A stretch of 64,000 bases of DNA from Mesorhizobium opportunistum WSM2075 (GTDB lineage: Bacteria; Pseudomonadota; Alphaproteobacteria; Rhizobiales; Rhizobiaceae). This document shows positions 1-64,000 of the stretch, piece after piece. Below the pieces are notes generated by a model. The model had not been told where the DNA came from. It saw only the letters and a list, made by a program, of their open reading frames with translations, and ran no database searches. Location of the stretch: positions 4,406,001 through 4,470,000 of the forward strand of contig NC_015675.1 of assembly GCF_000176035.2 (NCBI RefSeq). Reading direction: 5' to 3'. Position 1 is the stretch's first letter. Each line of letters opens with the position of its first letter. The position numbers and the translations under genes are program-made.

Positions 1-11
1 AGGGCTATTCT

Positions 12-1217
12 TCAGCGTAGCATCAGCACGTTGCAGGTGTCACCGGCAGTGGATGCGGGGGCAAAGGGCGCGCGCACGACCAGCCCGTTGGCGTCGGCCA
101 GCATCCGCAGCATCGAGGAATCCTGGATACTGAATGGCGTCGCCACCAGTCCGCCATCGTCTTCCCTGACCACCGCCCGTACATAATCCTGGCGCAGGTC
201 ATTGGCCGCCATTGCGGCGCCCAGTCTGGCCTGGCGGACGTCCTGGCGATAATTGCGGCCGCCAAGCCTTGCCAGAAGCGGCTTCAGGAACAATTGCGAA
301 CAGACCAGGCTTGCCACCGGGTTGCCGGGCAGGCCGATGCATCTGATGTCGCCGAGGCGGCCGAACATCAGTGGCTTGCCGGGGCGCATGGCGATCTTCC
401 AGAAACCGAGCGTCATGCCTTCGCCGGTCAGCACGTCATGGATCAAATCGTGGTCGCCGACCGAGGCGCCACCCAGCGTGACGATGACATCAGCGCCAGC
501 AGCGACAGCTTTCCTGACCAGCGCCGCGATTGCGTCCTTGCGGTCGGCGGCAATGCCGAGATCGAGCGCGCGGGCGCCGACCGATTGCGCCGCCGCGGCG
601 ACGCCATAGGCGTTGGATGAGATGATCTGGTCCGGCCCGAGCTCGCTGCCGGGCGCCAGCAGCTCGTCCCCGGTGGCAATGATGGCGACCAGCGGCCTCT
701 TCACCACGCTTACCCGGGGATGATTTGCCGATGCGGTCAGGGAAAGCGCCGCCGGATCCAGCACCCGGCCTCTTTGCAGCAGCACATCGCCTGTCGCGAA
801 GTCGAGGCCGGTGCGGCGGATGTTGCGTCCCTCGGCGGTGGGTTCGATCACTTCGATATCGCCGCCGCCGAGATCGCGGACATTTTCCTGGATGACGATG
901 GTGTCGGCGCCATCAGGCAGCGGCGCGCCGGTGAAGATGCGTACCGCCTGGCGCTTGCCGATCGTACCGTCAAAGCCACGCCCGGCCGGCGCCATGCCGA
1001 TCACCGAGAGTTTCGATGGCACCGAGGCCATGTCGGCGGCGCGCACCGCATAACCGTCCATCGCCGAGGCGTTGAAAGGCGGCTGGGTGCGAAGCGCCAC
1101 GACCGGCTCCGCCAGCACGCGATCGATCGCCTCGAAAAGAGAAACGCTTTCGCCAGCCAAGGGTGCTGCGCCGTCAAGCAGGCGCTCGAGCGCCTCGGCG
1201 ACCGGAAGCAGTGCCAT
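12..1217 (-). CDS. moeA: Molybdopterin molybdenumtransferase MoeA
   Basis: MoeA inserts molybdate into adenylylated molybdopterin, the last step of molybdenum cofactor synthesis in the cytosol. The 401-residue product has the usual layout: an N-terminal MoeA region with PPFNASAMDGYAV, a central MoCF-binding domain with TLGGASVGDHDLI and GLPGNPVAS, and a short C-terminal beta domain. Length is normal for the family. The ATG overlaps the moaC stop as TGATG, so the two genes are probably translationally coupled. It is the last visible gene of a tight minus-strand cluster with moaC, trpC and trpD. The identification is secure. Confidence 0.97.
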   Translation of the reverse strand: MALLPVAEALERLLDGAAPLAGESVSLFEAIDRVLAEPVVALRTQPPFNASAMDGYAVRAADMASVPSKLSVIGMAPAGRGFDGTIGKRQAVRIFTGAPLPDGADTIVIQENVRDLGGGDIEVIEPTAEGRNIRRTGLDFATGDVLLQRGRVLDPAALSLTASANHPRVSVVKRPLVAIIATGDELLAPGSELGPDQIISSNAYGVAAAAQSVGARALDLGIAADRKDAIAALVRKAVAAGADVIVTLGGASVGDHDLIHDVLTGEGMTLGFWKIAMRPGKPLMFGRLGDIRCIGLPGNPVASLVCSQLFLKPLLARLGGRNYRQDVRQARLGAAMAANDLRQDYVRAVVREDDGGLVATPFSIQDSSMLRMLADANGLVVRAPFAPASTAGDTCNVLMLR

Positions 1218-1699
1218 CAGGCGCCCACCTTGTAGTCGCCGGACTTGCCGCCGGTCTTTTCGACCAGCCTGATGCCGGAAATGACCATGGCGCGGTCGAC
1301 AGCTTTCGCCATGTCGTAAATGGTCAGGCAGGCCACGGAAGCGGCGGTCAGCGCTTCCATCTCGACGCCTGTCTTGCCGGTGACGCGCGCCAGAGCGGTG
1401 ACTTTCAGCCCAGGCAGGGCGTGGTCCGGCTCGATGTCGACGGAAACCTTGGTCAAGAGCAGCGGATGGCAGAGCGGAACAAGCTCGTGCGTCCTCTTCG
1501 CCGCCATGATGCCGGCGATGCGCGCGGTGCCGAGCACGTCACCCTTCTTGGCGTTGCCGGCGAGGATGGTTTTCAGTGTTTCGGGCTGCATCGAGACGAA
1601 ACCCTCGGCGATCGCGGTGCGGGTCGTCTCTTGCTTGTCGCCGACATCGACCATGTTGGCCTCGCCTTGCGCGCCGAGATGGGTGAGCGCGGCCGCCAT
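1217..1699 (-). CDS. moaC: Cyclic pyranopterin monophosphate synthase MoaC
   Basis: MoaC converts 3',8-cyclo-dihydro-GTP made by MoaA into cyclic pyranopterin monophosphate, the first stable molybdenum cofactor intermediate. The 160-residue protein carries the family signatures MVDVGDK near the N-terminus, [19 protein letters not shown] followed by ELVPLCHPL in the middle, and [20 protein letters not shown] near residue 120. It starts two bases after the trpC stop and its own stop overlaps the moeA start, which supports one transcript. Full length and secure. Confidence 0.97.
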
Positions 1700-1701
1700 C
1701 G

Positions 1702-2514
1702 TCAGATGACCTCAGTCAACGCCTTGCCCGTCAAAAGCAGGCGCGTCGCCGCGGTGACATCCTCTTGCCGCATCAGGCTTTCGCCGACGAGGAAGGTGCC
1801 GATGCCGGTCTTTTGCATCCTGAGGCAATCGTCATGTGTGAAGATACCGCTCTCGCTGACCAGCAGCCGGTCGCCCGGCACCATCGGCGCCAGCCGCTCC
1901 GAGGTCTTAAGACTGGTTTCGAATGTTCTGAGATTGCGGTTGTTGATGCCGATCAGCCGCGATGACAATTTTACCGCACGCTGCGTCTCGGCCTCATCAT
2001 GCACCTCGATCAAAGCATCCATGCCGAGTTCGAATGCGGTCGCTTCCAATTCGCTCGCCAAGGCATCGTCGACGCTGGCCATGATGATCAGGATGGCGTC
2101 CGCGCTCCAGGCGCGGGCCTCATAGACCTGATAGGGATCGAACAGGAAATCCTTGCGCAGCGCGGGCAGGGCGGTGGCTGCCCGTGCCTTGGTGAGAAAT
2201 TCCGGCGCGCCCTGGAAGGACGGTGCATCGGTCAGCACGGAAAGGCAGGCGGCGCCGCCTTTTTCATAGGCCTGCGCCAATGCCGGCGGATCGAAATCGG
2301 CCCGGATCAGCCCTTTGGACGGGCTCGCCTTCTTGATCTCGGCGATCAGGGCGAAGTTGCCGGATCTGCGCTTCGCCTCGAGTGCGGCGAGAAAACCACG
2401 CGGTGCGTCGGCATCCTTGGCTCGTGCCTTGATCTCCGCCAGCGGCGCGCGTGCCTTGGCGGCGGCGATCTCGTCTCGCTTGTAGGCTTCGATCTTGCGC
2501 AGAATGTCAGACAC
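1702..2514 (-). CDS. trpC: Indole-3-glycerol-phosphate synthase TrpC
   Basis: TrpC closes the indole ring of carboxyphenylamino-deoxyribulose phosphate to give indole-3-glycerol phosphate in tryptophan synthesis. The 270-residue TIM barrel has the catalytic-lysine segment [13 protein letters not shown] near residue 56, the [12 protein letters not shown] strand, [13 protein letters not shown] and the phosphate-binding LVSESGI near the C-terminus. It starts three bases after trpD stops, so trpD and trpC form the classic alphaproteobacterial pair. It is monofunctional: no fused TrpF domain follows. Confidence 0.97.
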
Positions 2515-2517
2515 GGT

Positions 2518-3528
2518 TCACCCGTTCGAGATTTCGACCAGCCGGTCAAGCACCTGCAAGGCGCGGCCGCTGTCGATGGCCTGCGCGGCGATCGCGATGC
2601 CGTCGCCAAGCGTCGTCGCCTTGCCCGCAATCACCAGCCCGGCGCCGGCATTCATCAGCACGGTGTCGCGATAGGCGCCGGCAGCTCCGCCCAGCATATC
2701 GCGCAACGCACTGGCGTTGTAGGCGGCGTCGCCGCCCCGGAGATCGTCCTTGGTATGGCGCTTCAGCCCGACCTCTTCCGGGGTCAGCGTGAAGCTGCGG
2801 ATTTCGCCGCCAACCAGTTCGGCGACCTGCGTCTCGCCGGTGGTGGTGATCTCGTCATAGCCATCGCCGTGGGCGACCCAGGCATGTTCGGTGCCCAGCG
2901 CCTTCAGCGTCTCGGCCACCGGCATGACCCATTCCGGCAGGAACACGCCGACCATCTGCCGCTTGACGCTGGCCGGATTGGAGAGGGGCCCGAGCAGGTT
3001 GAAGATGGTGCGGGTGCCGAGCTCGACGCGGGTCGGGCCGACATGCTTCATTGCCGGATGGTGCGCGGGTGCGAACATGAAGCCGACGCCGGCCTCGTGG
3101 ATGCAACGGCCGATGAACTCGGGCGAGAGGTCGATCTTGACGCCAAGCGCGACCAGGACATCGGCGGCGCCGGTCAGCGAGGACAGGCCGCGATTGCCGT
3201 GCTTGGCGACCGGGACGCCGCTGGCGGCAATGACGAAGGCCGAGGCTGTCGAAATGTTGACGCTATGGGAATTGTCGCCGCCGGTGCCGACGATATCGAT
3301 CGCGCCTGGCGGCGCCTCGACGCGAAGCATCTTGGCGCGCATGGTGGCGACGGCACCGGAGATCTCACTCACCGTCTCGCCGCGCACGCGCAGCGCCATC
3401 AGGAAGCCGCCTATTTGCCCGGGAGTCGCGTCGCCCGACATGATGATGTCGAAGGCCTCGCGCGCTTCCTCGAAGGAAAGCGCGCTGCCGGTCGCGACCT
3501 TGGCGATATGGGTTTTCAGCGCGCTCAT
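2518..3528 (-). CDS. trpD: Anthranilate phosphoribosyltransferase TrpD
   Basis: TrpD transfers phosphoribosyl from PRPP to anthranilate, the second committed step of tryptophan synthesis. The 336-residue protein has the glycosyltransferase-family-3 helical N-domain and the [18 protein letters not shown]-binding loop near residue 82, then [19 protein letters not shown] and the HP..KHVGPTR region. Its ATG overlaps the stop of the upstream isomerase gene by four bases (ATGA), indicating coupling. There is no fused TrpG glutaminase domain. Full length. Confidence 0.97.
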
Positions 3529-5417
3529 CTTGTCGAGGCTTGGGCGACGGCGGCCTGGTCGACGCGGACGTCGTACTGCGTCTGCAACTGCGCCACCAAT
3601 TGGTCGAGCAGATCGTCGGACATGCCGGAGGTGAAGGATTTCTGCGCGTCCTCCGGTACCGAGCTGGCATCGGCCCCCGCTGGTTCGAACACTTCGGCGA
3701 CCTTGAACAGGATCTGTCCGTCGCCGGTGGGCGAGGGGATCAACCCGGTGCCGCCTTCGCCGACGCCGAACATCACAGCTGCGCCTTCCTTGCCGAAGTC
3801 CGCATCGTCGGCTTCACGCCTCAGACCGCGCTTGGTCTGCTTCTCCAGCTTGAGCTCACCGGCGATGACGTCCAGCGTGGCGCCGGCCTTGAGCCGCTTT
3901 TCGAGTTCGTCCGCCTTGGCGGCAAGGCGCTTGGTGGTCTCGGCGGCCGTCCAGTCGGCGACGACTTTCTTGCGGACCTCATCCAGCGTCCGGTCGCGAG
4001 CCGGCGTGACCGAACCGACCTCATAGAAGATGAAGCCATTGTCCGCCGTGGTCAGCCCGTCGTTTTCAGTGTTGGGTTCGGCATCGAAGACGGCCTTGAT
4101 CAGCTCCGGCGATTCCGGCAGGTCCTTGACGATCGAACCGTCCGGCCTGAGGCCTGAGCGATCGATGGCGTCGATCGTGATGTCCTTGAGCTTCAGCTTG
4201 GCCGCCGCGTCGGCCAGCGAGCTGCCGGAGGCGCGGGTGTCCTCGTAATTGTCGTGCACATCCAAAAGGATGCGGCTTGCCTCGCCAAGCGCCAGGTCCT
4301 TGCGGATCTGGTCCGACACCTCGGCCAGCGGCTTCACGACTTCGGGCTTGATCTCGGTAACGCGCAGCAGCACCGGACCGAAGGCGCCCTGGACAACCGG
4401 GCTGACTTCGTTGGCGTTGAGCGCGAAGGCCGCGTCGGCGACCGCCTTGTCGGCGATCTTGTCCTTGGCGAGCGTGCCGAGCAACGTGTCGGCCGGCGTC
4501 TTGCCTTCGGCCGCGACGAGCTTGTCGAAGGTGGCGCCCGCCTTGAGCGAATCAAGCGCGGCCTTGGCCGCGTCCGGCGTCTTGAACACAAGCTGCTCGA
4601 TGGTGCGCATTTCGGGCGTCGTGTAGCGCGCCTTGTTCTTGTTGTAGTCGTCGCTGACCTGTTGGTCGGTGACGGCGGTCGTATCCATGATGTCCACCGG
4701 TTCGAGGCGGACATAGGAGAATTTGCGGTATTCAGGCGCGGCGTAGGTTTTCTTGTTGGCCTCGAAATAGGCCTGAAGCACGCTGTCACTCGGCGCCTCG
4801 ACTGGCTCTACGAGCGCCTTTGGCAATGTCAGATAGTCGACCGTGCGGTCCTCGCCGCGATAGAGCGCGACCGCCTTGAAGAAAGTGTCCGGCGCCTTGA
4901 GGCCGTCCGAAACCGCCTCGACGATCTGCTGGCGCACCGCCACCTGGGCGCGGTTCTTCAGATAATCCTCGGGCCGCATGCCGACCTCGTGCAGCATGTA
5001 TTCGAACGTCCTTCTGTCGAACTGGCCGCTTGGGCCTTTGAAGGCCGGATCCTCGCGTGTCAGTTCCGCCAGCCTGTCCTTGGACAGGCCGAGCCCCAGT
5101 TTCCTTGCTTGTTCGTCGAGAACGGCGCCGGAAACGAGCTGAGCCAGGATCTGGTTGTCGATGCCGAGCCCCTTGGCCTGTTCGTGGGTCAGGCGCTGGC
5201 CGAACTGCTGCGACATGACGGCCAGCTGGCGATCGTAGGCGAGGCGGTATTCGTTGATCGACACCTTGGTGCCGCCGGCGGTTATCACCGAATCGTGGCC
5301 GGCAAAGCCGCCCATCAGGCGCCCGGAAATGCCCCAGGCGGCGAAACTGACCACCAGGAGCGAAAGCAGTGTCTTCGCGACCCAGGTACCCGCCGCGCTT
5401 CTCAATGTACCAAGCAT
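3525..5417 (-). CDS. Membrane-anchored peptidyl-prolyl isomerase, PpiD/SurA type
   Basis: A periplasmic folding helper tethered to the inner membrane. The 630-residue product starts with a short cytoplasmic stretch, one transmembrane helix at about residues 15-33 ([16 protein letters not shown]), then a SurA-N-like chaperone region beginning with an inhibitory-looking insertion ([20 protein letters not shown]), a parvulin-like PPIC segment around 260-380 and a long C-terminal alpha/beta region. This is the PpiD architecture, and in rhizobia such a gene commonly precedes trpD. It is divergent from tpiA with about 140 bases between them, so both promoters must lie there. Catalytic competence of the parvulin domain cannot be judged from sequence alone. 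Confidence 0.9.
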
Positions 5418-5560
5418 GGTTACTTCCGATTTATGCGCATTTTCGCATGCGCCGAGTCTGAAACAAGCGCAATAGCGCCCTTCCGGTCCACTGTCGATTG
5501 CTTTGTGGCCTGATTTTGGTAGTGAGGGCCAGAGCCAGATATTGCCCGGAGAAGCAGACC

Positions 5561-6331
5561 ATGACGCCAGGAATTCGCCCGCTCGTCGCCGGCAACTGGA
5601 AAATGAACGGCACCAGTGCCTCGCTGAACGAACTCAGGATGATCGGCAACGGGTTCATGAGCGGGCTCGATGCGGAAACCGAAGCCCTGGTCTGCGTTCC
5701 CGCGACGCTGCTTTCCCATGCCGCGGAGATTCTTTCGCGCACGCCGGTCCATGCCGGCGGCGAGGACTGCCACGCCAAGGAAAGCGGCGCCTACACCGGC
5801 TGCATCTCGGCGGAGATGCTGAAGGATGCCGGCGCGAGCCACGTCATTGTCGGCCATTCCGAATGCCGCGAACAACGCGGCGAGGACGATGCGACGGTCC
5901 AGGCCAAGGCCACCGCCGCATGGCGCGCCGGGCTCGTGGCCATCGTTTGCATCGGCGAGACACAGCAGGAACGCGAGGCTGGAGCCACGCTGGAGGTGCT
6001 GTCGCGCCAGGTCGCCGGCTCGGTGCCGCCAAGCGCCACTCCGTCCAACACCGTCATTGCCTATGAGCCGGTATGGGCGATCGGCACCGGCCTGACGCCA
6101 ACCGCGGCCGACGTTGCCGAAGCGCATGCGCATATCCGCGAAAAGCTGGCGGAAAAGCTCGGCGCCGTAGCCGCCAAAATGCGCATTCTCTATGGCGGCT
6201 CGGTCAAGCCATCCAACGCGGTTGAACTGCTGGGTGTCAGGAATGTCGATGGCGCGCTGGTCGGTGGCGCCAGCCTGAAAGCGGCGGATTTCCTTGCTAT
6301 CGCGGAAGCCTATCGCAGCATTTCAGGATGA
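5561..6331 (+). CDS. tpiA: Triose-phosphate isomerase
   Basis: Interconverts dihydroxyacetone phosphate and glyceraldehyde 3-phosphate in glycolysis and gluconeogenesis. The 256-residue protein shows every catalytic signature: NWKMNG with the catalytic lysine near residue 13, VIVGHSECR with the electrophilic histidine, [11 protein letters not shown] with the general-base glutamate, and loop-6/phosphate motifs ending in YGGSVKP and LVGGASL. I prefer the ATG at 5561, which gives the usual N-terminus [16 protein letters not shown], over an in-frame start 63 bases upstream that would add a non-homologous extension. Confidence 0.96.
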
Positions 6332-6498
6332 GATTTGCGACGATGGACGCGTCGCGGCGCGTCCAAATTCGTTGCAAAGGTGGCGTTGCTTCCCATATTC
6401 CGGCCACGGGCTTGGAAATGCCGTGAAAGCATTGTATTGAGCCGCCTCCAATTCACCGGTCGTGTTCGCGGCCGGGCAAGGCCTTGCCAGGATAAACT

Positions 6499-6975
6499 AT
6501 GCAAACCGTACTGATCGTCATCCATCTCATGGTCGTGCTCGCCCTTGTCGGCGTGGTGCTGCTGCAGCGCTCCGAAGGCGGCGGCCTTGGCATTGGTGGC
6601 GGATCGGGCTTCATGACCGCGCGTGGCGCTGCCAACGCGCTGACCCGCGCGACTGCGATCCTGGCGGCTGCGTTCTTTGTCACATCGCTGACCTTGTCGA
6701 TCATTGCCCGCTACGGCGAGAAGCCGATCGATATCCTCGACCGCGTTCCCGCGACATCGGGTGAAGCCGGCAAGGGCGTGCTCAACCAATTGCCCGGCAC
6801 GACCACCCCGGCACCCGCCGGCAACGCCACGCCGACGCCGCCATCCGGCAACGATGCCGCGACGACGCCTCCGGCAAAGGCTCCGGCCACCGCGCCGGCC
6901 GCCGGCTCGACGCCGCCGGCAGGCAATGGCACCACCAACACCGCGCCGGCCGCCCCCCAGGTTCCGAACCAGTAG
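6499..6975 (+). CDS. secG: Preprotein translocase subunit SecG
   Basis: Small integral-membrane subunit of the SecYEG translocon. Residues 1-75 contain the two expected transmembrane helices (about 3-22 and 52-72) separated by the conserved cytosolic loop LLQRSEGGGLGIGGGSGFMTARGAAN. The remaining half, about residues 85-158, is a low-complexity Pro/Ala/Thr/Gly tail. Such tails are common in rhizobial SecG and make the protein twice the length of enterobacterial SecG. tpiA lies 167 bases upstream, the usual alphaproteobacterial neighbour. Confidence 0.93.
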   Translation: MQTVLIVIHLMVVLALVGVVLLQRSEGGGLGIGGGSGFMTARGAANALTRATAILAAAFFVTSLTLSIIARYGEKPIDILDRVPATSGEAGKGVLNQLPGTTTPAPAGNATPTPPSGNDAATTPPAKAPATAPAAGSTPPAGNGTTNTAPAAPQVPNQ

Positions 6976-7187
6976 CTTCCGCTCGCTCAAAACCGCGATC
7001 TGTGATCGTTTGAACACAGTCGCGGCAAATGCTGCGCAATCACGAAGATTCGACGGGTAGTGGTGCTGCCTCGCGCTTGAGGCATCCGCATTTATTCGAC
7101 TATAGATTGCACGCGGCATTTTCGGTGTCCTTGGGGGACGCCGGGCGACGCCGTGGGCAACCAGCATTGAACGATCGGATCTTCGCC

Positions 7188-8315
7188 ATGCAGCTTCGCA
7201 GCTTCATTTTCCTGGGACTTTGCGCCGCACTCGGCCTCAGTTCCCCGGCTTTGGCCGGCATGCCGGCCAATATGGCCGCCAATCAGTCGGTCGACAGGAC
7301 CGACGCCATCAATATCGCAGTCAAGAGCGATGCGGCGCAGTTGAGGCTTCTCAAGAAGAAGAAAAACCCGACTCCGGACGATCTCGCCCAGATCAAGAAG
7401 ATCGAGGCCAAGATCGTTGCCAACAAGGAGGACGCCAAGGCCAAGGCGCTTGAAGCCAGGAAACTGGCGATGCGCGAAGCGGCCAAGGCGAAGGCCGAGG
7501 CAGCACGCCAGGACTTCCTGGCAAAAAGGGGCCAAAGTGCCTCTGCCACTGAAGTGGCCGAAGCCAAGCCGGCCAAGAAGACCGTCAAGGTCATCGAGCC
7601 GATTGAACCGATCGCGCCGATCCAGTCGGCCGAGCCGCTCCCGGCCGAGGCCATGAACGTCGCCTTGACCGGCAACAATGGCGAGTTGCGCAGCGAGGTC
7701 ATCGGCGGCCAGAAGCAGCCGAGCGGTGGTCTGTTCGCCGGCCTGTTCGGCGGGACCTCGTCATCCGGCTCCTCGATCAGCTATCTGCCCGAGACGCGCG
7801 CGCTCGACTCGGCGCTTGCCCAGAAGAACGCCAAGAAGCCGTTCAAGGTGAAGCCGGAATTCGTGCCTCAGGACGTCGAATTCACGGGCTACGATGCCGG
7901 CACCATCGTCATCGACACCAGTGCGCGCCGGCTCTATCTCGTCGAATCATCGACCACCGCGCGTCGCTACGCCATCGCGGTCGGCCGTGAAGGCCTGCAG
8001 TTCAAGGGCACGGTCGCCGTCGGCGACAAGCAGGAATGGCCGCGCTGGATCCCGACGCTGGACATGCAGAAGCGCGAGCCGAAGCACTACGCCCAGTACA
8101 AGGACGGCATGCCCGGTGGCGGCCAGAACCCGCTCGGCGCACGCGCCATCTATCTCTATGACGGCAAGAAGGACACGCATCTGCGTATCCATGGCACCAT
8201 CGCGCCGCAGTCGATCGGAACCAGCGCCTCCAACGGCTGCTTCCGGATGATGAACGAGCACGTCATGGACCTTTACAGCCGCGTCAGGGTCGGTACCAGA
8301 GTCGTCATCATCTGA
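7188..8315 (+). CDS. L,D-transpeptidase (YkuD family), exported
   Basis: Predicted periplasmic L,D-transpeptidase that would make 3-3 peptidoglycan cross-links or attach proteins to peptidoglycan. From ATG 7188 the product is 375 residues: a signal peptide (about 1-22, LRSFIFLGLCAALGLSSPALA), a Lys/Ala-rich probable coiled coil (about 45-110) resembling other envelope linkers, a flexible stretch, and a C-terminal YkuD domain (about 235-375). The catalytic motif is visible as IHGT, then SNGCFRM, with the nucleophilic cysteine in SNGC. Longer in-frame starts upstream lack the signal peptide. A strong terminator follows at 8335. Confidence 0.92.
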   Translation: MQLRSFIFLGLCAALGLSSPALAGMPANMAANQSVDRTDAINIAVKSDAAQLRLLKKKKNPTPDDLAQIKKIEAKIVANKEDAKAKALEARKLAMREAAKAKAEAARQDFLAKRGQSASATEVAEAKPAKKTVKVIEPIEPIAPIQSAEPLPAEAMNVALTGNNGELRSEVIGGQKQPSGGLFAGLFGGTSSSGSSISYLPETRALDSALAQKNAKKPFKVKPEFVPQDVEFTGYDAGTIVIDTSARRLYLVESSTTARRYAIAVGREGLQFKGTVAVGDKQEWPRWIPTLDMQKREPKHYAQYKDGMPGGGQNPLGARAIYLYDGKKDTHLRIHGTIAPQSIGTSASNGCFRMMNEHVMDLYSRVRVGTRVVII

Positions 8316-8334
8316 CGTTTCCACCATCATGCCG

Positions 8335-8361
8335 AAAGGGCCGGCTCAGCCGGCCCTTTTG
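8335..8361 (+). terminator. Rho-independent terminator after the L,D-transpeptidase gene
   Basis: A perfect 11-bp stem (aaagggccggc at 8335-8345 and gccggcccttt at 8349-8359) with a three-base loop runs into a T-rich tract. It lies 20 bases past the stop codon. Confidence 0.9.
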
Positions 8362-8403
8362 TTTTGCCTTGCTCACGACCAAGCCTGTTCGGTCGTGATC
8401 CCC

Positions 8404-8472
8404 GGACAAACCGAAACCGTTTGTCTGGACAAACCGAAACCGTTTGTCCGGACAAACCGAAACCGTTTGTCC
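8404..8472. repeat. Three 23-bp tandem palindromic units upstream of pyrG
   Basis: Units at 8404-8426, 8427-8449 and 8450-8472 differ by one base (t for c at 8426). Each holds the inverted arms gacaaac and gtttgtc around a seven-base loop cgaaacc, so each unit can form its own hairpin. The array begins about 90 bases past the transpeptidase stop and ends about 117 bases before the pyrG start. Confidence 0.9.
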
Positions 8473-8515
8473 GAGAAAACCGGATTCCACTTTTCGGGAT
8501 CATGGTCCGAGCGCC
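8473..8515. repeat. Rhizobial intergenic palindrome-like element
   Basis: This stretch contains gagaaaaccggattccac and cttttcgggatcatgg, which resembles the short palindromic element scattered through Rhizobium and Mesorhizobium intergenic regions (aaaaccgg...ccac..ttttcggg..catg). It directly follows the tandem array. The match is from memory of the element's consensus, so the family assignment is tentative. Confidence 0.5.
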
Positions 8516-8576
8516 TTTTTGGGAAAAAGCCTTCGCGGCGGTTTTTTCTCTGGCGGAATCAATCCGGCCGCGTTAA

Positions 8577-10217
<1,641 letters not shown>

Positions 10218-10242
10218 GCATCGTCAAGCGAGACCGCGCCTC

Positions 10243-10850
<608 letters not shown>

Positions 10851-10855
10851 GATTT

Positions 10856-12313
10856 TCAAGCCTTCGCCATCTTGGCGCCGGCACTCACGGCTGCGGTGCG
10901 CAGCACGTAGTAGATGACGCCGGCAATCGCCACGCCGAAGAACCAGCCATAGACACCCCACCAGGACGGCAGCCAGTTAGTGAAGTTGGGCAGGATCGAC
11001 GAGAAGAACGCGCCGATGCCGGCGGCGATGAAGGCGTTGACGTGCCAGCCGCCCTGGAAGCGGAATTCGCCATCCTCACGATAGAGCGCCTCGACATCGA
11101 CCTCGCCTTTGCGGATCAGGTAATAGTCGACCATCATGACGCCGAAGATCGGTCCCATCGTCGCGCCGATGACGTTGACGAACGAGGCGGCACTGCCTTC
11201 CCACGGCGCGAAGGGGTAGAGCACAAGCGCGATCAGCGCTGCGATATAGCCGCCCTTCTTGAAGTCGATCTGCCTGGGAAAGACGTTGGAGAAGTCGAAG
11301 GCCGGCGAGACGAAGTTGGCCACGACATTGATGCCGAGCGTCGCCACCGCGAAGGTCAGAGCGGCGAGAGCAGCCAGGAACCAGCTGTCGAACTTTGCCG
11401 AGATCTGGTCGGGGTGCAGCAGCACTTCGTGATAGACGTCGTAGGCGGCAATGGTGGTGACGCCGGCGACCAGCGAGAACAGGATGAGGTTGACCGGCAG
11501 GCCCCAGATGTTGCCCTTGCGCAGTGCAGCCTTGTCCGGCGCGTAGCGTGCGAAATCGCAGAAGTTGAGATAGAGCGCCGAGAAGTAGGTCACCCAGATC
11601 GCTGCGACCGCAAACAGCGAGGTCCACGAGCCCGGCTCACCCGGCACGCCGGCGTCCTTGGTCTTCTCCTTCAGCACATCCATCGGGATGTCGCTGGTGA
11701 AGGCGAAGGTTCCGGATTTGACGCAGAGATAGATCGCCAGGATCAGCATCATCACCCAGACCGCAGGCCCCGCCCAATCCTGGAAGCGGCGCACCGTCTC
11801 CATGCCGCGCTGGATGATCAGCAGTTGCAGCGCCCAGATGACGACGAAGCAGATCACTTCCAGGCCGGAATGGCCGAGGAAATGTGTGTTGGCGTTGAAA
11901 TCGGCAAACCATTGCGAGCGGATCAGCAGCGCCACGATCGCGCCGGAGGCGGCGGCCGTTTGCGCGCCGTACCAGAAGCAGGCGACGATGGCGCGCACAA
12001 GCGCCGGTATGTTGGCGCCCCAGATGCCGAAGGAGGCGCGGGCCAGCACGGGGTAGGGCACGCCAGTCTTGACGCCGGCATAGCCGACCATGTTCATCAG
12101 CACGTAGATGATCAATGACCCGATGCCGATGGCGATGATGAAGTTGACGAAGCCGCCGCAGAACAGAAACAGGCTGGCGGCGAGATAATAACCCCACAGG
12201 CTGTGAACGTCCGACGTCCAGACGTTGAAGATCGAGAATGGTCCCCAGTTTCGAACCGTAGCCGGAGCGAGGTCCTCATTGTATAGGTCAGGCGATGCGC
12301 CCTGTATCGTCAT
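10856..12313 (-). CDS. NCS1 family nucleobase/hydantoin-type permease
   Basis: A 485-residue inner-membrane transporter of the nucleobase:cation symporter-1 family, which moves cytosine, purines, allantoin or hydantoins with a cation. Typical features are the N-terminal DLAPATVRNWGPFSIFNVWTSDVHS leading to helix 1, about twelve hydrophobic helices, the conserved helix-3 region GVPYPVLARASFGIWGAN, and DYYLIRKGEVDVEALY near the C-terminus. The ATG at 12313 is preceded by aaaaggggaac, a good ribosome site; longer in-frame starts have no such site. A LysR gene on the same strand lies upstream. The substrate cannot be assigned. Confidence 0.9.
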   Translation of the reverse strand: MTIQGASPDLYNEDLAPATVRNWGPFSIFNVWTSDVHSLWGYYLAASLFLFCGGFVNFIIAIGIGSLIIYVLMNMVGYAGVKTGVPYPVLARASFGIWGANIPALVRAIVACFWYGAQTAAASGAIVALLIRSQWFADFNANTHFLGHSGLEVICFVVIWALQLLIIQRGMETVRRFQDWAGPAVWVMMLILAIYLCVKSGTFAFTSDIPMDVLKEKTKDAGVPGEPGSWTSLFAVAAIWVTYFSALYLNFCDFARYAPDKAALRKGNIWGLPVNLILFSLVAGVTTIAAYDVYHEVLLHPDQISAKFDSWFLAALAALTFAVATLGINVVANFVSPAFDFSNVFPRQIDFKKGGYIAALIALVLYPFAPWEGSAASFVNVIGATMGPIFGVMMVDYYLIRKGEVDVEALYREDGEFRFQGGWHVNAFIAAGIGAFFSSILPNFTNWLPSWWGVYGWFFGVAIAGVIYYVLRTAAVSAGAKMAKA

Positions 12314-12505
12314 TGCAATGTTCCCCTTTTGCAAAAAACGCGCCCTCACGCGTTGACCGCAGAGGTTACGCCTGACGCAGGGGAACCGACAAGCAACCAA
12401 TTTGCCGGCTTTGGCCTTAAAGATATTCAATGCGAACCGCGATTATCGAGGGATCGTAAAGGTGGGTCGCTGTTGAACCCTAACGATCGGTGATTCGACT
12501 GTCCA

Positions 12506-12540
12506 ATGCATGTCGCCGGTTTTGGGAGAACGACATGCAT
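12506..12540. repeat. 10-bp inverted repeat between the LysR and NCS1 genes
   Basis: atgcatgtcg at 12506-12515 is followed after 15 bases by its exact inverse cgacatgcat at 12531-12540. The loop, read on the minus strand, contains tctcccaaaaccgg. This resembles the rhizobial gcatgtcg...cccaaaacc...cgacatgc palindrome family in a shortened form. It lies 12 bases past the LysR stop and could also serve as a terminator hairpin, but no T-tract follows. Confidence 0.6.
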
Positions 12541-12551
12541 GCGCGACGCGC

Positions 12552-13454
12552 TTAGGTGATGGCCATCGCGCGCTTGTGGTCCTCGACTTCGGAAAGCAGC
12601 CAATCCTGAAACAGGCTGGTGCCCGGCTTGTTGCCGATGCTGCGACGCTGATGCAGGTAGATGCCGGCCGGATAGGTGTGGCGGGCGCGAAACGGGGCGA
12701 CAAGCTTGCCTTGCTGCAGAAAATCCTGTGCCATCATCGTGTCGGCAAGCGCGATGCCAGCGCCGTTGACCGCCTCGCGCATGATCAGTGTGCAATCGTC
12801 CAGGGTCGTGCTGGATTTCGGCGATGTCTCCAAAACGCCTTCCTGCTCCAGCCAACGCTTCCACCTCATCGTCTCGCATTCATGGATCAAGTGGTGATTG
12901 ACCAGATCGGCAGGCGATCGCAGCGGCACCGGCCCTTCGAGCAACGAGGGCGCGCAGATCGGCGTCAGCAGCAGCGGGATCAACAGCGTCAAGGCCGGGC
13001 CGGCCTTGTAGACGAATTCGTCGACGATGGCCAAATCGAAGTTGGCGCGCTTGCCCGAACTCGAGATCTCCAGATCGACGGACGGATGCAGCCGGCGAAA
13101 ATTCGGCAGCCGGTCCGCAAGCCAAAGATTGAGAACAGCCGGCACGCACAAGACCCGGACACGCTGGGTCCGGCCGTGGCTCGGGCCATCGGAGAAGCTG
13201 ACATCGTCGGTGGCGCGCCAGATGGCCTCGAATGCTTCCGAGAGGCTGCGCGCATAGTAGGAGCCCCTGATGGTCGGCGTGATCTGGCGAAAGCCGCGTT
13301 CGAACAGATCCTGGCCAAGATTCCGTTCAAGTGCACGGATGTGGCGGCTGACGGCAGAGGGTGTCAGGTGCAGTTCTTCGGCCGCGTCCTTGACGCTGCC
13401 AAGACGTGCGGCGGCCTCGAAGGCGCGCATGCCATTGAGTGAAGGTAAGGCCAT
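12552..13454 (-). CDS. LysR family transcriptional regulator (GcvA-like)
   Basis: A 300-residue LysR regulator. Residues 1-65 form the winged helix-turn-helix (LPSLNGMRAFEAAARLGSVKDAAEELHLTPSAVSRHI), and the rest is a substrate-binding-protein-like effector domain. The N-terminus LNGMRAFEAAAR is typical of the GcvA subgroup. I chose ATG 13454 because upstream in-frame codons do not extend the homologous domain. It sits upstream of the NCS1 permease on the same strand and faces away from the M17 aminopeptidase gene, so it may regulate either; the 250-base divergent spacer would hold its operator. Confidence 0.9.
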   Translation of the reverse strand: MALPSLNGMRAFEAAARLGSVKDAAEELHLTPSAVSRHIRALERNLGQDLFERGFRQITPTIRGSYYARSLSEAFEAIWRATDDVSFSDGPSHGRTQRVRVLCVPAVLNLWLADRLPNFRRLHPSVDLEISSSGKRANFDLAIVDEFVYKAGPALTLLIPLLLTPICAPSLLEGPVPLRSPADLVNHHLIHECETMRWKRWLEQEGVLETSPKSSTTLDDCTLIMREAVNGAGIALADTMMAQDFLQQGKLVAPFRARHTYPAGIYLHQRRSIGNKPGTSLFQDWLLSEVEDHKRAMAIT

Positions 13455-13705
13455 TGCCCGATCATGAATTGTCAGTTGAGTTTTTGTCAATCGACATGGA
13501 CAAAATTGGCGTTTGATCACCAGGGTCCTTCGGGGATACCCAGAAGGCAAGAGCGACCAAGTCGCCATCAGAAAACGATTATTTGGGGCCCCCGGCACCA
13601 TTCCACCAGTGGCAGAGACCGGCCTGATCGGTTTTCCACCGCTGGCGGGCGAAGCTTTGCGCAAAGCGGCGCTGAGGCCGGGGCAAAATGGGAGAATGAC
13701 TGCTT

Positions 13706-15220
13706 ATGCCTCAATCGCCAGTGCCGGTCTTTGAAGCGGCCGACGAGATTTCGGCTGAAGCCTCTGTCGTCGTGATCCTGCAAACTGCCCAGACAGGCTT
13801 TGGTCCACGGGCAGCGGCGCTGGATGTCGAGTTAAGCGGGATTTTGTCCCGTGCCTGCTCCGACCCGGACGCTTTGGCCGAGTCTGGCACCTGCATCGAT
13901 GTGATCGCTCCCCAGACCGTATCGGCCCGGCGCATCATCGTTCTCGCTTTGGGCAAGGCTGAGGCTCTAACCGCGCTGTCACTGGCGCGTGCCGGCGGTT
14001 TGCTGGCCGTGCATCTCGAAGGCAAGAGCGAGTGCGCGGCTACCTTGCTCCTGGATCCGATCGCCGGTGTCGACCTGCCGGGCGCGGACATCCTGGCGCG
14101 CGTGGCGCTCGGCATGCGGCTGCGGCGCTATCGCTTCGACATGCGCAACCAACGCCAGGGCGCCGGCGCGGATCGAACCCTGCGTGTGCAACTGGTCGGC
14201 GCAAGCGGCGCCGAGCTAACCCCGGCGCTGGCACGGATGAACGCCATTGCCGACGGCGTCGAATATGCGCGCACGCTGGTCAACCTGCCGCCGAACCATC
14301 TCCATCCCGACAATTTCCACGATCACCTGGAGCCGCTGCGCGAAGCCGGCATCGACGTCGAGATCCTCGATACGGCGAAGCTCGGGGAACTCGGCATGAA
14401 TGCGATCCTGGCTGTCGGGTCAGGGTCGGTAAGGCTGCCGCGCGTTGCTGTCCTGCGCTATCGCGGCAAGGGTGCTCCCGCGCAGCCCATGGCTTTCGTC
14501 GGCAAGGGCGTATGCTTTGACTCCGGCGGGCTCTGCATCAAGCGCGGCGAGCAGATGTTCGACATGAAGGCCGACATGGGTGGTGCGGCCGCCGTTGTCG
14601 GCCTGCTGATAGCACTGGCCCGGCAAGGCAGCCCTGTGCATGCTGTCGGCATTCTGGGCATTGCCGAGAACATGCCGTCCGGCACCGCGCTGAAGCCGCG
14701 CGACATCATCACGACGGCTTCGGGACAGACCGTGGAAGTGTTCGACACGGACGCGGAAGGGCGCCTGATCCTGGCCGACTGCCTTTACTATGCGGCTTCG
14801 CGCTTCAACCCCTCGGTGATCGTCGATCTGGCGACGCTGACCTATTCGGTGATGCGCGGCCTCGGATCGATATTCGCCGGTCTGTTCAGCACCGACAATG
14901 CCATCGCGACGCAGATGATCGCGGCCGGGGAAACGGTCGGCGAGCGTTTCTGGCAGTTGCCGCTCGACCGGGCCTACGATGAGGGGCTGCAGTCGCCATT
15001 CGCCGATATGCGGCACCACGCCAAGGACATGGAAGATGGCGACGCGCCCTATGCGGCGGCGTTCCTGCGCCACTTCACCGAGGATCGGCCCTGGGTGCAT
15101 CTCGACATAGCCGGCAAGGAAATGGCCGACAAGGATCAGCCGCTCGGCCGGGAAGGCGCCACGGCGTTCGGCGTGCAGATGCTGGAAGAATGGGTCCAGG
15201 CCAACCGCAAGATGAACTAG
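13706..15220 (+). CDS. Leucyl aminopeptidase family protein (peptidase M17)
   Basis: A cytosolic M17 metallo-aminopeptidase of 504 residues with two-metal catalysis at the N-terminus of peptides. The C-terminal catalytic domain is clear: [18 protein letters not shown] with the metal-binding lysine and aspartate, [12 protein letters not shown], and the family signature [15 protein letters not shown]. The N-terminal third is the less conserved macrodomain-like region. It is the first gene of a plus-strand group with a second peptidase and a peptide ABC transporter, which suggests it trims imported peptides. Confidence 0.93.
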
Positions 15221-15269
15221 GCGCCCACGGACAACGACAAGATGCCTTTCAAACATGCAAGGAGCCGGG

Positions 15270-16190
15270 ATGTCGTCTGAGATCAGCAGCAGGGAAGGGC
15301 GGGCCGTCTTCGGCAGCTACGAAACCTGGTATCGAATCTCCGGCGAACTGGATACCGACAAGGCCCCAATCGTGATCCTGCACGGCGGTCCGGGTGTCGC
15401 CCACAATTATGTCGATGCCTACAAGCTTCTTGCCCGAAGGGATCGCGCCGTCATCCACTACGACCAGTTGGGTTGCGGCAATTCGACTTTGTTACCCGAT
15501 AAGGGCGCCGACTTCTGGACGCCCAGGCTCTTCATCGACGAGCTTGAAAACCTGGTCGACCATCTCGGCATTCGCGCGGGCTTCCATGTCCTTGGCCAAA
15601 GCTGGGGCGGCATGCTGGGCGCCGAATATGCGGTGACGCGGCCGAAGGGTCTGAAGTCGCTGACCATCGCCAACTCGCCGGCTTCCATGAAGCTGTGGGT
15701 CGAAGAGGCCAACCGGTTGCGCACCGACCTGCCCGGGGATGTCCAGGAGACACTGACCCGCCACGAGCAGGCCGGCACGACGGACCATCCGGCCTACCAG
15801 GCAGCAACGATGGTCTTCTACGAACGGCATGTCTGCCGGGTGGTGCCTTTTCCGCCCGAGGTAACCGAGACCTTCGCCCAGGTCGTGCGCAATCCGACGG
15901 TCTATCATGTGATGAACGGGCCCAACGAGTTCCATGTCATCGGAACGCTGAAGAACTGGAGCATCATCGATCGCCTGCCGGCTGTCGATGTTCCGACGCT
16001 GATCATCTCCGGACGCCATGACGAGGCCACGCCCGCGACCGTGCAGCCCTACAAGGACGGCATCAAGGGATCGCGCTGGGAGATATTCGAGCATTCCAGC
16101 CATATGCCGCATGTCGAAGAGCAGGACCTGTGCATGCGGGTGGTGGGAGACTTCCTGGACGACAACGACAACAGAGAAAAGGGGAACTAA
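15270..16190 (+). CDS. Proline iminopeptidase-type alpha/beta hydrolase (peptidase S33)
   Basis: A 306-residue alpha/beta hydrolase of the prolyl aminopeptidase / L-amino acid amidase group. The oxyanion-hole motif HGGPG is at residues 38-42, the nucleophile elbow GQSWGG places Ser at 111, the acid is in SGRHDEATP, and the base histidine is in HSSHMPH near the C-terminus. ATG 15270 follows a caaggag ribosome site; an ATG 15 bases earlier lacks one. It lies 49 bases after the M17 gene and its stop is two bases before the ABC solute-binding gene, so it is part of the same operon and probably acts on N-terminal residues or amides of imported peptides. Confidence 0.88.
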
Positions 16191-16192
16191 GC

Positions 16193-17854
16193 ATGAAGAA
16201 ACTGCTTCTGGCGGCGTCAGCCGCGGCATTGCTGGCCAGCGCATGGCTGGCTCCGGCGCAGGCCGAATATCTCAAAGAGCACCGAGGCGGCACCATTCGC
16301 CTTCTGGCCCGCTCAGCGGCGGGAACACTCGATCCGCACATCAACTACACCGACCAGGGCTGGCAGATGTACCAGCCGATCTATGATGGCCTGGTCGCCT
16401 TCCGCAAAGCCGAGGGCATGGACGGCTTCACCATCGTACCCGACCTCGCCGAGGCGCTGCCGCAGGTCAGCAATGACGGCAAGACCTTCACCTTCAAGCT
16501 GCGCAAGGGCATCAAGTTCTCCGACGGCCATGATCTCAGTGTGAAGGACGTCGTTGCGTCCTTCCAGCGCATCTTCAAGGTTTCCGGGCCGACCTCCGGC
16601 ACTTTCTATGCCGGCATTGTCGGCGCCGACAAATGCCTGGCCGACACCAAGAGCTGCACGCTTGAAGGCGGCGTTGTCGGGGATGAGGCCGCCGGCACCG
16701 TCACCCTCAACCTCACCAAGCCTGACGCCGAGATCCTCTACAAGCTCGCCTTGCCGCACGCCGTGGTGCTGCCGGCGGACACGCCCGCGGAAGACATGGG
16801 CTCCAAGCCGATTCCCAGCACCGGCGCTTACATGATCTCCGCCTTCGACCCCAACAAGGGCATGACGGTGTCGCGCAACCCCAATTTCAAGCAGTGGAGC
16901 GAAGACGCGCAGCCGGACGGCTATCCGGATGTCGTCCAATATGATTTCGGCCTGTCCGAGGAAGCGGCCGTCTCGGCGATCCAGAACGGCGAAGCAGACT
17001 GGATGTTCGATGCGCTGCCGAGCGATCGCCTCGGTGAACTTGGCAGCAAGTCCATGGACCAGCTGCACATCTCACCGCTTTCGGCGTGGTGGTATGCGCC
17101 GCTGAACAACCGTCTCGCGCCGTTCGACAACGAAAAGGCGCGCCAGGCCGTTGCCTATGCGATCGACCGCAACACGCTGGTCAAGCTGTTCGGCGGCAAG
17201 GTGCTGGCTTCGCCGGTCTGCCAGGTCCTGCCGCCGGACTTCCCCGGCCACGAAGATTATTGCCCCTTCACCAAGAACCCTGGCGCCAAATGGTCGGCGC
17301 CCGATCTCGACAAGGCAAAGCAACTCGTCGAGGAATCCGGCACCAAGGGCCAGAAGGTGACCATCATCGCCGAGGACACCGCCATCTCACGCTCCATCGG
17401 CGTCTATCTGCAGAGCGTGCTGACCACCATCGGCTATGTCGCCGACGTCAAGCCGATCTCGTCCAATATCCAGTTCACCTACATCCAGAACACCAACAAC
17501 AAAGTGCAGATGTCCATCACCCAGTGGTACAAGGACTATCCGGCGGCTTCCGACTTCCTCAACATCCTGTTCTCCTGCGCTTCCTTCCGTGAAGGGTCGG
17601 ACGCTTCGATCAACATCGCCGGCTTCTGCGACAAGGATATCGACGCAAAGATGCAGAAAGCGCTCGATCTCGGGGTGACCGACCAGAAGGCTGCAGACAA
17701 GATGTGGGCCGAGATCGACAAGCAGATCACGGACAAGGCGCCGGCTGTCGGCCTGTTCACACCGAAGCGGCTTGACTTCGTCAGCAAGCGCGTGGGCAAT
17801 TTCAAGTTCAACCGGCAGTTCAACTGGATGATCACCCAATCCTGGGTGCAGTGA
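16193..17854 (+). CDS. Peptide ABC transporter substrate-binding protein (family 5)
   Basis: A 553-residue periplasmic solute-binding protein of the DppA/OppA family. A signal peptide is evident (LLLAASAAALLASAWLAPAQA, cleavage near residue 24), with no lipobox cysteine. The family-5 signatures follow: HRGGTIRLLARSAAGTLDPH, KFSDGHDLSVKDVVASFQR, and a long C-terminal lobe with PAASDFLNILFSC. ATG 16193 has an aaaaggggaac ribosome site. The stop codon is embedded in the first copy of a 17-bp tandem duplication. Confidence 0.93.
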   Translation: MKKLLLAASAAALLASAWLAPAQAEYLKEHRGGTIRLLARSAAGTLDPHINYTDQGWQMYQPIYDGLVAFRKAEGMDGFTIVPDLAEALPQVSNDGKTFTFKLRKGIKFSDGHDLSVKDVVASFQRIFKVSGPTSGTFYAGIVGADKCLADTKSCTLEGGVVGDEAAGTVTLNLTKPDAEILYKLALPHAVVLPADTPAEDMGSKPIPSTGAYMISAFDPNKGMTVSRNPNFKQWSEDAQPDGYPDVVQYDFGLSEEAAVSAIQNGEADWMFDALPSDRLGELGSKSMDQLHISPLSAWWYAPLNNRLAPFDNEKARQAVAYAIDRNTLVKLFGGKVLASPVCQVLPPDFPGHEDYCPFTKNPGAKWSAPDLDKAKQLVEESGTKGQKVTIIAEDTAISRSIGVYLQSVLTTIGYVADVKPISSNIQFTYIQNTNNKVQMSITQWYKDYPAASDFLNILFSCASFREGSDASINIAGFCDKDIDAKMQKALDLGVTDQKAADKMWAEIDKQITDKAPAVGLFTPKRLDFVSKRVGNFKFNRQFNWMITQSWVQ

Positions 17855-17886
17855 TGGCCTGGGTGCAGTGATGGCCTGGGTGCAGT
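17841..17886. repeat. 17-bp tandem duplication at the solute-binding-protein stop codon
   Basis: The unit cctgggtgcagtgatgg occurs at 17841-17857 and 17858-17874 and in part (12 bases) at 17875-17886. Each full copy repeats the last codons Trp-Val-Gln and the TGA stop, so copies two and three are untranslated relics of slippage. Confidence 0.95.
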
Positions 17887-17912
17887 AACGAACTGCGGAG
17901 AGGGGCGCGTCC

Positions 17913-18929
17913 GTGTCGAACCAAGTCGCTGCCATGCCGCGCAAGACGCGAGGGCCCTGGGCTGTCGCATTTGCGAAGCTGGCAAGGAACAGGGCCGCCA
18001 TGGCGTCCCTGGCAGTGTTCCTCCTTATTGTCCTGGCTTGCGTCAGTGCGCCTCTCTATGCGCACTGGGCGCAAGTCGACCCTTTCGCCTCGACGCTCGA
18101 CGCCGTCATCCAGATCGATGGCGCCGACGTCGCGGTGATGGAGCCGTCGACGGAGGGGCTGGGCCTTGGCTATACGCCGCTCGGCCCGACCTGGCGGCTC
18201 GGCAATTACTTTCTCGGCGCCGACAGCCAGGGGCGCGACGTCATGGCCAGGATGCTCTATGGCGGGCTGAGTTCGCTGTTGATCTCCGGCGCCGCCACAA
18301 TCTTCACCCTGATCCTAGGCACGTCAGCCGGACTGATCGCCGGCTATTTCGGCGGCATCACCGATACGGTCCTGTCGCGCCTCCTGGATGTGTTGTGGGC
18401 GTTCCCGATCTATCTTCTGGCGATTTCGCTTTCCATCGTCACCATCGCGCAAGGCATTTCGATCGGCCCGATCGAGATCGAATCCGGCAGCCTGTGGCTG
18501 CCGGTCATCATCATCGGCATCGTCTACGTGCCTTATGTGGCGCGCCCCATACGCGGGCAGGTCCTGTCGCTGCGCCGCAGCGAATTTGTCCACGCCGCGG
18601 TCAATCTGGGCGTGCCTGGATGGCGCATCCTGTGGCGCGACATCCTGCCCAACATCACCACCACGCTCATCGTCTTCGTGCCGCTGATGATGGCGCTGAA
18701 CATGCTGACGGAATCGGCGCTCTCCTTCCTGTCGATCGGCGTGCAGCCGCCGGCGGCGAGCTGGGGCACAATCATCCAGGACGGACAGGCATTGCTCTAT
18801 ACGCGGCCGCTGGTGGCGCTGGCGCCGGGCCTGGCGATCGCGGTGTCCGTCATGGCGCTCAACGTCTTCGGTGACGGCCTGCGCGATGCGCTCGACCCAC
18901 GCTCCAAAGTTCGGCTGGGGCGCGACTGA
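17913..18929 (+). CDS. Peptide ABC transporter permease, DppC type
   Basis: A 338-residue inner-membrane permease. An N-terminal helix (about 28-50) is followed by a periplasmic segment ending LGADSQGRDVMARMLYGG, the signature of DppC/OppC proteins. Five more helices and the EAA-like loop (FVHAAVNLGVPGWRILWRDILPN) that docks on the ATPases come next. It begins with GTG, preceded by gagagg. It overlaps the next permease gene by one base. Confidence 0.92.
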   Translation: MSNQVAAMPRKTRGPWAVAFAKLARNRAAMASLAVFLLIVLACVSAPLYAHWAQVDPFASTLDAVIQIDGADVAVMEPSTEGLGLGYTPLGPTWRLGNYFLGADSQGRDVMARMLYGGLSSLLISGAATIFTLILGTSAGLIAGYFGGITDTVLSRLLDVLWAFPIYLLAISLSIVTIAQGISIGPIEIESGSLWLPVIIIGIVYVPYVARPIRGQVLSLRRSEFVHAAVNLGVPGWRILWRDILPNITTTLIVFVPLMMALNMLTESALSFLSIGVQPPAASWGTIIQDGQALLYTRPLVALAPGLAIAVSVMALNVFGDGLRDALDPRSKVRLGRD

Positions 18930-19900
18930 TGATCTACGCGATCCTGCGCCGCTTCGGTCAGATGCTGTTCGTGATGTTCGGCATCTCGGTCATCGTCTTC
19001 CTGATCTTCTTCGCGACGCCGGGCGCCGATCCGGCGGCGCGCATCGCCGGCCGCAACGCGTCGCCCGAAGTGCTGGAGGCGGTGCGCCACAGCTTCGGCT
19101 TCGACCGGCCGCTCTACGTCCAGTACGTGACGATGATGGAGAAGATCTTCGTCACCGGCGATCTGACCTCCTTCGTCAACCGCGGCTGGAAGGTGGTGCC
19201 GGCCGTGCTGGATTCGATCCCGGTCACGCTATCGCTGGTGTTCGGGGCGGCGATCCTGTGGGTGGTGGTGTCCATCATCATCGGCATCATCGCCGCCGCC
19301 ACGCGCGACAGCTGGCTGGACAAGGTTCTGATGGCGCTGGGACTGCTCGGCATTTCCATGCCGGTCTATTGGCTGGGCGAGGTGATGAACCTGATCACCC
19401 AGAGCCGCTACCACGACAGTTGGCTGTTCTCCTGGGTACCGCCGCTCGGCTACAAGAATTTCTCGGACGATCCCAAGGGCTGGTTCCTGACGCTGGTCAT
19501 TCCGTGGATCACGCTGGCCATTCTCTACATCGGCATCTATGGGCGCGTGCTGCGCGCGGCGATCATCGAATCCCTGCAGGAAGACTATATCCGCACGGCC
19601 CGCGCCAAGGGCCTGTCGGAAACCCGCATCCTGCTGCGCCACGCGCTGCGCACGTCGCTCATCGCATTCGTCACGCTGTTCGGTCTCGATTTCGGCGCGC
19701 TGGTGGGTGGCTCCGCCTTGCTGACGGAGGTGGTGTTCGGGCTGCACGGCATCGGCAAGCTCACCTATGACGCGCTGCAGAATCTCGATCTGCCGATGAT
19801 CATGGCAACGGTGATGTATGCTTCCATGTTCGTGGTCATCGCCAACGCGGTGGTCGATTTCGTCTACATCCTCCTCGATCCCCGCCTGAGGACGTCATGA
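18929..19900 (+). CDS. Peptide ABC transporter permease, DppB type
   Basis: A 323-residue permease with the DppB N-terminus MIYAILRRFGQMLFVMFGISVIVFLIFF, the periplasmic FGFDRPLYVQY motif, and an EAA loop (YIRTARAKGLSETRILLRHALR). It overlaps its neighbours at both ends (TGATG upstream, ATGA downstream), so it is translated in a coupled operon. Gene order C-then-B is the reverse of the common dpp/opp arrangement. Confidence 0.92.
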   Translation: MIYAILRRFGQMLFVMFGISVIVFLIFFATPGADPAARIAGRNASPEVLEAVRHSFGFDRPLYVQYVTMMEKIFVTGDLTSFVNRGWKVVPAVLDSIPVTLSLVFGAAILWVVVSIIIGIIAAATRDSWLDKVLMALGLLGISMPVYWLGEVMNLITQSRYHDSWLFSWVPPLGYKNFSDDPKGWFLTLVIPWITLAILYIGIYGRVLRAAIIESLQEDYIRTARAKGLSETRILLRHALRTSLIAFVTLFGLDFGALVGGSALLTEVVFGLHGIGKLTYDALQNLDLPMIMATVMYASMFVVIANAVVDFVYILLDPRLRTS

Positions 19901-20856
19901 TACTGTCGGTGCGTGACCTCAGAGTATCCTTCCGGACCGATGACGGCCTGGTGCGGGCCATCGACGGCGTTTCCTTCGATCTTGGGGAAAGCGAGATTCT
20001 CGGCGTCGTCGGCGAATCCGGTTCCGGCAAGACCGTATCGCTGCTGGCCGTGATGGGCCTCATCACCGACCCCAATGCCGTCATCGAGGGCTCGATCCGT
20101 TACAAGGGCCGCGAGTTGGTGGGACTGCCGGCGCGCGAACTGAGGCGCCTGCGCGGCAACGAGATCGCGATGATCTTCCAGGATCCGATGACGGCGCTGA
20201 CGCCGGTCTACACGATCGGCTGGCAGATCGCCGAGCAGATCCGCGCACATCGAAATATCAGCAAATCCAAAGCGATGGAGCGCGTCGAGGAACTGCTGGC
20301 CGAGGTGAACTTTCCCAACCCGCACGAGGCGATGTCGCGCTACCCGCACCAGCTTTCCGGCGGCATGCGCCAGCGGGCGGTGATCGCAATGGCGCTGTCG
20401 TGCAATCCGGCCCTGCTGGTGGCGGACGAGCCGACCACCGCGCTCGACGTCACGGTGCAGGCCGGCATTCTCGATCTCGTGCGCAAATTGCGCGCGACGC
20501 ATAAGTCGGCCGTGGTCTTCATCACCCATGACATGGGCGTGGTCTCCGAACTCGCCGACCGCGTCATGGTCATGTATGCGGGCCGCGTGGTGGAACGGGG
20601 CAGCCGCATGGAACTGTTTTCCGATCCGCGCCACCCCTATACGCGCGCGCTGCTCGGTTCGATTCCGCCGCTGACCGGTGAAAAACCGCGCCGCCTGCCG
20701 GCCATTCCCGGCTCGCCGCCGTCGCTGCTGCGCTTGCCGCAGGGCTGCGCTTTCGGTCCGCGTTGCCCGGTCCACTACGAACCCTGCGCGACCGGCAAGC
20801 CCGACCTCGGGGCTGGAGCCCACGCCGCCGCATGCTTCCGGGCGGTGCAGGCATGA
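19897..20856 (+). CDS. Peptide ABC transporter ATP-binding protein, DppD type
   Basis: A 319-residue ATPase. Walker A is GESGSGKT near residue 42, the Q-loop is [13 protein letters not shown], the ABC signature is LSGGMRQR and Walker B is [12 protein letters not shown]. The C-terminal oligopeptide-transporter extension ([12 protein letters not shown]) has the cysteine cluster that binds an Fe-S centre in related DppD/OppD proteins. It overlaps the previous gene by four bases and the next by four. Confidence 0.93.
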
Positions 20857-21887
20857 GCGGAGCAATGATCGACAAAGAATCGATGGCCGACAAGGAACCG
20901 ATGACCGACAGGGATCAGCCAATCCTCGAGACGCGTTCGCTGGGAAAGCGCTTCTCGATCGGCACCCGGTTTTCGGCGGAAGGCAGGCGAACCGTCCATG
21001 CGGTCGACAATGTTTCGCTGACGGTGCGGCGCGGCGAGACTGTCGGGCTGGTCGGCGAATCCGGATGCGGCAAGTCCACGCTGGCGCGCTGCCTGGTAAG
21101 GCTCTACGACATCACGGACGGCACGCTTCTGTTCGAAGGTGACGACATCACCTCGAAGTCGCTCTCCGAACTCAGGCCGCTGCGGCGGCGCCTGCAAATG
21201 GTCTTCCAGGACCCGTCGGCCTCGCTCAATCCGCGCCGTCGTGTCGGCGACCTGGTGGCCGAGCCACTGCGCATCCACGGCAAGCTTTCGTCTCGCGAGA
21301 TCACCGCGCGGGTTGCCGAACTGTTCGACCTCGTCGGGCTGTTGCCGGATCACGTCATGCGGTTCCCGCACGAATTTTCCGGCGGGCAGCGCCAGCGTGT
21401 CGGCATTGCACGGGCCATTGCCCTCAACCCCGATCTGGTCGTGCTGGATGAGCCCGTCTCCGCGCTCGACGTGTCGGTGCAGGCGCAGATCGTCAACCTG
21501 CTTGCCGACCTGCAGGAGAAGCTCAACCTCACCTACATCTTCATCGCCCATGACCTGTCGGTGGTGCGCCAGGTGTCGACCCGCATCGCGGTCATGTATC
21601 TCGGCTCGATCGTCGAGGAAGGTCCGGCGGAAGAGGTGTTCGCAACACCTGCCCATCCCTACAGCCAGGCACTGATCTCGGCGGTTCCCGTCGTGGAGAC
21701 GACGCCTAGCGGGACGCGCAAGCGCATCATCCTGACCGGCGACGTGCCGAGCCCGCTCAAGCCGCCATCCGGGTGCCGTTTCCATCCGCGATGCCCGATC
21801 GCGGCGGAGCGTTGCCGCACCGAGCGGCCGGAGTTGAGGGAATATCGACCGGGCCGAAAGGTCGCCTGCCACTTTCCGACGGTATAG
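20853..21887 (+). CDS. Peptide ABC transporter ATP-binding protein, DppF type
   Basis: A 344-residue ATPase, the second nucleotide-binding subunit. Walker A is GESGCGKS, the Q-loop is [16 protein letters not shown], the signature is FSGGQRQR, and Walker B is [11 protein letters not shown]. The C-terminal extension has [12 protein letters not shown]. The ATG at 20853 overlaps the DppD stop (ATGA). This is the last gene of the peptidase-transporter operon; no T-rich terminator is obvious before the next promoter at 21949. Confidence 0.93.
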
Positions 21888-21948
21888 CCGGCCGCCCATC
21901 GGCGCCTGGACGATGGCCGACAGTTTTTGAAAAATTCCACCGTCAGCG

Positions 21949-21973
21949 TGGAACCAACCGCCAAGCCGCGCGT
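21949..21973 (+). promoter_or_regulatory. EcfG-type general stress promoter
   Basis: GGAAC at 21949-21953, 16 bases, then CGTT at 21970-21973. This matches the consensus for the alphaproteobacterial EcfG/SigT/RpoE2 general stress sigma factor. The DUF982 start is 47 bases past the -10. Confidence 0.75.
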
Positions 21974-22019
21974 TTCAATCGGTTCGATCGCACGCATTGC
22001 GATCGAACGGGAGGAACCA

Positions 22020-22322
22020 ATGGACTACCTGCATTTCTTTTCGCCCGTGCGGATTTCGCGCGGGCAGGGGCATCCTGTAGAAGAAGTGGATAATGTCGCC
22101 GAGGCGATGGTTTTCTTGCGCAAATGGCCGACAGGCCGGCGCGGGCCTGTGTATCAGTGCGCGCTGAATTGCTGCGCGGCCGCGTTGTCGGGCCAGATGT
22201 CAGCCGAAGAAGCAAGGAAGGCGTTCACCGGCTTTGCCCGGATCACGCGGCTTCTGGACGATGACATGGCGTTGCCCGTAGCCGGCGAAAACATGGCGGA
22301 CATATACGCGCTGCGGCGTTAA
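22020..22322 (+). CDS. DUF982 family protein (copy 1)
   Basis: A 100-residue cytosolic protein of DUF982, a family expanded in Mesorhizobium and relatives with no known biochemical role. The pattern is recognisable: FSPVRISRG at the N-terminus, then EAMVFLRKWPTGRRGPVYQCALNCCAAALSGQMSAEEARKAF. The ATG follows gggaggaacc, a strong ribosome site. An EcfG-type promoter lies just upstream, so it is probably induced by general stress. Confidence 0.85.
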   Translation: MDYLHFFSPVRISRGQGHPVEEVDNVAEAMVFLRKWPTGRRGPVYQCALNCCAAALSGQMSAEEARKAFTGFARITRLLDDDMALPVAGENMADIYALRR

Positions 22323-22926
22323 GAAGCTTCAGAGGCGTAGCCCTCGCGTCGTGATAGCGCGCGGGGGGTGCGTTGGCGCGCGGCGCTAGGTTATCAGGCA
22401 GATTGAGGGGGGGCGGCAAATACGCTACTTGTCACTGCAATGCATATTCGACGCCACCGCCGGAAGCCTGTCCAGGAAAACGCTCCATGGATGCCACCGG
22501 CTCGACCACGTCTGCTGCAAAGGCACCTGTCGCGCTCATGGCCGCAGCCAAAAAAATATTCCTGAAAATAGCCGCATGAATGCCAACCGCACACCCCCGC
22601 GCATCTACAGGGATCGCGTCGTTGGTGGCTACGGCGTCAAAGACGCGCCGCCGCCATATCAGTGGCGGATCGGGCGCAGTCTGGCATAAAGCCAGTAACG
22701 TCTGGAGGGCACTAGACCAACCGCTGTCGTGTGCACTATGTGTGCGGTGAGAACCTCGATATAGGCAAGTGGTTTCCGCTGCGGCGGCGTAACCACAAAT
22801 TAGGCTACTTTCAGCGGCGTCTATCGCCAAATTCGTCTGTCGTTCCAGCGGGGTATTGGACGGACCGAGACATAACAAAGATCGTAAAATTGGTATGTTA
22901 TCTCCCAAACTTGCCATAGCCCCTAT
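22323..22926. other. Gene-poor stretch with a possible secreted-protein relic
   Basis: I find no convincing gene here. On the minus strand, roughly 22435-22590 reads IFRNIFLAAAMSATGAFAADVVEPVAS, which looks like a signal peptide with the ADVVEP start of rhizobial outer-membrane beta-barrel proteins, but the frame stops after about 20 more residues. A short plus-strand reading ending VVGGYGVKDAPPPYQWRIGRSLA (to 22689) is unassigned. Confidence 0.3.
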
Positions 22927-23180
22927 GATGGATGGGGCAGATTTATAAATAATATCAGATAGTTGCGAGAGACCGTGTGCAAAAATCGCACACGAAAGTT
23001 CTGCTTCTCTTCTTTTTTCGTTCCCGCGACGGAGCCGCCGACAGACCTATCTGGACATTCTTCTGCCGACGATATTGACCGTTCCACCGCAGACGTTCGC
23101 TGCGATATCCGTACCCCTTTGTTGTCCGATATGGCGTCCAATTCGCCTGGGGTTTCTAGAAGCTTTTCGAATTTCTGTCC
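22927..23180. repeat. Dispersed repeat, copy 1 (partner at about 58252)
   Basis: About 250 bases share conserved blocks with 58252-58530 in the same orientation. The best block is about 44 bases and identical: gtgtgcaaaaatcgcacac (an inverted repeat) followed by gaaagttctgcttctcttc and a T-tract. Flanking blocks gatggat.gggcagat and gagccgccga are also shared. On the minus strand both copies keep one open phase reading GGS(V/I)(A/V)G(T/A)KKEEKQ, so a decayed coding origin is possible. Nothing else is seen from here to 23427. Confidence 0.75.
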
Positions 23181-23427
23181 GATGCGTCCGGCCGAACTGT
23201 GCTCTCTTGCGCACACCGCAGAAGTTGCGCGCCTTTGAAGGTAAGTGATTATTTTGTTATCGACCCCACCGATGGACCGGTGGCTCGCTTGCTCGCCATA
23301 TACTTGCCGGCTTGGCACCGGGTAGCGGCCTGGCGTGAGTCAACGTGGTTGGCGCTAGGGCACATCCGGGTGCCTCTAGTCACGATGGCGTGGAGGTGAA
23401 GGCTGGGTGAAGGGATGTCCCGCTCAC

Positions 23428-24363
23428 TCAGTCCGGGTTGTCAACGCCACTCGCCACGTTCCAATTGTCCCAAGGTGGGTTCTCGCCGAAACGGTCGGCT
23501 AGAAGCGTCACGAAACTCTGTACTTTGGCGGAAAGATGCCTTCGTGATGGGTACACCGCGTATATCGACCGCCCTACCGGCTTGAACAGTGGCATCACTA
23601 TCTCCAACCAGCCCGAACGGACGGCTTCGCCAAGAAGGAATGTAGGACCAAGTACTATGCCTGCTCCACTCAGCGCCGCATCGCGCAGGAGCTGCCCGTT
23701 CGTCGCCGTCATGCGTGCGCTGACCTTCACCGCTACTTCACCCTCCGGCCCGTCGAACCGCCATTTTCCGCGGCCAGCGCGCAACGCGTAGTCCAGGCAG
23801 TCATGGTCCTGGAGATCTGACGGTTTGGTGGGACGTCCGCGTCTGTCTATATATTCGGGCGAAGCGCAGATGACCTCCCAGGAGGGGGCGATCCGGCGAG
23901 CGATAAGGTTGGAATCCGTGAGTGGAGCGATGCGTACCGCGACGTCCAGTCCCTCTTCCACGATATCAACGACGCGGTCGTCCAACACCAGCTCAACCGA
24001 CACCTCCGGATAGGCCGCAAGGTATTCCGCAACGACTTTACCCAGGTACAGCGCTCCGAAGGAGATCGGCGCGCTGACGCGCAGTGAGCCGGTCGGACGT
24101 GCATGGCTCTCAGCTGCGCTCGTACGAACATCCTCGACATCCTCCAGGATGCGCAGACTGCGTTCGTAGACCGACGCGCCGACCTCGGTCAGGCTGATGC
24201 GCCGGGTCGTCCGATTGAGAAGGCGTGCGCCAAGCCACTCCTCCAGCAAATGGACATGCTTGCTCACGGCCGCTGGAGATAGTCGCATTCGCTTTGCCGC
24301 TCCAGCGAAACTGCCTTCGCTGACGACATTGGCAAACACGGTCATGCTGGTCAGATGGTCCAA
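23428..24363 (-). CDS. LysR family transcriptional regulator
   Basis: A 311-residue LysR regulator of the CrgA/YafC-like group. The helix-turn-helix is at about residues 1-62 (MTVFANVVSEGSFAGAAKRMRLSPAAVSKHV, then LNRTTRRISLTEVG), followed by the effector-binding domain. It is divergent from an MFS exporter with 177 bases between the start codons. A perfect palindrome containing T-N11-A lies at 24381-24397, consistent with control of the exporter and of its own gene. Confidence 0.92.
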   Translation of the reverse strand: MDHLTSMTVFANVVSEGSFAGAAKRMRLSPAAVSKHVHLLEEWLGARLLNRTTRRISLTEVGASVYERSLRILEDVEDVRTSAAESHARPTGSLRVSAPISFGALYLGKVVAEYLAAYPEVSVELVLDDRVVDIVEEGLDVAVRIAPLTDSNLIARRIAPSWEVICASPEYIDRRGRPTKPSDLQDHDCLDYALRAGRGKWRFDGPEGEVAVKVSARMTATNGQLLRDAALSGAGIVLGPTFLLGEAVRSGWLEIVMPLFKPVGRSIYAVYPSRRHLSAKVQSFVTLLADRFGENPPWDNWNVASGVDNPD

Positions 24364-24380
24364 CTGCGATCACCTCTTTC

Positions 24381-24397
24381 ATTTACGCTTCGTAAAT
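24381..24397. promoter_or_regulatory. Probable LysR operator (perfect palindrome)
   Basis: atttacg-ctt-cgtaaat is a perfect 7-bp inverted repeat with a three-base centre and contains the T-N11-A core of LysR boxes. It sits 18 bases upstream of the LysR start and about 144 bases upstream of the MFS start. Confidence 0.65.
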
Positions 24398-24540
24398 TCA
24401 CCATCCATGTTTGCCTCAATTATCAATTCGCAATGCACAAATTATTTCACAGGAAACGCGGATCAATTCGCCGATCCGTCTCCCTAACGTTGCCCGGGAA
24501 ACGCTGGCGTCGAGTGCTTTCGCGCGGGCTGGAGGTGATC

Positions 24541-25737
24541 ATGTCTGTGACCAAAGCAGTCCTTCAGGAGGAACGGGGAGCCACTGTGCGCATGTGGCTC
24601 AGCGTGCTCACTGTTTCGATGGGTATTTTTTCGATGATCACCGCGGAGCAACTGCCTGTAGGGCTGATCCCGGCAATTTCTTCTGAGTTGAATGTCTCTG
24701 TTGGGAGTGGCGGTCTCACGGTAACGATACCGGGTGTAATCGCCGCTTTCGCTTCTATCGGTTTGCCGTTGGCGGTGGGCAGGCTTGACCGGCGTATTCT
24801 GATGGCCGGCCTGCTCGCGGTGATGGCCGCGGCGAGCGTGATTTCAGCACTCGCGCCAAGCTTTCCCGTGCTGCTCGCGTCCAGGCTGCTCGTCGGGATC
24901 ACCATCGGTGGCTTTTGGGCGATCGCTGGAAGTATCGCGGTCCGCCTCGTCCCTGGACCGTCCGTGCCGCGTGCCCTGACGATCGTCTTCGGCGGTGTCA
25001 GTGCCGCTGCGGTGCTGGGTGTGCCTGCCGGTGCGATCATTGGCCATGTAGTCGGCTGGCGCGGCGCGTTCTGGTCTCTCGCCGCCCTGAGCTTTGCCAT
25101 TCTGCTCGCCGCACTGCTCGTGCTTCCGAAGCTCGAGGCGGCGGAGCCCGTGGAGATTAAAGCCCTGCGTGCACAGTTGCATAATCCTGCCCTCACGGCG
25201 GGTGTGGTTGCGACCGCGCTGCTGGTGGCTGCCCACTACGGTGCCTACACCTTCGTGAGCCCAGTTTTGCTGGACGTCGCGGGCGTCAGCGCAAGGAGCG
25301 TCGGTTGGCTCCTGTTGGGGTATGGTATTCTGGGAATGATTGGCAACGCCGTCGCAGGCTTCTGGGCCGCAAAATCCGTGGGTCGCACATTGGCCTGTAT
25401 CGTGATTGGGCTCGGGGCCACGCTGGCTCTCTTCCCGTTGCTCGGCGTCACACCGCTCACGGGAACCATCCTGCTGCTGGTGTGGGGCTTCGCGTATGGT
25501 GCGGCTCCCGTCACGCTGCAGACGTGGGTGTTAGGTGCAGCATCAGAAAGCCCGGAAGCTGCGACGGCCATCTACTGCTTCGTTTTCAATCTTGCGATCT
25601 CCGTGGGTACCCTCGCGAGCAGTCAGATCGTCGATACTATGGGCGTGAACAGGGTCCTCTGGATCGATGCGGCCATCATCCTGCTGGTGCTGTTCCCCGT
25701 TTGCCGCGCACCCATCCGGAACATCGGAAACTCGTAA
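24541..25737 (+). CDS. MFS transporter, drug/sugar efflux type (DHA1/AraJ-like)
   Basis: A 398-residue major facilitator with twelve predicted helices. Helix 1-2 has TAEQLPVGLIPAISSELNVS, a hallmark of AraJ/YdhP-type exporters. The inter-helix motif around LDRRILMAG and the PGVIAAFASIGLPL region agree with the DHA1 group. I use ATG 24541 because upstream in-frame residues are basic and non-homologous. It is divergent from the LysR gene, the usual arrangement for an inducible efflux pump. The substrate is not predictable. Confidence 0.88.
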   Translation: MSVTKAVLQEERGATVRMWLSVLTVSMGIFSMITAEQLPVGLIPAISSELNVSVGSGGLTVTIPGVIAAFASIGLPLAVGRLDRRILMAGLLAVMAAASVISALAPSFPVLLASRLLVGITIGGFWAIAGSIAVRLVPGPSVPRALTIVFGGVSAAAVLGVPAGAIIGHVVGWRGAFWSLAALSFAILLAALLVLPKLEAAEPVEIKALRAQLHNPALTAGVVATALLVAAHYGAYTFVSPVLLDVAGVSARSVGWLLLGYGILGMIGNAVAGFWAAKSVGRTLACIVIGLGATLALFPLLGVTPLTGTILLLVWGFAYGAAPVTLQTWVLGAASESPEAATAIYCFVFNLAISVGTLASSQIVDTMGVNRVLWIDAAIILLVLFPVCRAPIRNIGNS

Positions 25738-25943
25738 CAGCAGGACATCCTGAGTACCGCCCGTCTGTGTTCGCTTGAAGTGGACCTTCGTTTCCTCAGC
25801 CTCTGAAGTCAGGGGCGCAACATCAGACGCTCGTTTCGCAGTGGCGCACAAATTGGCGGTGATCATGCAGGCGCTCTGGAGCACCGCCACGTTAGCGCGA
25901 TTGTGTCGCCTTCAATTAGGATGCAGCCATGGTGGATAGCTAG

Positions 25944-26153
25944 TTACTGGCCACAGGCTAGTATGACGGCGAGGCCCTCAAGCGCCTCCACGTCTGACCC
26001 ATAGGAATGCGCGTGAGCGGGGTATCGCTCCTGCTGCTGGCGGTAGAAGTGCAGCCATTTCGGCAAGTCGGCAATCGAGAAGGTCCCTCGCCATTTGTCT
26101 TTCTCGATCGTGAAAGTGCCTGCCTCCGAATCGTAAGTCGCTGCGGTCTTCAT
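25944..26153 (-). CDS. Small hypothetical protein
   Basis: A 69-residue protein, TAATYDSEAGTFTIEKDKWRG..., with alternating strands and a central DLPKWLHFYRQQQERYP. I do not recognise a family. Composition is ordinary for a small soluble protein. The ribosome site is weak, so expression is uncertain. Confidence 0.45.
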   Translation of the reverse strand: MKTAATYDSEAGTFTIEKDKWRGTFSIADLPKWLHFYRQQQERYPAHAHSYGSDVEALEGLAVILACGQ

Positions 26154-26343
26154 GCCGGCTTATAGGCAGACATACCGCTGACGACGCCAGCCGTAGATTG
26201 CGCCTCCCTCGACAGATAACGACTTAGCGGCCATAGACCCATGGGCGAGACAAATAGCCTCGATATGGAACGCAGCCGAAAGCCGGAAAGCGCGGCATCA
26301 GCGACAATTACGGCGCGGCAAAAGGCCAGGTCACATATGCTTG

Positions 26344-26568
26344 TCAGCTCTTGCACGCGGCCGATGCTCTCAGAGCTTTGTCTGCACTGGAATAGCTCGA
26401 GTAGGTTTTCTTGCCGACAGCCGTCATCTTAACTCCGTCGGGCTTCATAGAGACCACCGTGCATGTCTTGGTGCTCGTGTCCTTGGCGACCCAATAGTGC
26501 GTCGCAGCAATTGCGGGAGCACCCAACAAGCCTACTAGTGCGGCGGCGACTATAACAGTGCGTATCAT
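26344..26568 (-). CDS. Small exported protein of unknown function
   Basis: A 74-residue product with a clear signal peptide (MIRTVIVAAALVGLLGAPAIAA, cleavage near 21) and a short mature part beginning THYWVAKDTSTKTCTVVSMKPDG with two cysteines in total. The ATG at 26568 follows ggaggaaact, an excellent ribosome site; in-frame ATGs 12 and 18 bases earlier lack one. An EcfG-type promoter lies about 100 bases upstream, pointing to a stress-induced periplasmic protein. Confidence 0.75.
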   Translation of the reverse strand: MIRTVIVAAALVGLLGAPAIAATHYWVAKDTSTKTCTVVSMKPDGVKMTAVGKKTYSSYSSADKALRASAACKS

Positions 26569-26671
26569 AGTTTCCTCCATTTTCATCGTCCAACGCCAGT
26601 CCGCCGTGCCAACATCGAGCGGCGGACGAGCGACCGAATGGGTCAGCCATACATGCGTCCGGGGTCGAATG

Positions 26672-26696
26672 AACGACAATAAGGAACCATTGTTCC
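26672..26696 (-). promoter_or_regulatory. EcfG-type general stress promoter
   Basis: On the minus strand GGAAC (26696-26692), 16 bases, CGTT (26675-26672). It faces the small exported protein gene starting at 26568. Confidence 0.75.
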
Positions 26697-26715
26697 CCCG
26701 AAATTTGTCTCCGAC

Positions 26716-27150
26716 CTACAAATTTGCAAATCGCTTGTTGCCTGCGGGCGAGCGATAGATCGCCATACAGTCGCGACACATGCGCCCGACCAAGAACCGC
26801 TTTTCAAAAGTTTCCCGGACCCGTGCGCGATCGAGACGAGCTATCCGCCGTAGGGTCTCCACAGCTTCGTCCACGCTGGCTACGATCGGTCCGAACAAAA
26901 CATCATCGATGACTTCCGGAACGGCACCGGGTCTGAAGGCTTCACCGACGCCGCTGCTGTTCCCATCAACTGGCCGGAACCGTTCGGCCTCTAACCGAGG
27001 TCGCACTGCCCAAGAACTCCGCCTTCTGCCGCTCATTGATCTCGCCCATCAACTCGACAATTGAATGCTGAGGCACCTGCGGTCACCCAAAGCAATTTAA
27101 ATTCGTCCATCTTGGCCGTGATCTTCAGGGGCGTTCCGGTGCATGCGGAA
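26716..27150 (-). pseudogene. Decayed GT4 glycosyltransferase with an internal inverted segment
   Basis: On the minus strand, pieces of a protein closely related to the intact glycosyltransferase at 37522-38634 appear in order but in different phases: TPLKITAKMDE, then GEINERQKAEFLG, then RPGAVPEVIDDVLFGPIVASVDEA and VRETFEKRF to the C-terminus. The piece that should join the last two, equivalent to AAALLFPIDWPEPFGL, is present on the plus strand (about 26947-27001, reading AAAVPINWPEPFGL). A segment of about 55 bases has therefore been flipped. The N-terminal half of the gene is absent, and the neighbouring MFS gene stops 56 bases away. Confidence 0.85.
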
Positions 27151-27205
27151 GTGCCGGTCCGCCTGGTTTTGCTGAAGCGGCGGGGACGAGGCAGGTGCGC
27201 CTGTG

Positions 27206-28378
27206 TCAATCCGGCGACGGGGGCCTTTCGCGCAGTCCAATCACTAGCGGAAGGGACAGCGCACACAGTCCTGCCATCACGAGGAACGCGGGGGGACCGT
27301 AAGCTCCATATAGCTGACCTGATACCCAGACAAGGCCGGCGGTGGCGAGCCCTGGGCCTATCGCGTAGAGGGCCTGCGCGGTTGCGGCAAGATGTGCGGG
27401 GACACTGCTGGCGATAACACGCATACAGGCAAGATGCAGCAGTGCGAAAGTTATGCCGTGAAGCGGTTGCACGAACGCAAGCATCCAGCCCGCCGCCGTT
27501 CCCGCTTCCACGACCCAGCGCAGTATTCCGGCCACGGCGGCCAGAGCAGCGGCACCGGCCACGCCAAGCCGGCGCAGCAGGATCGGCCCGACCAAAACGA
27601 ACACCACCACCTCCGCTGCAACGGCTTCCGACCAAAGTATGCTGCTCGCTGCCGTGCCAACCCCGGCCGCTGTCCAGCGGATGACCGAAAAGATGTCATG
27701 CATCGCATGGCTGCCATAAATCAGCGCCGCAAGCACCACCATGCGCCGGAAAGTCGGAACATCGAGCAGCTCGCGCAGCCCGCCCATTACGCTTTGCCCG
27801 ACCGGATCGGCAGCCCGCTCGGCGTTGGTGTCTGATTCAGGCACCAGTGCTGCGGCTGCCAGCGCTGCGGCAAGCAGCGCGGCGTACATCCAAATAATCG
27901 CATCCAGCTCGAAGATTCCGACCACCTGGCCAGCAGCGAGGGTGCCAACAACGAAGGCGGCCGATGCCGCACCTCGCACCCAGCCATACTCAAAACCCGG
28001 CTCGCGCACCGACGCGCCCGTCGCAAGTGCATCGGCAAGGGTCGTGATCGGTGCCAGCCCGGCTGACTGCGTGAGATAAACGAGCAGCAGAAGAAACAGA
28101 CCTTGCACGGCAGCCAGCCCAATCGTCCCCGCCACCGCGATCCCGATGCAGACCGCCAGGGTGACACGGAGAGCGCCGAAAATGTCTGCAATTCGATTCG
28201 CGAGCGGTCCGGCGATCAGCCGGGCAGCGTTGCCTAACCCGAACAGAACACCCAGCTCTTCAGGTGTCAGGCCACGCGCCTCAAAGTACCGTGGCCAGAA
28301 CGGGGACGCTGTCCCGAATGCCGCGTAAATTGCAGCATAGAGCGCTAAAAACGCCAGCAGCGGGCCGAGACGTGCCAT
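27206..28378 (-). CDS. MFS transporter, HcaT-like
   Basis: A 390-residue major facilitator with twelve hydrophobic helices. The N-terminus (LAFLALYAAIYAAFGTASPFWPRYFEARGLTPEELGVLFG) and the following ARLIAGPLANRIADIFG are typical of the MFS_1-like/HcaT group, which includes phenylpropionate permease-like and nucleoside-symporter-like proteins. The substrate cannot be assigned. It lies next to a decayed glycosyltransferase. The 262 bases between it and the Crp-type gene hold nothing I can support. Confidence 0.85.
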   Translation of the reverse strand: MARLGPLLAFLALYAAIYAAFGTASPFWPRYFEARGLTPEELGVLFGLGNAARLIAGPLANRIADIFGALRVTLAVCIGIAVAGTIGLAAVQGLFLLLLVYLTQSAGLAPITTLADALATGASVREPGFEYGWVRGAASAAFVVGTLAAGQVVGIFELDAIIWMYAALLAAALAAAALVPESDTNAERAADPVGQSVMGGLRELLDVPTFRRMVVLAALIYGSHAMHDIFSVIRWTAAGVGTAASSILWSEAVAAEVVVFVLVGPILLRRLGVAGAAALAAVAGILRWVVEAGTAAGWMLAFVQPLHGITFALLHLACMRVIASSVPAHLAATAQALYAIGPGLATAGLVWVSGQLYGAYGPPAFLVMAGLCALSLPLVIGLRERPPSPD

Positions 28379-28640
28379 GCCAAAATTCTGCCACGGAAGC
28401 GCCTCGCGTCATAGGGAGATCTGGCGGACCATGCTCCTTCCACCTAGAAACCAGCCTCGCGAAAGCGGCTTCGACACGCTACCGTGTTCCTGTGTATCAT
28501 CGCACTGACGGCAAGGTTAAGCCGGAGGGGCGCCCAGCACGAGCGGCATCGGCAGAGGCGCAAAAATGGAGGTCAAGCCCGACCGGCGAAGACCGCTGGG
28601 GCCTTATTGTCGTTTCCTCGGCGAGACGCCCGCCGCACCG

Positions 28641-29384
28641 CTAACCCGTTTTCCCCGCCGGATAGACACCCTCCAAAACATCATTGAAATGGCGGCTGAC
28701 GGCCTTGTTGCACTCGCACGCGAGCGAGCGCAGTCCTTCTGGATTGCGCACCGCAAGCCGAGATCGCCTGGTTTCGATGACGCCACGGTGCCTTAGCTCG
28801 TGAATGACACGGCTGAGATAGGAGCGGCCGACCCCGAGCATCGTTGCAAGCTGTTCCTGTGTCACCGTCAGGTTTTCGGCTCCCGTGCGTTCTGTCGCGG
28901 CCAACAGCCATCTTGCCGTTCGCTGCTCGATCGAATGCGCCGCGCTGCAGGCGACGGACTGGAATACCTGCGCCATCAGGCAATCGGCATAGCGGGCAAA
29001 CAGGTGGCGCAACGTCAAGGAACGCTCCTTGGCCTCTTCGAGATGGTTCAGGTCGATTCTGAAGAACGAGCCACCGAGTTGAACTTCGGCCCGTGCATAC
29101 GCCGGGAGCCTGCCCTGGCTGACGATGCCGCCGACCGCTCCTTCACGACCGATGAGCGCAGTCTCGATCGCTCGCCCGTCGCGCAGCACGACACGATAGG
29201 AGACCAGGGCCGATCCGCGAGGAAAGTAGGCATAACGGACTGCATCGCCTGGCTCGTGCAGCAAAGTCCCGGCGGGCGCCAACCATTGTTCGAGCCTCGG
29301 CTGCAGGATTTGCCAGTCGTCGGCTCTGAGAGCCCGAAGCAGGTTGTTCCCGATCGGGTCTGATCGTTCTCGCGGATTCTCCAT
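28641..29384 (-). CDS. Crp/Fnr family transcriptional regulator
   Basis: A 247-residue regulator. Residues about 20-145 form a cyclic-nucleotide-binding-like beta roll (LAPAGTLLHEPGDAVRYAYFPRGSALVSY). Residues about 165-230 form a Crp-type helix-turn-helix (RTARWLLAATERTG, then VTQEQLATMLGVGRSYLSRVIHELRHRG). It has no N-terminal Fnr cysteine cluster, so it is not an oxygen-sensing Fnr. It is divergent from the kaiB-kaiC-kinase operon with 257 bases between start codons, so it may control that operon. No symmetric Crp site is obvious to me in the spacer. Confidence 0.88.
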   Translation of the reverse strand: MENPRERSDPIGNNLLRALRADDWQILQPRLEQWLAPAGTLLHEPGDAVRYAYFPRGSALVSYRVVLRDGRAIETALIGREGAVGGIVSQGRLPAYARAEVQLGGSFFRIDLNHLEEAKERSLTLRHLFARYADCLMAQVFQSVACSAAHSIEQRTARWLLAATERTGAENLTVTQEQLATMLGVGRSYLSRVIHELRHRGVIETRRSRLAVRNPEGLRSLACECNKAVSRHFNDVLEGVYPAGKTG

Positions 29385-29641
29385 AGCACTCCTCTTTCCA
29401 AATGGCGGCGTCTACAACGATCCGCGCCGAGAAATGTTCACAAGTGCGCAGACGAGGCGGGCGCGGCTATCTACAAACCGCATAGGGGCGCTGATCCGGG
29501 CCTCACCGAGCGCGAGCCGCGGTGCATCGGCTTCCAGGCAGACCGACGGCTGCCGGGGAAGAAAAATGCTGGCGTCTGGATTCCGTGGCGTGGCGCCTCG
29601 TGCACGCCGAAAACTGCAACTTTGTGCAGCAAGGCGTGAGC

Positions 29642-29962
29642 ATGAGCGTCAGTGATCGGTCCGATCCGGGGGCCAACGGCTTGCTTCGACTCTATGTCGC
29701 CGGCGATGCGCCGGGTGCGCGTCGGGCGCTGGAAAACCGTCTGAGGATAATGGAGGAGTTGGCCGGCGGTATCGAAATCCAGATCGTAGACGTCCTTGCG
29801 CATCCTGAAGAGGCGGAAAGGGCCGGCATTCTGGCGACGCCGACGCTCTCGGATGAGTCAACCACCCCTCCACGCCGGCTGATTGGTGACATCAGCAACA
29901 TCGCTCAGGTTCTCGACTATTTCGGTTATCGCAAGAAGGACAGCGGCTATGACCACAGCTGA
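29642..29962 (+). CDS. kaiB: KaiB-like protein
   Basis: A 106-residue thioredoxin-fold KaiB family protein. The diagnostic segments are present: LLRLYVAGDAPGARRALEN near the start, IQIVDVLAHPEEAERAGILATPTLS in the middle (ILATPTLS is the family hallmark) and PPRRLIGDIS before the C-terminus. In cyanobacteria KaiB switches fold and binds the KaiC ring at the dephosphorylation stage. Its gene overlaps kaiC by 14 bases, so the two are co-translated. There is no kaiA. Outside cyanobacteria KaiBC pairs have been linked to stress fitness and hourglass-like timing. Confidence 0.9.
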   Translation: MSVSDRSDPGANGLLRLYVAGDAPGARRALENRLRIMEELAGGIEIQIVDVLAHPEEAERAGILATPTLSDESTTPPRRLIGDISNIAQVLDYFGYRKKDSGYDHS

Positions 29963-31436
29963 AGAGATCCTCGTCGATCCTGCGCTCGAACGCGTCAGGA
30001 CAGGTATCGAGGCTTTCGACGATCTTGTGATGGGCGGCCTTCCGCGCGGGCGCACCACCATCGTCGGTGGCACGCCTGGCAGCGGCAAAACAGTATTTGC
30101 CACACAGTTCCTCGCCCACGGCATCACAATGCGCGACGAACCCGGCGTCTTCGTCACGTTCGAGGAATCGCCGGCCGAGATCGAGGTCAACATGGCCAGC
30201 TTCGGCTGGGACATCCGCGGTTGGCGGGAGAACAACAAGCTGGTTTTCGTCGACGCCAGCCCGCGTGACCACGACCAGATGATCATCGGCAATTTCGATT
30301 TGTCGGGCCTGCTGACGCGTGTCCTGCACGCTGCGCGACACGCCGCGGCAAAGCGCATCGTGCTGGATTCCGTGACCCAGCTCTTCGACCATTTCGTCGC
30401 CGAGCAGACATCGGTGCGTCGGGAACTCCTGCGCATCGCAACAGCCCTCAAGCGGGAAGGCTTGACGGTGCTGATGACCGCCGAACGCAACAGCGAATAT
30501 GGCGATATCTCCCGCCACCGGATCGAGGAGTTCGTCGCCGACAACGTCGTGATCTTGCGCAACGCGCTGGACCGCGAGCGGCGCAGGCGCACGATCGAGG
30601 TTCTCAAGATGCGGGGCAGCCGCCACGTCGAGGGCGAGGTGCCGATCACGCTCGTGGTGAAGCAAGGCATAGTGGCGGTGCCATTGTCTTCATTGCGGCT
30701 CGAGCAGCAATCCAGCACCAAGCGGGTGACGAGCGGCAATCCCGAACTCGACAGGATGTGCGGCGGTGGGTTTTTCCGCGACAGCGTCACTCTCGTCAGC
30801 GGAGCGACGGGCACCGGCAAGACGCTGCTGGTGACAAACTTTCTGGCGGGCGGGGCAGCGGCCGGCGAACGTGCCTTGCTGGTCGGCTACGAGGAAAGCC
30901 GTGGCCAGCTGTTCCGCAACGCGCGCGGCTGGGGCGTCGATTTCGAGGCAATGGAGGCGGATGGCCGGCTGAAGATCGTGTGCATTTACCCTGAAGCGCA
31001 GAACTTGCCGGACCACCTGCTGATGGTCCGCGAACTCGTTGAGGAGTTCAAACCTGACCGGATCGCCATCGACAGCCTGTCGGCATTGGAACGGATCGCG
31101 TCAGAGACCGGTTTCCGGGAGTTCCTGATCAGTCTCACTTCCTTCATCAAGAAACACGAGATCGCCGGCCTTTGCACGGCCACCAACAAGTCGCTCGTCG
31201 GCGGCCAGAGCGCCAGCGAACAGCATATTTCAACCCTTACGGACTCGATCATCCTCTTGCGGTACATCCAGGAGGGAGATTTCATGCATCGCGGAATCAT
31301 GGTGCTGAAAATGCGCGGCAGCGAGCATGACAAGCAGATTCGACGCTTCGCGATCGACGGTGCCGGCATGCATCTCGGTCAGCCCTTCGACGGCGCCCCC
31401 GACGTGTTCGGCGATTCCGCCGCATCCCCGGCGTGA
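29949..31436 (+). CDS. kaiC: KaiC-like circadian clock ATPase/autokinase
   Basis: A 495-residue double-RecA-fold ATPase. CI has Walker A GGTPGSGKT (40-48) and the catalytic FEES (E72/E73). CII has Walker A SGATGTGKT (284-292) and YEES (E315/E316). The autophosphorylation pair of cyanobacterial KaiC is conserved as HIST (S428, T429) in EQHISTLTDSIILLRY. The arginine-rich KMRGS motif occurs in both halves (220-224 and 454-458). The protein should therefore be a complete hexameric kinase-phosphatase. It overlaps kaiB by 14 bases and its stop overlaps the region of the kinase ribosome site. Confidence 0.93.
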   Translation: MTTAEEILVDPALERVRTGIEAFDDLVMGGLPRGRTTIVGGTPGSGKTVFATQFLAHGITMRDEPGVFVTFEESPAEIEVNMASFGWDIRGWRENNKLVFVDASPRDHDQMIIGNFDLSGLLTRVLHAARHAAAKRIVLDSVTQLFDHFVAEQTSVRRELLRIATALKREGLTVLMTAERNSEYGDISRHRIEEFVADNVVILRNALDRERRRRTIEVLKMRGSRHVEGEVPITLVVKQGIVAVPLSSLRLEQQSSTKRVTSGNPELDRMCGGGFFRDSVTLVSGATGTGKTLLVTNFLAGGAAAGERALLVGYEESRGQLFRNARGWGVDFEAMEADGRLKIVCIYPEAQNLPDHLLMVRELVEEFKPDRIAIDSLSALERIASETGFREFLISLTSFIKKHEIAGLCTATNKSLVGGQSASEQHISTLTDSIILLRYIQEGDFMHRGIMVLKMRGSEHDKQIRRFAIDGAGMHLGQPFDGAPDVFGDSAASPA

Positions 31437-31447
31437 GGAGCGTCGAC

Positions 31448-32617
31448 ATGGCGCGCAGCGCAGCCGAAGTCTCAGACCGACACGGCGATGCAACTCTGAC
31501 GGGCATTAGTCAACTTGATTTTCGACGGCTGATCGAGAACACGGCCGACGGGGTTCTCGTCGTCAGTCTGTTGGGAACTGTGCTTTATGCAAATCCGGCG
31601 GCAGCCGCGATTTTCGGCTGTCCGGTCGCCGATCTCGTCCACATCCCCCTCGGCCGTCCCGTCATCTCCGGCGAAACGATGGAGATTACCGTCCACCGGC
31701 CCGATAGAGCACCAGCCGACGTGGAAATGCGGACGGTTGAGCTCAGTTGGGATGGCAAGCCGGCACTGCTTGCCAGTCTTCGCGACGTTTCCGCGCAACG
31801 CGCGCGGCAGGAGCATCGACGTCAGTCGCAAAAGCTCGAAGCGATCGGCCGGCTCGCTGCCGGCATCGTTCACGACATGAACAACCTGCTCGCGGTGTTC
31901 GAATCGGGGCTGCGACTGCTTCAGAAGCAGCTGCGCGAGGATCCTGCCAATCCGAACGCGTCGATGCTGATCGAAGAGTTGCTTAAGCGAACCCAGAACG
32001 GCGGTGCGCTGACGCAGCAATTGCTCGCGTTCTCTCGTGGACAGTCGCTGCGTCCGCAGACAATCGACCTGAATGGACGAATCGAAGCGATGACGATGCT
32101 GCTGGAGCGGACGCTGGGGAATGGGATCAGTATCAACCTTGAACTGGATCCAGCACTCGGTCCTGTCGTCGTCGACGCCAATCAGCTGGACGTCGCCATC
32201 CTAAACCTGGCTGTGAATGCCAAGGACGCGATGGCCGGCACAGGCACGCTGGCGATCGAGACCAGCGATACCCCCGGCGAGATTGAAGAGGTGCCCGCTT
32301 TGGCTGCCTCTTTCGTTCGGGTCACGGTCAGCGATACGGGGTGCGGCATGAGCAAGGAGATCATGACCCAGGTGTTCGAGCCGTTCTTTACTACAAAGGC
32401 CGATGGACGGGGGACCGGCCTTGGGCTTAGCCAGGTTTACGGTTTCATCAAGCAGTCCGGGGGTCATATTCGGATCGAGAGTGAGGTTGGCGAGGGAACA
32501 AGCATTCATCTCTTTCTTCCCCGCGCGCCAAACACGGGAAACGACCCGCTGCGAAGGCAGGACGAGACCGGTCTGAACACTGCGCCTGCAATGGCACACC
32601 GCATCCGTCGCGGCTGA
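31448..32617 (+). CDS. PAS-domain sensor histidine kinase in the kai operon
   Basis: A 389-residue soluble kinase without transmembrane helices. It has a PAS domain (about 22-118, ADGVLVVSLLGTVLYANPAAAAIFG), a dimerisation/phosphoacceptor region with His142 in LAAGIVHDMNNLLAV, and a HATPase domain with N-box LNLAVNAKDAM, G1 DTGCGM, F-box FEPFFTTK and G2 GTGLGLS. There is no fused receiver. ATG 31448 follows gtgaggag, 11 bases after the kaiC stop, so it is the third gene of the kai operon. By position it is a candidate output or input kinase for the KaiC oscillator; no cognate regulator is adjacent. Confidence 0.88.
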   Translation: MARSAAEVSDRHGDATLTGISQLDFRRLIENTADGVLVVSLLGTVLYANPAAAAIFGCPVADLVHIPLGRPVISGETMEITVHRPDRAPADVEMRTVELSWDGKPALLASLRDVSAQRARQEHRRQSQKLEAIGRLAAGIVHDMNNLLAVFESGLRLLQKQLREDPANPNASMLIEELLKRTQNGGALTQQLLAFSRGQSLRPQTIDLNGRIEAMTMLLERTLGNGISINLELDPALGPVVVDANQLDVAILNLAVNAKDAMAGTGTLAIETSDTPGEIEEVPALAASFVRVTVSDTGCGMSKEIMTQVFEPFFTTKADGRGTGLGLSQVYGFIKQSGGHIRIESEVGEGTSIHLFLPRAPNTGNDPLRRQDETGLNTAPAMAHRIRRG

Positions 32618-32647
32618 AAAAAAGTGGGCCCGGAAATCCGGGCCCAC
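32614..32647 (-). terminator. Rho-independent terminator for the heat-shock operon
   Basis: gtgggcccgg (32624-32633), loop aaat, ccgggcccac (32638-32647). Read on the minus strand the stem is followed by seven T residues. It lies just past the SPW gene stop and may also block transcripts from the kai operon side. Confidence 0.9.
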
Positions 32648-32659
32648 GGGGAGGAACCG

Positions 32660-33025
32660 TCAGGCGGTTGAAAGCGGATGATTGCCGAATAACCAGAGGC
32701 TTCCGGCAGCCAAGACCGCCACGATAATACCCACGATCACATGCGCCCACATGGCGGCCGCCAACGCCGAAAAACCGAGGGCCCAAGGCGAGACCAGTGT
32801 CCACAGCCCAACCGCCAGATTTGCCCATTCCTCATAGGCATGGAAGGCGACCAGCGCACCCACGGCTATCAGGGCAATCACCGCACCGGCGATCCAGGCG
32901 TTCCAAGCTGCATAGGTTTCAGCCGCAAAGCCGAGATACCAGGGCGACAGTACTAGTGCTATGCCGGCGATCAGATTGACCACATCGATCACCGGACGAT
33001 TTTCAGTTTTCAGCCATTTCTCCAT
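32660..33025 (-). CDS. SPW repeat membrane protein
   Basis: A 121-residue inner-membrane protein with two SPW repeats. Each pair of helices contains the signature (ALVLSPWYLGF near residue 28 and TLVSPWALGF near residue 80), giving four transmembrane segments. The function of the family is unknown. The ATG has an aaaggagga ribosome site. It is the last gene of a minus-strand set with the omega-like, NDUFS4-like and Hsp20 genes and is followed by a strong terminator. Confidence 0.9.
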   Translation of the reverse strand: MEKWLKTENRPVIDVVNLIAGIALVLSPWYLGFAAETYAAWNAWIAGAVIALIAVGALVAFHAYEEWANLAVGLWTLVSPWALGFSALAAAMWAHVIVGIIVAVLAAGSLWLFGNHPLSTA

Positions 33026-33050
33026 TGTTCATCCTCCTTTCCTTATATGC

Positions 33051-33371
33051 TCAGTGCACCGCCCCTTGAGCGAGGGCGGGGTCGGCGGCCAGGGATTGTC
33101 CTTCGCCGCCGCTAAGCTTTCTTCGTCGGCCGGGCCGAACGCGGTCATCGCGCGGAACCGAGCCGGCCAGAACGAAGGGCTTGACCTCGTCGGGCTGGAA
33201 GCGGTTGCCGGCGATCTCGCGCAGGGCGAGTTCGACGGGCACCGTCACGCTGCCGGTCAGGCGAGGCTCGGCACCACGGCTGAGCGCACGGGCCCGGCCC
33301 GCCGCCGCAACGGCCAGCGCGAAACGGTTCGGCACGGTATTTTCACAATCGAGCACGATCATCGGATCCAT
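33051..33371 (-). CDS. RNA polymerase omega subunit (RpoZ) paralogue
   Basis: A 106-residue protein whose first 65 residues match the RNA polymerase omega fold: VLDCENTVPNRFALAVAAAGRARALSRGAEP, then VELALREIAGNRF, where housekeeping omega has [21 protein letters not shown] and VVALREIA. The C-terminal third is basic and differs from omega. The housekeeping rpoZ is expected elsewhere in a rhizobial genome, so this would be a second copy inside a stress operon. The start has a gaggtgg ribosome site, nine bases past the upstream gene. Confidence 0.75.
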   Translation of the reverse strand: MDPMIVLDCENTVPNRFALAVAAAGRARALSRGAEPRLTGSVTVPVELALREIAGNRFQPDEVKPFVLAGSVPRDDRVRPGRRRKLSGGEGQSLAADPALAQGAVH

Positions 33372-33380
33372 GATGCCACC

Positions 33381-34130
33381 TCACGCTGCCTTCTGCTTCT
33401 GTTCAGGAACGGAAACGGCCAGTTTCGCTGTCGTAAGCTGCTCCAGTGCGAGCAGTGCCGATTCCACTTCGTCGAGCCGTGTCGGACGCGCGTTTTCAGG
33501 CATCCCTTCGGCCGTCGCGAGATCCACAAGATACTCGTTCCACGCCCAGTTGCGCAGGATGGCGCGTTTCTCGTCGACTGTCAGAAGAGGATCGACAACG
33601 AGGTCCATCGGCGATGCATAAAGCGCCTCGGGATCGGCCAATGCCGGTCCATAATGCGAGGCATGTGAAACGGCACCGTAGCTGCTCGTGAGCAACGCCA
33701 GTTGCAGGCGGTTCCAGACAAGGTCCCTGCCGGCCTGCAGCCGCTTTTCGGCACTGGAAGATTCCGCGGATTTTTCCGCCGCGGGATTTACCTGAACCGA
33801 ATAAGCGAGGCCCTGACGTTCGGCATAGTCGATGGCCGCCTGAACCGTCGGAAAATCGAGCTCCACCTGAGTCAGCGTGTCACCACTTCCGGTGTAGCCC
33901 ATCAGCGGTTCGATGACCGGCGCCATACGGCGCTCGAAGATCAGCCGCCAGCCTTTCGGCCGCGCACGGCCCGAGGTCGTGACTGAACGGGAAGGCTTGT
34001 AGATCCGCGCGACCGCATCACGCGGGAACTCGGATCTGCCGAATGACAGCGCGCGCTTGCGATTGTCGTTTGCCGGTGCGATATTTTCTGCGGCTTGTGT
34101 GACTTCTCTTTCTTCTTGCTTCTGCATCAT
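33381..34130 (-). CDS. NDUFS4-like domain fused to a stress-linked C-terminal domain
   Basis: A 249-residue protein. Residues about 40-115 match the ETC complex I subunit conserved region of NDUFS4/AQDQ (SRSVTTSGRARPKGWRLIFE, then EPLMGYTGSGDTLTQVELDFPTVQAAIDYAERQGLAYSVQ). Residues about 165-235 are a separate module with PMDLVVDPLLTVDEKRAILRNWAW that recurs in the gene at 35507-35866 (PQDVLIDETLDVQEKRAILSSWAS). Normal NDUFS4 homologues are about 100 residues and lack this tail. Start after gggagga. It probably does not act in complex I; its role is unknown. Confidence 0.8.
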   Translation of the reverse strand: MMQKQEEREVTQAAENIAPANDNRKRALSFGRSEFPRDAVARIYKPSRSVTTSGRARPKGWRLIFERRMAPVIEPLMGYTGSGDTLTQVELDFPTVQAAIDYAERQGLAYSVQVNPAAEKSAESSSAEKRLQAGRDLVWNRLQLALLTSSYGAVSHASHYGPALADPEALYASPMDLVVDPLLTVDEKRAILRNWAWNEYLVDLATAEGMPENARPTRLDEVESALLALEQLTTAKLAVSVPEQKQKAA

Positions 34131-34198
34131 TCCATCCTCCCATTTTGCGAAGGATGCGTCGGAGGCGGCTGCCTGCCGCCCCCGACTTGCTCCATGCG

Positions 34199-34693
34199 TC
34201 AGTGGGTGATCGGGATACGCTTCACTTTCGACTGCGCATTAGGGTTCTTCGGCAGCGTCAGGCTCAGGACGCCATTGGCAAAGGTCGCCTTGACCTTGTC
34301 GTCCTCGACCTCGTAGCCGAGGGGTATGCGCCGCTCGAAGCGGCCGTAGAAGCGCTCGGAGTAATCCCTCTCGCCGGTCTCCGACCGCTTTTCGCCACGC
34401 AGGGTCAGCACGTCCTCGTCGAGCAGGACTTCGATGTCCTTCTCTTCCATACCGGGGACCTCGGCGGTGACGCGAAGCTCATTGTCCGACTCCGAAATCT
34501 CCACCTTCGGCCAGCCATTCTCGAAAGACGAGAGCTGCCCCATGAAAGGCAAACGCGTCTCGAAGCTCCTCAACACATCGTCAAAGAGCCTGTTTACCTC
34601 GCGGTGAAGCGAAACAAAGGGATCGCCACCGCTATAGATGCTGGGAGCCTGGTTGTTGTTGCGGCCCCACGGGATAAGGTCACGCATGTTCAT
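34199..34693 (-). CDS. Small heat-shock protein, Hsp20 family
   Basis: A 164-residue ATP-independent holdase. The alpha-crystallin domain covers about 55-150 (WPKVEISESDNELRVTAEVPGMEEKDIEVLLDEDVLTLRGEK, then PLGYEVEDDKVKATFANGVLSLTLPK), preceded by FDDVLRSFETR and ending with an IPI-type tail (KRIPITH). The ATG at 34693 has ggagg nine bases upstream; an in-frame ATG two codons earlier is too close to it. It is the third gene of the heat-shock operon. Confidence 0.93.
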   Translation of the reverse strand: MNMRDLIPWGRNNNQAPSIYSGGDPFVSLHREVNRLFDDVLRSFETRLPFMGQLSSFENGWPKVEISESDNELRVTAEVPGMEEKDIEVLLDEDVLTLRGEKRSETGERDYSERFYGRFERRIPLGYEVEDDKVKATFANGVLSLTLPKNPNAQSKVKRIPITH

Positions 34694-34768
34694 CTTCATT
34701 CACCTCCATGTTCAACCGCGCGGCACCGGACGACCGCCGGTGCCTGTCGCTTCTGGTTCACTCTGAGT

Positions 34769-35238
34769 TCAGGCGGCGTTCTTCTCGCCTTCGATCTGCC
34801 GTGGCTTCGCCTGGGCCGTGCTGCCGGCGATGGCGATCCGGCGCGGTTTCATCTCTTCGGGAAGCTCGCGCTTGAGATCGATGTTCAGCAGCCCGTTTTC
34901 CAGGCTGGCGCCGACGACCTTCACATGGTCTGCCAGTTCGAACTGCCGCTCGAAGGCGTGCCCGGGAACGCCGCGATAAAGATACTGGCCGTTGTCGTCA
35001 CCCGATTGCGAGCCGCTCACAAGCAGCAAGTTCGGCTGATGAGTGATGGTCAATTGCTCCTGCGAAAAACCGGCGACCGCCATTGTGATGCGATAGTCGT
35101 CCTCACCGGTCTTGGCGATGTTGTAGGGCGGCCAATTGTCTATCGCGGTGACACGGCTCGCATTTTCGAGCAGATCGAAATGCGATCGAAGCCGATGCTG
35201 GACCGGAACAAGGGGGTAAAATCGAGGTTTGTCTTCAT
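34769..35238 (-). pseudogene. Second Hsp20 family chaperone, apparent one-base frameshift
   Basis: The region encodes an IbpA-like Hsp20. From ATG 35238, eight bases after an aaaggagg ribosome site, the reading is MKTNLDFTPLFRSSIGFDR, the classic N-terminus of this family. The rest (HFDLLENASRVTAIDNWPPYNI, then the alpha-crystallin domain DYRITMAVAGFSQEQLTI to the C-terminus) is in the next phase. One base is missing between 35182 and 35185. A continuous frame exists from 35263 but replaces the conserved N-terminus with unrelated residues and reads through the ribosome site. Either a real frameshift or a sequence error. A ROSE element and RpoH-type promoter lie upstream. Confidence 0.8.
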
Positions 35239-35335
35239 AGCCATATCCTCCTTTGAGCAACATGGATACAAAAGGACGCCAAGAGAGCCTTGACGCCTCC
35301 TGACTTAGCGCCGGCCCCATCAGGCGGCCGGCGAT
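35239..35335 (-). promoter_or_regulatory. ROSE-type RNA thermometer in the hsp20 leader
   Basis: The leader just before ATG 35238 reads ttgctc-aaa-ggagga-tatggct-atg, matching the ROSE core in which the UUGCUC strand masks the GGAGGA ribosome site at low temperature. The flanks TATCC and GGATA extend the stem. Upstream are two further hairpins (cgccggc...gccggcg and a GC-rich arm around 35284-35310), as in multi-hairpin rhizobial ROSE elements. Confidence 0.85.
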
Positions 35336-35340
35336 TGTCG

Positions 35341-35368
35341 ATTTAGAATGGCGGGTTGCGCGTTCAAG
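35341..35368 (-). promoter_or_regulatory. RpoH (sigma-32)-type promoter
   Basis: On the minus strand CTTGAA (35368-35363), 16 bases, CTAAAT (35346-35341). The -35 is the consensus for alphaproteobacterial RpoH and the -10 is a partial match. The predicted transcript would start at about 35335 and carry the ROSE element. Confidence 0.65.
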
Positions 35369-35441
35369 AGGGCGGTTAAGAAAATTTTCAGGCAAGATCC
35401 GGACGTATAGGGGAATGCGGCGGTAAGAACGCACTGGGTGG

Positions 35442-35468
35442 TTCTGCTGGCGAAATTCGCCAGCAGAA
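35442..35468. repeat. Perfect 13-bp inverted repeat with one-base centre
   Basis: ttctgctggcgaa, one a, then ttcgccagcagaa. It lies between the gene ending at 35507 and the RpoH-type promoter, and probably insulates the two by terminating the upstream minus-strand transcript, although the T-tract is poor. It is not a CIRCE element. Confidence 0.75.
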
Positions 35469-35506
35469 AGGCCCTCCTCGGATTCCGGAAGGGCTGGCGC
35501 TTGCGG

Positions 35507-35866
35507 TTAAAGTCGATCGACCAGTGCTGTGAGACCGGCGGCCGCGATGTCGATCTCGTGACTGCGACCGGCAGCGGGAAGCTTCTCGCGTTGATCCAAT
35601 TGGCGCAACGCGTCCATGATGGCATCGAAGCTGACCGGTTCGGTCACCCCGGGCGGCATGCGCAGCGCCGGCATCGATTCCACTGCACAGGCATCCGATG
35701 CCCATGACGACAGGATTGCACGCTTCTCCTGGACGTCCAGCGTCTCGTCAATCAGCACGTCCTGAGGTCGCTCGAAATGCCGTGCCGGATGCAGCAACCG
35801 GTCAAGAAAAACATCAGGGGCTTCGGGCCCGACTGGGACAAAACTCGTCGAAATGGCTCTTTCCAT
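35507..35866 (-). CDS. Hypothetical stress-operon protein sharing the EKRAIL domain
   Basis: A 119-residue soluble protein of unknown function. Its N-terminal two thirds (FLDRLLHPARHFERPQDVLIDETLDVQEKRAILSSWASDACAVESMP) match the C-terminal domain of the NDUFS4-like fusion at 33381-34130. The remainder, with SFDAIMDALRQLDQRE, continues the similarity (RLDEVESALLALE). ATG 35866 follows cggaggga. It lies upstream of the hsp20 pair on the same strand, separated by a strong hairpin and the RpoH-type promoter. Confidence 0.75.
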   Translation of the reverse strand: MERAISTSFVPVGPEAPDVFLDRLLHPARHFERPQDVLIDETLDVQEKRAILSSWASDACAVESMPALRMPPGVTEPVSFDAIMDALRQLDQREKLPAAGRSHEIDIAAAGLTALVDRL

Positions 35867-36112
35867 CGGTGGTCCCTCCGCTTTCACTAGGCTCCTCTGT
35901 TGACATCATCTTGGTGGCTCTCGTGATTTCCACCGACTGAAATTTTGGAGAGTTTCGACCAAATTTCAATGGCGCCAACAAGGCCGCATCCTCACGGTTC
36001 AGCCCAGCATCAACATTTTTTCGAACCGGTGAAACAATCCGCGTGAATGTCAGTTCTGGCGTCTGAACAAGGCGCGCAGCAGCGCCAGGGCAGTCGGGCA
36101 GGAGAGTCAATC

Positions 36113-37507
36113 ATGTCTTACATTTCCAGGAAGCGGCTGTGCATTGGCCTCCTCGCAGGAGTTTTGACGCTCTCGGCTGGCGGCTTTGCTCCGGTTTCAG
36201 CACAAGAAATCCCAAACGACTTCAGTGCGATCGTGCGTCAGAAACTGCCGGCGGTGGTCGCCATTACGACCAGGCAGATCATCCAGGACCAAACGACGCT
36301 CGACGATTTTCTGAATCCTTTCGACGGCCGCGGGCCTATCCAGCCGCAGGTGCGGGAAGCGCTTGGCTCCGGCTTCGTCATCAGTCCCGAGGGTTATATC
36401 GTCACCAACAATCATGTCGTGGCCGACTCCACCGAAATCCACGTCGTCTTCTCCGACAAGGAGACTTCGCCCGCGCGACTGGTGGGCCGCGATCCAGCAA
36501 CCGACATCGCGGTGCTGAAGGTCGATCCACGGCCCAACATGACCATCGCGGTCTGGGGTGATTCCGACGCAATGCAGCCGGGTGCCTGGACGATCGCGAT
36601 CGGCAGTCCCTTCGGGCTCGGGGGAACCGTTACCGTCGGTGTTCTTTCGGCCCGCTCGCGCGACATCCAGGCCGGCCCTTATGACGATTTCCTCCAGACA
36701 GACGCCTCGATCAACAGAGGCAATTCCGGCGGTCCCCTATTTAACGCACGCGGCGAAGTGATCGGCGTCAACACGGCCATCGTCTCGCCGTCGGGCGGCA
36801 GCATAGGCATCGGCTTCGCCGTGCCGTCGCGAACGGCACGGAGCATCGCCGATCAACTGATCCGCACCGGCCGGATCGAGCGCGGTTTCATCGGTGTGCG
36901 TCTCCAGGAGGTGACCCCGTCGCTTGCCGAGGCGCTTGGAATGTCTGGCACCAAGGGAGCGCTGGTCGCCTCCGTCGAGCCCGGCAGTCCAGCGGAGAAG
37001 GCCGGCTTACGATCAGGCGACGTAATCACTCGGTTCAACGGCAAGGACATCCAGGGTGTCCATGACTTGACGCTGGCTGCGGCGAACGAAAAGCCGGGGT
37101 CGAGAGCGACGCTGACAAGGAACCGCGGCGGCTCACAGCAGGAGGTGGAATTGACCGTGGGCCAGCGCAAGGACGAGGAGATGCGGACCGGTGCTGTTCC
37201 GAATCCAGAAGCGGCGGATCAAGGTCTCGGGCTGTCGCTCAGCCCAATTCCAGATGAAGCGCGCCAGCAGCTCGGTCTCCAGCCGGGTACCACCGGCGTG
37301 TTTGTCCAGGAGGTCGCGCCGAACAGTCTTGCGGCTGAAAGCGGTCTCAAGCCCGGCGATGTGATCGTCTCGGCGAACAACCAGAATGTTACCCAGCCTT
37401 CGGATGTCCGACAGGAGTGGGCGAAATCCCGGCAGCAGAACAAGCCGATCCTGTTCCGCATCGAACGGCAGGGACAATCGCTCTTCGTGGCCGTCTCAAA
37501 ATCTTGA
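36113..37507 (+). CDS. Periplasmic serine protease, HtrA/DegP-Do family
   Basis: A 464-residue protease-chaperone. A signal peptide (about 1-30, cleavage PVSA-QE) is followed by a trypsin-like domain with the triad His101 (TNNHVVADS), Asp131 (DPATDIAVLKV) and Ser205 (RGNSGGPLF). Two PDZ domains follow, at about 275-365 (GFIGVRLQEVTPSLAEALG) and 375-460 (LGLSLSPIPDEARQQLG). It degrades or refolds misfolded envelope proteins. ATG 36113 has a caggaga ribosome site. It is divergent from the heat-shock genes, a location that fits stress induction. Confidence 0.93.
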   Translation: MSYISRKRLCIGLLAGVLTLSAGGFAPVSAQEIPNDFSAIVRQKLPAVVAITTRQIIQDQTTLDDFLNPFDGRGPIQPQVREALGSGFVISPEGYIVTNNHVVADSTEIHVVFSDKETSPARLVGRDPATDIAVLKVDPRPNMTIAVWGDSDAMQPGAWTIAIGSPFGLGGTVTVGVLSARSRDIQAGPYDDFLQTDASINRGNSGGPLFNARGEVIGVNTAIVSPSGGSIGIGFAVPSRTARSIADQLIRTGRIERGFIGVRLQEVTPSLAEALGMSGTKGALVASVEPGSPAEKAGLRSGDVITRFNGKDIQGVHDLTLAAANEKPGSRATLTRNRGGSQQEVELTVGQRKDEEMRTGAVPNPEAADQGLGLSLSPIPDEARQQLGLQPGTTGVFVQEVAPNSLAAESGLKPGDVIVSANNQNVTQPSDVRQEWAKSRQQNKPILFRIERQGQSLFVAVSKS

Positions 37508-37521
37508 GCGACTATGTGCAG

Positions 37522-38634
37522 ATGAAGATAGCCCAGATCGCACCTCTGATGGAGTCAGTACCGCCGAGGCTTTATGGCGGGACCGAGCGTATCGTTTCCT
37601 ATTTGACCGAAGAGCTGGTTCGACAGGGCCACGATGTGACGTTGTTCGCCAGCGGCGATTCAAGCACTTCGGCGGAACTTGTGGCGTGTTGCGATACTGC
37701 ACTGCGCCTGAACCCGAATGCCCATAACCACATCCCGTACCATGTCGTGATGCTGGAACGCGTCCGCCGACGGGCGGATGAATTCGACGTTCTGCATTTT
37801 CACGTTGATGTCCTGCACTTTCCGATTATCCGTGAGTTCGCGCGGCGAACGGTTACCACCCTTCATGGTCGGCTCGACCTTCCGGATCTGGCGCAGCTTT
37901 ACGCGATGTTCGACGACATTCCGCTGGTCTCGATTTCCAATGACCAGCGGCGGCCGATGCCGCCGGTCAATTGGCTCGGAACCGTCTATCATGGTTTGCC
38001 GCCCGACATTCTCCCCTTCCAGCCCAAGGCCTCGGGCTATCTGGCGTTCCTTGGCCGCATCTCGCCGGAAAAAGGGCCTGAAGTCGCGATGGAAATCGCT
38101 GCGCGCGCCGGAATGCCACTGAAGATCGCGGCCAAAATCGACGCGGTGGACCAATCATTTTGGAGTGAGAAAGTCGAACCCCAGTTGCTTCGAAATTCGA
38201 AGGTCGAGTTCATTGGCGAGATCGATGAGCGGCAGAAGGCGGAGTTTCTCGGCAATGCGGCGGCGCTGCTGTTTCCTATAGACTGGCCGGAGCCATTCGG
38301 CCTCGTAACCATCGAGGCGATGGCCTGCGGCACCCCGGTGATAGCCTTCAACCGCGGAGCCGTTCCAGAGGTCGTTGACAATGGAGTGTCCGGAGTGATC
38401 GTGGAAAGCGTTGACGACGCCGTAGACGCAATACGGCGGATAGGCGGTCTCGATCGGGTAAAGGTGCGGGAAACTTTTGAAAAAAGGTTCACGGTGGAGC
38501 GCATGTGCAGCGATTATTTGGCAATCTACCACTCGCTGGCGCGCGACCAACGATTCTCGCTGGGCTCGCCAAATGGCATCGCGGCAAAAGCAGATACGAT
38601 AACCAGCCCTGTTTCGGGAGTGTTGGCTGTCTGA
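37522..38634 (+). CDS. GT4 family glycosyltransferase
   Basis: A 370-residue GT-B enzyme of family GT4. The N-domain begins MKIAQIAPLMESVPPRLYGGTERIVSYLTEELVRQGHDVTLFASGDS, the acceptor-side pattern of this group. The C-domain has YLAFLGRISPEKGPEVAMEIA and the E-x7-E donor site EPFGLVTIEAMACGTPVIAFNRGAVPEV. It starts 14 bases after the protease. A broken close relative lies at 26716-27150. It is followed by a glucosidase of the debranching type, suggesting a glucan or storage-sugar context, but donor and acceptor are unknown. Confidence 0.9.
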   Translation: MKIAQIAPLMESVPPRLYGGTERIVSYLTEELVRQGHDVTLFASGDSSTSAELVACCDTALRLNPNAHNHIPYHVVMLERVRRRADEFDVLHFHVDVLHFPIIREFARRTVTTLHGRLDLPDLAQLYAMFDDIPLVSISNDQRRPMPPVNWLGTVYHGLPPDILPFQPKASGYLAFLGRISPEKGPEVAMEIAARAGMPLKIAAKIDAVDQSFWSEKVEPQLLRNSKVEFIGEIDERQKAEFLGNAAALLFPIDWPEPFGLVTIEAMACGTPVIAFNRGAVPEVVDNGVSGVIVESVDDAVDAIRRIGGLDRVKVRETFEKRFTVERMCSDYLAIYHSLARDQRFSLGSPNGIAAKADTITSPVSGVLAV

Positions 38635-38826
38635 GCCGCCAGGATCCCGCCGGCCTCAGTCGACTTTCAACAGCGGAACTTCGCCGAAAATCCGCCAAGG
38701 ATTCGAAGGACGCTCTCCGCAACCGCGCATCGCGGGATTGATGCGAAACACCATTGATAGGGTATGGCCGGGCGCAGCCATAATGGAATAAGCGCCAGCA
38801 TCGGCCGTCTGAACAGGAGGGTTGAG

Positions 38827-40995
38827 ATGAGCATCGAAGTCGAAGAACGTAAGCTTGATCCAGCCGTTGCTCTTCCCGCACTCGATGAATCGGCGCCGCG
38901 CGAGCCGCATAGACAATTTGCGCTGAAGCACGAGGACTGTTTCGTCGTTGCGGACAGTTATGGCGACATACGCGGCACTGGCGACGGGCTTTTCCGCGAC
39001 GATACGCGTGTGCTGTCGCGCTTCCGGCTGTTCGTCGGCGACCACATGCCCTCGCTGCTCGGCGCCTCGCTGTCGCAGGACAACATCCTATTCACAGCCA
39101 ATCTCACAAATCTGTCCACAATCGGATCCGACGGTAGTGAGGCACTGCCGGGCGTCGTGCACATCGAGCGGACCAGGTTCATCTGGCAAGACCGCATGTT
39201 CGAGCGAATCGCGTTCTCGAACTACTCCCGACGCGAGGTCCTGCTGCCGGTTCGTTTCGACTTTGACGCCGATTTTCGTGACATGTTCGAGGTGCGCGGC
39301 ACCACTCGAAGCCGCCGTGGTCGCGCCCATGACGCGCTGGTCGGTGAGACGAGCGTCACGTTTCGGTACGAAGGCCTCGACAATGTTTCGCGCCAATCTG
39401 TTATCGCGTTTTCGATTAGGCCTGATCAGGTGCACCCCAATCACGCCGAGTTCCTCATTCGGGTGGAGAGGCGCGCCAGAAGAGCATTGTACCTGGAGGT
39501 CGGTCAAAACGAAGAAGTGCCATCCAGCGATCGCTTCCGCGCGGCGGCGGCGCGAGCTCGCTTTGCCATGCGCTCAAAGCGTCGGCAGGGCGCCACTATC
39601 TTCAGCTCGGGCCGCGTGTTCAACGACTGGCTCACGCGAACACGGGCCGACATTGCCCTGCTGACCACCGATCTGGAGACCGGGCCATATCCGTATGCCG
39701 GCATTCCCTGGTTTTCGACCGCTTTTGGCCGCGACGGCGTCATTTCCGCCTTGCAGATGCTGTGGCTGAACCCCGCGCTCGCTCGCGGAGTCCTGGCGTT
39801 CCTTGCCCGCTATCAGTCGACAGAGACTTCGATATTTGACGACGCCGAACCCGGCAAGATCATGCACGAGACGCGCAAGGGGGAAATGGCTGTCCTGCGC
39901 GAACTCCCGTTCGGCCGCTACTACGGTGGGGTCGACACCACTCCGCTCTATGTCTACCTGGGTTGTTCCTACGCTGATCGCACCGGAGATCAGGAATTCG
40001 TGGACCGCATGTGGGATTCGCTATGTGCGGCAATCGGGTGGATGGAGGAGGTGGGAGCTCGCAACGGGGACGGCTTCGTGACCTACAGCAGGGCGGCGGA
40101 TACCGGGCTTTTCAACCAGGGCTGGAAGGACAGCGCCGATGCGATCTTCCATGCCGATGGTACTATACCGAAGGGGCCAATCGCACTGGTGGAGGTGCAA
40201 GGCTATGTCTTCGCAGCCTATCAAGGCATGGCTGCATTGGCAGCCAAACGCGGCGACGCGGCCAAGGCAGCGCACTGGAGCGCCATGGCGGAAAAAATCC
40301 GCAGCGCAGTGGAGAGCCGATTCTGGATGCCGGAGCGAAACTTCTACGCCTTAGCAATCGATGGGGAAGGCAAGCAATGCGCGGTGCGCGCCTCCAATGC
40401 GGCGCACCTGCTTTATGTTGGGCTGCCATCGGCGGAACGGGCGCAATCAATTGCCGAGCAGTTGCTGTCGGCGCATCTCCACAGCGGTTGGGGCGTTCGC
40501 ACCTTGGCCGACGACGAGCTCCCGTTCAATCCGATGTCCTATCATAACGGCTCGATCTGGCCGCATGACACGGCAATCTGTGCCGCAGGACTGGCCCGCT
40601 ATCAGCAGCGCACCAGCGTCGTCAAGCTTTTGAGCAGCATGTTCGAGGCGGCGGTCCAGTTCAATATGCGGCTTCCGGAGCTGTTCTGCGGCTTTACGCG
40701 CGCCATCGGCGACGCGCCGATTGCCTATCCTGTCGCCTGTCTGCCGCAGGCGTGGTCTGCCGGTTCGGCCTTCATGATGTTGCAGGCCTGTCTTGGGATC
40801 CGCATCGATGGTTGGAAGCGCGAGATCAATGTCGAACGCCCACGGTTGCCGATCGGCATCGACAACATCGTCATCCGGCATTTAGCCGTTGGGGAGGCGA
40901 AGGTCGATCTCAATTTCCAGCGCGTCGGCGACCGGGTTGTCTGCTATCTCGGTGAACGGCACGAGGGCCTGGTGCCGCTGGCCGTTCGCTCTTAG
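38827..40995 (+). CDS. Glycogen-debranching-type amylo-alpha-1,6-glucosidase (copy A)
   Basis: A 722-residue protein with the two-part layout of bacterial and archaeal debranching glucosidases: an N-terminal beta domain (about 35-235; FALKHEDCFVVADSYGDIRGTGDGLFRDDTRVLSRFRL) and an (alpha/alpha)6 catalytic domain (about 280-690) with PWFSTAFGRDGVISALQMLW, EPGKIMHETRKGEMA, GWKDSADAIFHADG and YHNGSIWPHDTAI. It is predicted to be cytosolic (no signal peptide). ATG 38827 follows aacaggaggg. A paralogue lies convergent at 41846-44002. Confidence 0.9.
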   Translation: MSIEVEERKLDPAVALPALDESAPREPHRQFALKHEDCFVVADSYGDIRGTGDGLFRDDTRVLSRFRLFVGDHMPSLLGASLSQDNILFTANLTNLSTIGSDGSEALPGVVHIERTRFIWQDRMFERIAFSNYSRREVLLPVRFDFDADFRDMFEVRGTTRSRRGRAHDALVGETSVTFRYEGLDNVSRQSVIAFSIRPDQVHPNHAEFLIRVERRARRALYLEVGQNEEVPSSDRFRAAAARARFAMRSKRRQGATIFSSGRVFNDWLTRTRADIALLTTDLETGPYPYAGIPWFSTAFGRDGVISALQMLWLNPALARGVLAFLARYQSTETSIFDDAEPGKIMHETRKGEMAVLRELPFGRYYGGVDTTPLYVYLGCSYADRTGDQEFVDRMWDSLCAAIGWMEEVGARNGDGFVTYSRAADTGLFNQGWKDSADAIFHADGTIPKGPIALVEVQGYVFAAYQGMAALAAKRGDAAKAAHWSAMAEKIRSAVESRFWMPERNFYALAIDGEGKQCAVRASNAAHLLYVGLPSAERAQSIAEQLLSAHLHSGWGVRTLADDELPFNPMSYHNGSIWPHDTAICAAGLARYQQRTSVVKLLSSMFEAAVQFNMRLPELFCGFTRAIGDAPIAYPVACLPQAWSAGSAFMMLQACLGIRIDGWKREINVERPRLPIGIDNIVIRHLAVGEAKVDLNFQRVGDRVVCYLGERHEGLVPLAVRS

Positions 40996-41183
40996 CAATC
41001 GCAGCCGGAGTGCCTGCCGTCGGCTTCGAGATGCTGCTGGCGTTTGCCTGGCGAGCTGGTCTTGAATGTAAAAGAGGTGCTTCCAATCTCTTCTGTGATG
41101 TCCAACCGGCATTCAGCGGTTCGAGGACGAGCAGTGCATCTGCGGATACGATCACCAGGTCCAGTTGTTGAAGGGAGGTCACT

Positions 41184-41480
41184 ATGGAAAGTGATGCTTT
41201 CAAGCAGCCAGTCTTCGTAGGGGAGAATGGCTACATCCAAAAAATCGACTGCGTGATGGATGCTATTGAGTTTCTGGAAGAATGGCCTGTCGAAAAACGT
41301 GGTCTCCTTCACGCGGCGGCCTGTGAGGCGTGCTACTCGGCTTACGATGGCCGCAAGCCTGTCGAGGCTGCGCACAAGGCTTTTACGACTTGGGCCCGCA
41401 AGATCGGCGTCATCGAGGATGTGCCTACAGCACCGCCGTGGATGACAGGGCCAAAGATCAGTAACGCAGACCGCGTGTGA
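41184..41480 (+). CDS. DUF982 family protein (copy 2)
   Basis: A 98-residue DUF982 protein: PVFVGENGYIQKIDCVMDAIEFLEEWPVEKRGLLHAAACEACYSAYDGRKPVEAAHKAFTTWA. The ATG is preceded by gaagggaggtc. It lies between the two convergent glucosidase genes. No EcfG-type site is visible directly upstream. Confidence 0.88.
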   Translation: MESDAFKQPVFVGENGYIQKIDCVMDAIEFLEEWPVEKRGLLHAAACEACYSAYDGRKPVEAAHKAFTTWARKIGVIEDVPTAPPWMTGPKISNADRV

Positions 41481-41635
41481 GGGTGCGGAACCGGGACGAT
41501 GCTCGTCACCGGTGATCATCCGGCGGTCTCGAGCGTGGTCTTTGAGGGCTGTAGACCGGGGCGGCCAGCCACTGGCTGGTGTCCGTCATCGCCTCATCTT
41601 GCGCCAACCGTTAGCCTGGTCCCCAACCGACATTT

Positions 41636-41660
41636 GGAACATTCGTAGACGCGTGAAGTT
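41636..41660 (+). promoter_or_regulatory. Possible EcfG-type promoter with no coding gene downstream
   Basis: GGAAC (41636-41640), 16 bases, AGTT (41657-41660), equivalent to GGAAC-N18-TT. No plus-strand gene follows, but a structured sequence does (see 41667-41765). Confidence 0.4.
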
Positions 41661-41666
41661 CGGAAT

Positions 41667-41765
41667 CTGCCTTGGTTGAATCCCCCTAGCCAAGGTCGGA
41701 GCTGCCTCCATTCAGCTTCCACAGCCCGCCCCGAACGGGGGCAAAACTGTCTGGGCGGGCTTCGA
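41667..41765 (+). ncRNA. Candidate stress-induced small RNA
   Basis: About 100 bases follow a possible EcfG-type promoter. They contain a hairpin ccttgg/ccaagg (41670-41675 and 41690-41695) with a C-rich loop (atccccctag) and end in a GC-rich hairpin agcccgccc/gggcgggct (41723-41731 and 41753-41761). The last hairpin lacks a strong T-tract. Otherwise the 365 bases between the DUF982 and glucosidase genes hold nothing I can support. This is a speculative call. Confidence 0.25.
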
Positions 41766-41845
41766 TCTGGCCTGGCTATAAGTTGCGACTTGTGCAGTAA
41801 GGCGACACCTAACCAGAACGCCGAACGCGCACCGCGACCGGCAGG

Positions 41846-44002
41846 CTAGCGCAAGGAGGGCCCGGTAGCGCAACTGCGCGCCTCCACCAAGGACGGATCG
41901 CCGCTTCGAACTTCCCAACAGCTCTCGGCGCCGGAGCGCCAGAAATGGAGTTCGAGCCGCTCTTTCCCGAGCCGCACGTCTTTTAAGGTGAATTCAGGCA
42001 TCCAGTCCGGCAGCGTGGGATCGATGTACAGCTTGCCATTTGGAGCGTCGGGCTGGAAGCCGATGATCGCCTGCAAAAGTGAAAAGCACGACCCCGCCGC
42101 CCAGGCCTGCGGAACGTTCGCTCCCTTATACTGCACCGGGAACGTTGCGGGCGTTCGCGGCAAGCCGGCGAACAGCTCTGGCATTCGATGTTGCATGAAG
42201 TAGATTGCGGCGCTGCTTACGTCGCGAGAGAGGCGACAAGCTTCCGCCCAGAAGCCATAGCGTCGGAATCCGAGCGCTATCAGTCCGTTGTCATGCGGCC
42301 ACACGGAGCCGCATTGATAGGAATGTGGATTGTAGGCAGGGTGATCGGCTGAAAGCGTCCGGATTCCCCAACCGCTCCACATATCCTGCATCATCAGCCG
42401 CTGCACCACCCTAGCGGCTCGTTCGGGTGGAACTATTCCCGACCAAAGACAGTGACCAGGGTTGGAGGCGACGCTCAGCACCGGTTTCTTGTCGCCATCG
42501 AGCGCGAACGCGTAGAAGCCGGACGCCTCATCCCAGAAGACCCGGTTGAACCGGTCGAACAAGCTCCTGGCTTTGACACGAAGCTGCTCGGCACGTGCGC
42601 CGTCGCCTCTGGCATCGAAGATTTCAGCCATGCGCTGCCAAGCGTCGTAGACATAGCCTTGCAATTCGCAAAGCGCCTTGGGTCCCTTTACCAGCGTACC
42701 ATCTGTGTAAACCAGGGCATCGCCGGCGTCTTTCCAACTCTGATTTTCGTATCCCGAAGCCGAACGGGTTTCATATTCCTGGAAGCCATCACCGTCGCGG
42801 TCCCCATAGCGGTCAATCCAATCCAGGCATTTTTCGGCCGTGGCGATGTGTCGGTCCAGCAGGCTGGAGTCACCGGTGGATCGCCAAGTGTTGTGAAGCA
42901 CGATGAGGTAGAGAGGCGTTGCATCGGCTGTGCCGTAATACGGTGTATGGGGAATCAGATTGAAATGGGCGAGTTCGCCGGTGCGAAGCTCATGCATTAT
43001 CTTCCCTGGTTCCGCATCGCGGTAGTCGTCGCGCTCGGTTGCTTGAAGGCGTCCCAAAACGTCCAGGGCACCGCGCGAAAAATCCGGATAGACCAGCGCA
43101 TTCTGAAGCGAGACTATCAGGCTGTCACGACCAAACAGTCCGATGAACCATGGCAGTCCGGCGGCCGGGACATATTCTAGCTCGTCCGTCCCTTCGATCG
43201 GCAGCCGCAGCGCCGCCATGTCTTCAACCGCCTGATGATAGAAGCGGTAGAATTCGTCATTGGAACAGCTGAAGTTCAGGGCACTGCCTCGCCATTGTGC
43301 GAGGCGTTTCGCCGCTTTAGAGCTAAGGGCTTGGTCGATGCAGACGCGTGGTGCCCGATAGACCGCATCACCGTTGCCGAAGTCATAGAGAAGGCAAGCA
43401 TGCCATACCTCGCCCGGCTCGAGCTTAATGTCGAAACTGATCCGGCCGTTGGCATAGACAGGCTTCTTGGACGTGTGGCGGATTTTTACCGTGACCTCTC
43501 GCTTAAAATCCTGATTGACGTAGGACGTGCGAAGGCGTGCCAGTTTGCACGACCATTCCGTGGTGATCCGTCCGCGGCGGATGATCGGGCCGCCCTTGAC
43601 TTCAAAGAGATCGGCAAAGTCGCTGCGCATAGCAACTTCCAAATTGAACCGCACAGCCTTTTGCCCGTGGTTTACAAGGTCAAGATCCTCATGTAGCCCC
43701 TCATCCAACGCTCGGCCGATCCCCAGTCCCAGGCTGCCCGCGAGCACATGGCCTGTTTCAGTCGCGAACGCCTGGTTCACAAGATAGACCTTGGCTGCGA
43801 AGTAGGCGATATTTCCGGAATTGAGGAGGTCCCATGGTTGCCCATTGGCAAAGATCTGCCAGCTGGATATCAGGCGGGTGTCCGATGCATACAACCCGTT
43901 TTGCGTAGGCCAGCGGATCTGGCCGTCCGGTTCGGTCACTAGGAAGCTGCGCCCCTGGTTGATTGCTAAACGCGGCGGTCCAATGGTAATCTCTAGCGTC
44001 AT
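41846..44002 (-). CDS. Glycogen-debranching-type amylo-alpha-1,6-glucosidase (copy B)
   Basis: A 718-residue paralogue of copy A with the same two domains. The N-terminal domain begins TIGPPRLAINQGRSFLVTEPDGQIRWPTQNGLYASDTRLISSW. The catalytic domain has LPWFIGLFGRDSLIVSLQNAL, EPGKIMHELRTGELAHFN, QSWKDAGDALVYTDG and HSYQCGSVWPHDNGLIALG. ATG 44002 matches the family start; an in-frame extension to a TTG at 44062 is possible. The two copies are convergent and differ enough (different N-terminal halves) to suggest different substrates. Confidence 0.9.
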   Translation of the reverse strand: MTLEITIGPPRLAINQGRSFLVTEPDGQIRWPTQNGLYASDTRLISSWQIFANGQPWDLLNSGNIAYFAAKVYLVNQAFATETGHVLAGSLGLGIGRALDEGLHEDLDLVNHGQKAVRFNLEVAMRSDFADLFEVKGGPIIRRGRITTEWSCKLARLRTSYVNQDFKREVTVKIRHTSKKPVYANGRISFDIKLEPGEVWHACLLYDFGNGDAVYRAPRVCIDQALSSKAAKRLAQWRGSALNFSCSNDEFYRFYHQAVEDMAALRLPIEGTDELEYVPAAGLPWFIGLFGRDSLIVSLQNALVYPDFSRGALDVLGRLQATERDDYRDAEPGKIMHELRTGELAHFNLIPHTPYYGTADATPLYLIVLHNTWRSTGDSSLLDRHIATAEKCLDWIDRYGDRDGDGFQEYETRSASGYENQSWKDAGDALVYTDGTLVKGPKALCELQGYVYDAWQRMAEIFDARGDGARAEQLRVKARSLFDRFNRVFWDEASGFYAFALDGDKKPVLSVASNPGHCLWSGIVPPERAARVVQRLMMQDMWSGWGIRTLSADHPAYNPHSYQCGSVWPHDNGLIALGFRRYGFWAEACRLSRDVSSAAIYFMQHRMPELFAGLPRTPATFPVQYKGANVPQAWAAGSCFSLLQAIIGFQPDAPNGKLYIDPTLPDWMPEFTLKDVRLGKERLELHFWRSGAESCWEVRSGDPSLVEARSCATGPSLR

Positions 44003-44062
44003 TTCAACGACTGATCCAATTGCAGCGTCCGCGGAGGGATCTCGTCCGTAAGAGCACACCAA

Positions 44063-44740
44063 ATGCGGCCTTAGTTCGTCGTTCGGGCCGGCAATATTCC
44101 GTCTCGAAAAATTGAGTTTGGACCTTCAGCGCCCCTCGTCAAGACGTCGCGGCCACGAGGCTAGTTGGCCGCGGGGAGCAGACGCCCTTGGCAGAGCTCT
44201 TGCCTCGCGAACGGTCCTGCAGCCTCAGGTGTAACCGCGGTCAGTGATCGGCGGGACAATCGAAGCTCGTCCCAATTCGATCAAGCGTTTGAGAGCGGTT
44301 TCACCTCACTTACCCGGTTCACCGTCATCACAAGGTACAGCTCGACACCTGACCATCCCATCGGTGCGGCCGGATCCGAAAGCGATATCGGCGTGGTATC
44401 AGTTGCTAACCTGAGACAGGGTATCCGTCGGACCGGGCAAGCCCGGCAAGATCACGCAAGACCCGGCCCGTGACTTGTTGAATGAGGCGGACACCACCCA
44501 GCAACTCGGCTGCTGCGAAGGAGCGCTGCCTTCTCCCGATCTATACATTCGTATTTCCATCCGGTCGGGCAGGCGTCCAGCACGATCCCCAACGGCAGTT
44601 CGCATGTTGGCGGGGTTCCATGGTCGAGTGTCCGCACATTGCCGCCCGCTCATTCTGGCGGCGAAGCGTTCGAAGCAAAGGCAGGTAGGCATGCGCCCGT
44701 CCAGCGATCGCATGACATTCCTCGAATGGAGCCGGCTTCC
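44063..44740. other. Stretch without a supportable gene
   Basis: About 680 bases between the second glucosidase and the next small gene. Open frames here are short, unlike known families and overlap on both strands. I see no RNA gene or strong promoter. Confidence 0.5.
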
Positions 44741-45055
44741 TTAGCGAGCGTCAGGCCGCGAACCCTGACGGTGCTTTCTTACCCTGGCGATCGCCGACTT
44801 GTCGATGGTTATCACCCCGCCGCAATCAATCCGCACCGTCAGCTTATTGGCTTCGCGATCGATGCGGATGATGTCTCCAACAAGAACAAGTTTATCCCCA
44901 GCTCGGGCTTTAGGTGGTGCATCCACGGGATAAGGATGGTCGTAGGACGGAATGCTGACTCTGGCGCGTCCGCTAGGGAGCACCGTGATGACGGTAGAGG
45001 TCAACGCGACCTCGTCGCCAATCTCAAACTCCCGAGGCACACTGTAATGCAGCAT
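44741..45055 (-). CDS. Small hypothetical beta-rich protein
   Basis: A 104-residue protein, LHYSVPREFEIGDEVALTSTVITVLPSGRARVSIPSYDHPYP, then a repeat-like second half (GDKLVLVGDIIRIDREANKLTVRIDCGGVITIDKSAIARV). The alternating hydrophobic pattern suggests a pair of small beta barrels. The ATG has an excellent site (cggaggatcccc). I do not recognise the family. No EcfG-type site is upstream. Confidence 0.65.
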   Translation of the reverse strand: MLHYSVPREFEIGDEVALTSTVITVLPSGRARVSIPSYDHPYPVDAPPKARAGDKLVLVGDIIRIDREANKLTVRIDCGGVITIDKSAIARVRKHRQGSRPDAR

Positions 45056-46366
45056 GGGGATCCTCCGGTGCTTTCCAGGTTAATGCTTGCAAACTAAGTT
45101 GGTTGCGTAAAATCTCGCAAATGGAGAGCCCACACTCCCCGCCGTCCGAGGCCGACGAACGTGAACGGCTTGAAACCGGTCTTTGGTTGGGAGGTCAGCC
45201 ATTCGGCTTCGTTCTCACGGATCGGGCCGGTCGGACTTCCCGAACATGGCCCCTTCCGAGGGTCACCAACGCATCATGTCCGTGCCTGGGCCCTCATCAA
45301 GGCAGTCCGTGGAGAGATTCGGCCGATCAACGGACCGAGATTGGCCATCGCTGATCATGCTGATACTGCCCCGGTACTGATCTCGCCGCAGCGTTTCAGC
45401 CGCTGCGCCGCCGTCCACGACGACGAACGCTTGCTTCGCAGGACGGAGAGCACATAGCTGCGCACGTCCTCAAGCTGTTCATGAATGGCCTGACTGGGAA
45501 GGATGAACTGCTCGACGCTCAGAGGGACTGGGCTAGGCGGCCTGACCTGTCGCGACAGCATGTTCCTGCCAGCTCCGCAGACATCAGAGAGGCCGCGTGA
45601 CTGATGTTCCTCAAATGAAGGTGGCGGTCAAGAAAGCGGTTTGCCTGGCCTATAATTATGGGCAGGATTTCGCAGCGACCGGCTTCTGTTTTCGGCGCTT
45701 TCCCTGATCTCGTTCGAGGATGGACTGTTCCGGCCGGAACATCTTGGTGTCGCCAGCACGATCGAACGCGCGGGCGCATATCCGATTGGCGTTTAGAGGG
45801 CTCGCACCACTTGGGGGTGATGCGAGCCCGGCCAAGGGTTGCCTTTCCTTGACCAGCAGCGCTAGGCGCTGCCGCCGCAGGAACGGGTTCTTGGGACGTG
45901 AGGTTCTACTAAGGACAAAAAAAGCGCATGCCATTCACGACCAATGCACATGATCGACCGCCTTGAGGCGGCGGCGCCGCAACGCTTCGCTCCGTAAAAA
46001 TCGTACAGAGGACTTTTTCGCGATCCGAACTTAGAAGGCAATGCCCCCGTTTTTTCTTCGACTTAGCTGATGACGGCGAATTCATCCCGACACCGAAGCT
46101 GTCGACCTTTCCACCTTGCAATCCGTTGAGAACGAAGCGACTAGAGCCCTTCTCGAAATAGTCAAGGATCAGAAGTCGCGCGGCTTCAGGGAAGTTGCCT
46201 TCCGCGTCCGCGACCAAGCGAGTCAGCTAGTCGTCGTCAAGGTCGCGTCGAGCTCTCACGTGGGTGAAACCGCCTGACCGTTGTTTGTCAGGAATGACAG
46301 AGGTCAAGCTTGCCACTGGCGACACCCTTTGCTTGCCTACCCGTTTCGCAATGAAAGGAGGTAGGC
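45056..46366. other. 1.3-kb gene-poor stretch
   Basis: I find no recognisable gene. A minus-strand frame at 45909-46217 begins VADAEGNFPEAARLLILDYFEKGSSRFVLNGLQGGKVDSFG, which looks protein-like but has a stop just upstream and a low-complexity end, so it may be a truncated gene. A hairpin gggctcgca/tgcgagccc (45798-45806 and 45821-45829) has no T-tract. Confidence 0.4.
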
Positions 46367-46765
46367 ATGGAACGGTATTTCTCGGTGGCCATTGTGACGC
46401 TGCTCTGCAGCCTGATGACCTTTGGCATGGCGCTGACAGTCGCCAGAACCCACAAAAAGACAGGGATTCTCGCCCCGACGATGACTGGCGATCCGTTGCT
46501 TGAGCGGACAATCCGCGCCCATTCAAACTCAATTGAATGGCTGCCGATCTTTTTGCCGTCGATGTGGCTTTTCGCAGTCTACTGGAGCGCGCCATGGGCG
46601 GCTGCACTGGGACTGCTTTGGATAGCCGGAAGGATCGCCTATTTCATCGGTTACCTGTCTGCGCCGCTGAGGCGGTACCCCGGCTTCTTTATTCAAGCTC
46701 TCGCCGCATTCGCCCTTCTCTTCGGCGCCCTTGGCAGGATCATATTCTTGATGATGCCGGGATAG
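46367..46765 (+). CDS. MAPEG family membrane protein
   Basis: A 132-residue four-helix inner-membrane protein of the MAPEG family, which includes microsomal glutathione S-transferases. The family core is visible: an N-terminal helix, the DPLLERTIRAHSNSIEWLPIFLPSMWLF segment with the RAHxNxxE motif, GRIAYFIGY, and RRYPGFFIQ. The ATG follows aaaggaggtaggc, a perfect ribosome site. It may detoxify lipid peroxides or electrophiles, but activity is unproven for bacterial members. Confidence 0.85.
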   Translation: MERYFSVAIVTLLCSLMTFGMALTVARTHKKTGILAPTMTGDPLLERTIRAHSNSIEWLPIFLPSMWLFAVYWSAPWAAALGLLWIAGRIAYFIGYLSAPLRRYPGFFIQALAAFALLFGALGRIIFLMMPG

Positions 46766-46874
46766 GTCTGGCGCTCAGACTTGTGACGTCAGCCTCCGCT
46801 ACCCGGCGTTCCGCACGTGGAACCGAAGCAAGCGTTCTCCCATTACAGGTCAGGCGACTGGAAGGACGCGCACA

Positions 46875-47231
46875 ATGGAAATCCAGGGAATATACGCCGC
46901 GCTCGCGACATCGAGCATGGGCGATGCAGAGAAGTTCTATACTCACCTGTTCGACCGGGGGCCGGATGATCGTCCCATGGAAGGGTTGATCCAATGGCGT
47001 GGCGTGGCAGGCGCTAACATCCAGATCTTCCAAGACAAAGAGAATGCAGGGTCAGGTAGACTGACAATTGTCGTGCCCAGAATAGATGATGCCCGCAAGT
47101 CGCTCGAAGAAACTGGAGTGAGGCTGACCGGCGAATCGGAGGGTGACTACGGAAGGATCGCTCAGTTTGCAGACCCTGACGGAAATCGCATCACTCTTGC
47201 GGAGCCACCCTCGAGGCTCTTCAAAACATAA
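46875..47231 (+). CDS. VOC (glyoxalase/bleomycin resistance) superfamily protein
   Basis: A 118-residue single-domain vicinal-oxygen-chelate protein. It has paired beta-alpha-beta-beta-beta modules: the first begins IQGIYAALATSSMGDAEKFYTHLFDRGPD, and the second ends with RIAQFADPDGNRITLAEPP, the typical C-terminal metal-ligand strand. The ribosome site is ggaagga. The substrate is unknown; it lies 110 bases after the MAPEG gene on the same strand and may share its transcript. Confidence 0.8.
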   Translation: MEIQGIYAALATSSMGDAEKFYTHLFDRGPDDRPMEGLIQWRGVAGANIQIFQDKENAGSGRLTIVVPRIDDARKSLEETGVRLTGESEGDYGRIAQFADPDGNRITLAEPPSRLFKT

Positions 47232-47365
47232 CAAGCCCGAAGCGCGCCCTCTCATCGCAACGCATCAGCATCGCGCGTTCCGGCGTGGTGACCCACCCTT
47301 GCGAGAGGTGCTCTCACAGGACTGATCGGGGCAAACGGAGTTGCCCCTGGCAGAGGAACCGCCCT

Positions 47366-47997
47366 ATGATCCGGCGCGGGGTGGGATTGGATGTGACGCC
47401 AAGGTTCATAGCCAAACAGCTTTCGTGGCCGACTGGGATCGGTGGTTGGCTTGTCCGGGCAGGCATGAACCGCGGCAATGCCCGGCTGAACACTTACGGG
47501 GTCGATCAATTGCACTTGGCTCCGGAAGATCGTGTCGTGGAAGTCGGATTCGGCGGTGGGACGGTGCTGCCGCGACTTCTTGAGGGCGCAGTATTCGTCT
47601 GCGGTGTTGATCGCTCTGAGAGCATCGTGAACGCCGCCACGCGGCGGTTCGTTGATGCAGTCAATGCCGGGCGAGCCGAGTTTCGGGTCGGCACGGTCGA
47701 GAGCCTGCCCTTGCCGGATGCAACATTCGACAAGGCTCTCAGCATCCACATTTCTGGCAAAGCCTTAAAGCTGGGTCCGCGGAACTCGGGCGTGTGCTCA
47801 AGCCAGGCGGGCGAGTCGTGCTTGGCCTCCTACCGAAGGTGCATACGGATCGGATAAACATGCCGGCCGACATCTTCACAGCACGCGAGCCGGACGAGGT
47901 CATTGCCGCATTGCAAGATGCAGGGTTCAGCGACACCGAGGTGCTGAGACCGAGTTCGGAAACCGCGTGGCTCGTTGCGACAGGTGTGCGGAGATAA
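47366..47997 (+). pseudogene. Class I SAM methyltransferase, frameshifted
   Basis: The first part (from ATG 47366 after cagaggaacc) reads MIRRGVGLDVTPRFIAKQL and a SAM-binding motif I VVEVGFGGGTVLPRLL, up to LPLPDATFDKALSIH at about 47749. The continuation FWQSLKAGSAELGRVLKPGGRVVLGL, then KVHTDRINMPADIF to VATGVRR at 47997 is in another phase. Family members usually have HT(I/L)YFW at the break. A loss of about seven bases near 47751 would explain the sequence exactly. The gene is probably inactive unless the base call is wrong. Confidence 0.85.
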
Positions 47998-48304
47998 TTT
48001 GAGATCGCCTGTTGATCACAAGTTGTCGCCACCCGTCCTTCCACTCATTTGCATCTCACGCCAGAAGCGGACATTCAGCTGCCGGCCCCACTGCGGTCAT
48101 TCGAGAACCGGCGACGGATGACCGCTCAGACGCAAAGTGGACGACATCCTTTCGAGCTAGGAATACCGTCTTCGGTTTCGAGCCGGGTGCGGTCTTCGGG
48201 CGCCAGAAGCGTTGCACACTTTGGTTCCTGTCTGGATTGTTAGCGGCACGACTCGGCGAGCCGCGACGCTTCCCTGAAGGGTCTCGGCGAATGAGCGGCA
48301 GATT
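47998..48304. other. Stretch without a supportable gene
   Basis: About 300 bases between the frameshifted methyltransferase and the convergent small gene. No recognisable coding frame, promoter or repeat. Confidence 0.5.
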
Positions 48305-48568
48305 TCACAGCCCAATAGTTTGCCCGGCTTCCAGAAGAAGGAAGGCAGCCGAGGAATTGCTGAGCGGGTCCTCAGGGAACGCGTGAACGGCGGAACTGCG
48401 AGTTGCATCCACCAGAGTCGCCGCCGCCTGCTCAACTTCATTTGCCAAGTGATCAACCCGCTCCATGCGGTTGATGACGCGATCGTGGAGCATCTGGAGT
48501 CGCGCGTCATGGTACATCAAGCTGCGCAGATGCCCGTCAGACTCGAGCGGTTCGAACAGCACTGTCAT
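48305..48568 (-). CDS. Small hypothetical helical protein
   Basis: An 87-residue protein, FEPLESDGHLRSLMYHDARLQMLHDRVINRMERVDHLANEVEQAAATLVDATRSSAV, with a long amphipathic helix around residues 20-60. I do not recognise the family. The gene is supported by an EcfG-type promoter on the same strand whose expected transcript start (about 48599) is some 30 bases upstream of the ATG. Confidence 0.55.
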   Translation of the reverse strand: MTVLFEPLESDGHLRSLMYHDARLQMLHDRVINRMERVDHLANEVEQAAATLVDATRSSAVHAFPEDPLSNSSAAFLLLEAGQTIGL

Positions 48569-48605
48569 AGCTCGGCATCCTCGGATCCCATCCCTTCCAT
48601 TAACA

Positions 48606-48630
48606 AACCATTATTTTCAGCTTTGGTTCC
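48606..48630 (-). promoter_or_regulatory. EcfG-type general stress promoter
   Basis: On the minus strand GGAAC (48630-48626), 16 bases, GGTT (48609-48606). It faces the 87-residue gene starting at 48568. The rest of 48569-48887 holds nothing else I can support. Confidence 0.65.
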
Positions 48631-48887
48631 GATTGCCGAGAGGGGGATGCATGAATACACGCTCGAGAATGGCGAGCAGCGAACCCAGAGCGCGCATCAC
48701 GTCTCACGCGGGCGCGGATCGCGGATCAATGACGGCCGGGAGGCACCCCCGCGGGGCCGGCGCGCGGGCCAATTATCCGATCACCGACGCAGAAATTTTT
48801 ACCAAATATTCCGACCCCATAATGTGATTTGGTTTTTCAGCAGGTTCTCCCAATATGGACTGAGAGGGGGATTGGGAGGTCACGCGG

Positions 48888-49112
48888 ATGGAACGCCTGT
48901 TGAAGTCCGACGAAGTCATACAACAAGCCATAGACCAGGCTATTCAGGGCGAAATCGTCTCCCTTAGGAAGGCCATCGCATTCATCCGAACGAAGCGCCC
49001 TGACCTAAAGGGCGAGCTGGACGAATTGGGCCACGACAACCCGCTATGTGAAAAGGTGGTCCAAGTAGCTGCGCGGACTGGGAAAGCCGTTCTCTTCGAC
49101 CTGCACGATTAG
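48888..49112 (+). CDS. Small hypothetical protein, cassette family A
   Basis: A 74-residue protein, VIQQAIDQAIQGEIVSLRKAIAFIRTKRPDLKGELDELG, ending VVQVAARTGKAVLFDLHD. It shares the pattern G-(I/V)(V/I)S(L/V)(R/K)-x-(A/T)IA-x2-R and a terminal G-x3-xFD with 51979-52187 and 54582-54812, so the three define a paralogous family. The function is unknown. The ribosome site is gggaggtcac. Family members elsewhere in the window are followed by a coupled DUF982 gene; this one is not. Confidence 0.65.
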   Translation: MERLLKSDEVIQQAIDQAIQGEIVSLRKAIAFIRTKRPDLKGELDELGHDNPLCEKVVQVAARTGKAVLFDLHD

Positions 49113-49250
49113 GCCCACCGGGTTTACGACCGCTTGGGCTGCGCGGCGACGAGCTTATTCATGCACTCCAGCTGAAGTAGCCATTCAAGCAATCGTTCGG
49201 GAACCATTAAGGTCACCGAAGTTGGGTTTGGTTAGCAGTGCAGGCCGACC

Positions 49251-49427
49251 ATGCCAGAACTTACTACCGAGCAACAGCAGGCTATATCGCGTCTCATTCG
49301 GAGGTGGATTACTTCAGAGACCCTGCGGCGTTACATCACCCGCTTGCTAAACCTCCCGGCAAACCCCGACGTGTCCGACGAGCAGCGGTCCATGCTTGAC
49401 GAGCTAGATCGGAAACGCAAGCAATGA
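49251..49427 (+). CDS. Small hypothetical protein, cassette family D (copy 1)
   Basis: A 58-residue protein, PELTTEQQQAISRLIRRWITSETLRRYIT, then LLNLPANPDVSDEQRSMLDELDRKRKQ. The second copy at 51492 is nearly identical at DNA level, including about 10 bases before the ATG. The upstream GGAAC box at 49199 is spaced one base short of the EcfG-type consensus (N15 before AGTT). The function is unknown. Confidence 0.6.
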   Translation: MPELTTEQQQAISRLIRRWITSETLRRYITRLLNLPANPDVSDEQRSMLDELDRKRKQ

Positions 49428-49431
49428 CCCG

Positions 49432-49480
49432 ATGGAACCCAGATACGGACTGAGGCGCGACCCCAATGGAACCTTTTGTC
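49432..49480 (+). pseudogene. Remnant of cassette family C
   Basis: MEPRYGLRRDPNGTF matches the start of the family C proteins (MEPRYELKKEPKGW at 51673, MSHQRYDLRRDPDGSW at 49713), then the similarity stops. The lost remainder is replaced by the EcfG-type promoter and gene starting at 49523. Confidence 0.6.
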
Positions 49481-49492
49481 GGACAATTGGTT
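49468..49492 (+). promoter_or_regulatory. EcfG-type general stress promoter
   Basis: GGAAC (49468-49472), 16 bases, GGTT (49489-49492). The next start codon is at 49523, the candidate NepR-like gene. Confidence 0.65.
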
Positions 49493-49522
49493 ATAGGCGC
49501 CTGGACTCATGGGGACTCCCTA

Positions 49523-49795
49523 ATGGCGAAGCGCGACAATGCCGGTCACAAGACCGTCGCCGACTCTCTTCAGGAACTGATCCGAAACGAGAACAACCGT
49601 CGTCAGGTTCGGAGGGCCTTCCGGTTGGAGGTCGAACCTGAGTTGCCGCCGACGTTAGCCTCACTCCTCGACGCCATTGAACAGGCTCATCAGGAAACCC
49701 TAAATTACCCTCATGAGCCACCAGAGGTACGACTTGAGGCGAGACCCGGATGGGAGCTGGACGGTGTTCGACGTGTTCACCGGGCAGCCGGCTGA
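49523..49795 (+). CDS. Candidate NepR-like anti-sigma protein
   Basis: A 90-residue product. Residues about 29-56 (VRRAFRLEVEPELPPTLASLLDAIEQA) follow the NepR core pattern LR-x-Y-x3-(L/V)-x-EP-(L/V)-P-x2-(F/L)-x2-LL-x2-(L/I)E-x-A. In alphaproteobacteria NepR sequesters EcfG and is released from it by phosphorylated PhyR. The gene has its own EcfG-type promoter, as nepR genes do. The last 28 residues overlap the next gene in another phase and are probably a read-through tail. No phyR or ecfG is adjacent, so this would be an orphan paralogue. The match is by eye and modest. Confidence 0.45.
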   Translation: MAKRDNAGHKTVADSLQELIRNENNRRQVRRAFRLEVEPELPPTLASLLDAIEQAHQETLNYPHEPPEVRLEARPGWELDGVRRVHRAAG

Positions 49796-49904
49796 TGAGT
49801 GGAGGGCACCGGCTGAACACTTCGACCAGCCCTACGCCGAGGACTTGGCAGCGATCCTGAATGTCGAAGACCTGAAATGTGGGGTCGTCCGAGGTGATCA
49901 GTGA
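49713..49904 (+). CDS. Small hypothetical protein, cassette family C (copy 2)
   Basis: A 63-residue protein, MSHQRYDLRRDPDGSWTVFDVFTGQPADEW, then PYAEDLAAILNVEDLK. It belongs to a family with copies at 49432 (remnant), 51673 and 52467 (frameshifted), all starting with RY-(D/E/G)L-(R/K)2. Two short beta strands are likely followed by a helix. It overlaps the end of the previous gene. The function is unknown. Confidence 0.6.
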   Translation: MSHQRYDLRRDPDGSWTVFDVFTGQPADEWRAPAEHFDQPYAEDLAAILNVEDLKCGVVRGDQ

Positions 49905-50087
49905 CGACGTCCTTGGCCTGCATTCCCAAGTACTTTAGTAAAATCTTGTCGTTGTCTTATATGCAACTGACTCTATGCCGCCTGAATATCCTGTGTATTC
50001 GGCAACGAAGTGGCACCTTAGCGCGTACTAATGTGAGCGGCGGCCCTACGCTTGCCGCACTTAGTAAGCCAACCACAGGAGAGTGTC

Positions 50088-50884
50088 ATGGCAAGTATCC
50101 TTGCGAGAACCGCCAAAGCATTGGCGAGTGGTGCAATGATTGCAGTTATGTGCATGCCGGCATATGCGGGCGGGATCGGCGTCGGAGCCGGAGCCTCGGT
50201 CGGTGGGAGCGGCGGCGTGAATGCGGGGGTGGGTGCTTCCATCGGCGGTTCGGGCGGAGTGAACGCTGGCGTCGGCGCCTCGAACGGTGGCGCGGGCGGC
50301 GTCAATGCCGGTGCTGGTGTTTCGGTTGGAGGGGCAGGCGGCGTGAACGCCGGCCTCGGAACATCAGTTGGAGGCACCACTGGCATCAGTGCCGGAGCCG
50401 CTGCGACGGTGGGCAGCCCGAAGGTTTTGAAGGCTAGAATTGGCGCAAAGATCGGTGGCCCCAATACATTGCGGGCAGGGGCGGGGGCTTCGGTCGGTGG
50501 CTCAAGCGGCGTCAATGCCGGCCTCGGGGCGTCGGTCGGCGGCTCCAGCGGTATTAATGCCGGAGCCGGTGCGCGGGTAGGCGGAACCAACGGTGTGACG
50601 GCCGGATTGGGTACAACTTGGGCGGCACGAGCGGCGTTGGTGCTGGGGCGGGCGTAGGCATTGGCAACGGCGTCAATATGGCTCTCGGCATCGGCGTCGG
50701 AAACAGTCCGAGCAGCCCAAGCAACCCAGGCAATCCGACCGGTCCCAAAGTAGCCAGTGCCCTCGCTAATATGTCGGATGGCAAGTTGGCTCGCATGAAG
50801 AAGCGGTGCGTAGACGTGCTTGGCAGCCAAGAGACTTATGACCGCGACCTGCGCCAGCTCTGCCTACTGATCGCCGGCCGTTGA
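50088..50884 (+). pseudogene. Exported glycine-rich repeat protein, one-base frameshift
   Basis: From ATG 50088 (ribosome site caggaga) there is a signal peptide (ASILARTAKALASGAMIAVMCMPAYA, about 1-27) and then about ten tandem repeats of roughly 14 residues of the form GASVGGSGGVNAGV. At about 50618 the frame runs into AARAALVLGRA and stops at 50657, while the repeat continues in the next phase (GGTSGVGAGAGVGIGNG) and ends with a charged C-terminal domain (VASALANMSDGKLARMKKRCVDVLGSQETYDRDLRQLCLLIAGR). Restoring one base (act-gtg-ggc) joins them into about 265 residues. Probably an envelope or matrix protein if intact. Confidence 0.8.
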
Positions 50885-50957
50885 TCTGGACAGCCGGGAA
50901 GGAAGTGCGAACCAGCCGTAGGGCGGTATGACACTCTCCTAGCGTTCGGCCAGTCAG

Positions 50958-50989
50958 AAAGCCCGTCTCCCGCAAGCGACGGGCTTTTT
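50958..50989 (+). terminator. Rho-independent terminator
   Basis: aaagcccgtc (50958-50967), a ten-base loop, gacgggcttt (50978-50987) and a T-tract. It lies 74 bases past the end of the glycine-rich repeat gene, supporting that gene as a former or current transcription unit. Confidence 0.85.
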
Positions 50990-51211
50990 GCCGGTGCTAT
51001 TCAAGAAAGATCTTCGATCATTCATAGCTTCTAACGCTCGCGGCTCGTCTCTAAACCCTCCATGTAGTTGGCTAGCCTGAGCCTTTCCTGGCTCCGATCA
51101 CCCGCGCAGAGATTTGCACTAAATTCCGACACGATCGGTCGGGCTTTAGTGCGAGTTGACATTCACCCGAGCCGCTCAAATGATCCCGCCAAATCGGTGG
51201 CAGGGGATCAC

Positions 51212-51415
51212 ATGCCGATAGCACGCCTCGCGAAAGACAGCGTCTTTGAACCTGAAGATCTGACCTTTCTGTACGAAATGTTGGACCAACTCTGTTTGCT
51301 GCGCGGGATAGAGCGCCAAAGCCATGAAGCTGAAGCGGCGGCCCTGGCGCTGATCGCCCGCTACAAGGCTGGGCTGCGCGGTGACGAACTCGCGCAATCG
51401 TTGGAAATCAAATAG
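51212..51415 (+). CDS. Small hypothetical protein
   Basis: A 67-residue soluble helical protein, MPIARLAKDSVFEPEDLTFLYEMLDQLCLLRGIERQSHEAEAAALALIARYKAGLRGDELAQSL. Proteins of this shape (acidic EPED followed by two helices ending ALIA-x-YKAG) are common in rhizobia without a known function. I chose ATG 51212 after ggcagggg rather than a start 144 bases upstream whose extension looks non-coding. Confidence 0.6.
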   Translation: MPIARLAKDSVFEPEDLTFLYEMLDQLCLLRGIERQSHEAEAAALALIARYKAGLRGDELAQSLEIK

Positions 51416-51438
51416 CCGATTTGAGGCAGTCCAATCAG

Positions 51439-51463
51439 GGAACCACCAAGGCCACCAATGGTT
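51439..51463 (+). promoter_or_regulatory. EcfG-type general stress promoter
   Basis: GGAAC (51439-51443), 16 bases, GGTT (51460-51463), about 29 bases before the family D start at 51492. Confidence 0.6.
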
Positions 51464-51491
51464 GGGCTCAGTGCAACCGTGCAGGCCGACC

Positions 51492-51689
51492 ATGCAAGAA
51501 CTGTCTACCGAGCAACAGCAGGCTATATCGCGTCTCATTCGGAAGTGGATTACTTCTGAGACCCTGCGTCATTACATCTTCCAACTGCTGAAACTCCCTG
51601 CCGACCCGGATCTATTCGAGGAGCAGCGGTCCAAGCTTGACGAGCTTAATAGGAAGCACAACCTATCGTCCCATGGAACCAAGGTATGA
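51492..51689 (+). CDS. Small hypothetical protein, cassette family D (copy 2)
   Basis: A 65-residue protein, MQELSTEQQQAISRLIRKWITSETLRHYIFQ, then LLKLPADPDLFEEQRSKLDELNRK, a close copy of 49251-49427. It overlaps the next gene (51673) by 17 bases. An EcfG-type promoter lies directly upstream, so this pair is probably stress-induced. Confidence 0.6.
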   Translation: MQELSTEQQQAISRLIRKWITSETLRHYIFQLLKLPADPDLFEEQRSKLDELNRKHNLSSHGTKV

Positions 51690-51861
51690 ACTGAAGAAGG
51701 AGCCGAAGGGGTGGTCGGTGGTCGACCGACACACCGGCAAACCAGCCGAGCCCGAAGGTCACCCAGCCGTCTGCCTGGACGTCACCTACGCGACTGACCT
51801 GGTGATGCTCCTGAACGCCAACGACCTGAAGAGCAGACTCTCTTGCGGTCGATTCGCCTGA
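51673..51861 (+). CDS. Small hypothetical protein, cassette family C (copy 3)
   Basis: A 62-residue protein, MEPRYELKKEPKGWSVVDRHTGKPAEPEGHPAVCLDVTYATDLVMLLNANDLKSRL, related to 49713-49904 and 52467-52659. The shared features are the RY-x-L start, the V(V/F)D-x2-(T/N)G-(K/Q)P turn and the (A/Y)-x-DL-x2-(L/I)LN-x-(N/E)DLK end. The function is unknown. Confidence 0.6.
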   Translation: MEPRYELKKEPKGWSVVDRHTGKPAEPEGHPAVCLDVTYATDLVMLLNANDLKSRLSCGRFA

Positions 51862-51978
51862 CGGGACCGGTTGTCCGCAAGCCAACGTTCATCTTCTTTG
51901 TACGCTTACCGCTCTTGTTTCTTGTAAAAACGCGCGAGAGAATCGGTCGACTGAGCTTCTGTCTCGGTGGAGGGTGGG

Positions 51979-52187
51979 ATGGATGCTCAAGCGTCTGGTT
52001 GGCCCCTGGTTTGCGACGTCCTGAGGGATTTTCAAGAGGGGAACGTAGTCTCCTTAAAGGCGACCATTGCAATGGTGCGGAACGCGAGCCGCATCCCTTG
52101 GAGTCGGACTGTCATCTGATCGAGATTATCGTTGATGTGGCTCCGAAGCGGGGCATGTTCGTTGCCTTTGACGTGCGTGAAGCCTGA
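51979..52187 (+). pseudogene. Cassette family A protein, frameshifted
   Basis: ATG 51979 (ribosome site ggagggtggg) gives MDAQASGWPLVCDVLRDFQEGNVVSLKATIAMVRNASR. The family end LESDCHLIEIIVDVAPKRGMFVAFDVREA is in another phase from about 52098. The intact paralogue at 54582-54812 reads VRERGRELHETDCQLV across the break, placing the indel near 52090-52098. Its stop overlaps the next ATG as TGATG. Confidence 0.7.
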
Positions 52188-52434
52188 TGCCCCTCGGTCG
52201 GTTCATCCTCCGGTCACAGTAAAGACCACCATCGAGGGTGATGTCCGGCACACCATCAGCGACGTTCAAGCGGCAAGGGAACAACTCGTTCAGTGGACCA
52301 AAAGAGGGCCGAAATGGTATCTGGCGGCCGGTGCCTCCTTGGCCTCACTTGATGGCAAATTACCCCCACACGTGGCTCGAAGGGCGTTCGTTGCTATCGA
52401 GGAAGGGATGCTTCTCTACGATCCTGAGGGTTGA
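52187..52434 (+). pseudogene. DUF982 family protein (copy 3), frameshifted near the start
   Basis: ATG 52187 overlaps the family A stop and gives MPLGRF, after which the DUF982 sequence continues in another phase (HPPVTVKTTIEGDVRHTISDVQ, then AAREQLVQWTKRGPKWYLAAGASLASLDGKLPPHVARRAFVAIEEGMLLYDPEG). A GTG at 52177 could start the second phase, but the TGATG coupling and the matching arrangement at 54582 favour an indel near 52205. Confidence 0.6.
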
Positions 52435-52466
52435 AGAGGCTCATAAGCGGACCCTAAATTACCCTC

Positions 52467-52659
52467 ATGATAGAGCGGCGGTATGACCTGAGGCGACACC
52501 CAGACGGGACCTGGACGGTGTTCGACGTGTTCAACGGGCAGCCAGTTTCGCCTGATGGTATCGCAGCCGTTGGCCTCAACAGAGTATGCCGACGATCTGG
52601 TCGACCTACTGAATGCCGAGGACCTGAAGAGCAGGCTTTCCCAGGGGAGGTTCACCTGA
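52467..52659 (+). pseudogene. Cassette family C protein (copy 4), frameshifted
   Basis: MIERRYDLRRHPDGTWTVFDVFNGQPVSPDGIAAVGL is followed, in another phase from about 52575, by TEYADDLVDLLNAEDLKSRLSQGRFT and a stop at 52657-52659. Just upstream, 52433-52466 still encodes EEAHKRTLNYPHD, the tail of the NepR-like gene of the 49.5-kb cassette, so this unit was built from the same parts. Confidence 0.7.
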
Positions 52660-53015
52660 TGGCCACCCACTGGTTCAACCCAGCGACCGATATGGAGAGG
52701 ACGGCCGGCGCATCTATAGCGCCTATGCCGCTTCTGACGAAAAGAAGCCGGTTAATCGACGCAAATAGCGGCGGCTCATAGGTGGCGGATCGATCGCTGC
52801 GGTTCTGAGCGCATTGCTCTACCTGCTAGGGGCTGGTTAACGGGCGATTGATGCGGCCCGGCGCCTGTAGATTGGGATGTGAACAGGAACCGGGCCTAAC
52901 CGACCGGGCTGTTTGTGAGCACGGCACCGTCGGCTGGAGTGATTTATGCGCCAATGCTAATATACATTTAAAGCCATCCGAATGAGGTACGAGAACAACA
53001 ATCAGGGAGCAACCA

Positions 53016-53192
53016 ATGACAGATAAAGCTGACCAACTCGGTCACGAGCGGGCGTCCTGTCACGCGGCATGGCCCATCAATGCATGCGGCTGGCTACAGG
53101 CGGGCACAAGGGCGAGGGGACGCAGTGGGCGGGTGAGCCGAGCGTTGGCGGATCGACATGCATCCGCAACCAACCCTGCCGCCGCTCGTTGA
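53016..53192 (+). CDS. Possible very small protein
   Basis: A 58-codon frame starting MTDKADQLGHERASCHAAW after a cagggagcaacc ribosome site, ending at TGA 53190-53192 and followed by a strong terminator at 53226. The second half is Arg/Ala/Gly-rich and unconvincing, so this may be a fragment. The rest of 52660-53401 holds nothing I can support. Confidence 0.3.
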   Translation: MTDKADQLGHERASCHAAWPINACGWLQAGTRARGRSGRVSRALADRHASATNPAAAR

Positions 53193-53225
53193 CCTATGCT
53201 GGTTGATCCCAGCACTCCAGACCCT

Positions 53226-53255
53226 GCCCGCTGCCACCCGGTGGCGGGCTTTTTT
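53226..53255 (+). terminator. Rho-independent terminator
   Basis: gcccgctgccac (53226-53237), short loop, gtggcgggc (53241-53249) and six T residues. Similar cccgctgcc...ggcgggc hairpins recur at about 53913-53941 and 57693-57722. Confidence 0.85.
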
Positions 53256-53401
53256 GTGCATTAGCGGAACTTGATATTTCGGAGCAGGTTTTAAAGGCGG
53301 CAGCGTCCCCCGCTGCCAGCCGAGTGGCCCCAACCCTCGGCCGGGTCCGCCTCTGCTCGCCAGTGGGGGCGGACCCACTGCGGCTCGCAGCGCCTGGTTG
53401 T

Positions 53402-53608
53402 TCAGTACAGCAAGTCGGCGAACTGAAACTCGGACACTCTCCCGCTGGCCTCGTCAGTCACCTCGATGAAGTAGTCTCCCGTCCTGTGGAGCGTCAAAGT
53501 TCGACCTGTTGCCACTTCCGCTGCACGAAAAGATGTCGGCGCTTCCGCGCGAAATTCCGCTATCACGCGCCCCGCCAGAAGCTCCCGTATCTGATACGAC
53601 ACCGCCAC
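53402..53608 (-). CDS. Small hypothetical protein
   Basis: A 68-residue soluble protein, AVSYQIRELLAGRVIAEFRAEAPTSFRAAEVATGRTLTLHRTGDYFIEVTDEASGRVSEFQFADLLY. It is predominantly beta-strand by pattern and well formed from start to stop. The family is not recognised. It lies alone between terminator-like sequences. Confidence 0.55.
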   Translation of the reverse strand: MAVSYQIRELLAGRVIAEFRAEAPTSFRAAEVATGRTLTLHRTGDYFIEVTDEASGRVSEFQFADLLY

Positions 53609-53658
53609 CCCTCACGAACCATTTATTAAGGATACCTAACGTAGCAGACGGGGGGCGT

Positions 53659-54267
53659 CTATTGCAGTTTGGGTCGGGGCAGCGCGCGTTTAATATCAAA
53701 GGTCTCTGGCAAGCTCGGTTCGTTGCCTTTCCTGACGGAAGCCGTCGTCATGGCATCGGCCGGGAGAAGGATTACCATCCTGGCCTTGGGCTCGGGCCAA
53801 ATCGGCCCCCCAAACAGAAATAATACGGCTGCCAGCACGCACACGAGCAGGGCGGTGGCCAAGACATTCGCAATGATCTCTCCAAATTGCATCCTGCTCT
53901 CCGCAAACATAATGCCCGCTGCCTCACCAGGAGGCGGCGGGCATCGGGCATCTTGTGAACTGACGGTGAAGGGACGTTTGTCCGTCAGTTTCGTGTCAAT
54001 GAAGCGGAACGCCTTATGTTTCTGGAATAGGACCTTTGCGTCCGCCGATGGGACTTTGGTCTCACATTGGAGGGAGCGCAATTTGACCTGGGGGCGACCT
54101 GTGATGCTGCCTAGGCTGTTGCTCCACCCTGCTCGATCAAAGGCCGCGATGGCGTCATCGCCTGTATAAACCGCTATGACCTCGCACCCTGCCTCAACGA
54201 GGGATTGCTCGACGTCCAACAGGATGAGGCTCTCATCCTCCACAACTAGGACTGCACCTGAGGTCAT
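53659..54267 (-). pseudogene. Truncated response-regulator receiver joined to unrelated sequence
   Basis: The first 45 residues are the start of a CheY-like receiver (AVLVVEDESLILLDVEQSLVEAGCEVIAVYTGDDAIAAFDR) with the acidic pair E-D in place, but the frame leaves the fold before the phospho-acceptor strand and continues into unrelated sequence. The last part (from about 53892) contains a single hydrophobic helix (IIANVLATALLVCVLAAVLFLFGG) and could be an independent small membrane protein. The receiver is almost certainly non-functional. Confidence 0.6.
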
Positions 54268-54343
54268 CGGAAGCTAGCGGCTTGCTGTTGCGCCCGACGC
54301 GCAACGAACGGAAGTCCCGAACTTCCCCGCGGACTAACACATG

Positions 54344-54582
54344 TTAATCGGGCAGCAGCATCTCCTCCTCCTGAGCCGCGTCCTCAAACAGCAGTCGGAA
54401 CTCGTTGGTTGGCATCTTGCCATCCATGGCCGAAAGGCATGCCTCAGCCGCCAGTCGCCATCTGGGTCCACGGTTGGGCCACTTCAGGAGTTCCTCTGCG
54501 GCAGCATCGACACGGGGACCCCAAGGCGAAACCCAGGGCGGTCGGTCCTCACATAGACCGGGGGAGCGAACCAGCGCGGCAT
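54344..54582 (-). pseudogene. DUF982 family protein (copy 4), frameshifted
   Basis: ATG 54582 overlaps the family A stop as TAATG and gives MPRWFAPPVYVRTDRPGFRLG, a typical DUF982 N-terminus. The core AAAEELLKWPNRGPRWRLAAEACLSAMDGKMPTNEFRLLFEDAAQEEEMLL is in another phase from about 54507. A continuous frame from 54631 reads the N-terminal part in the wrong phase. The A-then-DUF982 order is the same as at 51979-52434. Confidence 0.65.
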
Positions 54583-54812
54583 TAGGGCTCGCGGACGTCG
54601 AATGCCACGAACAGCCCGCGTTTGACGGCAAAATCGACGATCATTGCGACCAACTGGCAGTCGGTTTCATGGAGCTCACGACCACGCTCGCGGACTTCTG
54701 CAATCGTCGCTTTTACGGAGATTATGTCGCCGGGTTGAGAACCAAGAAGGGTCTCGCAGACCAGCTCTTTCGCTGTTTGCTGCACAGGCCAGACAGGTGC
54801 TTGAATGTCCAT
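54582..54812 (-). CDS. Small hypothetical protein, cassette family A (intact copy)
   Basis: A 76-residue protein, PVWPVQQTAKELVCETLLGSQPGDIISVKATIAEVRERGRELHETDCQLVAMIVDFAVKRGLFVAFDVREP. It is the intact reference for the broken copy at 51979 and relates to 48888-49112. The ATG follows cgggaggatggg. Its stop overlaps the next ATG, so it is coupled to a DUF982 gene. The function is unknown. Confidence 0.65.
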   Translation of the reverse strand: MDIQAPVWPVQQTAKELVCETLLGSQPGDIISVKATIAEVRERGRELHETDCQLVAMIVDFAVKRGLFVAFDVREP

Positions 54813-54938
54813 CCCATCCTCCCGAAGAGACAGGAACTCAATCAGCTATTCTGGGGAGCGCGCCCTGGAAAAATCAAGAGCCGGAAGCGTACAGAGCGGA
54901 TGCGGAGCCCTGATAAAGGGCGCTCTGAATGTCGCCGC

Positions 54939-55124
54939 CTAATTTACCAACAGGAGGAGCGGTTTGTGCTTCGGCCGTTCGTGCCAAATCACCTGGCGCA
55001 AGTCGCGCATGTCGACCTGCTGCCCGCAAGTCGGGCAGGTATAGAAATTGTCGTTCTCGTCGGCCGGCTCGCCGCCATGCTGTTTGCCGGGGATTGGTGG
55101 TCCAAGATCGGATAGCTTCGTCAT
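54939..55124 (-). CDS. Small zinc-ribbon protein
   Basis: A 61-residue protein with a CPTCGQQVDMRDLRQVIWHE segment. The CxxC pair plus the downstream histidines (WHERPKH) suggest a single zinc site. Proteins of this type, with the YTCP(T/S)CGQ(Q/A)VDMR start, are frequent in rhizobial accessory regions, and their function is unknown. A weak EcfG-like site (GGAAC at 55158-55154, 17 bases, AGTT at 55136-55133) would give an almost leaderless message. Confidence 0.7.
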   Translation of the reverse strand: MTKLSDLGPPIPGKQHGGEPADENDNFYTCPTCGQQVDMRDLRQVIWHERPKHKPLLLLVN

Positions 55125-55207
55125 CCCCGTCGAACTTTCAATTTACCTAAAATGTTCCGGAACCATTTTAGCGCGCACTAATTGAATCGCACTATGCGAG
55201 TCAGCGC

Positions 55208-56071
55208 ATGCCTCTGAAGTTCATCAAACCGATGGAACCCGAGCTGGTCGACACGCCACCGCAAGGCGACGAATGGCTCCATGAGATCAAATTTGACGGG
55301 TATCGCACCCAGATTATCAAGGATGAAGACGGGATCCGTCTGTTCACCAAGAACGGTTACGACTGGACCGGCCGCTATATCGAACTTGCCGGAGAGGCGG
55401 AGGCGATCGAGGCCGAAAGTTTCATCATCGATGGCGAGACGATCACAGTCAACGAGGCCGGCTTGTCCGACTTCCCCGCCCTGCAATCAGCCGTCACCCG
55501 CCGGAAGCCGTCGCGCGACCTCTATCTGGTGGCGTTCGATCTCCTGCACCTGAACGGGCATGATTTGCGCAACATGCCGGTGGAAGACCGCCGCGAAATC
55601 CTGCAGGAATTGATACCAGCCGTCGGTCGCATTCAGGTCAGCAAAGCCATGCCCGGCACCGGGGCCGCAGTTTATAGCCGGGTGGACAGGGCAGGGCTGG
55701 AGGGCATGGTCTCAAAGCGTAAGGACAGCGTCTACCGCAGCGGCCCGACGATGAACTGGCGCAAGATCAAGTGCTATACCGAAAAAGAAATGGACATCAT
55801 CGGGGTGCAGCGCGAGGCAGGTAAGCCCGCAATGGTGCTCATGGCCGACAAGGGTCAATATGCCGGCGGCGCTTTCGTTGCCTTCAAAGCCGACAAGCGT
55901 CAGCGACTATGGGATCGCGTGCAAGGGAAAGTCGGCGGGCCGCCGCCTATCGGTCTCAAGAAGGAAAAGGCCGAATGGCTGAAGCCTGGTCTCGTCGGTC
56001 GCGTGCGGTTCCTGAAGGGAGAGGAAAAGCTCCGCCACGCCAAGCTGCTAGATTTCAGGGAGGAAACTTAG
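55208..56071 (+). CDS. ATP-dependent DNA ligase, stand-alone LigD-type ligase domain
   Basis: A 287-residue ligase. The adenylation motif I is EIKFDGYR (26-33) with nucleophile Lys28, motif III is VAFDLLHLNG, motif IV is GLEGMVSKRKDSVYRSG, motif V contains WRKIK, and an OB-fold C-terminal half follows. It lacks the polymerase and nuclease domains of full LigD. Such ligases act with Ku in bacterial end joining; no ku gene is in the window. It is divergent from the zinc-ribbon gene across a palindromic ttccggaa region, and a GGAAC-N18-TT site (from 55159) faces it, weaker than other EcfG-type sites here. Confidence 0.9.
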   Translation: MPLKFIKPMEPELVDTPPQGDEWLHEIKFDGYRTQIIKDEDGIRLFTKNGYDWTGRYIELAGEAEAIEAESFIIDGETITVNEAGLSDFPALQSAVTRRKPSRDLYLVAFDLLHLNGHDLRNMPVEDRREILQELIPAVGRIQVSKAMPGTGAAVYSRVDRAGLEGMVSKRKDSVYRSGPTMNWRKIKCYTEKEMDIIGVQREAGKPAMVLMADKGQYAGGAFVAFKADKRQRLWDRVQGKVGGPPPIGLKKEKAEWLKPGLVGRVRFLKGEEKLRHAKLLDFREET

Positions 56072-56295
56072 GGGGATGTGACCTTTGGAAGGCGACGAGA
56101 CATAACTGCTTCGAGCAATTCGCGTTCGTTGGTGTGAGCATTTCGAAAAATCCCAACTACCATCGATGCTAATATCGCAGCGTCTCGGCTTAGGGGATCG
56201 AGATTTTCGGCGGCGCAAACCCTGTCGAAGACACGTTGGCAAACAGCCAGATCGTAAGGGCTGATGCAGGTTCTAAAGCCACGCTGGTTCAACAT
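56068..56295 (-). CDS. Small hypothetical helical protein
   Basis: A 75-residue protein, MLNQRGFRTCISPYDLAVCQRVFDRVCAAENLDPLSRDAAILASMVVGIFRNAHTNERELLEAVMS. The pattern of F/L-x2-(V/A)FD...A-x3-ASMVVGIFRNG-like helix is seen in many short rhizobial proteins with no known role. It overlaps the ligase gene end by four bases convergently. A perfect EcfG-type promoter lies 53 bases upstream of the start. Confidence 0.7.
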   Translation of the reverse strand: MLNQRGFRTCISPYDLAVCQRVFDRVCAAENLDPLSRDAAILASMVVGIFRNAHTNERELLEAVMSRRLPKVTSP

Positions 56296-56347
56296 ACGCG
56301 AACCTCAGCCCCGCCTCAGTGCGGCGGCGGCGTTATATGATCCCATC

Positions 56348-56372
56348 AACGCTCAGTCGCTGAGCGTGTTCC
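56348..56372 (-). promoter_or_regulatory. EcfG-type general stress promoter
   Basis: On the minus strand GGAAC (56372-56368), 16 bases, CGTT (56351-56348), facing the gene starting at 56295. Confidence 0.75.
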
Positions 56373-56501
56373 CCGCTGAGAGGGTTGGTTGATTTCGTAC
56401 AAAATGAGCGGCGGTTTTGCCGGGCGCGGTTGCCGCGCCGACAAGTTCAGGAATATAGTCCTCAAGTCGCGGCGATCACCCTCAAACGGAGTTCGCCACC
56501 A

Positions 56502-56861
56502 ATGGCCAGATCAAAACCTTCCAAGCAATTATCGCAGGCTGAAATCGAGCGCTTTCTGGCGGCTGCGGAAGCCCTTCACTTGAGCATCATAAAGCCGTTC
56601 ATATCGCCACACTGCGACCACTACAGGCAGACGCGTGTCTTGCATGAGGCGCTGTTGAAAGCCGTGCGGGAAGTGACCGGCAAGGAAGTCGAGTTCATCC
56701 GGTGGAACACCACGGGACCGTGCTGCCCCCTAAGGCTGGGCGGTAGCGGCGGAGATCGATCAGCCGAACCTGCAGATCTGACAATGCCCGCGATGCGCGT
56801 AGCGACGGCATCAAGTCCGCCGTCGCAAATTCTCGTCAAGCGTCCGAGGGCTGTCGATTAG
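56502..56861 (+). CDS. Small hypothetical protein
   Basis: A 119-residue product, MARSKPSKQLSQAEIERFLAAAEALHLSIIKPFI, then HYRQTRVLHEALLKAVREVTGKEVEFIRWNTTG. The first 75 residues look like a genuine helical domain. The Pro/Ser/Arg-rich remainder is doubtful and may be read-through. The family is not recognised. Confidence 0.5.
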   Translation: MARSKPSKQLSQAEIERFLAAAEALHLSIIKPFISPHCDHYRQTRVLHEALLKAVREVTGKEVEFIRWNTTGPCCPLRLGGSGGDRSAEPADLTMPAMRVATASSPPSQILVKRPRAVD

Positions 56862-56877
56862 GAATCGGCAAGATGCG

Positions 56878-56902
56878 GGAACAGAGTTCAGACGCCGACG
56901 TT
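56878..56902 (+). promoter_or_regulatory. EcfG-type general stress promoter
   Basis: GGAAC (56878-56882), 16 bases, CGTT (56899-56902), 50 bases before the exported protein start at 56952. Confidence 0.8.
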
Positions 56903-56951
56903 TTTTCCCCAGGTCACGCGATTTGCGCGTGTAGAACTAACGGAGGAAAAA

Positions 56952-57236
56952 ATGAGCATCAAAATGCTTACGATGGGCGCGATGGCGCTCGCAATTATGA
57001 CGGGCTCAGCGCTGGCAGGCAGCAACACCACCTCCGCGCTCGATGATCCTGCAACGATGTCACCTTTCTTCACGGATGCCGGCATGAAAACCTTGAGGTC
57101 GGAAGCGGATTTCAAGACCGCATGGATGTCCATGAAGCCGGATGAAAAAACGGCGGTGCTGAAAGACTGCGGCGACACCACGCTCAACAAGTCGCACGCG
57201 GATTTCTGCGCCATGGCGAAGAAGATGGGCGGCTAA
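56952..57236 (+). CDS. Small periplasmic protein, stress-promoter driven
   Basis: A 94-residue product with a signal peptide (MLTMGAMALAIMTGSALAG, cleavage near 22) and a mature part ending in an amphipathic helix with two cysteines (LKDCGDTTLNKSHADFCAMAKKMGG) that could form a disulphide. The ATG follows cggaggaaaaa. A perfect EcfG-type promoter upstream and a clean terminator downstream make it a monocistronic stress gene. The function is unknown. Confidence 0.85.
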   Translation: MSIKMLTMGAMALAIMTGSALAGSNTTSALDDPATMSPFFTDAGMKTLRSEADFKTAWMSMKPDEKTAVLKDCGDTTLNKSHADFCAMAKKMGG

Positions 57237-57273
57237 GAATAACCGCTCTAGGCATAGTTCCCGAAACGTATTT

Positions 57274-57302
57274 GGCCCGTCCCTTAGGCACGGGCCTTTT
57301 TC
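57274..57302 (+). terminator. Rho-independent terminator
   Basis: ggcccgt (57274-57280), nine-base loop, acgggcc (57290-57296), then six T residues, 38 bases past the periplasmic gene stop. Confidence 0.9.
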
Positions 57303-57604
57303 TGCAGGCCATTCCCTTGCGAGCCATGTTGGTAAGGGCTCCCGTCGGTCTCGCTTTCCTCGTCAATCATCCGGAGTCTCCAGCCACTCACGCAGGACGA
57401 TCTGAATGAGATCCGACGGCCGATTTTCATTTCGGCGGCAATGGAGTTCAGTGCTTCCTCCGTGGCTGGCTCTAGCGGGAGGCCTGCGACGTTCCGGAGC
57501 ATCAATGCAGCCCCGCCGAAGATGATCTGAAGATCCGTCCGAGACATGTCGGCGATGCTATCGGCGGCGTTCTCAAGCTCCTTGGCGACGGAAAGGCGCG
57601 TCAT
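57284..57604 (-). CDS. Small hypothetical protein
   Basis: A 106-codon frame from ATG 57604 (ribosome site gaggaac): MTRLSVAKELENAADSIADMSRTDLQIIFGGAALMLRNVAGLPLEPATEEALNSIAAEMKIGR, after which the sequence becomes Ser/Arg-rich and runs into the convergent terminator, so the true end is probably lost. The first 64 residues look like a well-formed helical protein. The family is not recognised. Confidence 0.5.
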   Translation of the reverse strand: MTRLSVAKELENAADSIADMSRTDLQIIFGGAALMLRNVAGLPLEPATEEALNSIAAEMKIGRRISFRSSCVSGWRLRMIDEESETDGSPYQHGSQGNGLQKKARA

Positions 57605-57838
57605 TCCGTGTTCCTCGGCTCGATGATGGCGGAAACAAGCGAGGAAGGTGGCGCTGGTTAGGGCACGGCAGCGCGTTGAGTTGGATGACGCAATTTGGCC
57701 CGCTGCCTCACGGTGGCGGGCTTCCCTGTCTCTAGATAGGGTGCCTCCGACAAAATATGTGGTCATCACGTGAGTGCGGGGAGGGCGCTACGTCGCAGCC
57801 ACGGACGTGATCCGTTGTCGAGCTCCCCCCGCCGCCAA

Positions 57839-57976
57839 GACGGAACGGGCATGGGGCCTCAAGTAGCCCGTTCAATCATCGGGTCGCATGGTGGGCGCAT
57901 GTGGGCGATCGGTTCCCACGGGCGCAGTGCAACCTTTCACCTAAGCCTACCCTTCGCGATTTCAGGTCATGATTAG
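57839..57976 (+). pseudogene. C-terminal remnant of a sensor histidine kinase
   Basis: GTGMGPQVARSIIGSHGGRMWAIGSHGRSATFHLSLPFA is the end of a HATPase domain, where intact kinases read GTGMGL-(A/S)-x-RSI-IE-x-HGG-x-(L/I)WA...G-ATF-x-F-x-LP. Nothing of the dimerisation or N-box region precedes it except a corrupted F-box-like stretch. Confidence 0.7.
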
Positions 57977-58251
57977 CCAGCCGGTGTGCAGCGGTTGGCA
58001 ATGAGTCCGCTTTCTTCCCACGCTCATTATCATTAGCGTCGGTGGCGGTCTCGCGTCGGGATGCTCGAAGCCGAGTGGTCACGACAGAACAAACGAGGCG
58101 TAGTATATTGGTCTGCACATTCGAGCCGGCGCACACCTTGGCTTTGAAATCCAGCCGCAATAGACCTCGGTTGTTTACGAGCCATGTGCAGGACCGACAA
58201 CCTCGGCGTTCCCTAGCGTAGTAGCGACGGATAGGGCCGGATATAAATCGG

Positions 58252-58530
58252 ATGATGGATCGGGCAGATACATAAGTAAAATCAGCTAGTTACGAGCTTC
58301 TGTGTGCAAAAATCGCACACGAAAGTTCTGCTTCTCTTCTTTTTTCGCTCCCACGATGGAGCCGCCGATAGCCCTTTTGGGATGCTCTTGTGCCGACGGC
58401 ATTCGCCTCCCCAATGCGGCTGTTCGCCGGATTTCCGTCGAACCTCATTGTCCCGCTCCAAGTGTCCAGCTGTGCAGCTTGACCGGCTCAATGAAAGCTT
58501 TTCGAACGTTCAGGGATGGCGCGCGTGAAT
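58252..58530. repeat. Dispersed repeat, copy 2 (partner at about 22927)
   Basis: It shares the gtgtgcaaaaatcgcacac inverted repeat and the following block of 25 bases exactly with 22977-23021, plus the flanks gatggatcgggcagat and gagccgccga, and ends with gaaagcttttcgaa near 58505. The stretch from 57980 to 59016 otherwise holds no gene I can support. Confidence 0.75.
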
Positions 58531-59016
58531 ACACAGCCAAGCGTCACGAGGGGCTGCTATGGGATCATGTCACACGGCGTGGTCAAGCAGCGCGTGGAGC
58601 TTGTGAATTCGATCCGCTATCCGGCCAGAAGCATCTACACAAGCGAGAGGTTGCCGGCTTAGCGGATCGCCTTCCTCATTCCAGCGGCCGCGAAGAACAG
58701 CCAGCCAATGACATGTCGGAAGAAATAGATGCACGAGCCCCAAATCGCTAAGCATCGCAACCACGAATAGCTTCTCACCGGAAGAAACATCCTTCACGAA
58801 GCATGGGGGCGACAGGCATAAATCCAACCATAGTGAAGGCCCAGCTACCCCCCATTGTCGGGATGACGTTACGAACCGCAGTGCCGCACAGAGCAGCAGC
58901 CCTTAGCCGGCCGTTCTACGCCCCGTCTGCATCGTTTCATAAGCGTGATGCTCGAACTGGCTCCGGGCGTTCTCGTGCCGCGTCAGGAACAGAGTTGCTC
59001 GCGAAGGGCGAAGACG

Positions 59017-59079
59017 AACTGCTACCTGACGGCGGCAGAGGCCATTGAGTTCGGCCTTATCTCGGAAATCCTCGATTGA
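59017..59079 (+). pseudogene. Possible 3' remnant of clpP
   Basis: A short frame reads YLTAAEAIEFGLISEILD followed by a stop, matching the last conserved segment of ClpP protease subunits (x-(F/Y)-(L/M)-(T/S)A-x-EA-x-(E/D)-(F/Y)GL(I/V)-x-x-(I/V)L). Upstream sequence does not continue the family. The similarity is only 18 residues long. Confidence 0.4.
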
Positions 59080-59108
59080 AGCCCTGCCGCAAACCGGAGC
59101 GCCGCTCA

Positions 59109-59435
59109 TCAATCGCCCTCCTGTTTGCGATGGCGGTGTTTTTCGATTTCCTCGGGCTCTTCATCGTCGATGCTGGTGATGTTGGAAGCATTGTGATCTG
59201 ATCGCAGGATCTCGTCCAGTTTGGCATGGATGGCCTGGGTATCGCGGTGCTCTGCTCGCTGAATGAACAGCGTCATGGCCCAGGTGAACAAGGTGGCCGC
59301 TCCATGCCAGTCCAGGCTCTGTCGCTCGAAGATCATCCAAAGCACCGCATAGACCAACAAGATCAGGAATGCCGCGGGACGAGAGGTCAATGTGCCGATT
59401 GAGGTAAGCACGCGGGTGACGGGATGGTTGGTCAT
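59109..59435 (-). CDS. Low-affinity iron permease family small membrane protein
   Basis: A 108-residue protein. A short N-terminal region (NHPVTRVLTSIGTLTSRPAAFL) leads into two transmembrane helices (about 19-36 and 46-62) and the family motif FIQRAEHRDTQAIHAKLDEILR, then an acidic tail. The FLIQ-x2-(Q/E)-x-RD(T/S)-x-A-(L/I)H-x-KLDEL motif is typical of the iron-permease-like family, whose transport role is not established. An alternative start at 59492 is in frame. It follows the DUF2269 gene on the same strand. Confidence 0.75.
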   Translation of the reverse strand: MTNHPVTRVLTSIGTLTSRPAAFLILLVYAVLWMIFERQSLDWHGAATLFTWAMTLFIQRAEHRDTQAIHAKLDEILRSDHNASNITSIDDEEPEEIEKHRHRKQEGD

Positions 59436-59549
59436 CCCAAAGAACTTGCGGCGGCGAGCCTTGTTCCCGAGCGCAGTACATTGCGCCGCCATGAGCCTGC
59501 CAGGCGCGACAGGCTAGTTGACAGGATGATGGTTGCCGATCGTGCCTAG

Positions 59550-60032
59550 CTACAACGCTGGCCATGCGATTGCCGGGCGCGCAATCATCAGCCAGAAAAT
59601 GGCGAGGACCGCGCCGAAAGCCGGGAAGCCGAAGACAAACCAGCGTCTGAACAGTTGATTGTAGCGCTCGGGCGGGGCCTGGTTGGATAGGGCGGCCTGT
59701 GTCGCCAGATTTCGCATCTCGATCTGCATCCACACGACAGGCAGCCAGAACACGCCGGTTGCGATGTAAAGCAGGATCGAGAGGACGATCCAGCCTTCGG
59801 ACAGTGAATACCCCGCAAGCCAGGCAAGGCCTAGTCCGGTCAGAGGTTGTGCGACAACCGCCGTAGCCGTGAACAGGAAATCAGCCAGGACGACAATGCG
59901 GGCGACGGCGGCGATCGTCGCGGCGTTTCCGGTCCGGTGTGCCATAAGCATGAAAAACGCGATGCCGGCGCCAGTCCCGAGCAGCACAGCCGCACCGATG
60001 ACGTGCAGGTATTTGAGCACAAAGTACATCAT
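59550..60032 (-). CDS. DUF2269 family membrane protein
   Basis: A 160-residue inner-membrane protein with four helices, beginning MMYFVLKYLHVIGAAVLLGTGAGIAFFMLMAHRTG, the typical DUF2269 start. The end has WFVFGFPAFGAVLAIFWLMI. ATG 60032 overlaps the stop of the upstream SDR fusion gene (TGATG) and has a ggagga ribosome site inside that gene, so the two are translationally coupled. In other bacteria DUF2269 genes also accompany SDR/DoxX fusions. Confidence 0.85.
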   Translation of the reverse strand: MMYFVLKYLHVIGAAVLLGTGAGIAFFMLMAHRTGNAATIAAVARIVVLADFLFTATAVVAQPLTGLGLAWLAGYSLSEGWIVLSILLYIATGVFWLPVVWMQIEMRNLATQAALSNQAPPERYNQLFRRWFVFGFPAFGAVLAIFWLMIARPAIAWPAL

Positions 60033-61318
60033 CAGCGTTCCTCCAGAATGGCCAGCGCTGCAAAATGCAAAACGAGGATCGGGAAGATTTTCAACAGCGG
60101 CCCGAGTGGCTCGTACCAAAGATCCGGCCGCAGAATGCTCCCAGCGATCGCATAGAAAAGCGTTACCGCGATAGCGCCGAAAAGACCAAGCCGGCTGGTT
60201 GGACGCCAAGCGATAAACGCCCCCACGACCATGTCAGCCAGCGCGCCGGCGACGACCGCCGGTTCGGCCAAGGCGCCGGCAGCAGTGCCAATCAGCAAGT
60301 CAACTCCGCTGCGCCAGCCGGCGGTGAGGGAAATGATACCGGTCAAAATCCAGAAGAGCGGCAAAACGACAAACAGCGCCGGCTTCACAAAGTAAAGACC
60401 GGCGAACCATCGCTCCTGCACCGTCGCAGGATTTAGACATAGCGCGGCTGTAAGACTAGATGGCTGAATGGCGGTCACCCTCATCCACGGCTGGGGATCG
60501 CCGACAGCGCCACGCGTGATCTCTTTTGCAGCATTGGTGCGCATCGGCGGGCGCCAGCCTAGCTGAGCCGCGGCATCCCCCAACCTGTACAAGGTAGCTG
60601 CGGTCCAATTGGGCAAGATGAACTCTTGAGCACTGCTCCATCCGAACCAGCGGCGATAGCAACCCACGACCTCTCTCATCGAAAGCGCCTCGGGCCCAGC
60701 CAGATCAAGTGTGAGGCGCGATGGACTGCCGGGTTCGAGGAAAAAGAGAACGGTGGAGATCACGTCATCGAGCTGAACGACCTGGAGCCGGCCCGTGTCG
60801 GGCATCACAGGCAAGAGCGGCAAAGCCGCGAGGCCGCGAAAAAGCGCACTGGCGCCGAAAGCCGGCCTTCCCAGAACTACCGATGGGCGCAGGATCACCC
60901 AGTCAAGACTGCGCGCCATCAATGCTTCATCGCCGGCGAGCTTGCTGATGGAAAAGGCGGACGGCTGCTGGCGATCGACCCCGATGGCGGAAAAGTGGAT
61001 AACCTTGTTCACATCTGCCTGCTCACACGCGATGAAGAGAGCCGAGGCGCCGGTCGAATGGACATGCCGGGTGTTTTCCCGGGCACTATCCTGCAGAACG
61101 CCGGCACAGTTTACGACGGCGTCCACACCGGCCAGATAGGGCGTCCAATCCTCAGGTCGCAAGGCCCGCGCCATATCCAGAGAAATTGTTGGGATATCCG
61201 GGTGGACGCCAGTACCTGGGCGGTGAAGCACGCGAACTACCTCATGTTCCTCACCTGTCAGGCGCGCGCAAAGCGCGTCCCCAATCAGACCCGACGCGCC
61301 GGTGACGAGAACTTTCAT
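60032..61318 (-). CDS. SDR (NDUFA9-like) domain fused to a DoxX-like membrane domain
   Basis: A 428-residue fusion. Residues 1-290 are an atypical short-chain dehydrogenase with the nucleotide-binding GASGLIGDAL near the N-terminus, the HFSAIGVDR strand and ISKLAGDEALMAR, as in NDUFA9-like oxidoreductases. Residues about 300-428 hold four transmembrane helices of the DoxX type (WFAGLYFVKPALFVVLPLFWILTGIISLTAGWRSG). The SDR half may use a membrane-associated quinone or lipid-like substrate, but that is inference. It is coupled to the DUF2269 gene. Confidence 0.88.
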   Translation of the reverse strand: MKVLVTGASGLIGDALCARLTGEEHEVVRVLHRPGTGVHPDIPTISLDMARALRPEDWTPYLAGVDAVVNCAGVLQDSARENTRHVHSTGASALFIACEQADVNKVIHFSAIGVDRQQPSAFSISKLAGDEALMARSLDWVILRPSVVLGRPAFGASALFRGLAALPLLPVMPDTGRLQVVQLDDVISTVLFFLEPGSPSRLTLDLAGPEALSMREVVGCYRRWFGWSSAQEFILPNWTAATLYRLGDAAAQLGWRPPMRTNAAKEITRGAVGDPQPWMRVTAIQPSSLTAALCLNPATVQERWFAGLYFVKPALFVVLPLFWILTGIISLTAGWRSGVDLLIGTAAGALAEPAVVAGALADMVVGAFIAWRPTSRLGLFGAIAVTLFYAIAGSILRPDLWYEPLGPLLKIFPILVLHFAALAILEER

Positions 61319-61490
61319 TCCTTCCTCCCGCCGTTCGCCGGCGCGTGCGCCTTCATAGACCCGGCCACCGCGCCGGAGAGAACTTGATCAAGGCCGAAGC
61401 CAGCAGTGTCACACCGGTGGAACAAGCTCCAGGCGACAATGCAGCGAAGAGTGGCCGGCGGTAGAGTGCGTTCGCATCTGCAGGTCTACT

Positions 61491-62423
61491 TCATCGACAT
61501 TTCGGCGCCGGCTTGGCGCAATCGCGCAGGTCGTTGTGAATGTGAGTTGCAGCCGTGGCGGCATGTCCGAACGAAACGGCAATTTGATTGAGCCCCTCCG
61601 CCACGTCACCGATGGCATAGAGCCCTGGCGTTGAAGTCTCAAGGTGCCGATTGACCAGGACATAGCCCTCTTCGTCACGGATAGCCCCGAGCGCAACCGC
61701 GAGTTCGGAGCGTACGTCGCAGCCCATGGAGGGGTACACCACATCAATGTTGCGCAGCGGGGCGCCCTCGGCCATGACGACATCGAACCCGGTTCGTCGA
61801 GGGATCAGGTCATCGACAGCGTCCCAGATTTCTACTCCGCCTGCCAATGCGACGTCGCGGGCAGCCTCGGAAACATCATCCGGGTGGTTGGCGAGCAAGG
61901 CAACTCGACTGCCATATTCCTTCAGGAACAGAGCCTCCCTGACGGCGAGATGCTCCGGGCCAACGACGCCGATGCGGCTGCCCCTGGCCTCATACGCATC
62001 GCAAACCGGGCATAGTCTGACAATGCCATCCGCGATCGCCTGCTGCAGTCCTTTAATCGAAGGTGCCTTGTCCACAATGCCCGTTGCCAGAATTACGCGC
62101 CTTGCTTGGACCATCCCGCAGGCCGTCGTCAGAAGAAAATATCCCTCGCGTTTTTCGGCGTGAGCTACGTAACCGTCGGCGACACTCGCCCCGTATAGAC
62201 GTGCTTGGGCTCGTAGGCGGCCGAGCAGTTCTTCCCCGTTGATGCCGTCGGGGAAGCCGGGACAGTTATGGCATTTTGGAATGAGCTTGGCACGCGCATC
62301 CCCCGCGTCGAATGAGATCACCGAACGCAGAAACCTGGCCAAATACGTGGCTGCGGCGAGCCCTGCTGGGCCGCCGCCGACGATAGCAACGTCAAAAATT
62401 TGTGAGCCGGAAGAACATGGCAT
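61491..62423 (-). CDS. Thioredoxin-reductase-like FAD/NAD(P)-dependent oxidoreductase
   Basis: A 310-residue flavoprotein. The FAD-binding motif is VAIVGGGPAGLAAATYLAR (12-30). A redox-active CPVCD occupies residues 138-142, where thioredoxin reductases have CATCD. The NAD(P) region is GVVGPEHLAVREALFLKEYGS, which lacks the full GxGxxA motif. The C-terminal FAD motif is TSTPGLYAIGDVAEGLNQ. ATG 62423 is preferred; the stress promoter at 62431-62455 would then give a nearly leaderless transcript. A partner thioredoxin is not adjacent. Confidence 0.88.
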   Translation of the reverse strand: MPCSSGSQIFDVAIVGGGPAGLAAATYLARFLRSVISFDAGDARAKLIPKCHNCPGFPDGINGEELLGRLRAQARLYGASVADGYVAHAEKREGYFLLTTACGMVQARRVILATGIVDKAPSIKGLQQAIADGIVRLCPVCDAYEARGSRIGVVGPEHLAVREALFLKEYGSRVALLANHPDDVSEAARDVALAGGVEIWDAVDDLIPRRTGFDVVMAEGAPLRNIDVVYPSMGCDVRSELAVALGAIRDEEGYVLVNRHLETSTPGLYAIGDVAEGLNQIAVSFGHAATAATHIHNDLRDCAKPAPKCR

Positions 62424-62430
62424 AGCGCCC

Positions 62431-62455
62431 AACCCACGCGAAACAACCTTGTTCC
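62431..62455 (-). promoter_or_regulatory. EcfG-type general stress promoter
   Basis: On the minus strand GGAAC (62455-62451), 16 bases, GGTT (62434-62431). The expected transcript start is within a few bases of the flavoprotein ATG at 62423. Confidence 0.6.
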
Positions 62456-62608
62456 ACGTGGTGTCGAATGGACACCCAACAAGAGCGAGCCTTGAACCGA
62501 GGCATAAACGTCGTAGCTGCCATCCCGTGAATACAGCGCCACCAGGAAAGTGAAGCCGTCATGGAACTTCGGATCACCGCCGTGCTTAATCTGGCGAAAG
62601 GGTCTGAG

Positions 62609-62893
62609 ATGAGCGCGACCAGAGAATCTTTTGAAAATTGGTTACAGGAGAACGTCGGCACCCTTCCTGGCAGAGAGGAAGTCAGCGTCACGGTGCTCGC
62701 CCAGCAATTCGAACAGGATGCCGAGGTGGCTGGTTACGGGCACGACGTAAGGGAGGACGAACTCGGAAACATCGAGGATGCTATCGAGCAAACGATAAAG
62801 AACGCCGCGGTGCAGAGCCTGAGATCCGAAGGGGACGATCTGGCGCCTGTGATGGACGCGCTGGAGGTCGATGATCCCAAGAGGGGGCCGTAG
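62609..62893 (+). CDS. Small hypothetical protein, DUF768-like
   Basis: A 94-residue acidic protein, MSATRESFENWLQENVG, then VSVTVLAQQFEQDAEVAGYGHDVREDELGNIEDAIEQTIKNA. The order F-x2-WL-x2-N, a central LA-x2-(F/C)-x2-DA-x3-G and an acidic (E/N)-x-(V/I)-(E/G)-(D/E)-x-I segment resembles the DUF768 proteins expanded in Mesorhizobium, but this is by eye. An in-frame ATG at 62561 could extend it. Confidence 0.55.
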   Translation: MSATRESFENWLQENVGTLPGREEVSVTVLAQQFEQDAEVAGYGHDVREDELGNIEDAIEQTIKNAAVQSLRSEGDDLAPVMDALEVDDPKRGP

Positions 62894-63005
62894 GCCCTAA
62901 CAACCGCCTTCCGTTCGCCTGACCAATCCCGCGGGAGGTGGCATAGCGAGGCCCGTCTCGTAATGGGCGCCAGGTCAATTCCGAGTTAGTTCCATGCACC
63001 GTAGA

Positions 63006-63030
63006 GGAACATTCCTGCCGCCAAGACGTT
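63006..63030 (+). promoter_or_regulatory. EcfG-type general stress promoter
   Basis: GGAAC (63006-63010), 16 bases, CGTT (63027-63030), 30 bases before the GTG start at 63061. Confidence 0.75.
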
Positions 63031-63060
63031 AGCTGAGTTCCTTCACACCGGTGCTGCTCC

Positions 63061-64000
63061 GTGTTAACTGCGAACCTCCCAGGCGAATGGCTCACCCGGC
63101 ACGAACAGGGCCACATCTCGCGGCGGACGGCTCTTGCAGGTATCGGTTGCTGGCTGCTGGCTGTTTCCTCGGAAGCCGAGGCACGGCCACAGCCGCGCGT
63201 GCGGTTTGGCGTGCTGGGATATGGCACCGCTGCTTGGGAAGTCGACGTCATGCGGCGGCACGCGTTGGACACTGCATTCGGAGTATCAATCGAGGCGCAG
63301 CGGCTTGCTGGAGCCGAAGCGGGCAAGACCGCATTGTTGGCGGGCAGTGTCGACGTTATCGTTTCGGATTGGGTGTGGGTTATGCGCCAGCGGAGCGAAG
63401 GCGCCGATCTGGTCTTCTATCCCTATTCTCGTGCCGTCGGCGCATTGGAACTGCCACAAGGTTCGCCCATCCGAACTCTTGCGGACCTCAAGGGCAAAAG
63501 GCTGGGGATCGCGGGTGGGCCGCTGGACAAAAGCTGGATTCTGTTGCGCGCGCTCGGCCTCCGTCAGGTGAAGCGCGATCTTGCTGAAGAGGTGTATCCG
63601 GTGTTCGGCGCGCCGCCTTTGTTGGAGCAGGAATTCCTGGCGCGGCGACTGGATGGCCTGCTGACATTCTGGAATTTCGCCGCCCGTCTCGAATCGGGGG
63701 GAGCAAGGCCTCTGCTCAGCGTCGCGCAAGTGCTGCAGGGGCTTGGCGTATCCAGGGAACTGCCGATGCTCGGCTACGTCTTCCATGAAAGCTGGGCCCG
63801 AGCCAACCCGATCGCCCTCGCGCGATTCACGAACGCCACTGTGGCGGCGAAGTCGCTGCTCGCGTCCTCGGACGACGAATGGCGGATGCTTGCGCCGCAA
63901 TTGGGCACTGACGATCTTCACCTCCAGGCGGCGCTACGCGACGCTTATCGGGCCGGAATCCCTCGTCGCTTCGGCAAAGACGAACGTGATGGCGCGGCGC
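63061..64000 (+). CDS. ABC-type substrate-binding protein, partial (runs off the window)
   Basis: A frame open from GTG 63061 to the window end (over 310 residues). It has an N-terminal hydrophobic segment (TALAGIGCWLLAVSSEAEA, probable signal peptide), then a periplasmic-binding fold of the SsuA/TauA type: RFGVLGYGTAAWEVDVM, LLAGSVDVIVSDWVWVMRQRSEGADLVFYPYS, TLADLKGKRLGIAGGPLDKSW, VFGAPPLLEQ and LDGLLTFWNFAARLE. Proteins of this subgroup often sit beside PQQ-dependent alcohol dehydrogenase genes; the neighbours to the right are not visible. An EcfG-type promoter lies 30 bases upstream. Confidence 0.8.
   Translation, partial: MLTANLPGEWLTRHEQGHISRRTALAGIGCWLLAVSSEAEARPQPRVRFGVLGYGTAAWEVDVMRRHALDTAFGVSIEAQRLAGAEAGKTALLAGSVDVIVSDWVWVMRQRSEGADLVFYPYSRAVGALELPQGSPIRTLADLKGKRLGIAGGPLDKSWILLRALGLRQVKRDLAEEVYPVFGAPPLLEQEFLARRLDGLLTFWNFAARLESGGARPLLSVAQVLQGLGVSRELPMLGYVFHESWARANPIALARFTNATVAAKSLLASSDDEWRMLAPQLGTDDLHLQAALRDAYRAGIPRRFGKDERDGAA

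Follow-up and report, generated by a model that had tools for sequence, protein, structure and literature searches.

A KaiBC–histidine kinase cassette with a divergent Crp-type regulator and an A-loop-less KaiC in Mesorhizobium opportunistum and other alphaproteobacteria

Gene organization and protein features of the cassette

The window analyzed here is a 64,000-nucleotide stretch of the Mesorhizobium opportunistum WSM2075 genome. The operon of kaiB, kaiC, and a histidine kinase (HK) gene reported at 29642-32617 in an initial annotation of this DNA was confirmed; the coordinates were correct, and the genes overlapped by 14 nt (kaiB/kaiC) and 4 nt (kaiC/HK). The divergent Crp-type regulator gene recorded in that annotation proved to be a genuine part of the unit, being present in 17 of 19 loci, and the unit as defined by sequence comparison is a four-gene cassette, crp ← → kaiB-kaiC-HK (Table 1). 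The Pfam search gave no cNMP-binding domain for the regulator.

Table 1. Features of the cassette and its surroundings (window positions)
Feature	Position	Strand	Description
Crp-type transcription regulator gene, divergent	28641-29384	-	HTH_Crp_2 match (Pfam)
Sigma-EcfG-type promoter match GAAC-N16-CGTT toward crp	29416-29439	-	Exact match
Conserved dyad TGTTCACAAGTGCGCAGAC (clade form TGTTCACTAGTGCGCAGAC)	29435-29453	+	Candidate Crp operator
Candidate -10 box TACAAA, kaiBC-HK promoter	29472-29477	+	29 nt from dyad centre
kaiB	29642-29962	+	106 aa; Pfam PF07689; AF2 model with fold-switched topology
kaiC	29949-31436	+	495 aa; two P-loop domains, S/T phosphosites, C-terminal tail without GI[IL]xG A-loop motif
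Histidine kinase (HK)	31433-32617	+	394 aa; PAS-HisKA-HATPase; without receiver domain or KaiB-like domain
Hairpin and T-run	32624-32647	-	Convergent end of operon; terminator-like for minus-strand gene (pattern match only)
Neighbouring block	32660-37507		SPW protein, NDUFS4-domain protein, two Hsp20, 126-aa ORF, DegP-like protease (Pfam)

The genome encodes one KaiB, which belongs to the family by its Pfam score (PF07689, 58.1 bits; cut-off 27) and scored 57.7 and 56.7 bits against the NCBIfam circadian KaiB equivalogs, below their cut-offs of 110 and 145.3. The AF2 model, built on 22 sequences by a method that may favour one of the two folds, predicted the fold-switched topology, and its top PDB matches were fold-switched KaiB bound to KaiC. 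No KaiA (PF07688) was detected in the genome, in agreement with the absence of kaiA noted earlier; S. elongatus was the only positive among 14 control genomes.

A single two-domain KaiC is encoded in the genome, with three weaker PF06745 matches elsewhere. Its assignment as a two-domain protein of the cyanobacterial type was supported by two PF06745 stretches (Pfam) and by the full-length family score (TIGR02655, 569.5 bits; NCBIfam cut-off 546). Motif reading verified the features attributed to it from the start: both Walker A motifs (GGTPGSGKT and SGATGTGKT) and both catalytic Glu pairs are intact, and HIST occupies the S431/T432 position. The T426 position is Ser, and all 16 aligned clade members share both this Ser and the ST pair. 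Across the KaiC clade, the slow-ATPase CI motifs are likewise retained, as are the full S/T phosphosite and KaiB.

The KaiC tail of the clade differs from that of other KaiCs. The A-loop motif GI[IL]xG was found in none of 17 clade tails, which are 27-36 residues long, versus 40 of the 42 scorable tails outside the clade. Another 44 outside sequences were unscorable by the tail pattern; among these, 17 cyanobacterial-type tails were read by eye, of which 12 carried GI[IL]xG, 3 carried a GVL form, and 2 carried neither. With the KaiCs of loci L142 and L143, which also lack the motif, all 19 clade KaiCs are without the conserved A-loop/C-terminal tail, and the clade is also without the Rhodobacter-type C-terminal coiled-coil extension. 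In cyanobacterial KaiC, the A-loop and tail restrain the enzyme, and KaiA binds there. Point mutants of the S. elongatus KaiC A-loop are described as hyperphosphorylated without KaiA, with KaiB lowering the phosphorylation (PMC8538168). The missing A-loop and tail therefore predict a KaiA-free autokinase that would act without the coiled coil of Rhodobacter.

The HK matched PAS and HATPase_c above the Pfam cut-offs and HisKA slightly below (25.1 vs 26.9), and the H-box His was retained in all 15 aligned kinases. No membrane-spanning stretch was detected by hydropathy (top 19-residue mean, 1.74), in line with the soluble PAS histidine kinase originally proposed, and Pfam gave only PAS, HisKA, and HATPase, with no SasA-like N-terminal KaiB-like domain for KaiC binding. 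The HK gene lies directly 3' of kaiC in all 19 clade loci, which supports a stable partnership of the kinase gene with kaiBC, as expected of the partner suggested by the initial annotation. A receiver domain is fused to the kinase in L016, L017, and L143, and a separate receiver lies close to the cassette in L014, L015, and L018. Basal kinases carry receiver domains that are absent from the window HK. No cognate receiver gene was found beside the window HK, and the receivers of L014, L015, and L018 had no counterpart in the window at E 1e-3. A receiver-like start at 53659-54267 was rejected as a partner because it breaks off and has no Pfam match.

Distribution and regulatory region

Loci were collected by a single-protein search of genome contigs, which yielded 75 loci and is not a census; ORFs in the neighbourhood comparisons were delimited by a GC3-based rule instead of a gene finder. 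The 19 alphaproteobacterial cassette loci comprised Crp in 17, KaiB in 18, and KaiC and HK in 19 each, including the split kaiC of L061 and the interrupted kaiC of L142. These two copies are decaying: kaiB has also been lost from L061, and L142 has a 1.46-kb interruption in kaiC together with a frame shift in the HK gene. Since kaiC of the clade type was present in only 7 of 146 same-genus genomes and two copies are in decay, the cassette is dispensable.

At nine loci outside Mesorhizobium, the gene families that recurred in the flanks comprised Crp, KaiB, KaiC, and HK, with only two more, a LysR and an MFS gene common to L017 and the far left of the window. Distance matrices of 15 loci were strongly correlated for KaiC–HK (r 0.95), KaiC–Crp (0.91), and KaiC–KaiB (0.88), with none of 2000 permutations reaching these values in each case. 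By these comparisons, the four cassette proteins diverge in step in alphaproteobacteria of several orders at otherwise unrelated loci, and the recurrence of the crp/kaiB-kaiC-HK layout excludes a chance arrangement. In a KaiC tree of 62 rows chosen from all KaiC loci fetched, inferred by a quick method with SH-aLRT support only and long-branch warnings, and with a fragment as the T. elongatus row, the clade grouped together (SH-aLRT 100) and was nested among KaiCs of the cyanobacterial type, separate from those of the R. sphaeroides type (SH-aLRT 99). Rows from Sphingomonadaceae, Caulobacteraceae, Rhodospirillaceae, Chelatococcaceae, and Mesorhizobium were intermixed in this clade.

The dyad in the crp-kaiB spacer was found in all 17 loci that have Crp, and at three mismatches or fewer the whole genome contains one such site, the one in the window; a Crp regulon covering the heat-shock genes was thereby ruled out. 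A -10-like box followed at the same spacing from the dyad, with TA in 16 of 17 loci, TAC in 13, and TACAA[AG] in 11, and a plain consensus scan gave no sigma-70 consensus upstream of kaiB.

On the crp side, 12 of 17 loci had an exact match to the sigma-EcfG consensus, given as GAAC-N16,17-C/GGTT (PMC4814048), and five did not, whereas shuffling gave 0.24 on average and at most 3. The 17 loci are related in that six besides the window come from its genus; no such match was directed toward kaiB in the loci scanned. The window site does not have the leading G of the stricter GGAAC form, and GAAC-N16,17-CGTT occurred 13 times in the window versus 4.1 expected, so that a single match means little. 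Across the loci, loss of AACG accompanied loss of GTTC (Fisher 0.015, a value that ignores relatedness). The strict GGAAC-N16,17-CGTT promoter was not found at the heat-shock genes.

Genomic neighbourhood and proposed function

The link to stress had originally been drawn from a stress island around the operon and directed to the output. The island argument is weak, as just 4 of the 19 loci (the window, L007, L008, and L061) have Hsp20 genes next to the cassette and the dyad is absent from the heat-shock genes. A stress link is nevertheless supported through the conserved sigma-EcfG-type match before crp, which is different evidence and concerns the input, i.e., expression of the cassette, not its output. 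The neighbouring block is common to two other Mesorhizobium copies and is an inconstant companion of the cassette. A block of ~9 kb is 87-88% identical at the nucleotide level in genomes G128 and G131, and megablast of this block against plasmids gave Hsp20-sized matches only (best coverage, 11%). In strain CA14 (L008), an integrase, a resolvase, a MobA/MobL relaxase, and a tRNA-Arg gene lie within ~25 kb of the cassette. In WSM2075, the closest relaxase of this kind is ~134 kb from the operon end, repeats are only 12-13 bp (chance level), and no tRNA gene occurs in the window or 120 kb beyond. For these reasons, and because G128 and G131 share only the 9-kb block, a single ~150-kb element, starting at ~22 kb in the window and extending as far as the relaxase and integrase, was dropped.

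On balance, we favour the view that the locus is a self-contained, horizontally travelling KaiBC–histidine kinase cassette with its own regulator, which would act as a KaiA-free timer or ATP/ADP-state sensor made under stress. The general stress factor sigma-EcfG would drive transcription of crp, and Crp would bind the single dyad and activate kaiBC-HK as a class-II activator; because the dyad overlaps crp's own promoter, Crp may also limit crp. KaiC without A-loop and tail would autophosphorylate immediately without KaiA, and KaiB would bind phosphorylated KaiC and promote its slow dephosphorylation. The PAS kinase would sense the state of KaiC, or act on it, and its phosphate would pass to a receiver encoded elsewhere, which in basal relatives is fused to the kinase. 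Were this receiver a hub of the MrrA type (PMC5964349), the circuit would loop back to the general stress response. The net effect would be a phosphorylation timer or nucleotide-state sensor produced under stress.

The hourglass role suggested for the window's system in the initial annotation would be an analogy drawn from R. sphaeroides and R. palustris, and an ordinary KaiBC hourglass as in these species, i.e., a daily ATP/ADP-set timer in which the kinase would serve for input or output and stress control and tail loss would be incidental, is the first alternative, although we regard it as rather unlikely. One operon encodes the same three parts in both cases, and Rhodobacter sphaeroides KaiBC (pB locus, L144), which likewise has an adjoining kinase gene, is described as working without KaiA as an ATP/ADP-driven hourglass (PMC10076222). 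However, R. sphaeroides KaiC belongs to a different lineage, separate in the tree and 35% identical to the window KaiC, and carries a ~50-residue coiled-coil extension (PMC10076222) that is missing here. The order in L144 is C-B-HK with an HWE kinase, in contrast to B-C-HK with a HisKA kinase in the window. The sporadic presence of the cassette within Mesorhizobium, a genus not known to be phototrophic, also argues against a daily timer.

Of similarly low probability is a heat/UV-stress regulator with no timing role, in which KaiC would be a phosphorylation-state switch. Methylobacterium extorquens kaiC1 and kaiC2, also alphaproteobacterial, are tied to stress resistance, their clusters governing resistance to UV and temperature, with UV resistance depending on temperature (PMC8069551), and both the EcfG-type match before crp and the heat-shock neighbours fit such a regulator. 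The layout of those clusters, kaiC1-kaiB2-kaiB1-kaiR1 and kaiC2-kaiR2, is unlike that of the window (PMC8069551). It is also not obvious why a plain switch would require KaiB, the full S/T phosphosite, and the CI motifs of a slow ATPase, all of which the clade has retained. This regulator is compatible with the favoured stress-expressed cassette and differs from it by denying the timer. Least probable is a mobile-element passenger of little host function, retained by riding with heat-resistance genes, as the decayed copies, the relaxase, integrase, and tRNA-Arg gene beside one copy, and the sporadic distribution would suggest, but four genes and a dyad long conserved at 75-86% KaiC identity, mostly without heat-shock genes, speak against it.

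Within the favoured reading, a more specific form is conceivable, though we hold it to be doubtful: a portable, stress-started interval timer, in which general stress would induce crp, Crp would in turn induce kaiBC-HK, and KaiB would slowly reset an A-loop-less KaiC that is kinase-on from the outset. The kinase signal would then last a set time after the onset of stress and would not report the time of day. If true, KaiA would here be made superfluous in a third way: the brake would be deleted and no coiled coil added.

KaiA-free KaiBC systems are probably ancestral to the cyanobacterial clock, and the few that have been studied are mostly from phototrophs. The present cassette would be a compact, mobile unit of heterotrophic soil bacteria with a stress sigma factor and one operator as the candidate input, and the purpose of a KaiBC timer outside day-night life thereby becomes testable. 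Its A-loop-less KaiC also offers a direct test of whether the A-loop is merely a brake released by KaiA.

Comparison with known Kai systems

The window's genome, having no PF07688 match, differs from the KaiABC circadian oscillator, which has KaiA. The synteny of kaiBC-kinase triplets, for which the initial annotation had suggested a search in Rhizobiales, is real, though already published (PMC4794148, PMC3899966, PMC3164672), and the triplet itself is known from Rhodopseudomonas, Bradyrhizobium, Rhodobacter, and others. The unit of Rhodopseudomonas palustris likewise has three genes, one of them for a PAS kinase, and works without KaiA; the S1 Fig legend suggests a single promoter. It has the order C-B-HK, phosphosites TSS versus S-S-T in the window, and a C-terminal region longer than that in the window, and a divergent Crp is unmentioned in the available part of that report (PMC4794148). 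In the 'circadian clock operon' of Bradyrhizobium ORS278 (BRADO1478-1481), kaiC, kaiB, and a PAS kinase are clustered as in the window, whereas the order is C-B-HK and a separate receiver gene is present (PMC3899966). According to the Ramlibacter paper, nearly all kaiC-kaiB clusters outside cyanobacteria have a kinase or GGDEF/EAL gene immediately 3'; this survey is general, and the accessible text does not extend to the regulator and tail of the window's clade (PMC3164672). Heat-shock and KaiBC genes are mentioned in one sentence for the Mesorhizobium mobilizable element IMEMsp.CA2, and in the main text available the kinase, regulator, and promoter are undescribed; CA14, unnamed there, has such an arrangement, and the two elements are probably the same (PMC9973854). 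In the portions of the open-licence literature consulted, we found no kaiBC-kinase unit for which a Crp regulator, a dyad, or an EcfG promoter is described. Among the known kaiBC-kinase groups, this one seems to be a new variant in its stress wiring and in its shortened KaiC tail.

A sporadic four-gene cassette

The window (G000:C1:4406001-4470000, from a 6.88-Mb single-contig genome) encodes overlapping kaiB, kaiC and PAS histidine kinase genes on the plus strand and a divergent Crp-type regulator, confirming the layout proposed in the initial annotation. The KaiC exceeded the circadian-KaiC cut-off by family profile score and contains the complete catalytic and phosphosite motifs, in agreement with the proposed two-domain protein, and the proposed lack of KaiA held in a PF07688 search. 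The interpretation of the operon as a whole, a KaiA-free timer wired to stress output, was partly supported. A hairpin lies directly past the kinase gene.

Features of the crp-kaiB-kaiC-kinase cassette in the window
Feature	Position	Strand	Remark
Crp-type gene	28641-29384		diverges from kaiB-kaiC-kinase
Candidate operator dyad	29435-29453		sole genomic site at <=3 mismatches
kaiB	29642-29962	+	overlaps kaiC by 14 nt
kaiC	29949-31436	+	overlaps kinase gene by 4 nt
PAS histidine kinase gene	31433-32617	+	third in kaiB-kaiC-kinase

A search of genome contigs yielded 75 loci, 14 of which formed a close set of 19 with L087 (genome G109), L112 (genome G211), the plasmid loci L142 and L143, and the window. 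By tblastn, this set contained the kinase in 19/19, KaiC in 19/19, KaiB in 18/19, and Crp in 17/19 loci; Crp was missing in L017 (5.7 kb upstream covered) and L112 (1.2 kb covered). In the flanks of nine loci outside Mesorhizobium (L010-L018), the families that recurred were those of the four cassette genes; two further families (LysR and MFS) connected only L017 with the distant left side of the window. Distances among cassette proteins co-varied strongly across 15 loci, and all 17 clade rows included in the KaiC tree clustered together (SH-aLRT 100) in a taxonomically mixed group. Close KaiC proteins were found in 7/146 genomes of the genus (an eighth match, in G126, reached only 32%), in 2/385 genomes of a class-wide sample (G211 and the genome of the window), and at >60% identity in 2 of the 268 matches among 72,556 plasmid records. 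The cassette is thus patchily distributed and passes from one lineage to another.

The 28.6-37.5 kb segment of the window is common to G131 and the same-genus Mesorhizobium sp. CA14 (G128) at 87-88% nucleotide identity, with nothing else nearby in common; G109 shares only crp to the kinase gene (74%). The CA14 block is flanked by genes for a tyrosine integrase, serine resolvase, FtsH, MobA/MobL relaxase, and tRNA-Arg, consistent with the mobilizable element IMEMsp.CA2, which an excerpt of its report describes as carrying heat-shock and KaiBC genes (PMC9973854). Element borders were not found in the window's own genome. Far right of the window, G000:C1:4576513-4577106 and 4581394-4581894 encode a MobA/MobL relaxase and a phage-type integrase, and a stretch of ~4.2 kb at this place matches the relaxase region next to the CA14 cassette at 83% identity.

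In L142 (Rhizobium sp. 11515TR plasmid p11515TR-B, 6001-10058), ~1.46 kb of other sequence breaks kaiC and the kinase frame is shifted; this cassette is a decaying copy. L061 (Mesorhizobium ventifaucium, 4957-8528) lost kaiB and has kaiC split over two frames, but crp with its operator is still there, as is the kinase gene. L013 encodes a second same-family Crp-type protein directly past the kinase gene (8784-9527, +). Beside heat-shock genes, the window encodes two closely spaced, related glycogen-debranching-type enzymes (GDE_N_bis; 38764-40995, +, and 41846-44062, -). Amid stress genes lies an NDUFS4-domain protein (33381-34130, -), whose C-terminal part resembles, by eye, a separate 126-aa ORF (35507-35887, -) with no Pfam match.

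Control region and kinase

Between crp and kaiB, 17/17 loci with Crp have TGTTCACTAGTGCGCAGAC or a close variant of this dyad, which is missing in L017 and L112, both without Crp. At exactly 29 nt past the dyad centre, TA occurs in 16/17, TAC in 13/17, and TACAA[AG] in 11/17 loci. Class-II Crp-type activator sites are centred near -41.5, and this dyad-to-box distance would be that expected of such an activator. On the opposite strand, GAAC-N16-CGTT is directed at crp in 12/17 loci (500 shuffles: mean 0.24, maximum 3) and at kaiB in none of the 17. AACG occurs at precisely this spacing in 14/17 loci, and the remaining three also lack GTTC. An excerpt of PMC4814048 gives GAAC-N16,17-C/GGTT as the consensus of the general-stress sigma factor EcfG. 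However, the match before crp departs from the stricter GGAAC form, the looser form is frequent in the window (13 versus 4.1 expected), and the loci counted are related to one another. Across the window, GGAAC-N16,17-CGTT occurs 5 times versus 1.27 expected (3/100 shuffles reach 5), and given this excess, more than one or two general-stress promoters may lie in the region.

The kinase H-box was intact in 15/15 proteins. Receiver stretches were found in the kinases of L017 and L143 (two each) and L016 (one); since these loci branch outside the 13-row core of the KaiC tree containing the window, it is simpler to suppose that the core lost the receiver. Free receivers, unlike one another, lie near the cassettes of L014, L015, and L018. 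According to part of PMC5964349, the general stress response of Caulobacter has a single-domain receiver as a hub; connecting the window kinase with one of this kind would be speculative. Separately, 53659-54267 (-) has a receiver-like start followed by unrelated sequence and is likely a broken response regulator gene.

KaiB, the KaiC tail, and known systems

The AF2 model of KaiB (22 sequences, mean pLDDT 82) showed the order beta-alpha-beta-alpha-beta-beta-alpha, and its best PDB matches were fold-switched KaiB on KaiC CI, R. sphaeroides KaiB on KaiC, and Legionella KaiB. The model is consistent with KaiC binding and is no proof of the dominant fold.

Past the MRGS-HDK motif, clade KaiC tails span 27-36 residues with GI[IL]xG in 0/17, a pattern that L142 and L143 match; outside the clade, the motif occurs in 40/42 scorable sequences with tails of 40-58 residues. 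The positions that we take to be S. elongatus E487 and R488, placed by ungapped alignment extended by hand, are Pro and Asp in the window KaiC. In the portion of PMC8538168 available, S. elongatus KaiC with broken A-loop contacts is hyperphosphorylated without KaiA, and KaiB then reduces this phosphorylation; an excerpt of PMC5520375 describes KaiC2 and KaiC3 proteins as KaiA-independent kinases. From the tail loss, this literature, and that on R. sphaeroides, we predict that KaiC of this clade is most likely a constitutive kinase, owing to deletion of the brake formed by A-loop and tail.

Groups of kaiBC with a kinase gene are already published, as extracts of PMC4794148, PMC3899966, PMC5520375, and PMC3164672 indicate, and the synteny check likewise found a kinase downstream of kaiBC at many distant loci. 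In open-licence literature, we found no description of wiring via Crp and an EcfG-type promoter, of the single operator, or of the tail loss. According to part of PMC10076222, R. sphaeroides KaiC has an exposed A-loop and an added coiled coil, and kinase activity is similar with the coil cut off, whereas in the clade the A-loop/tail brake would itself be deleted.
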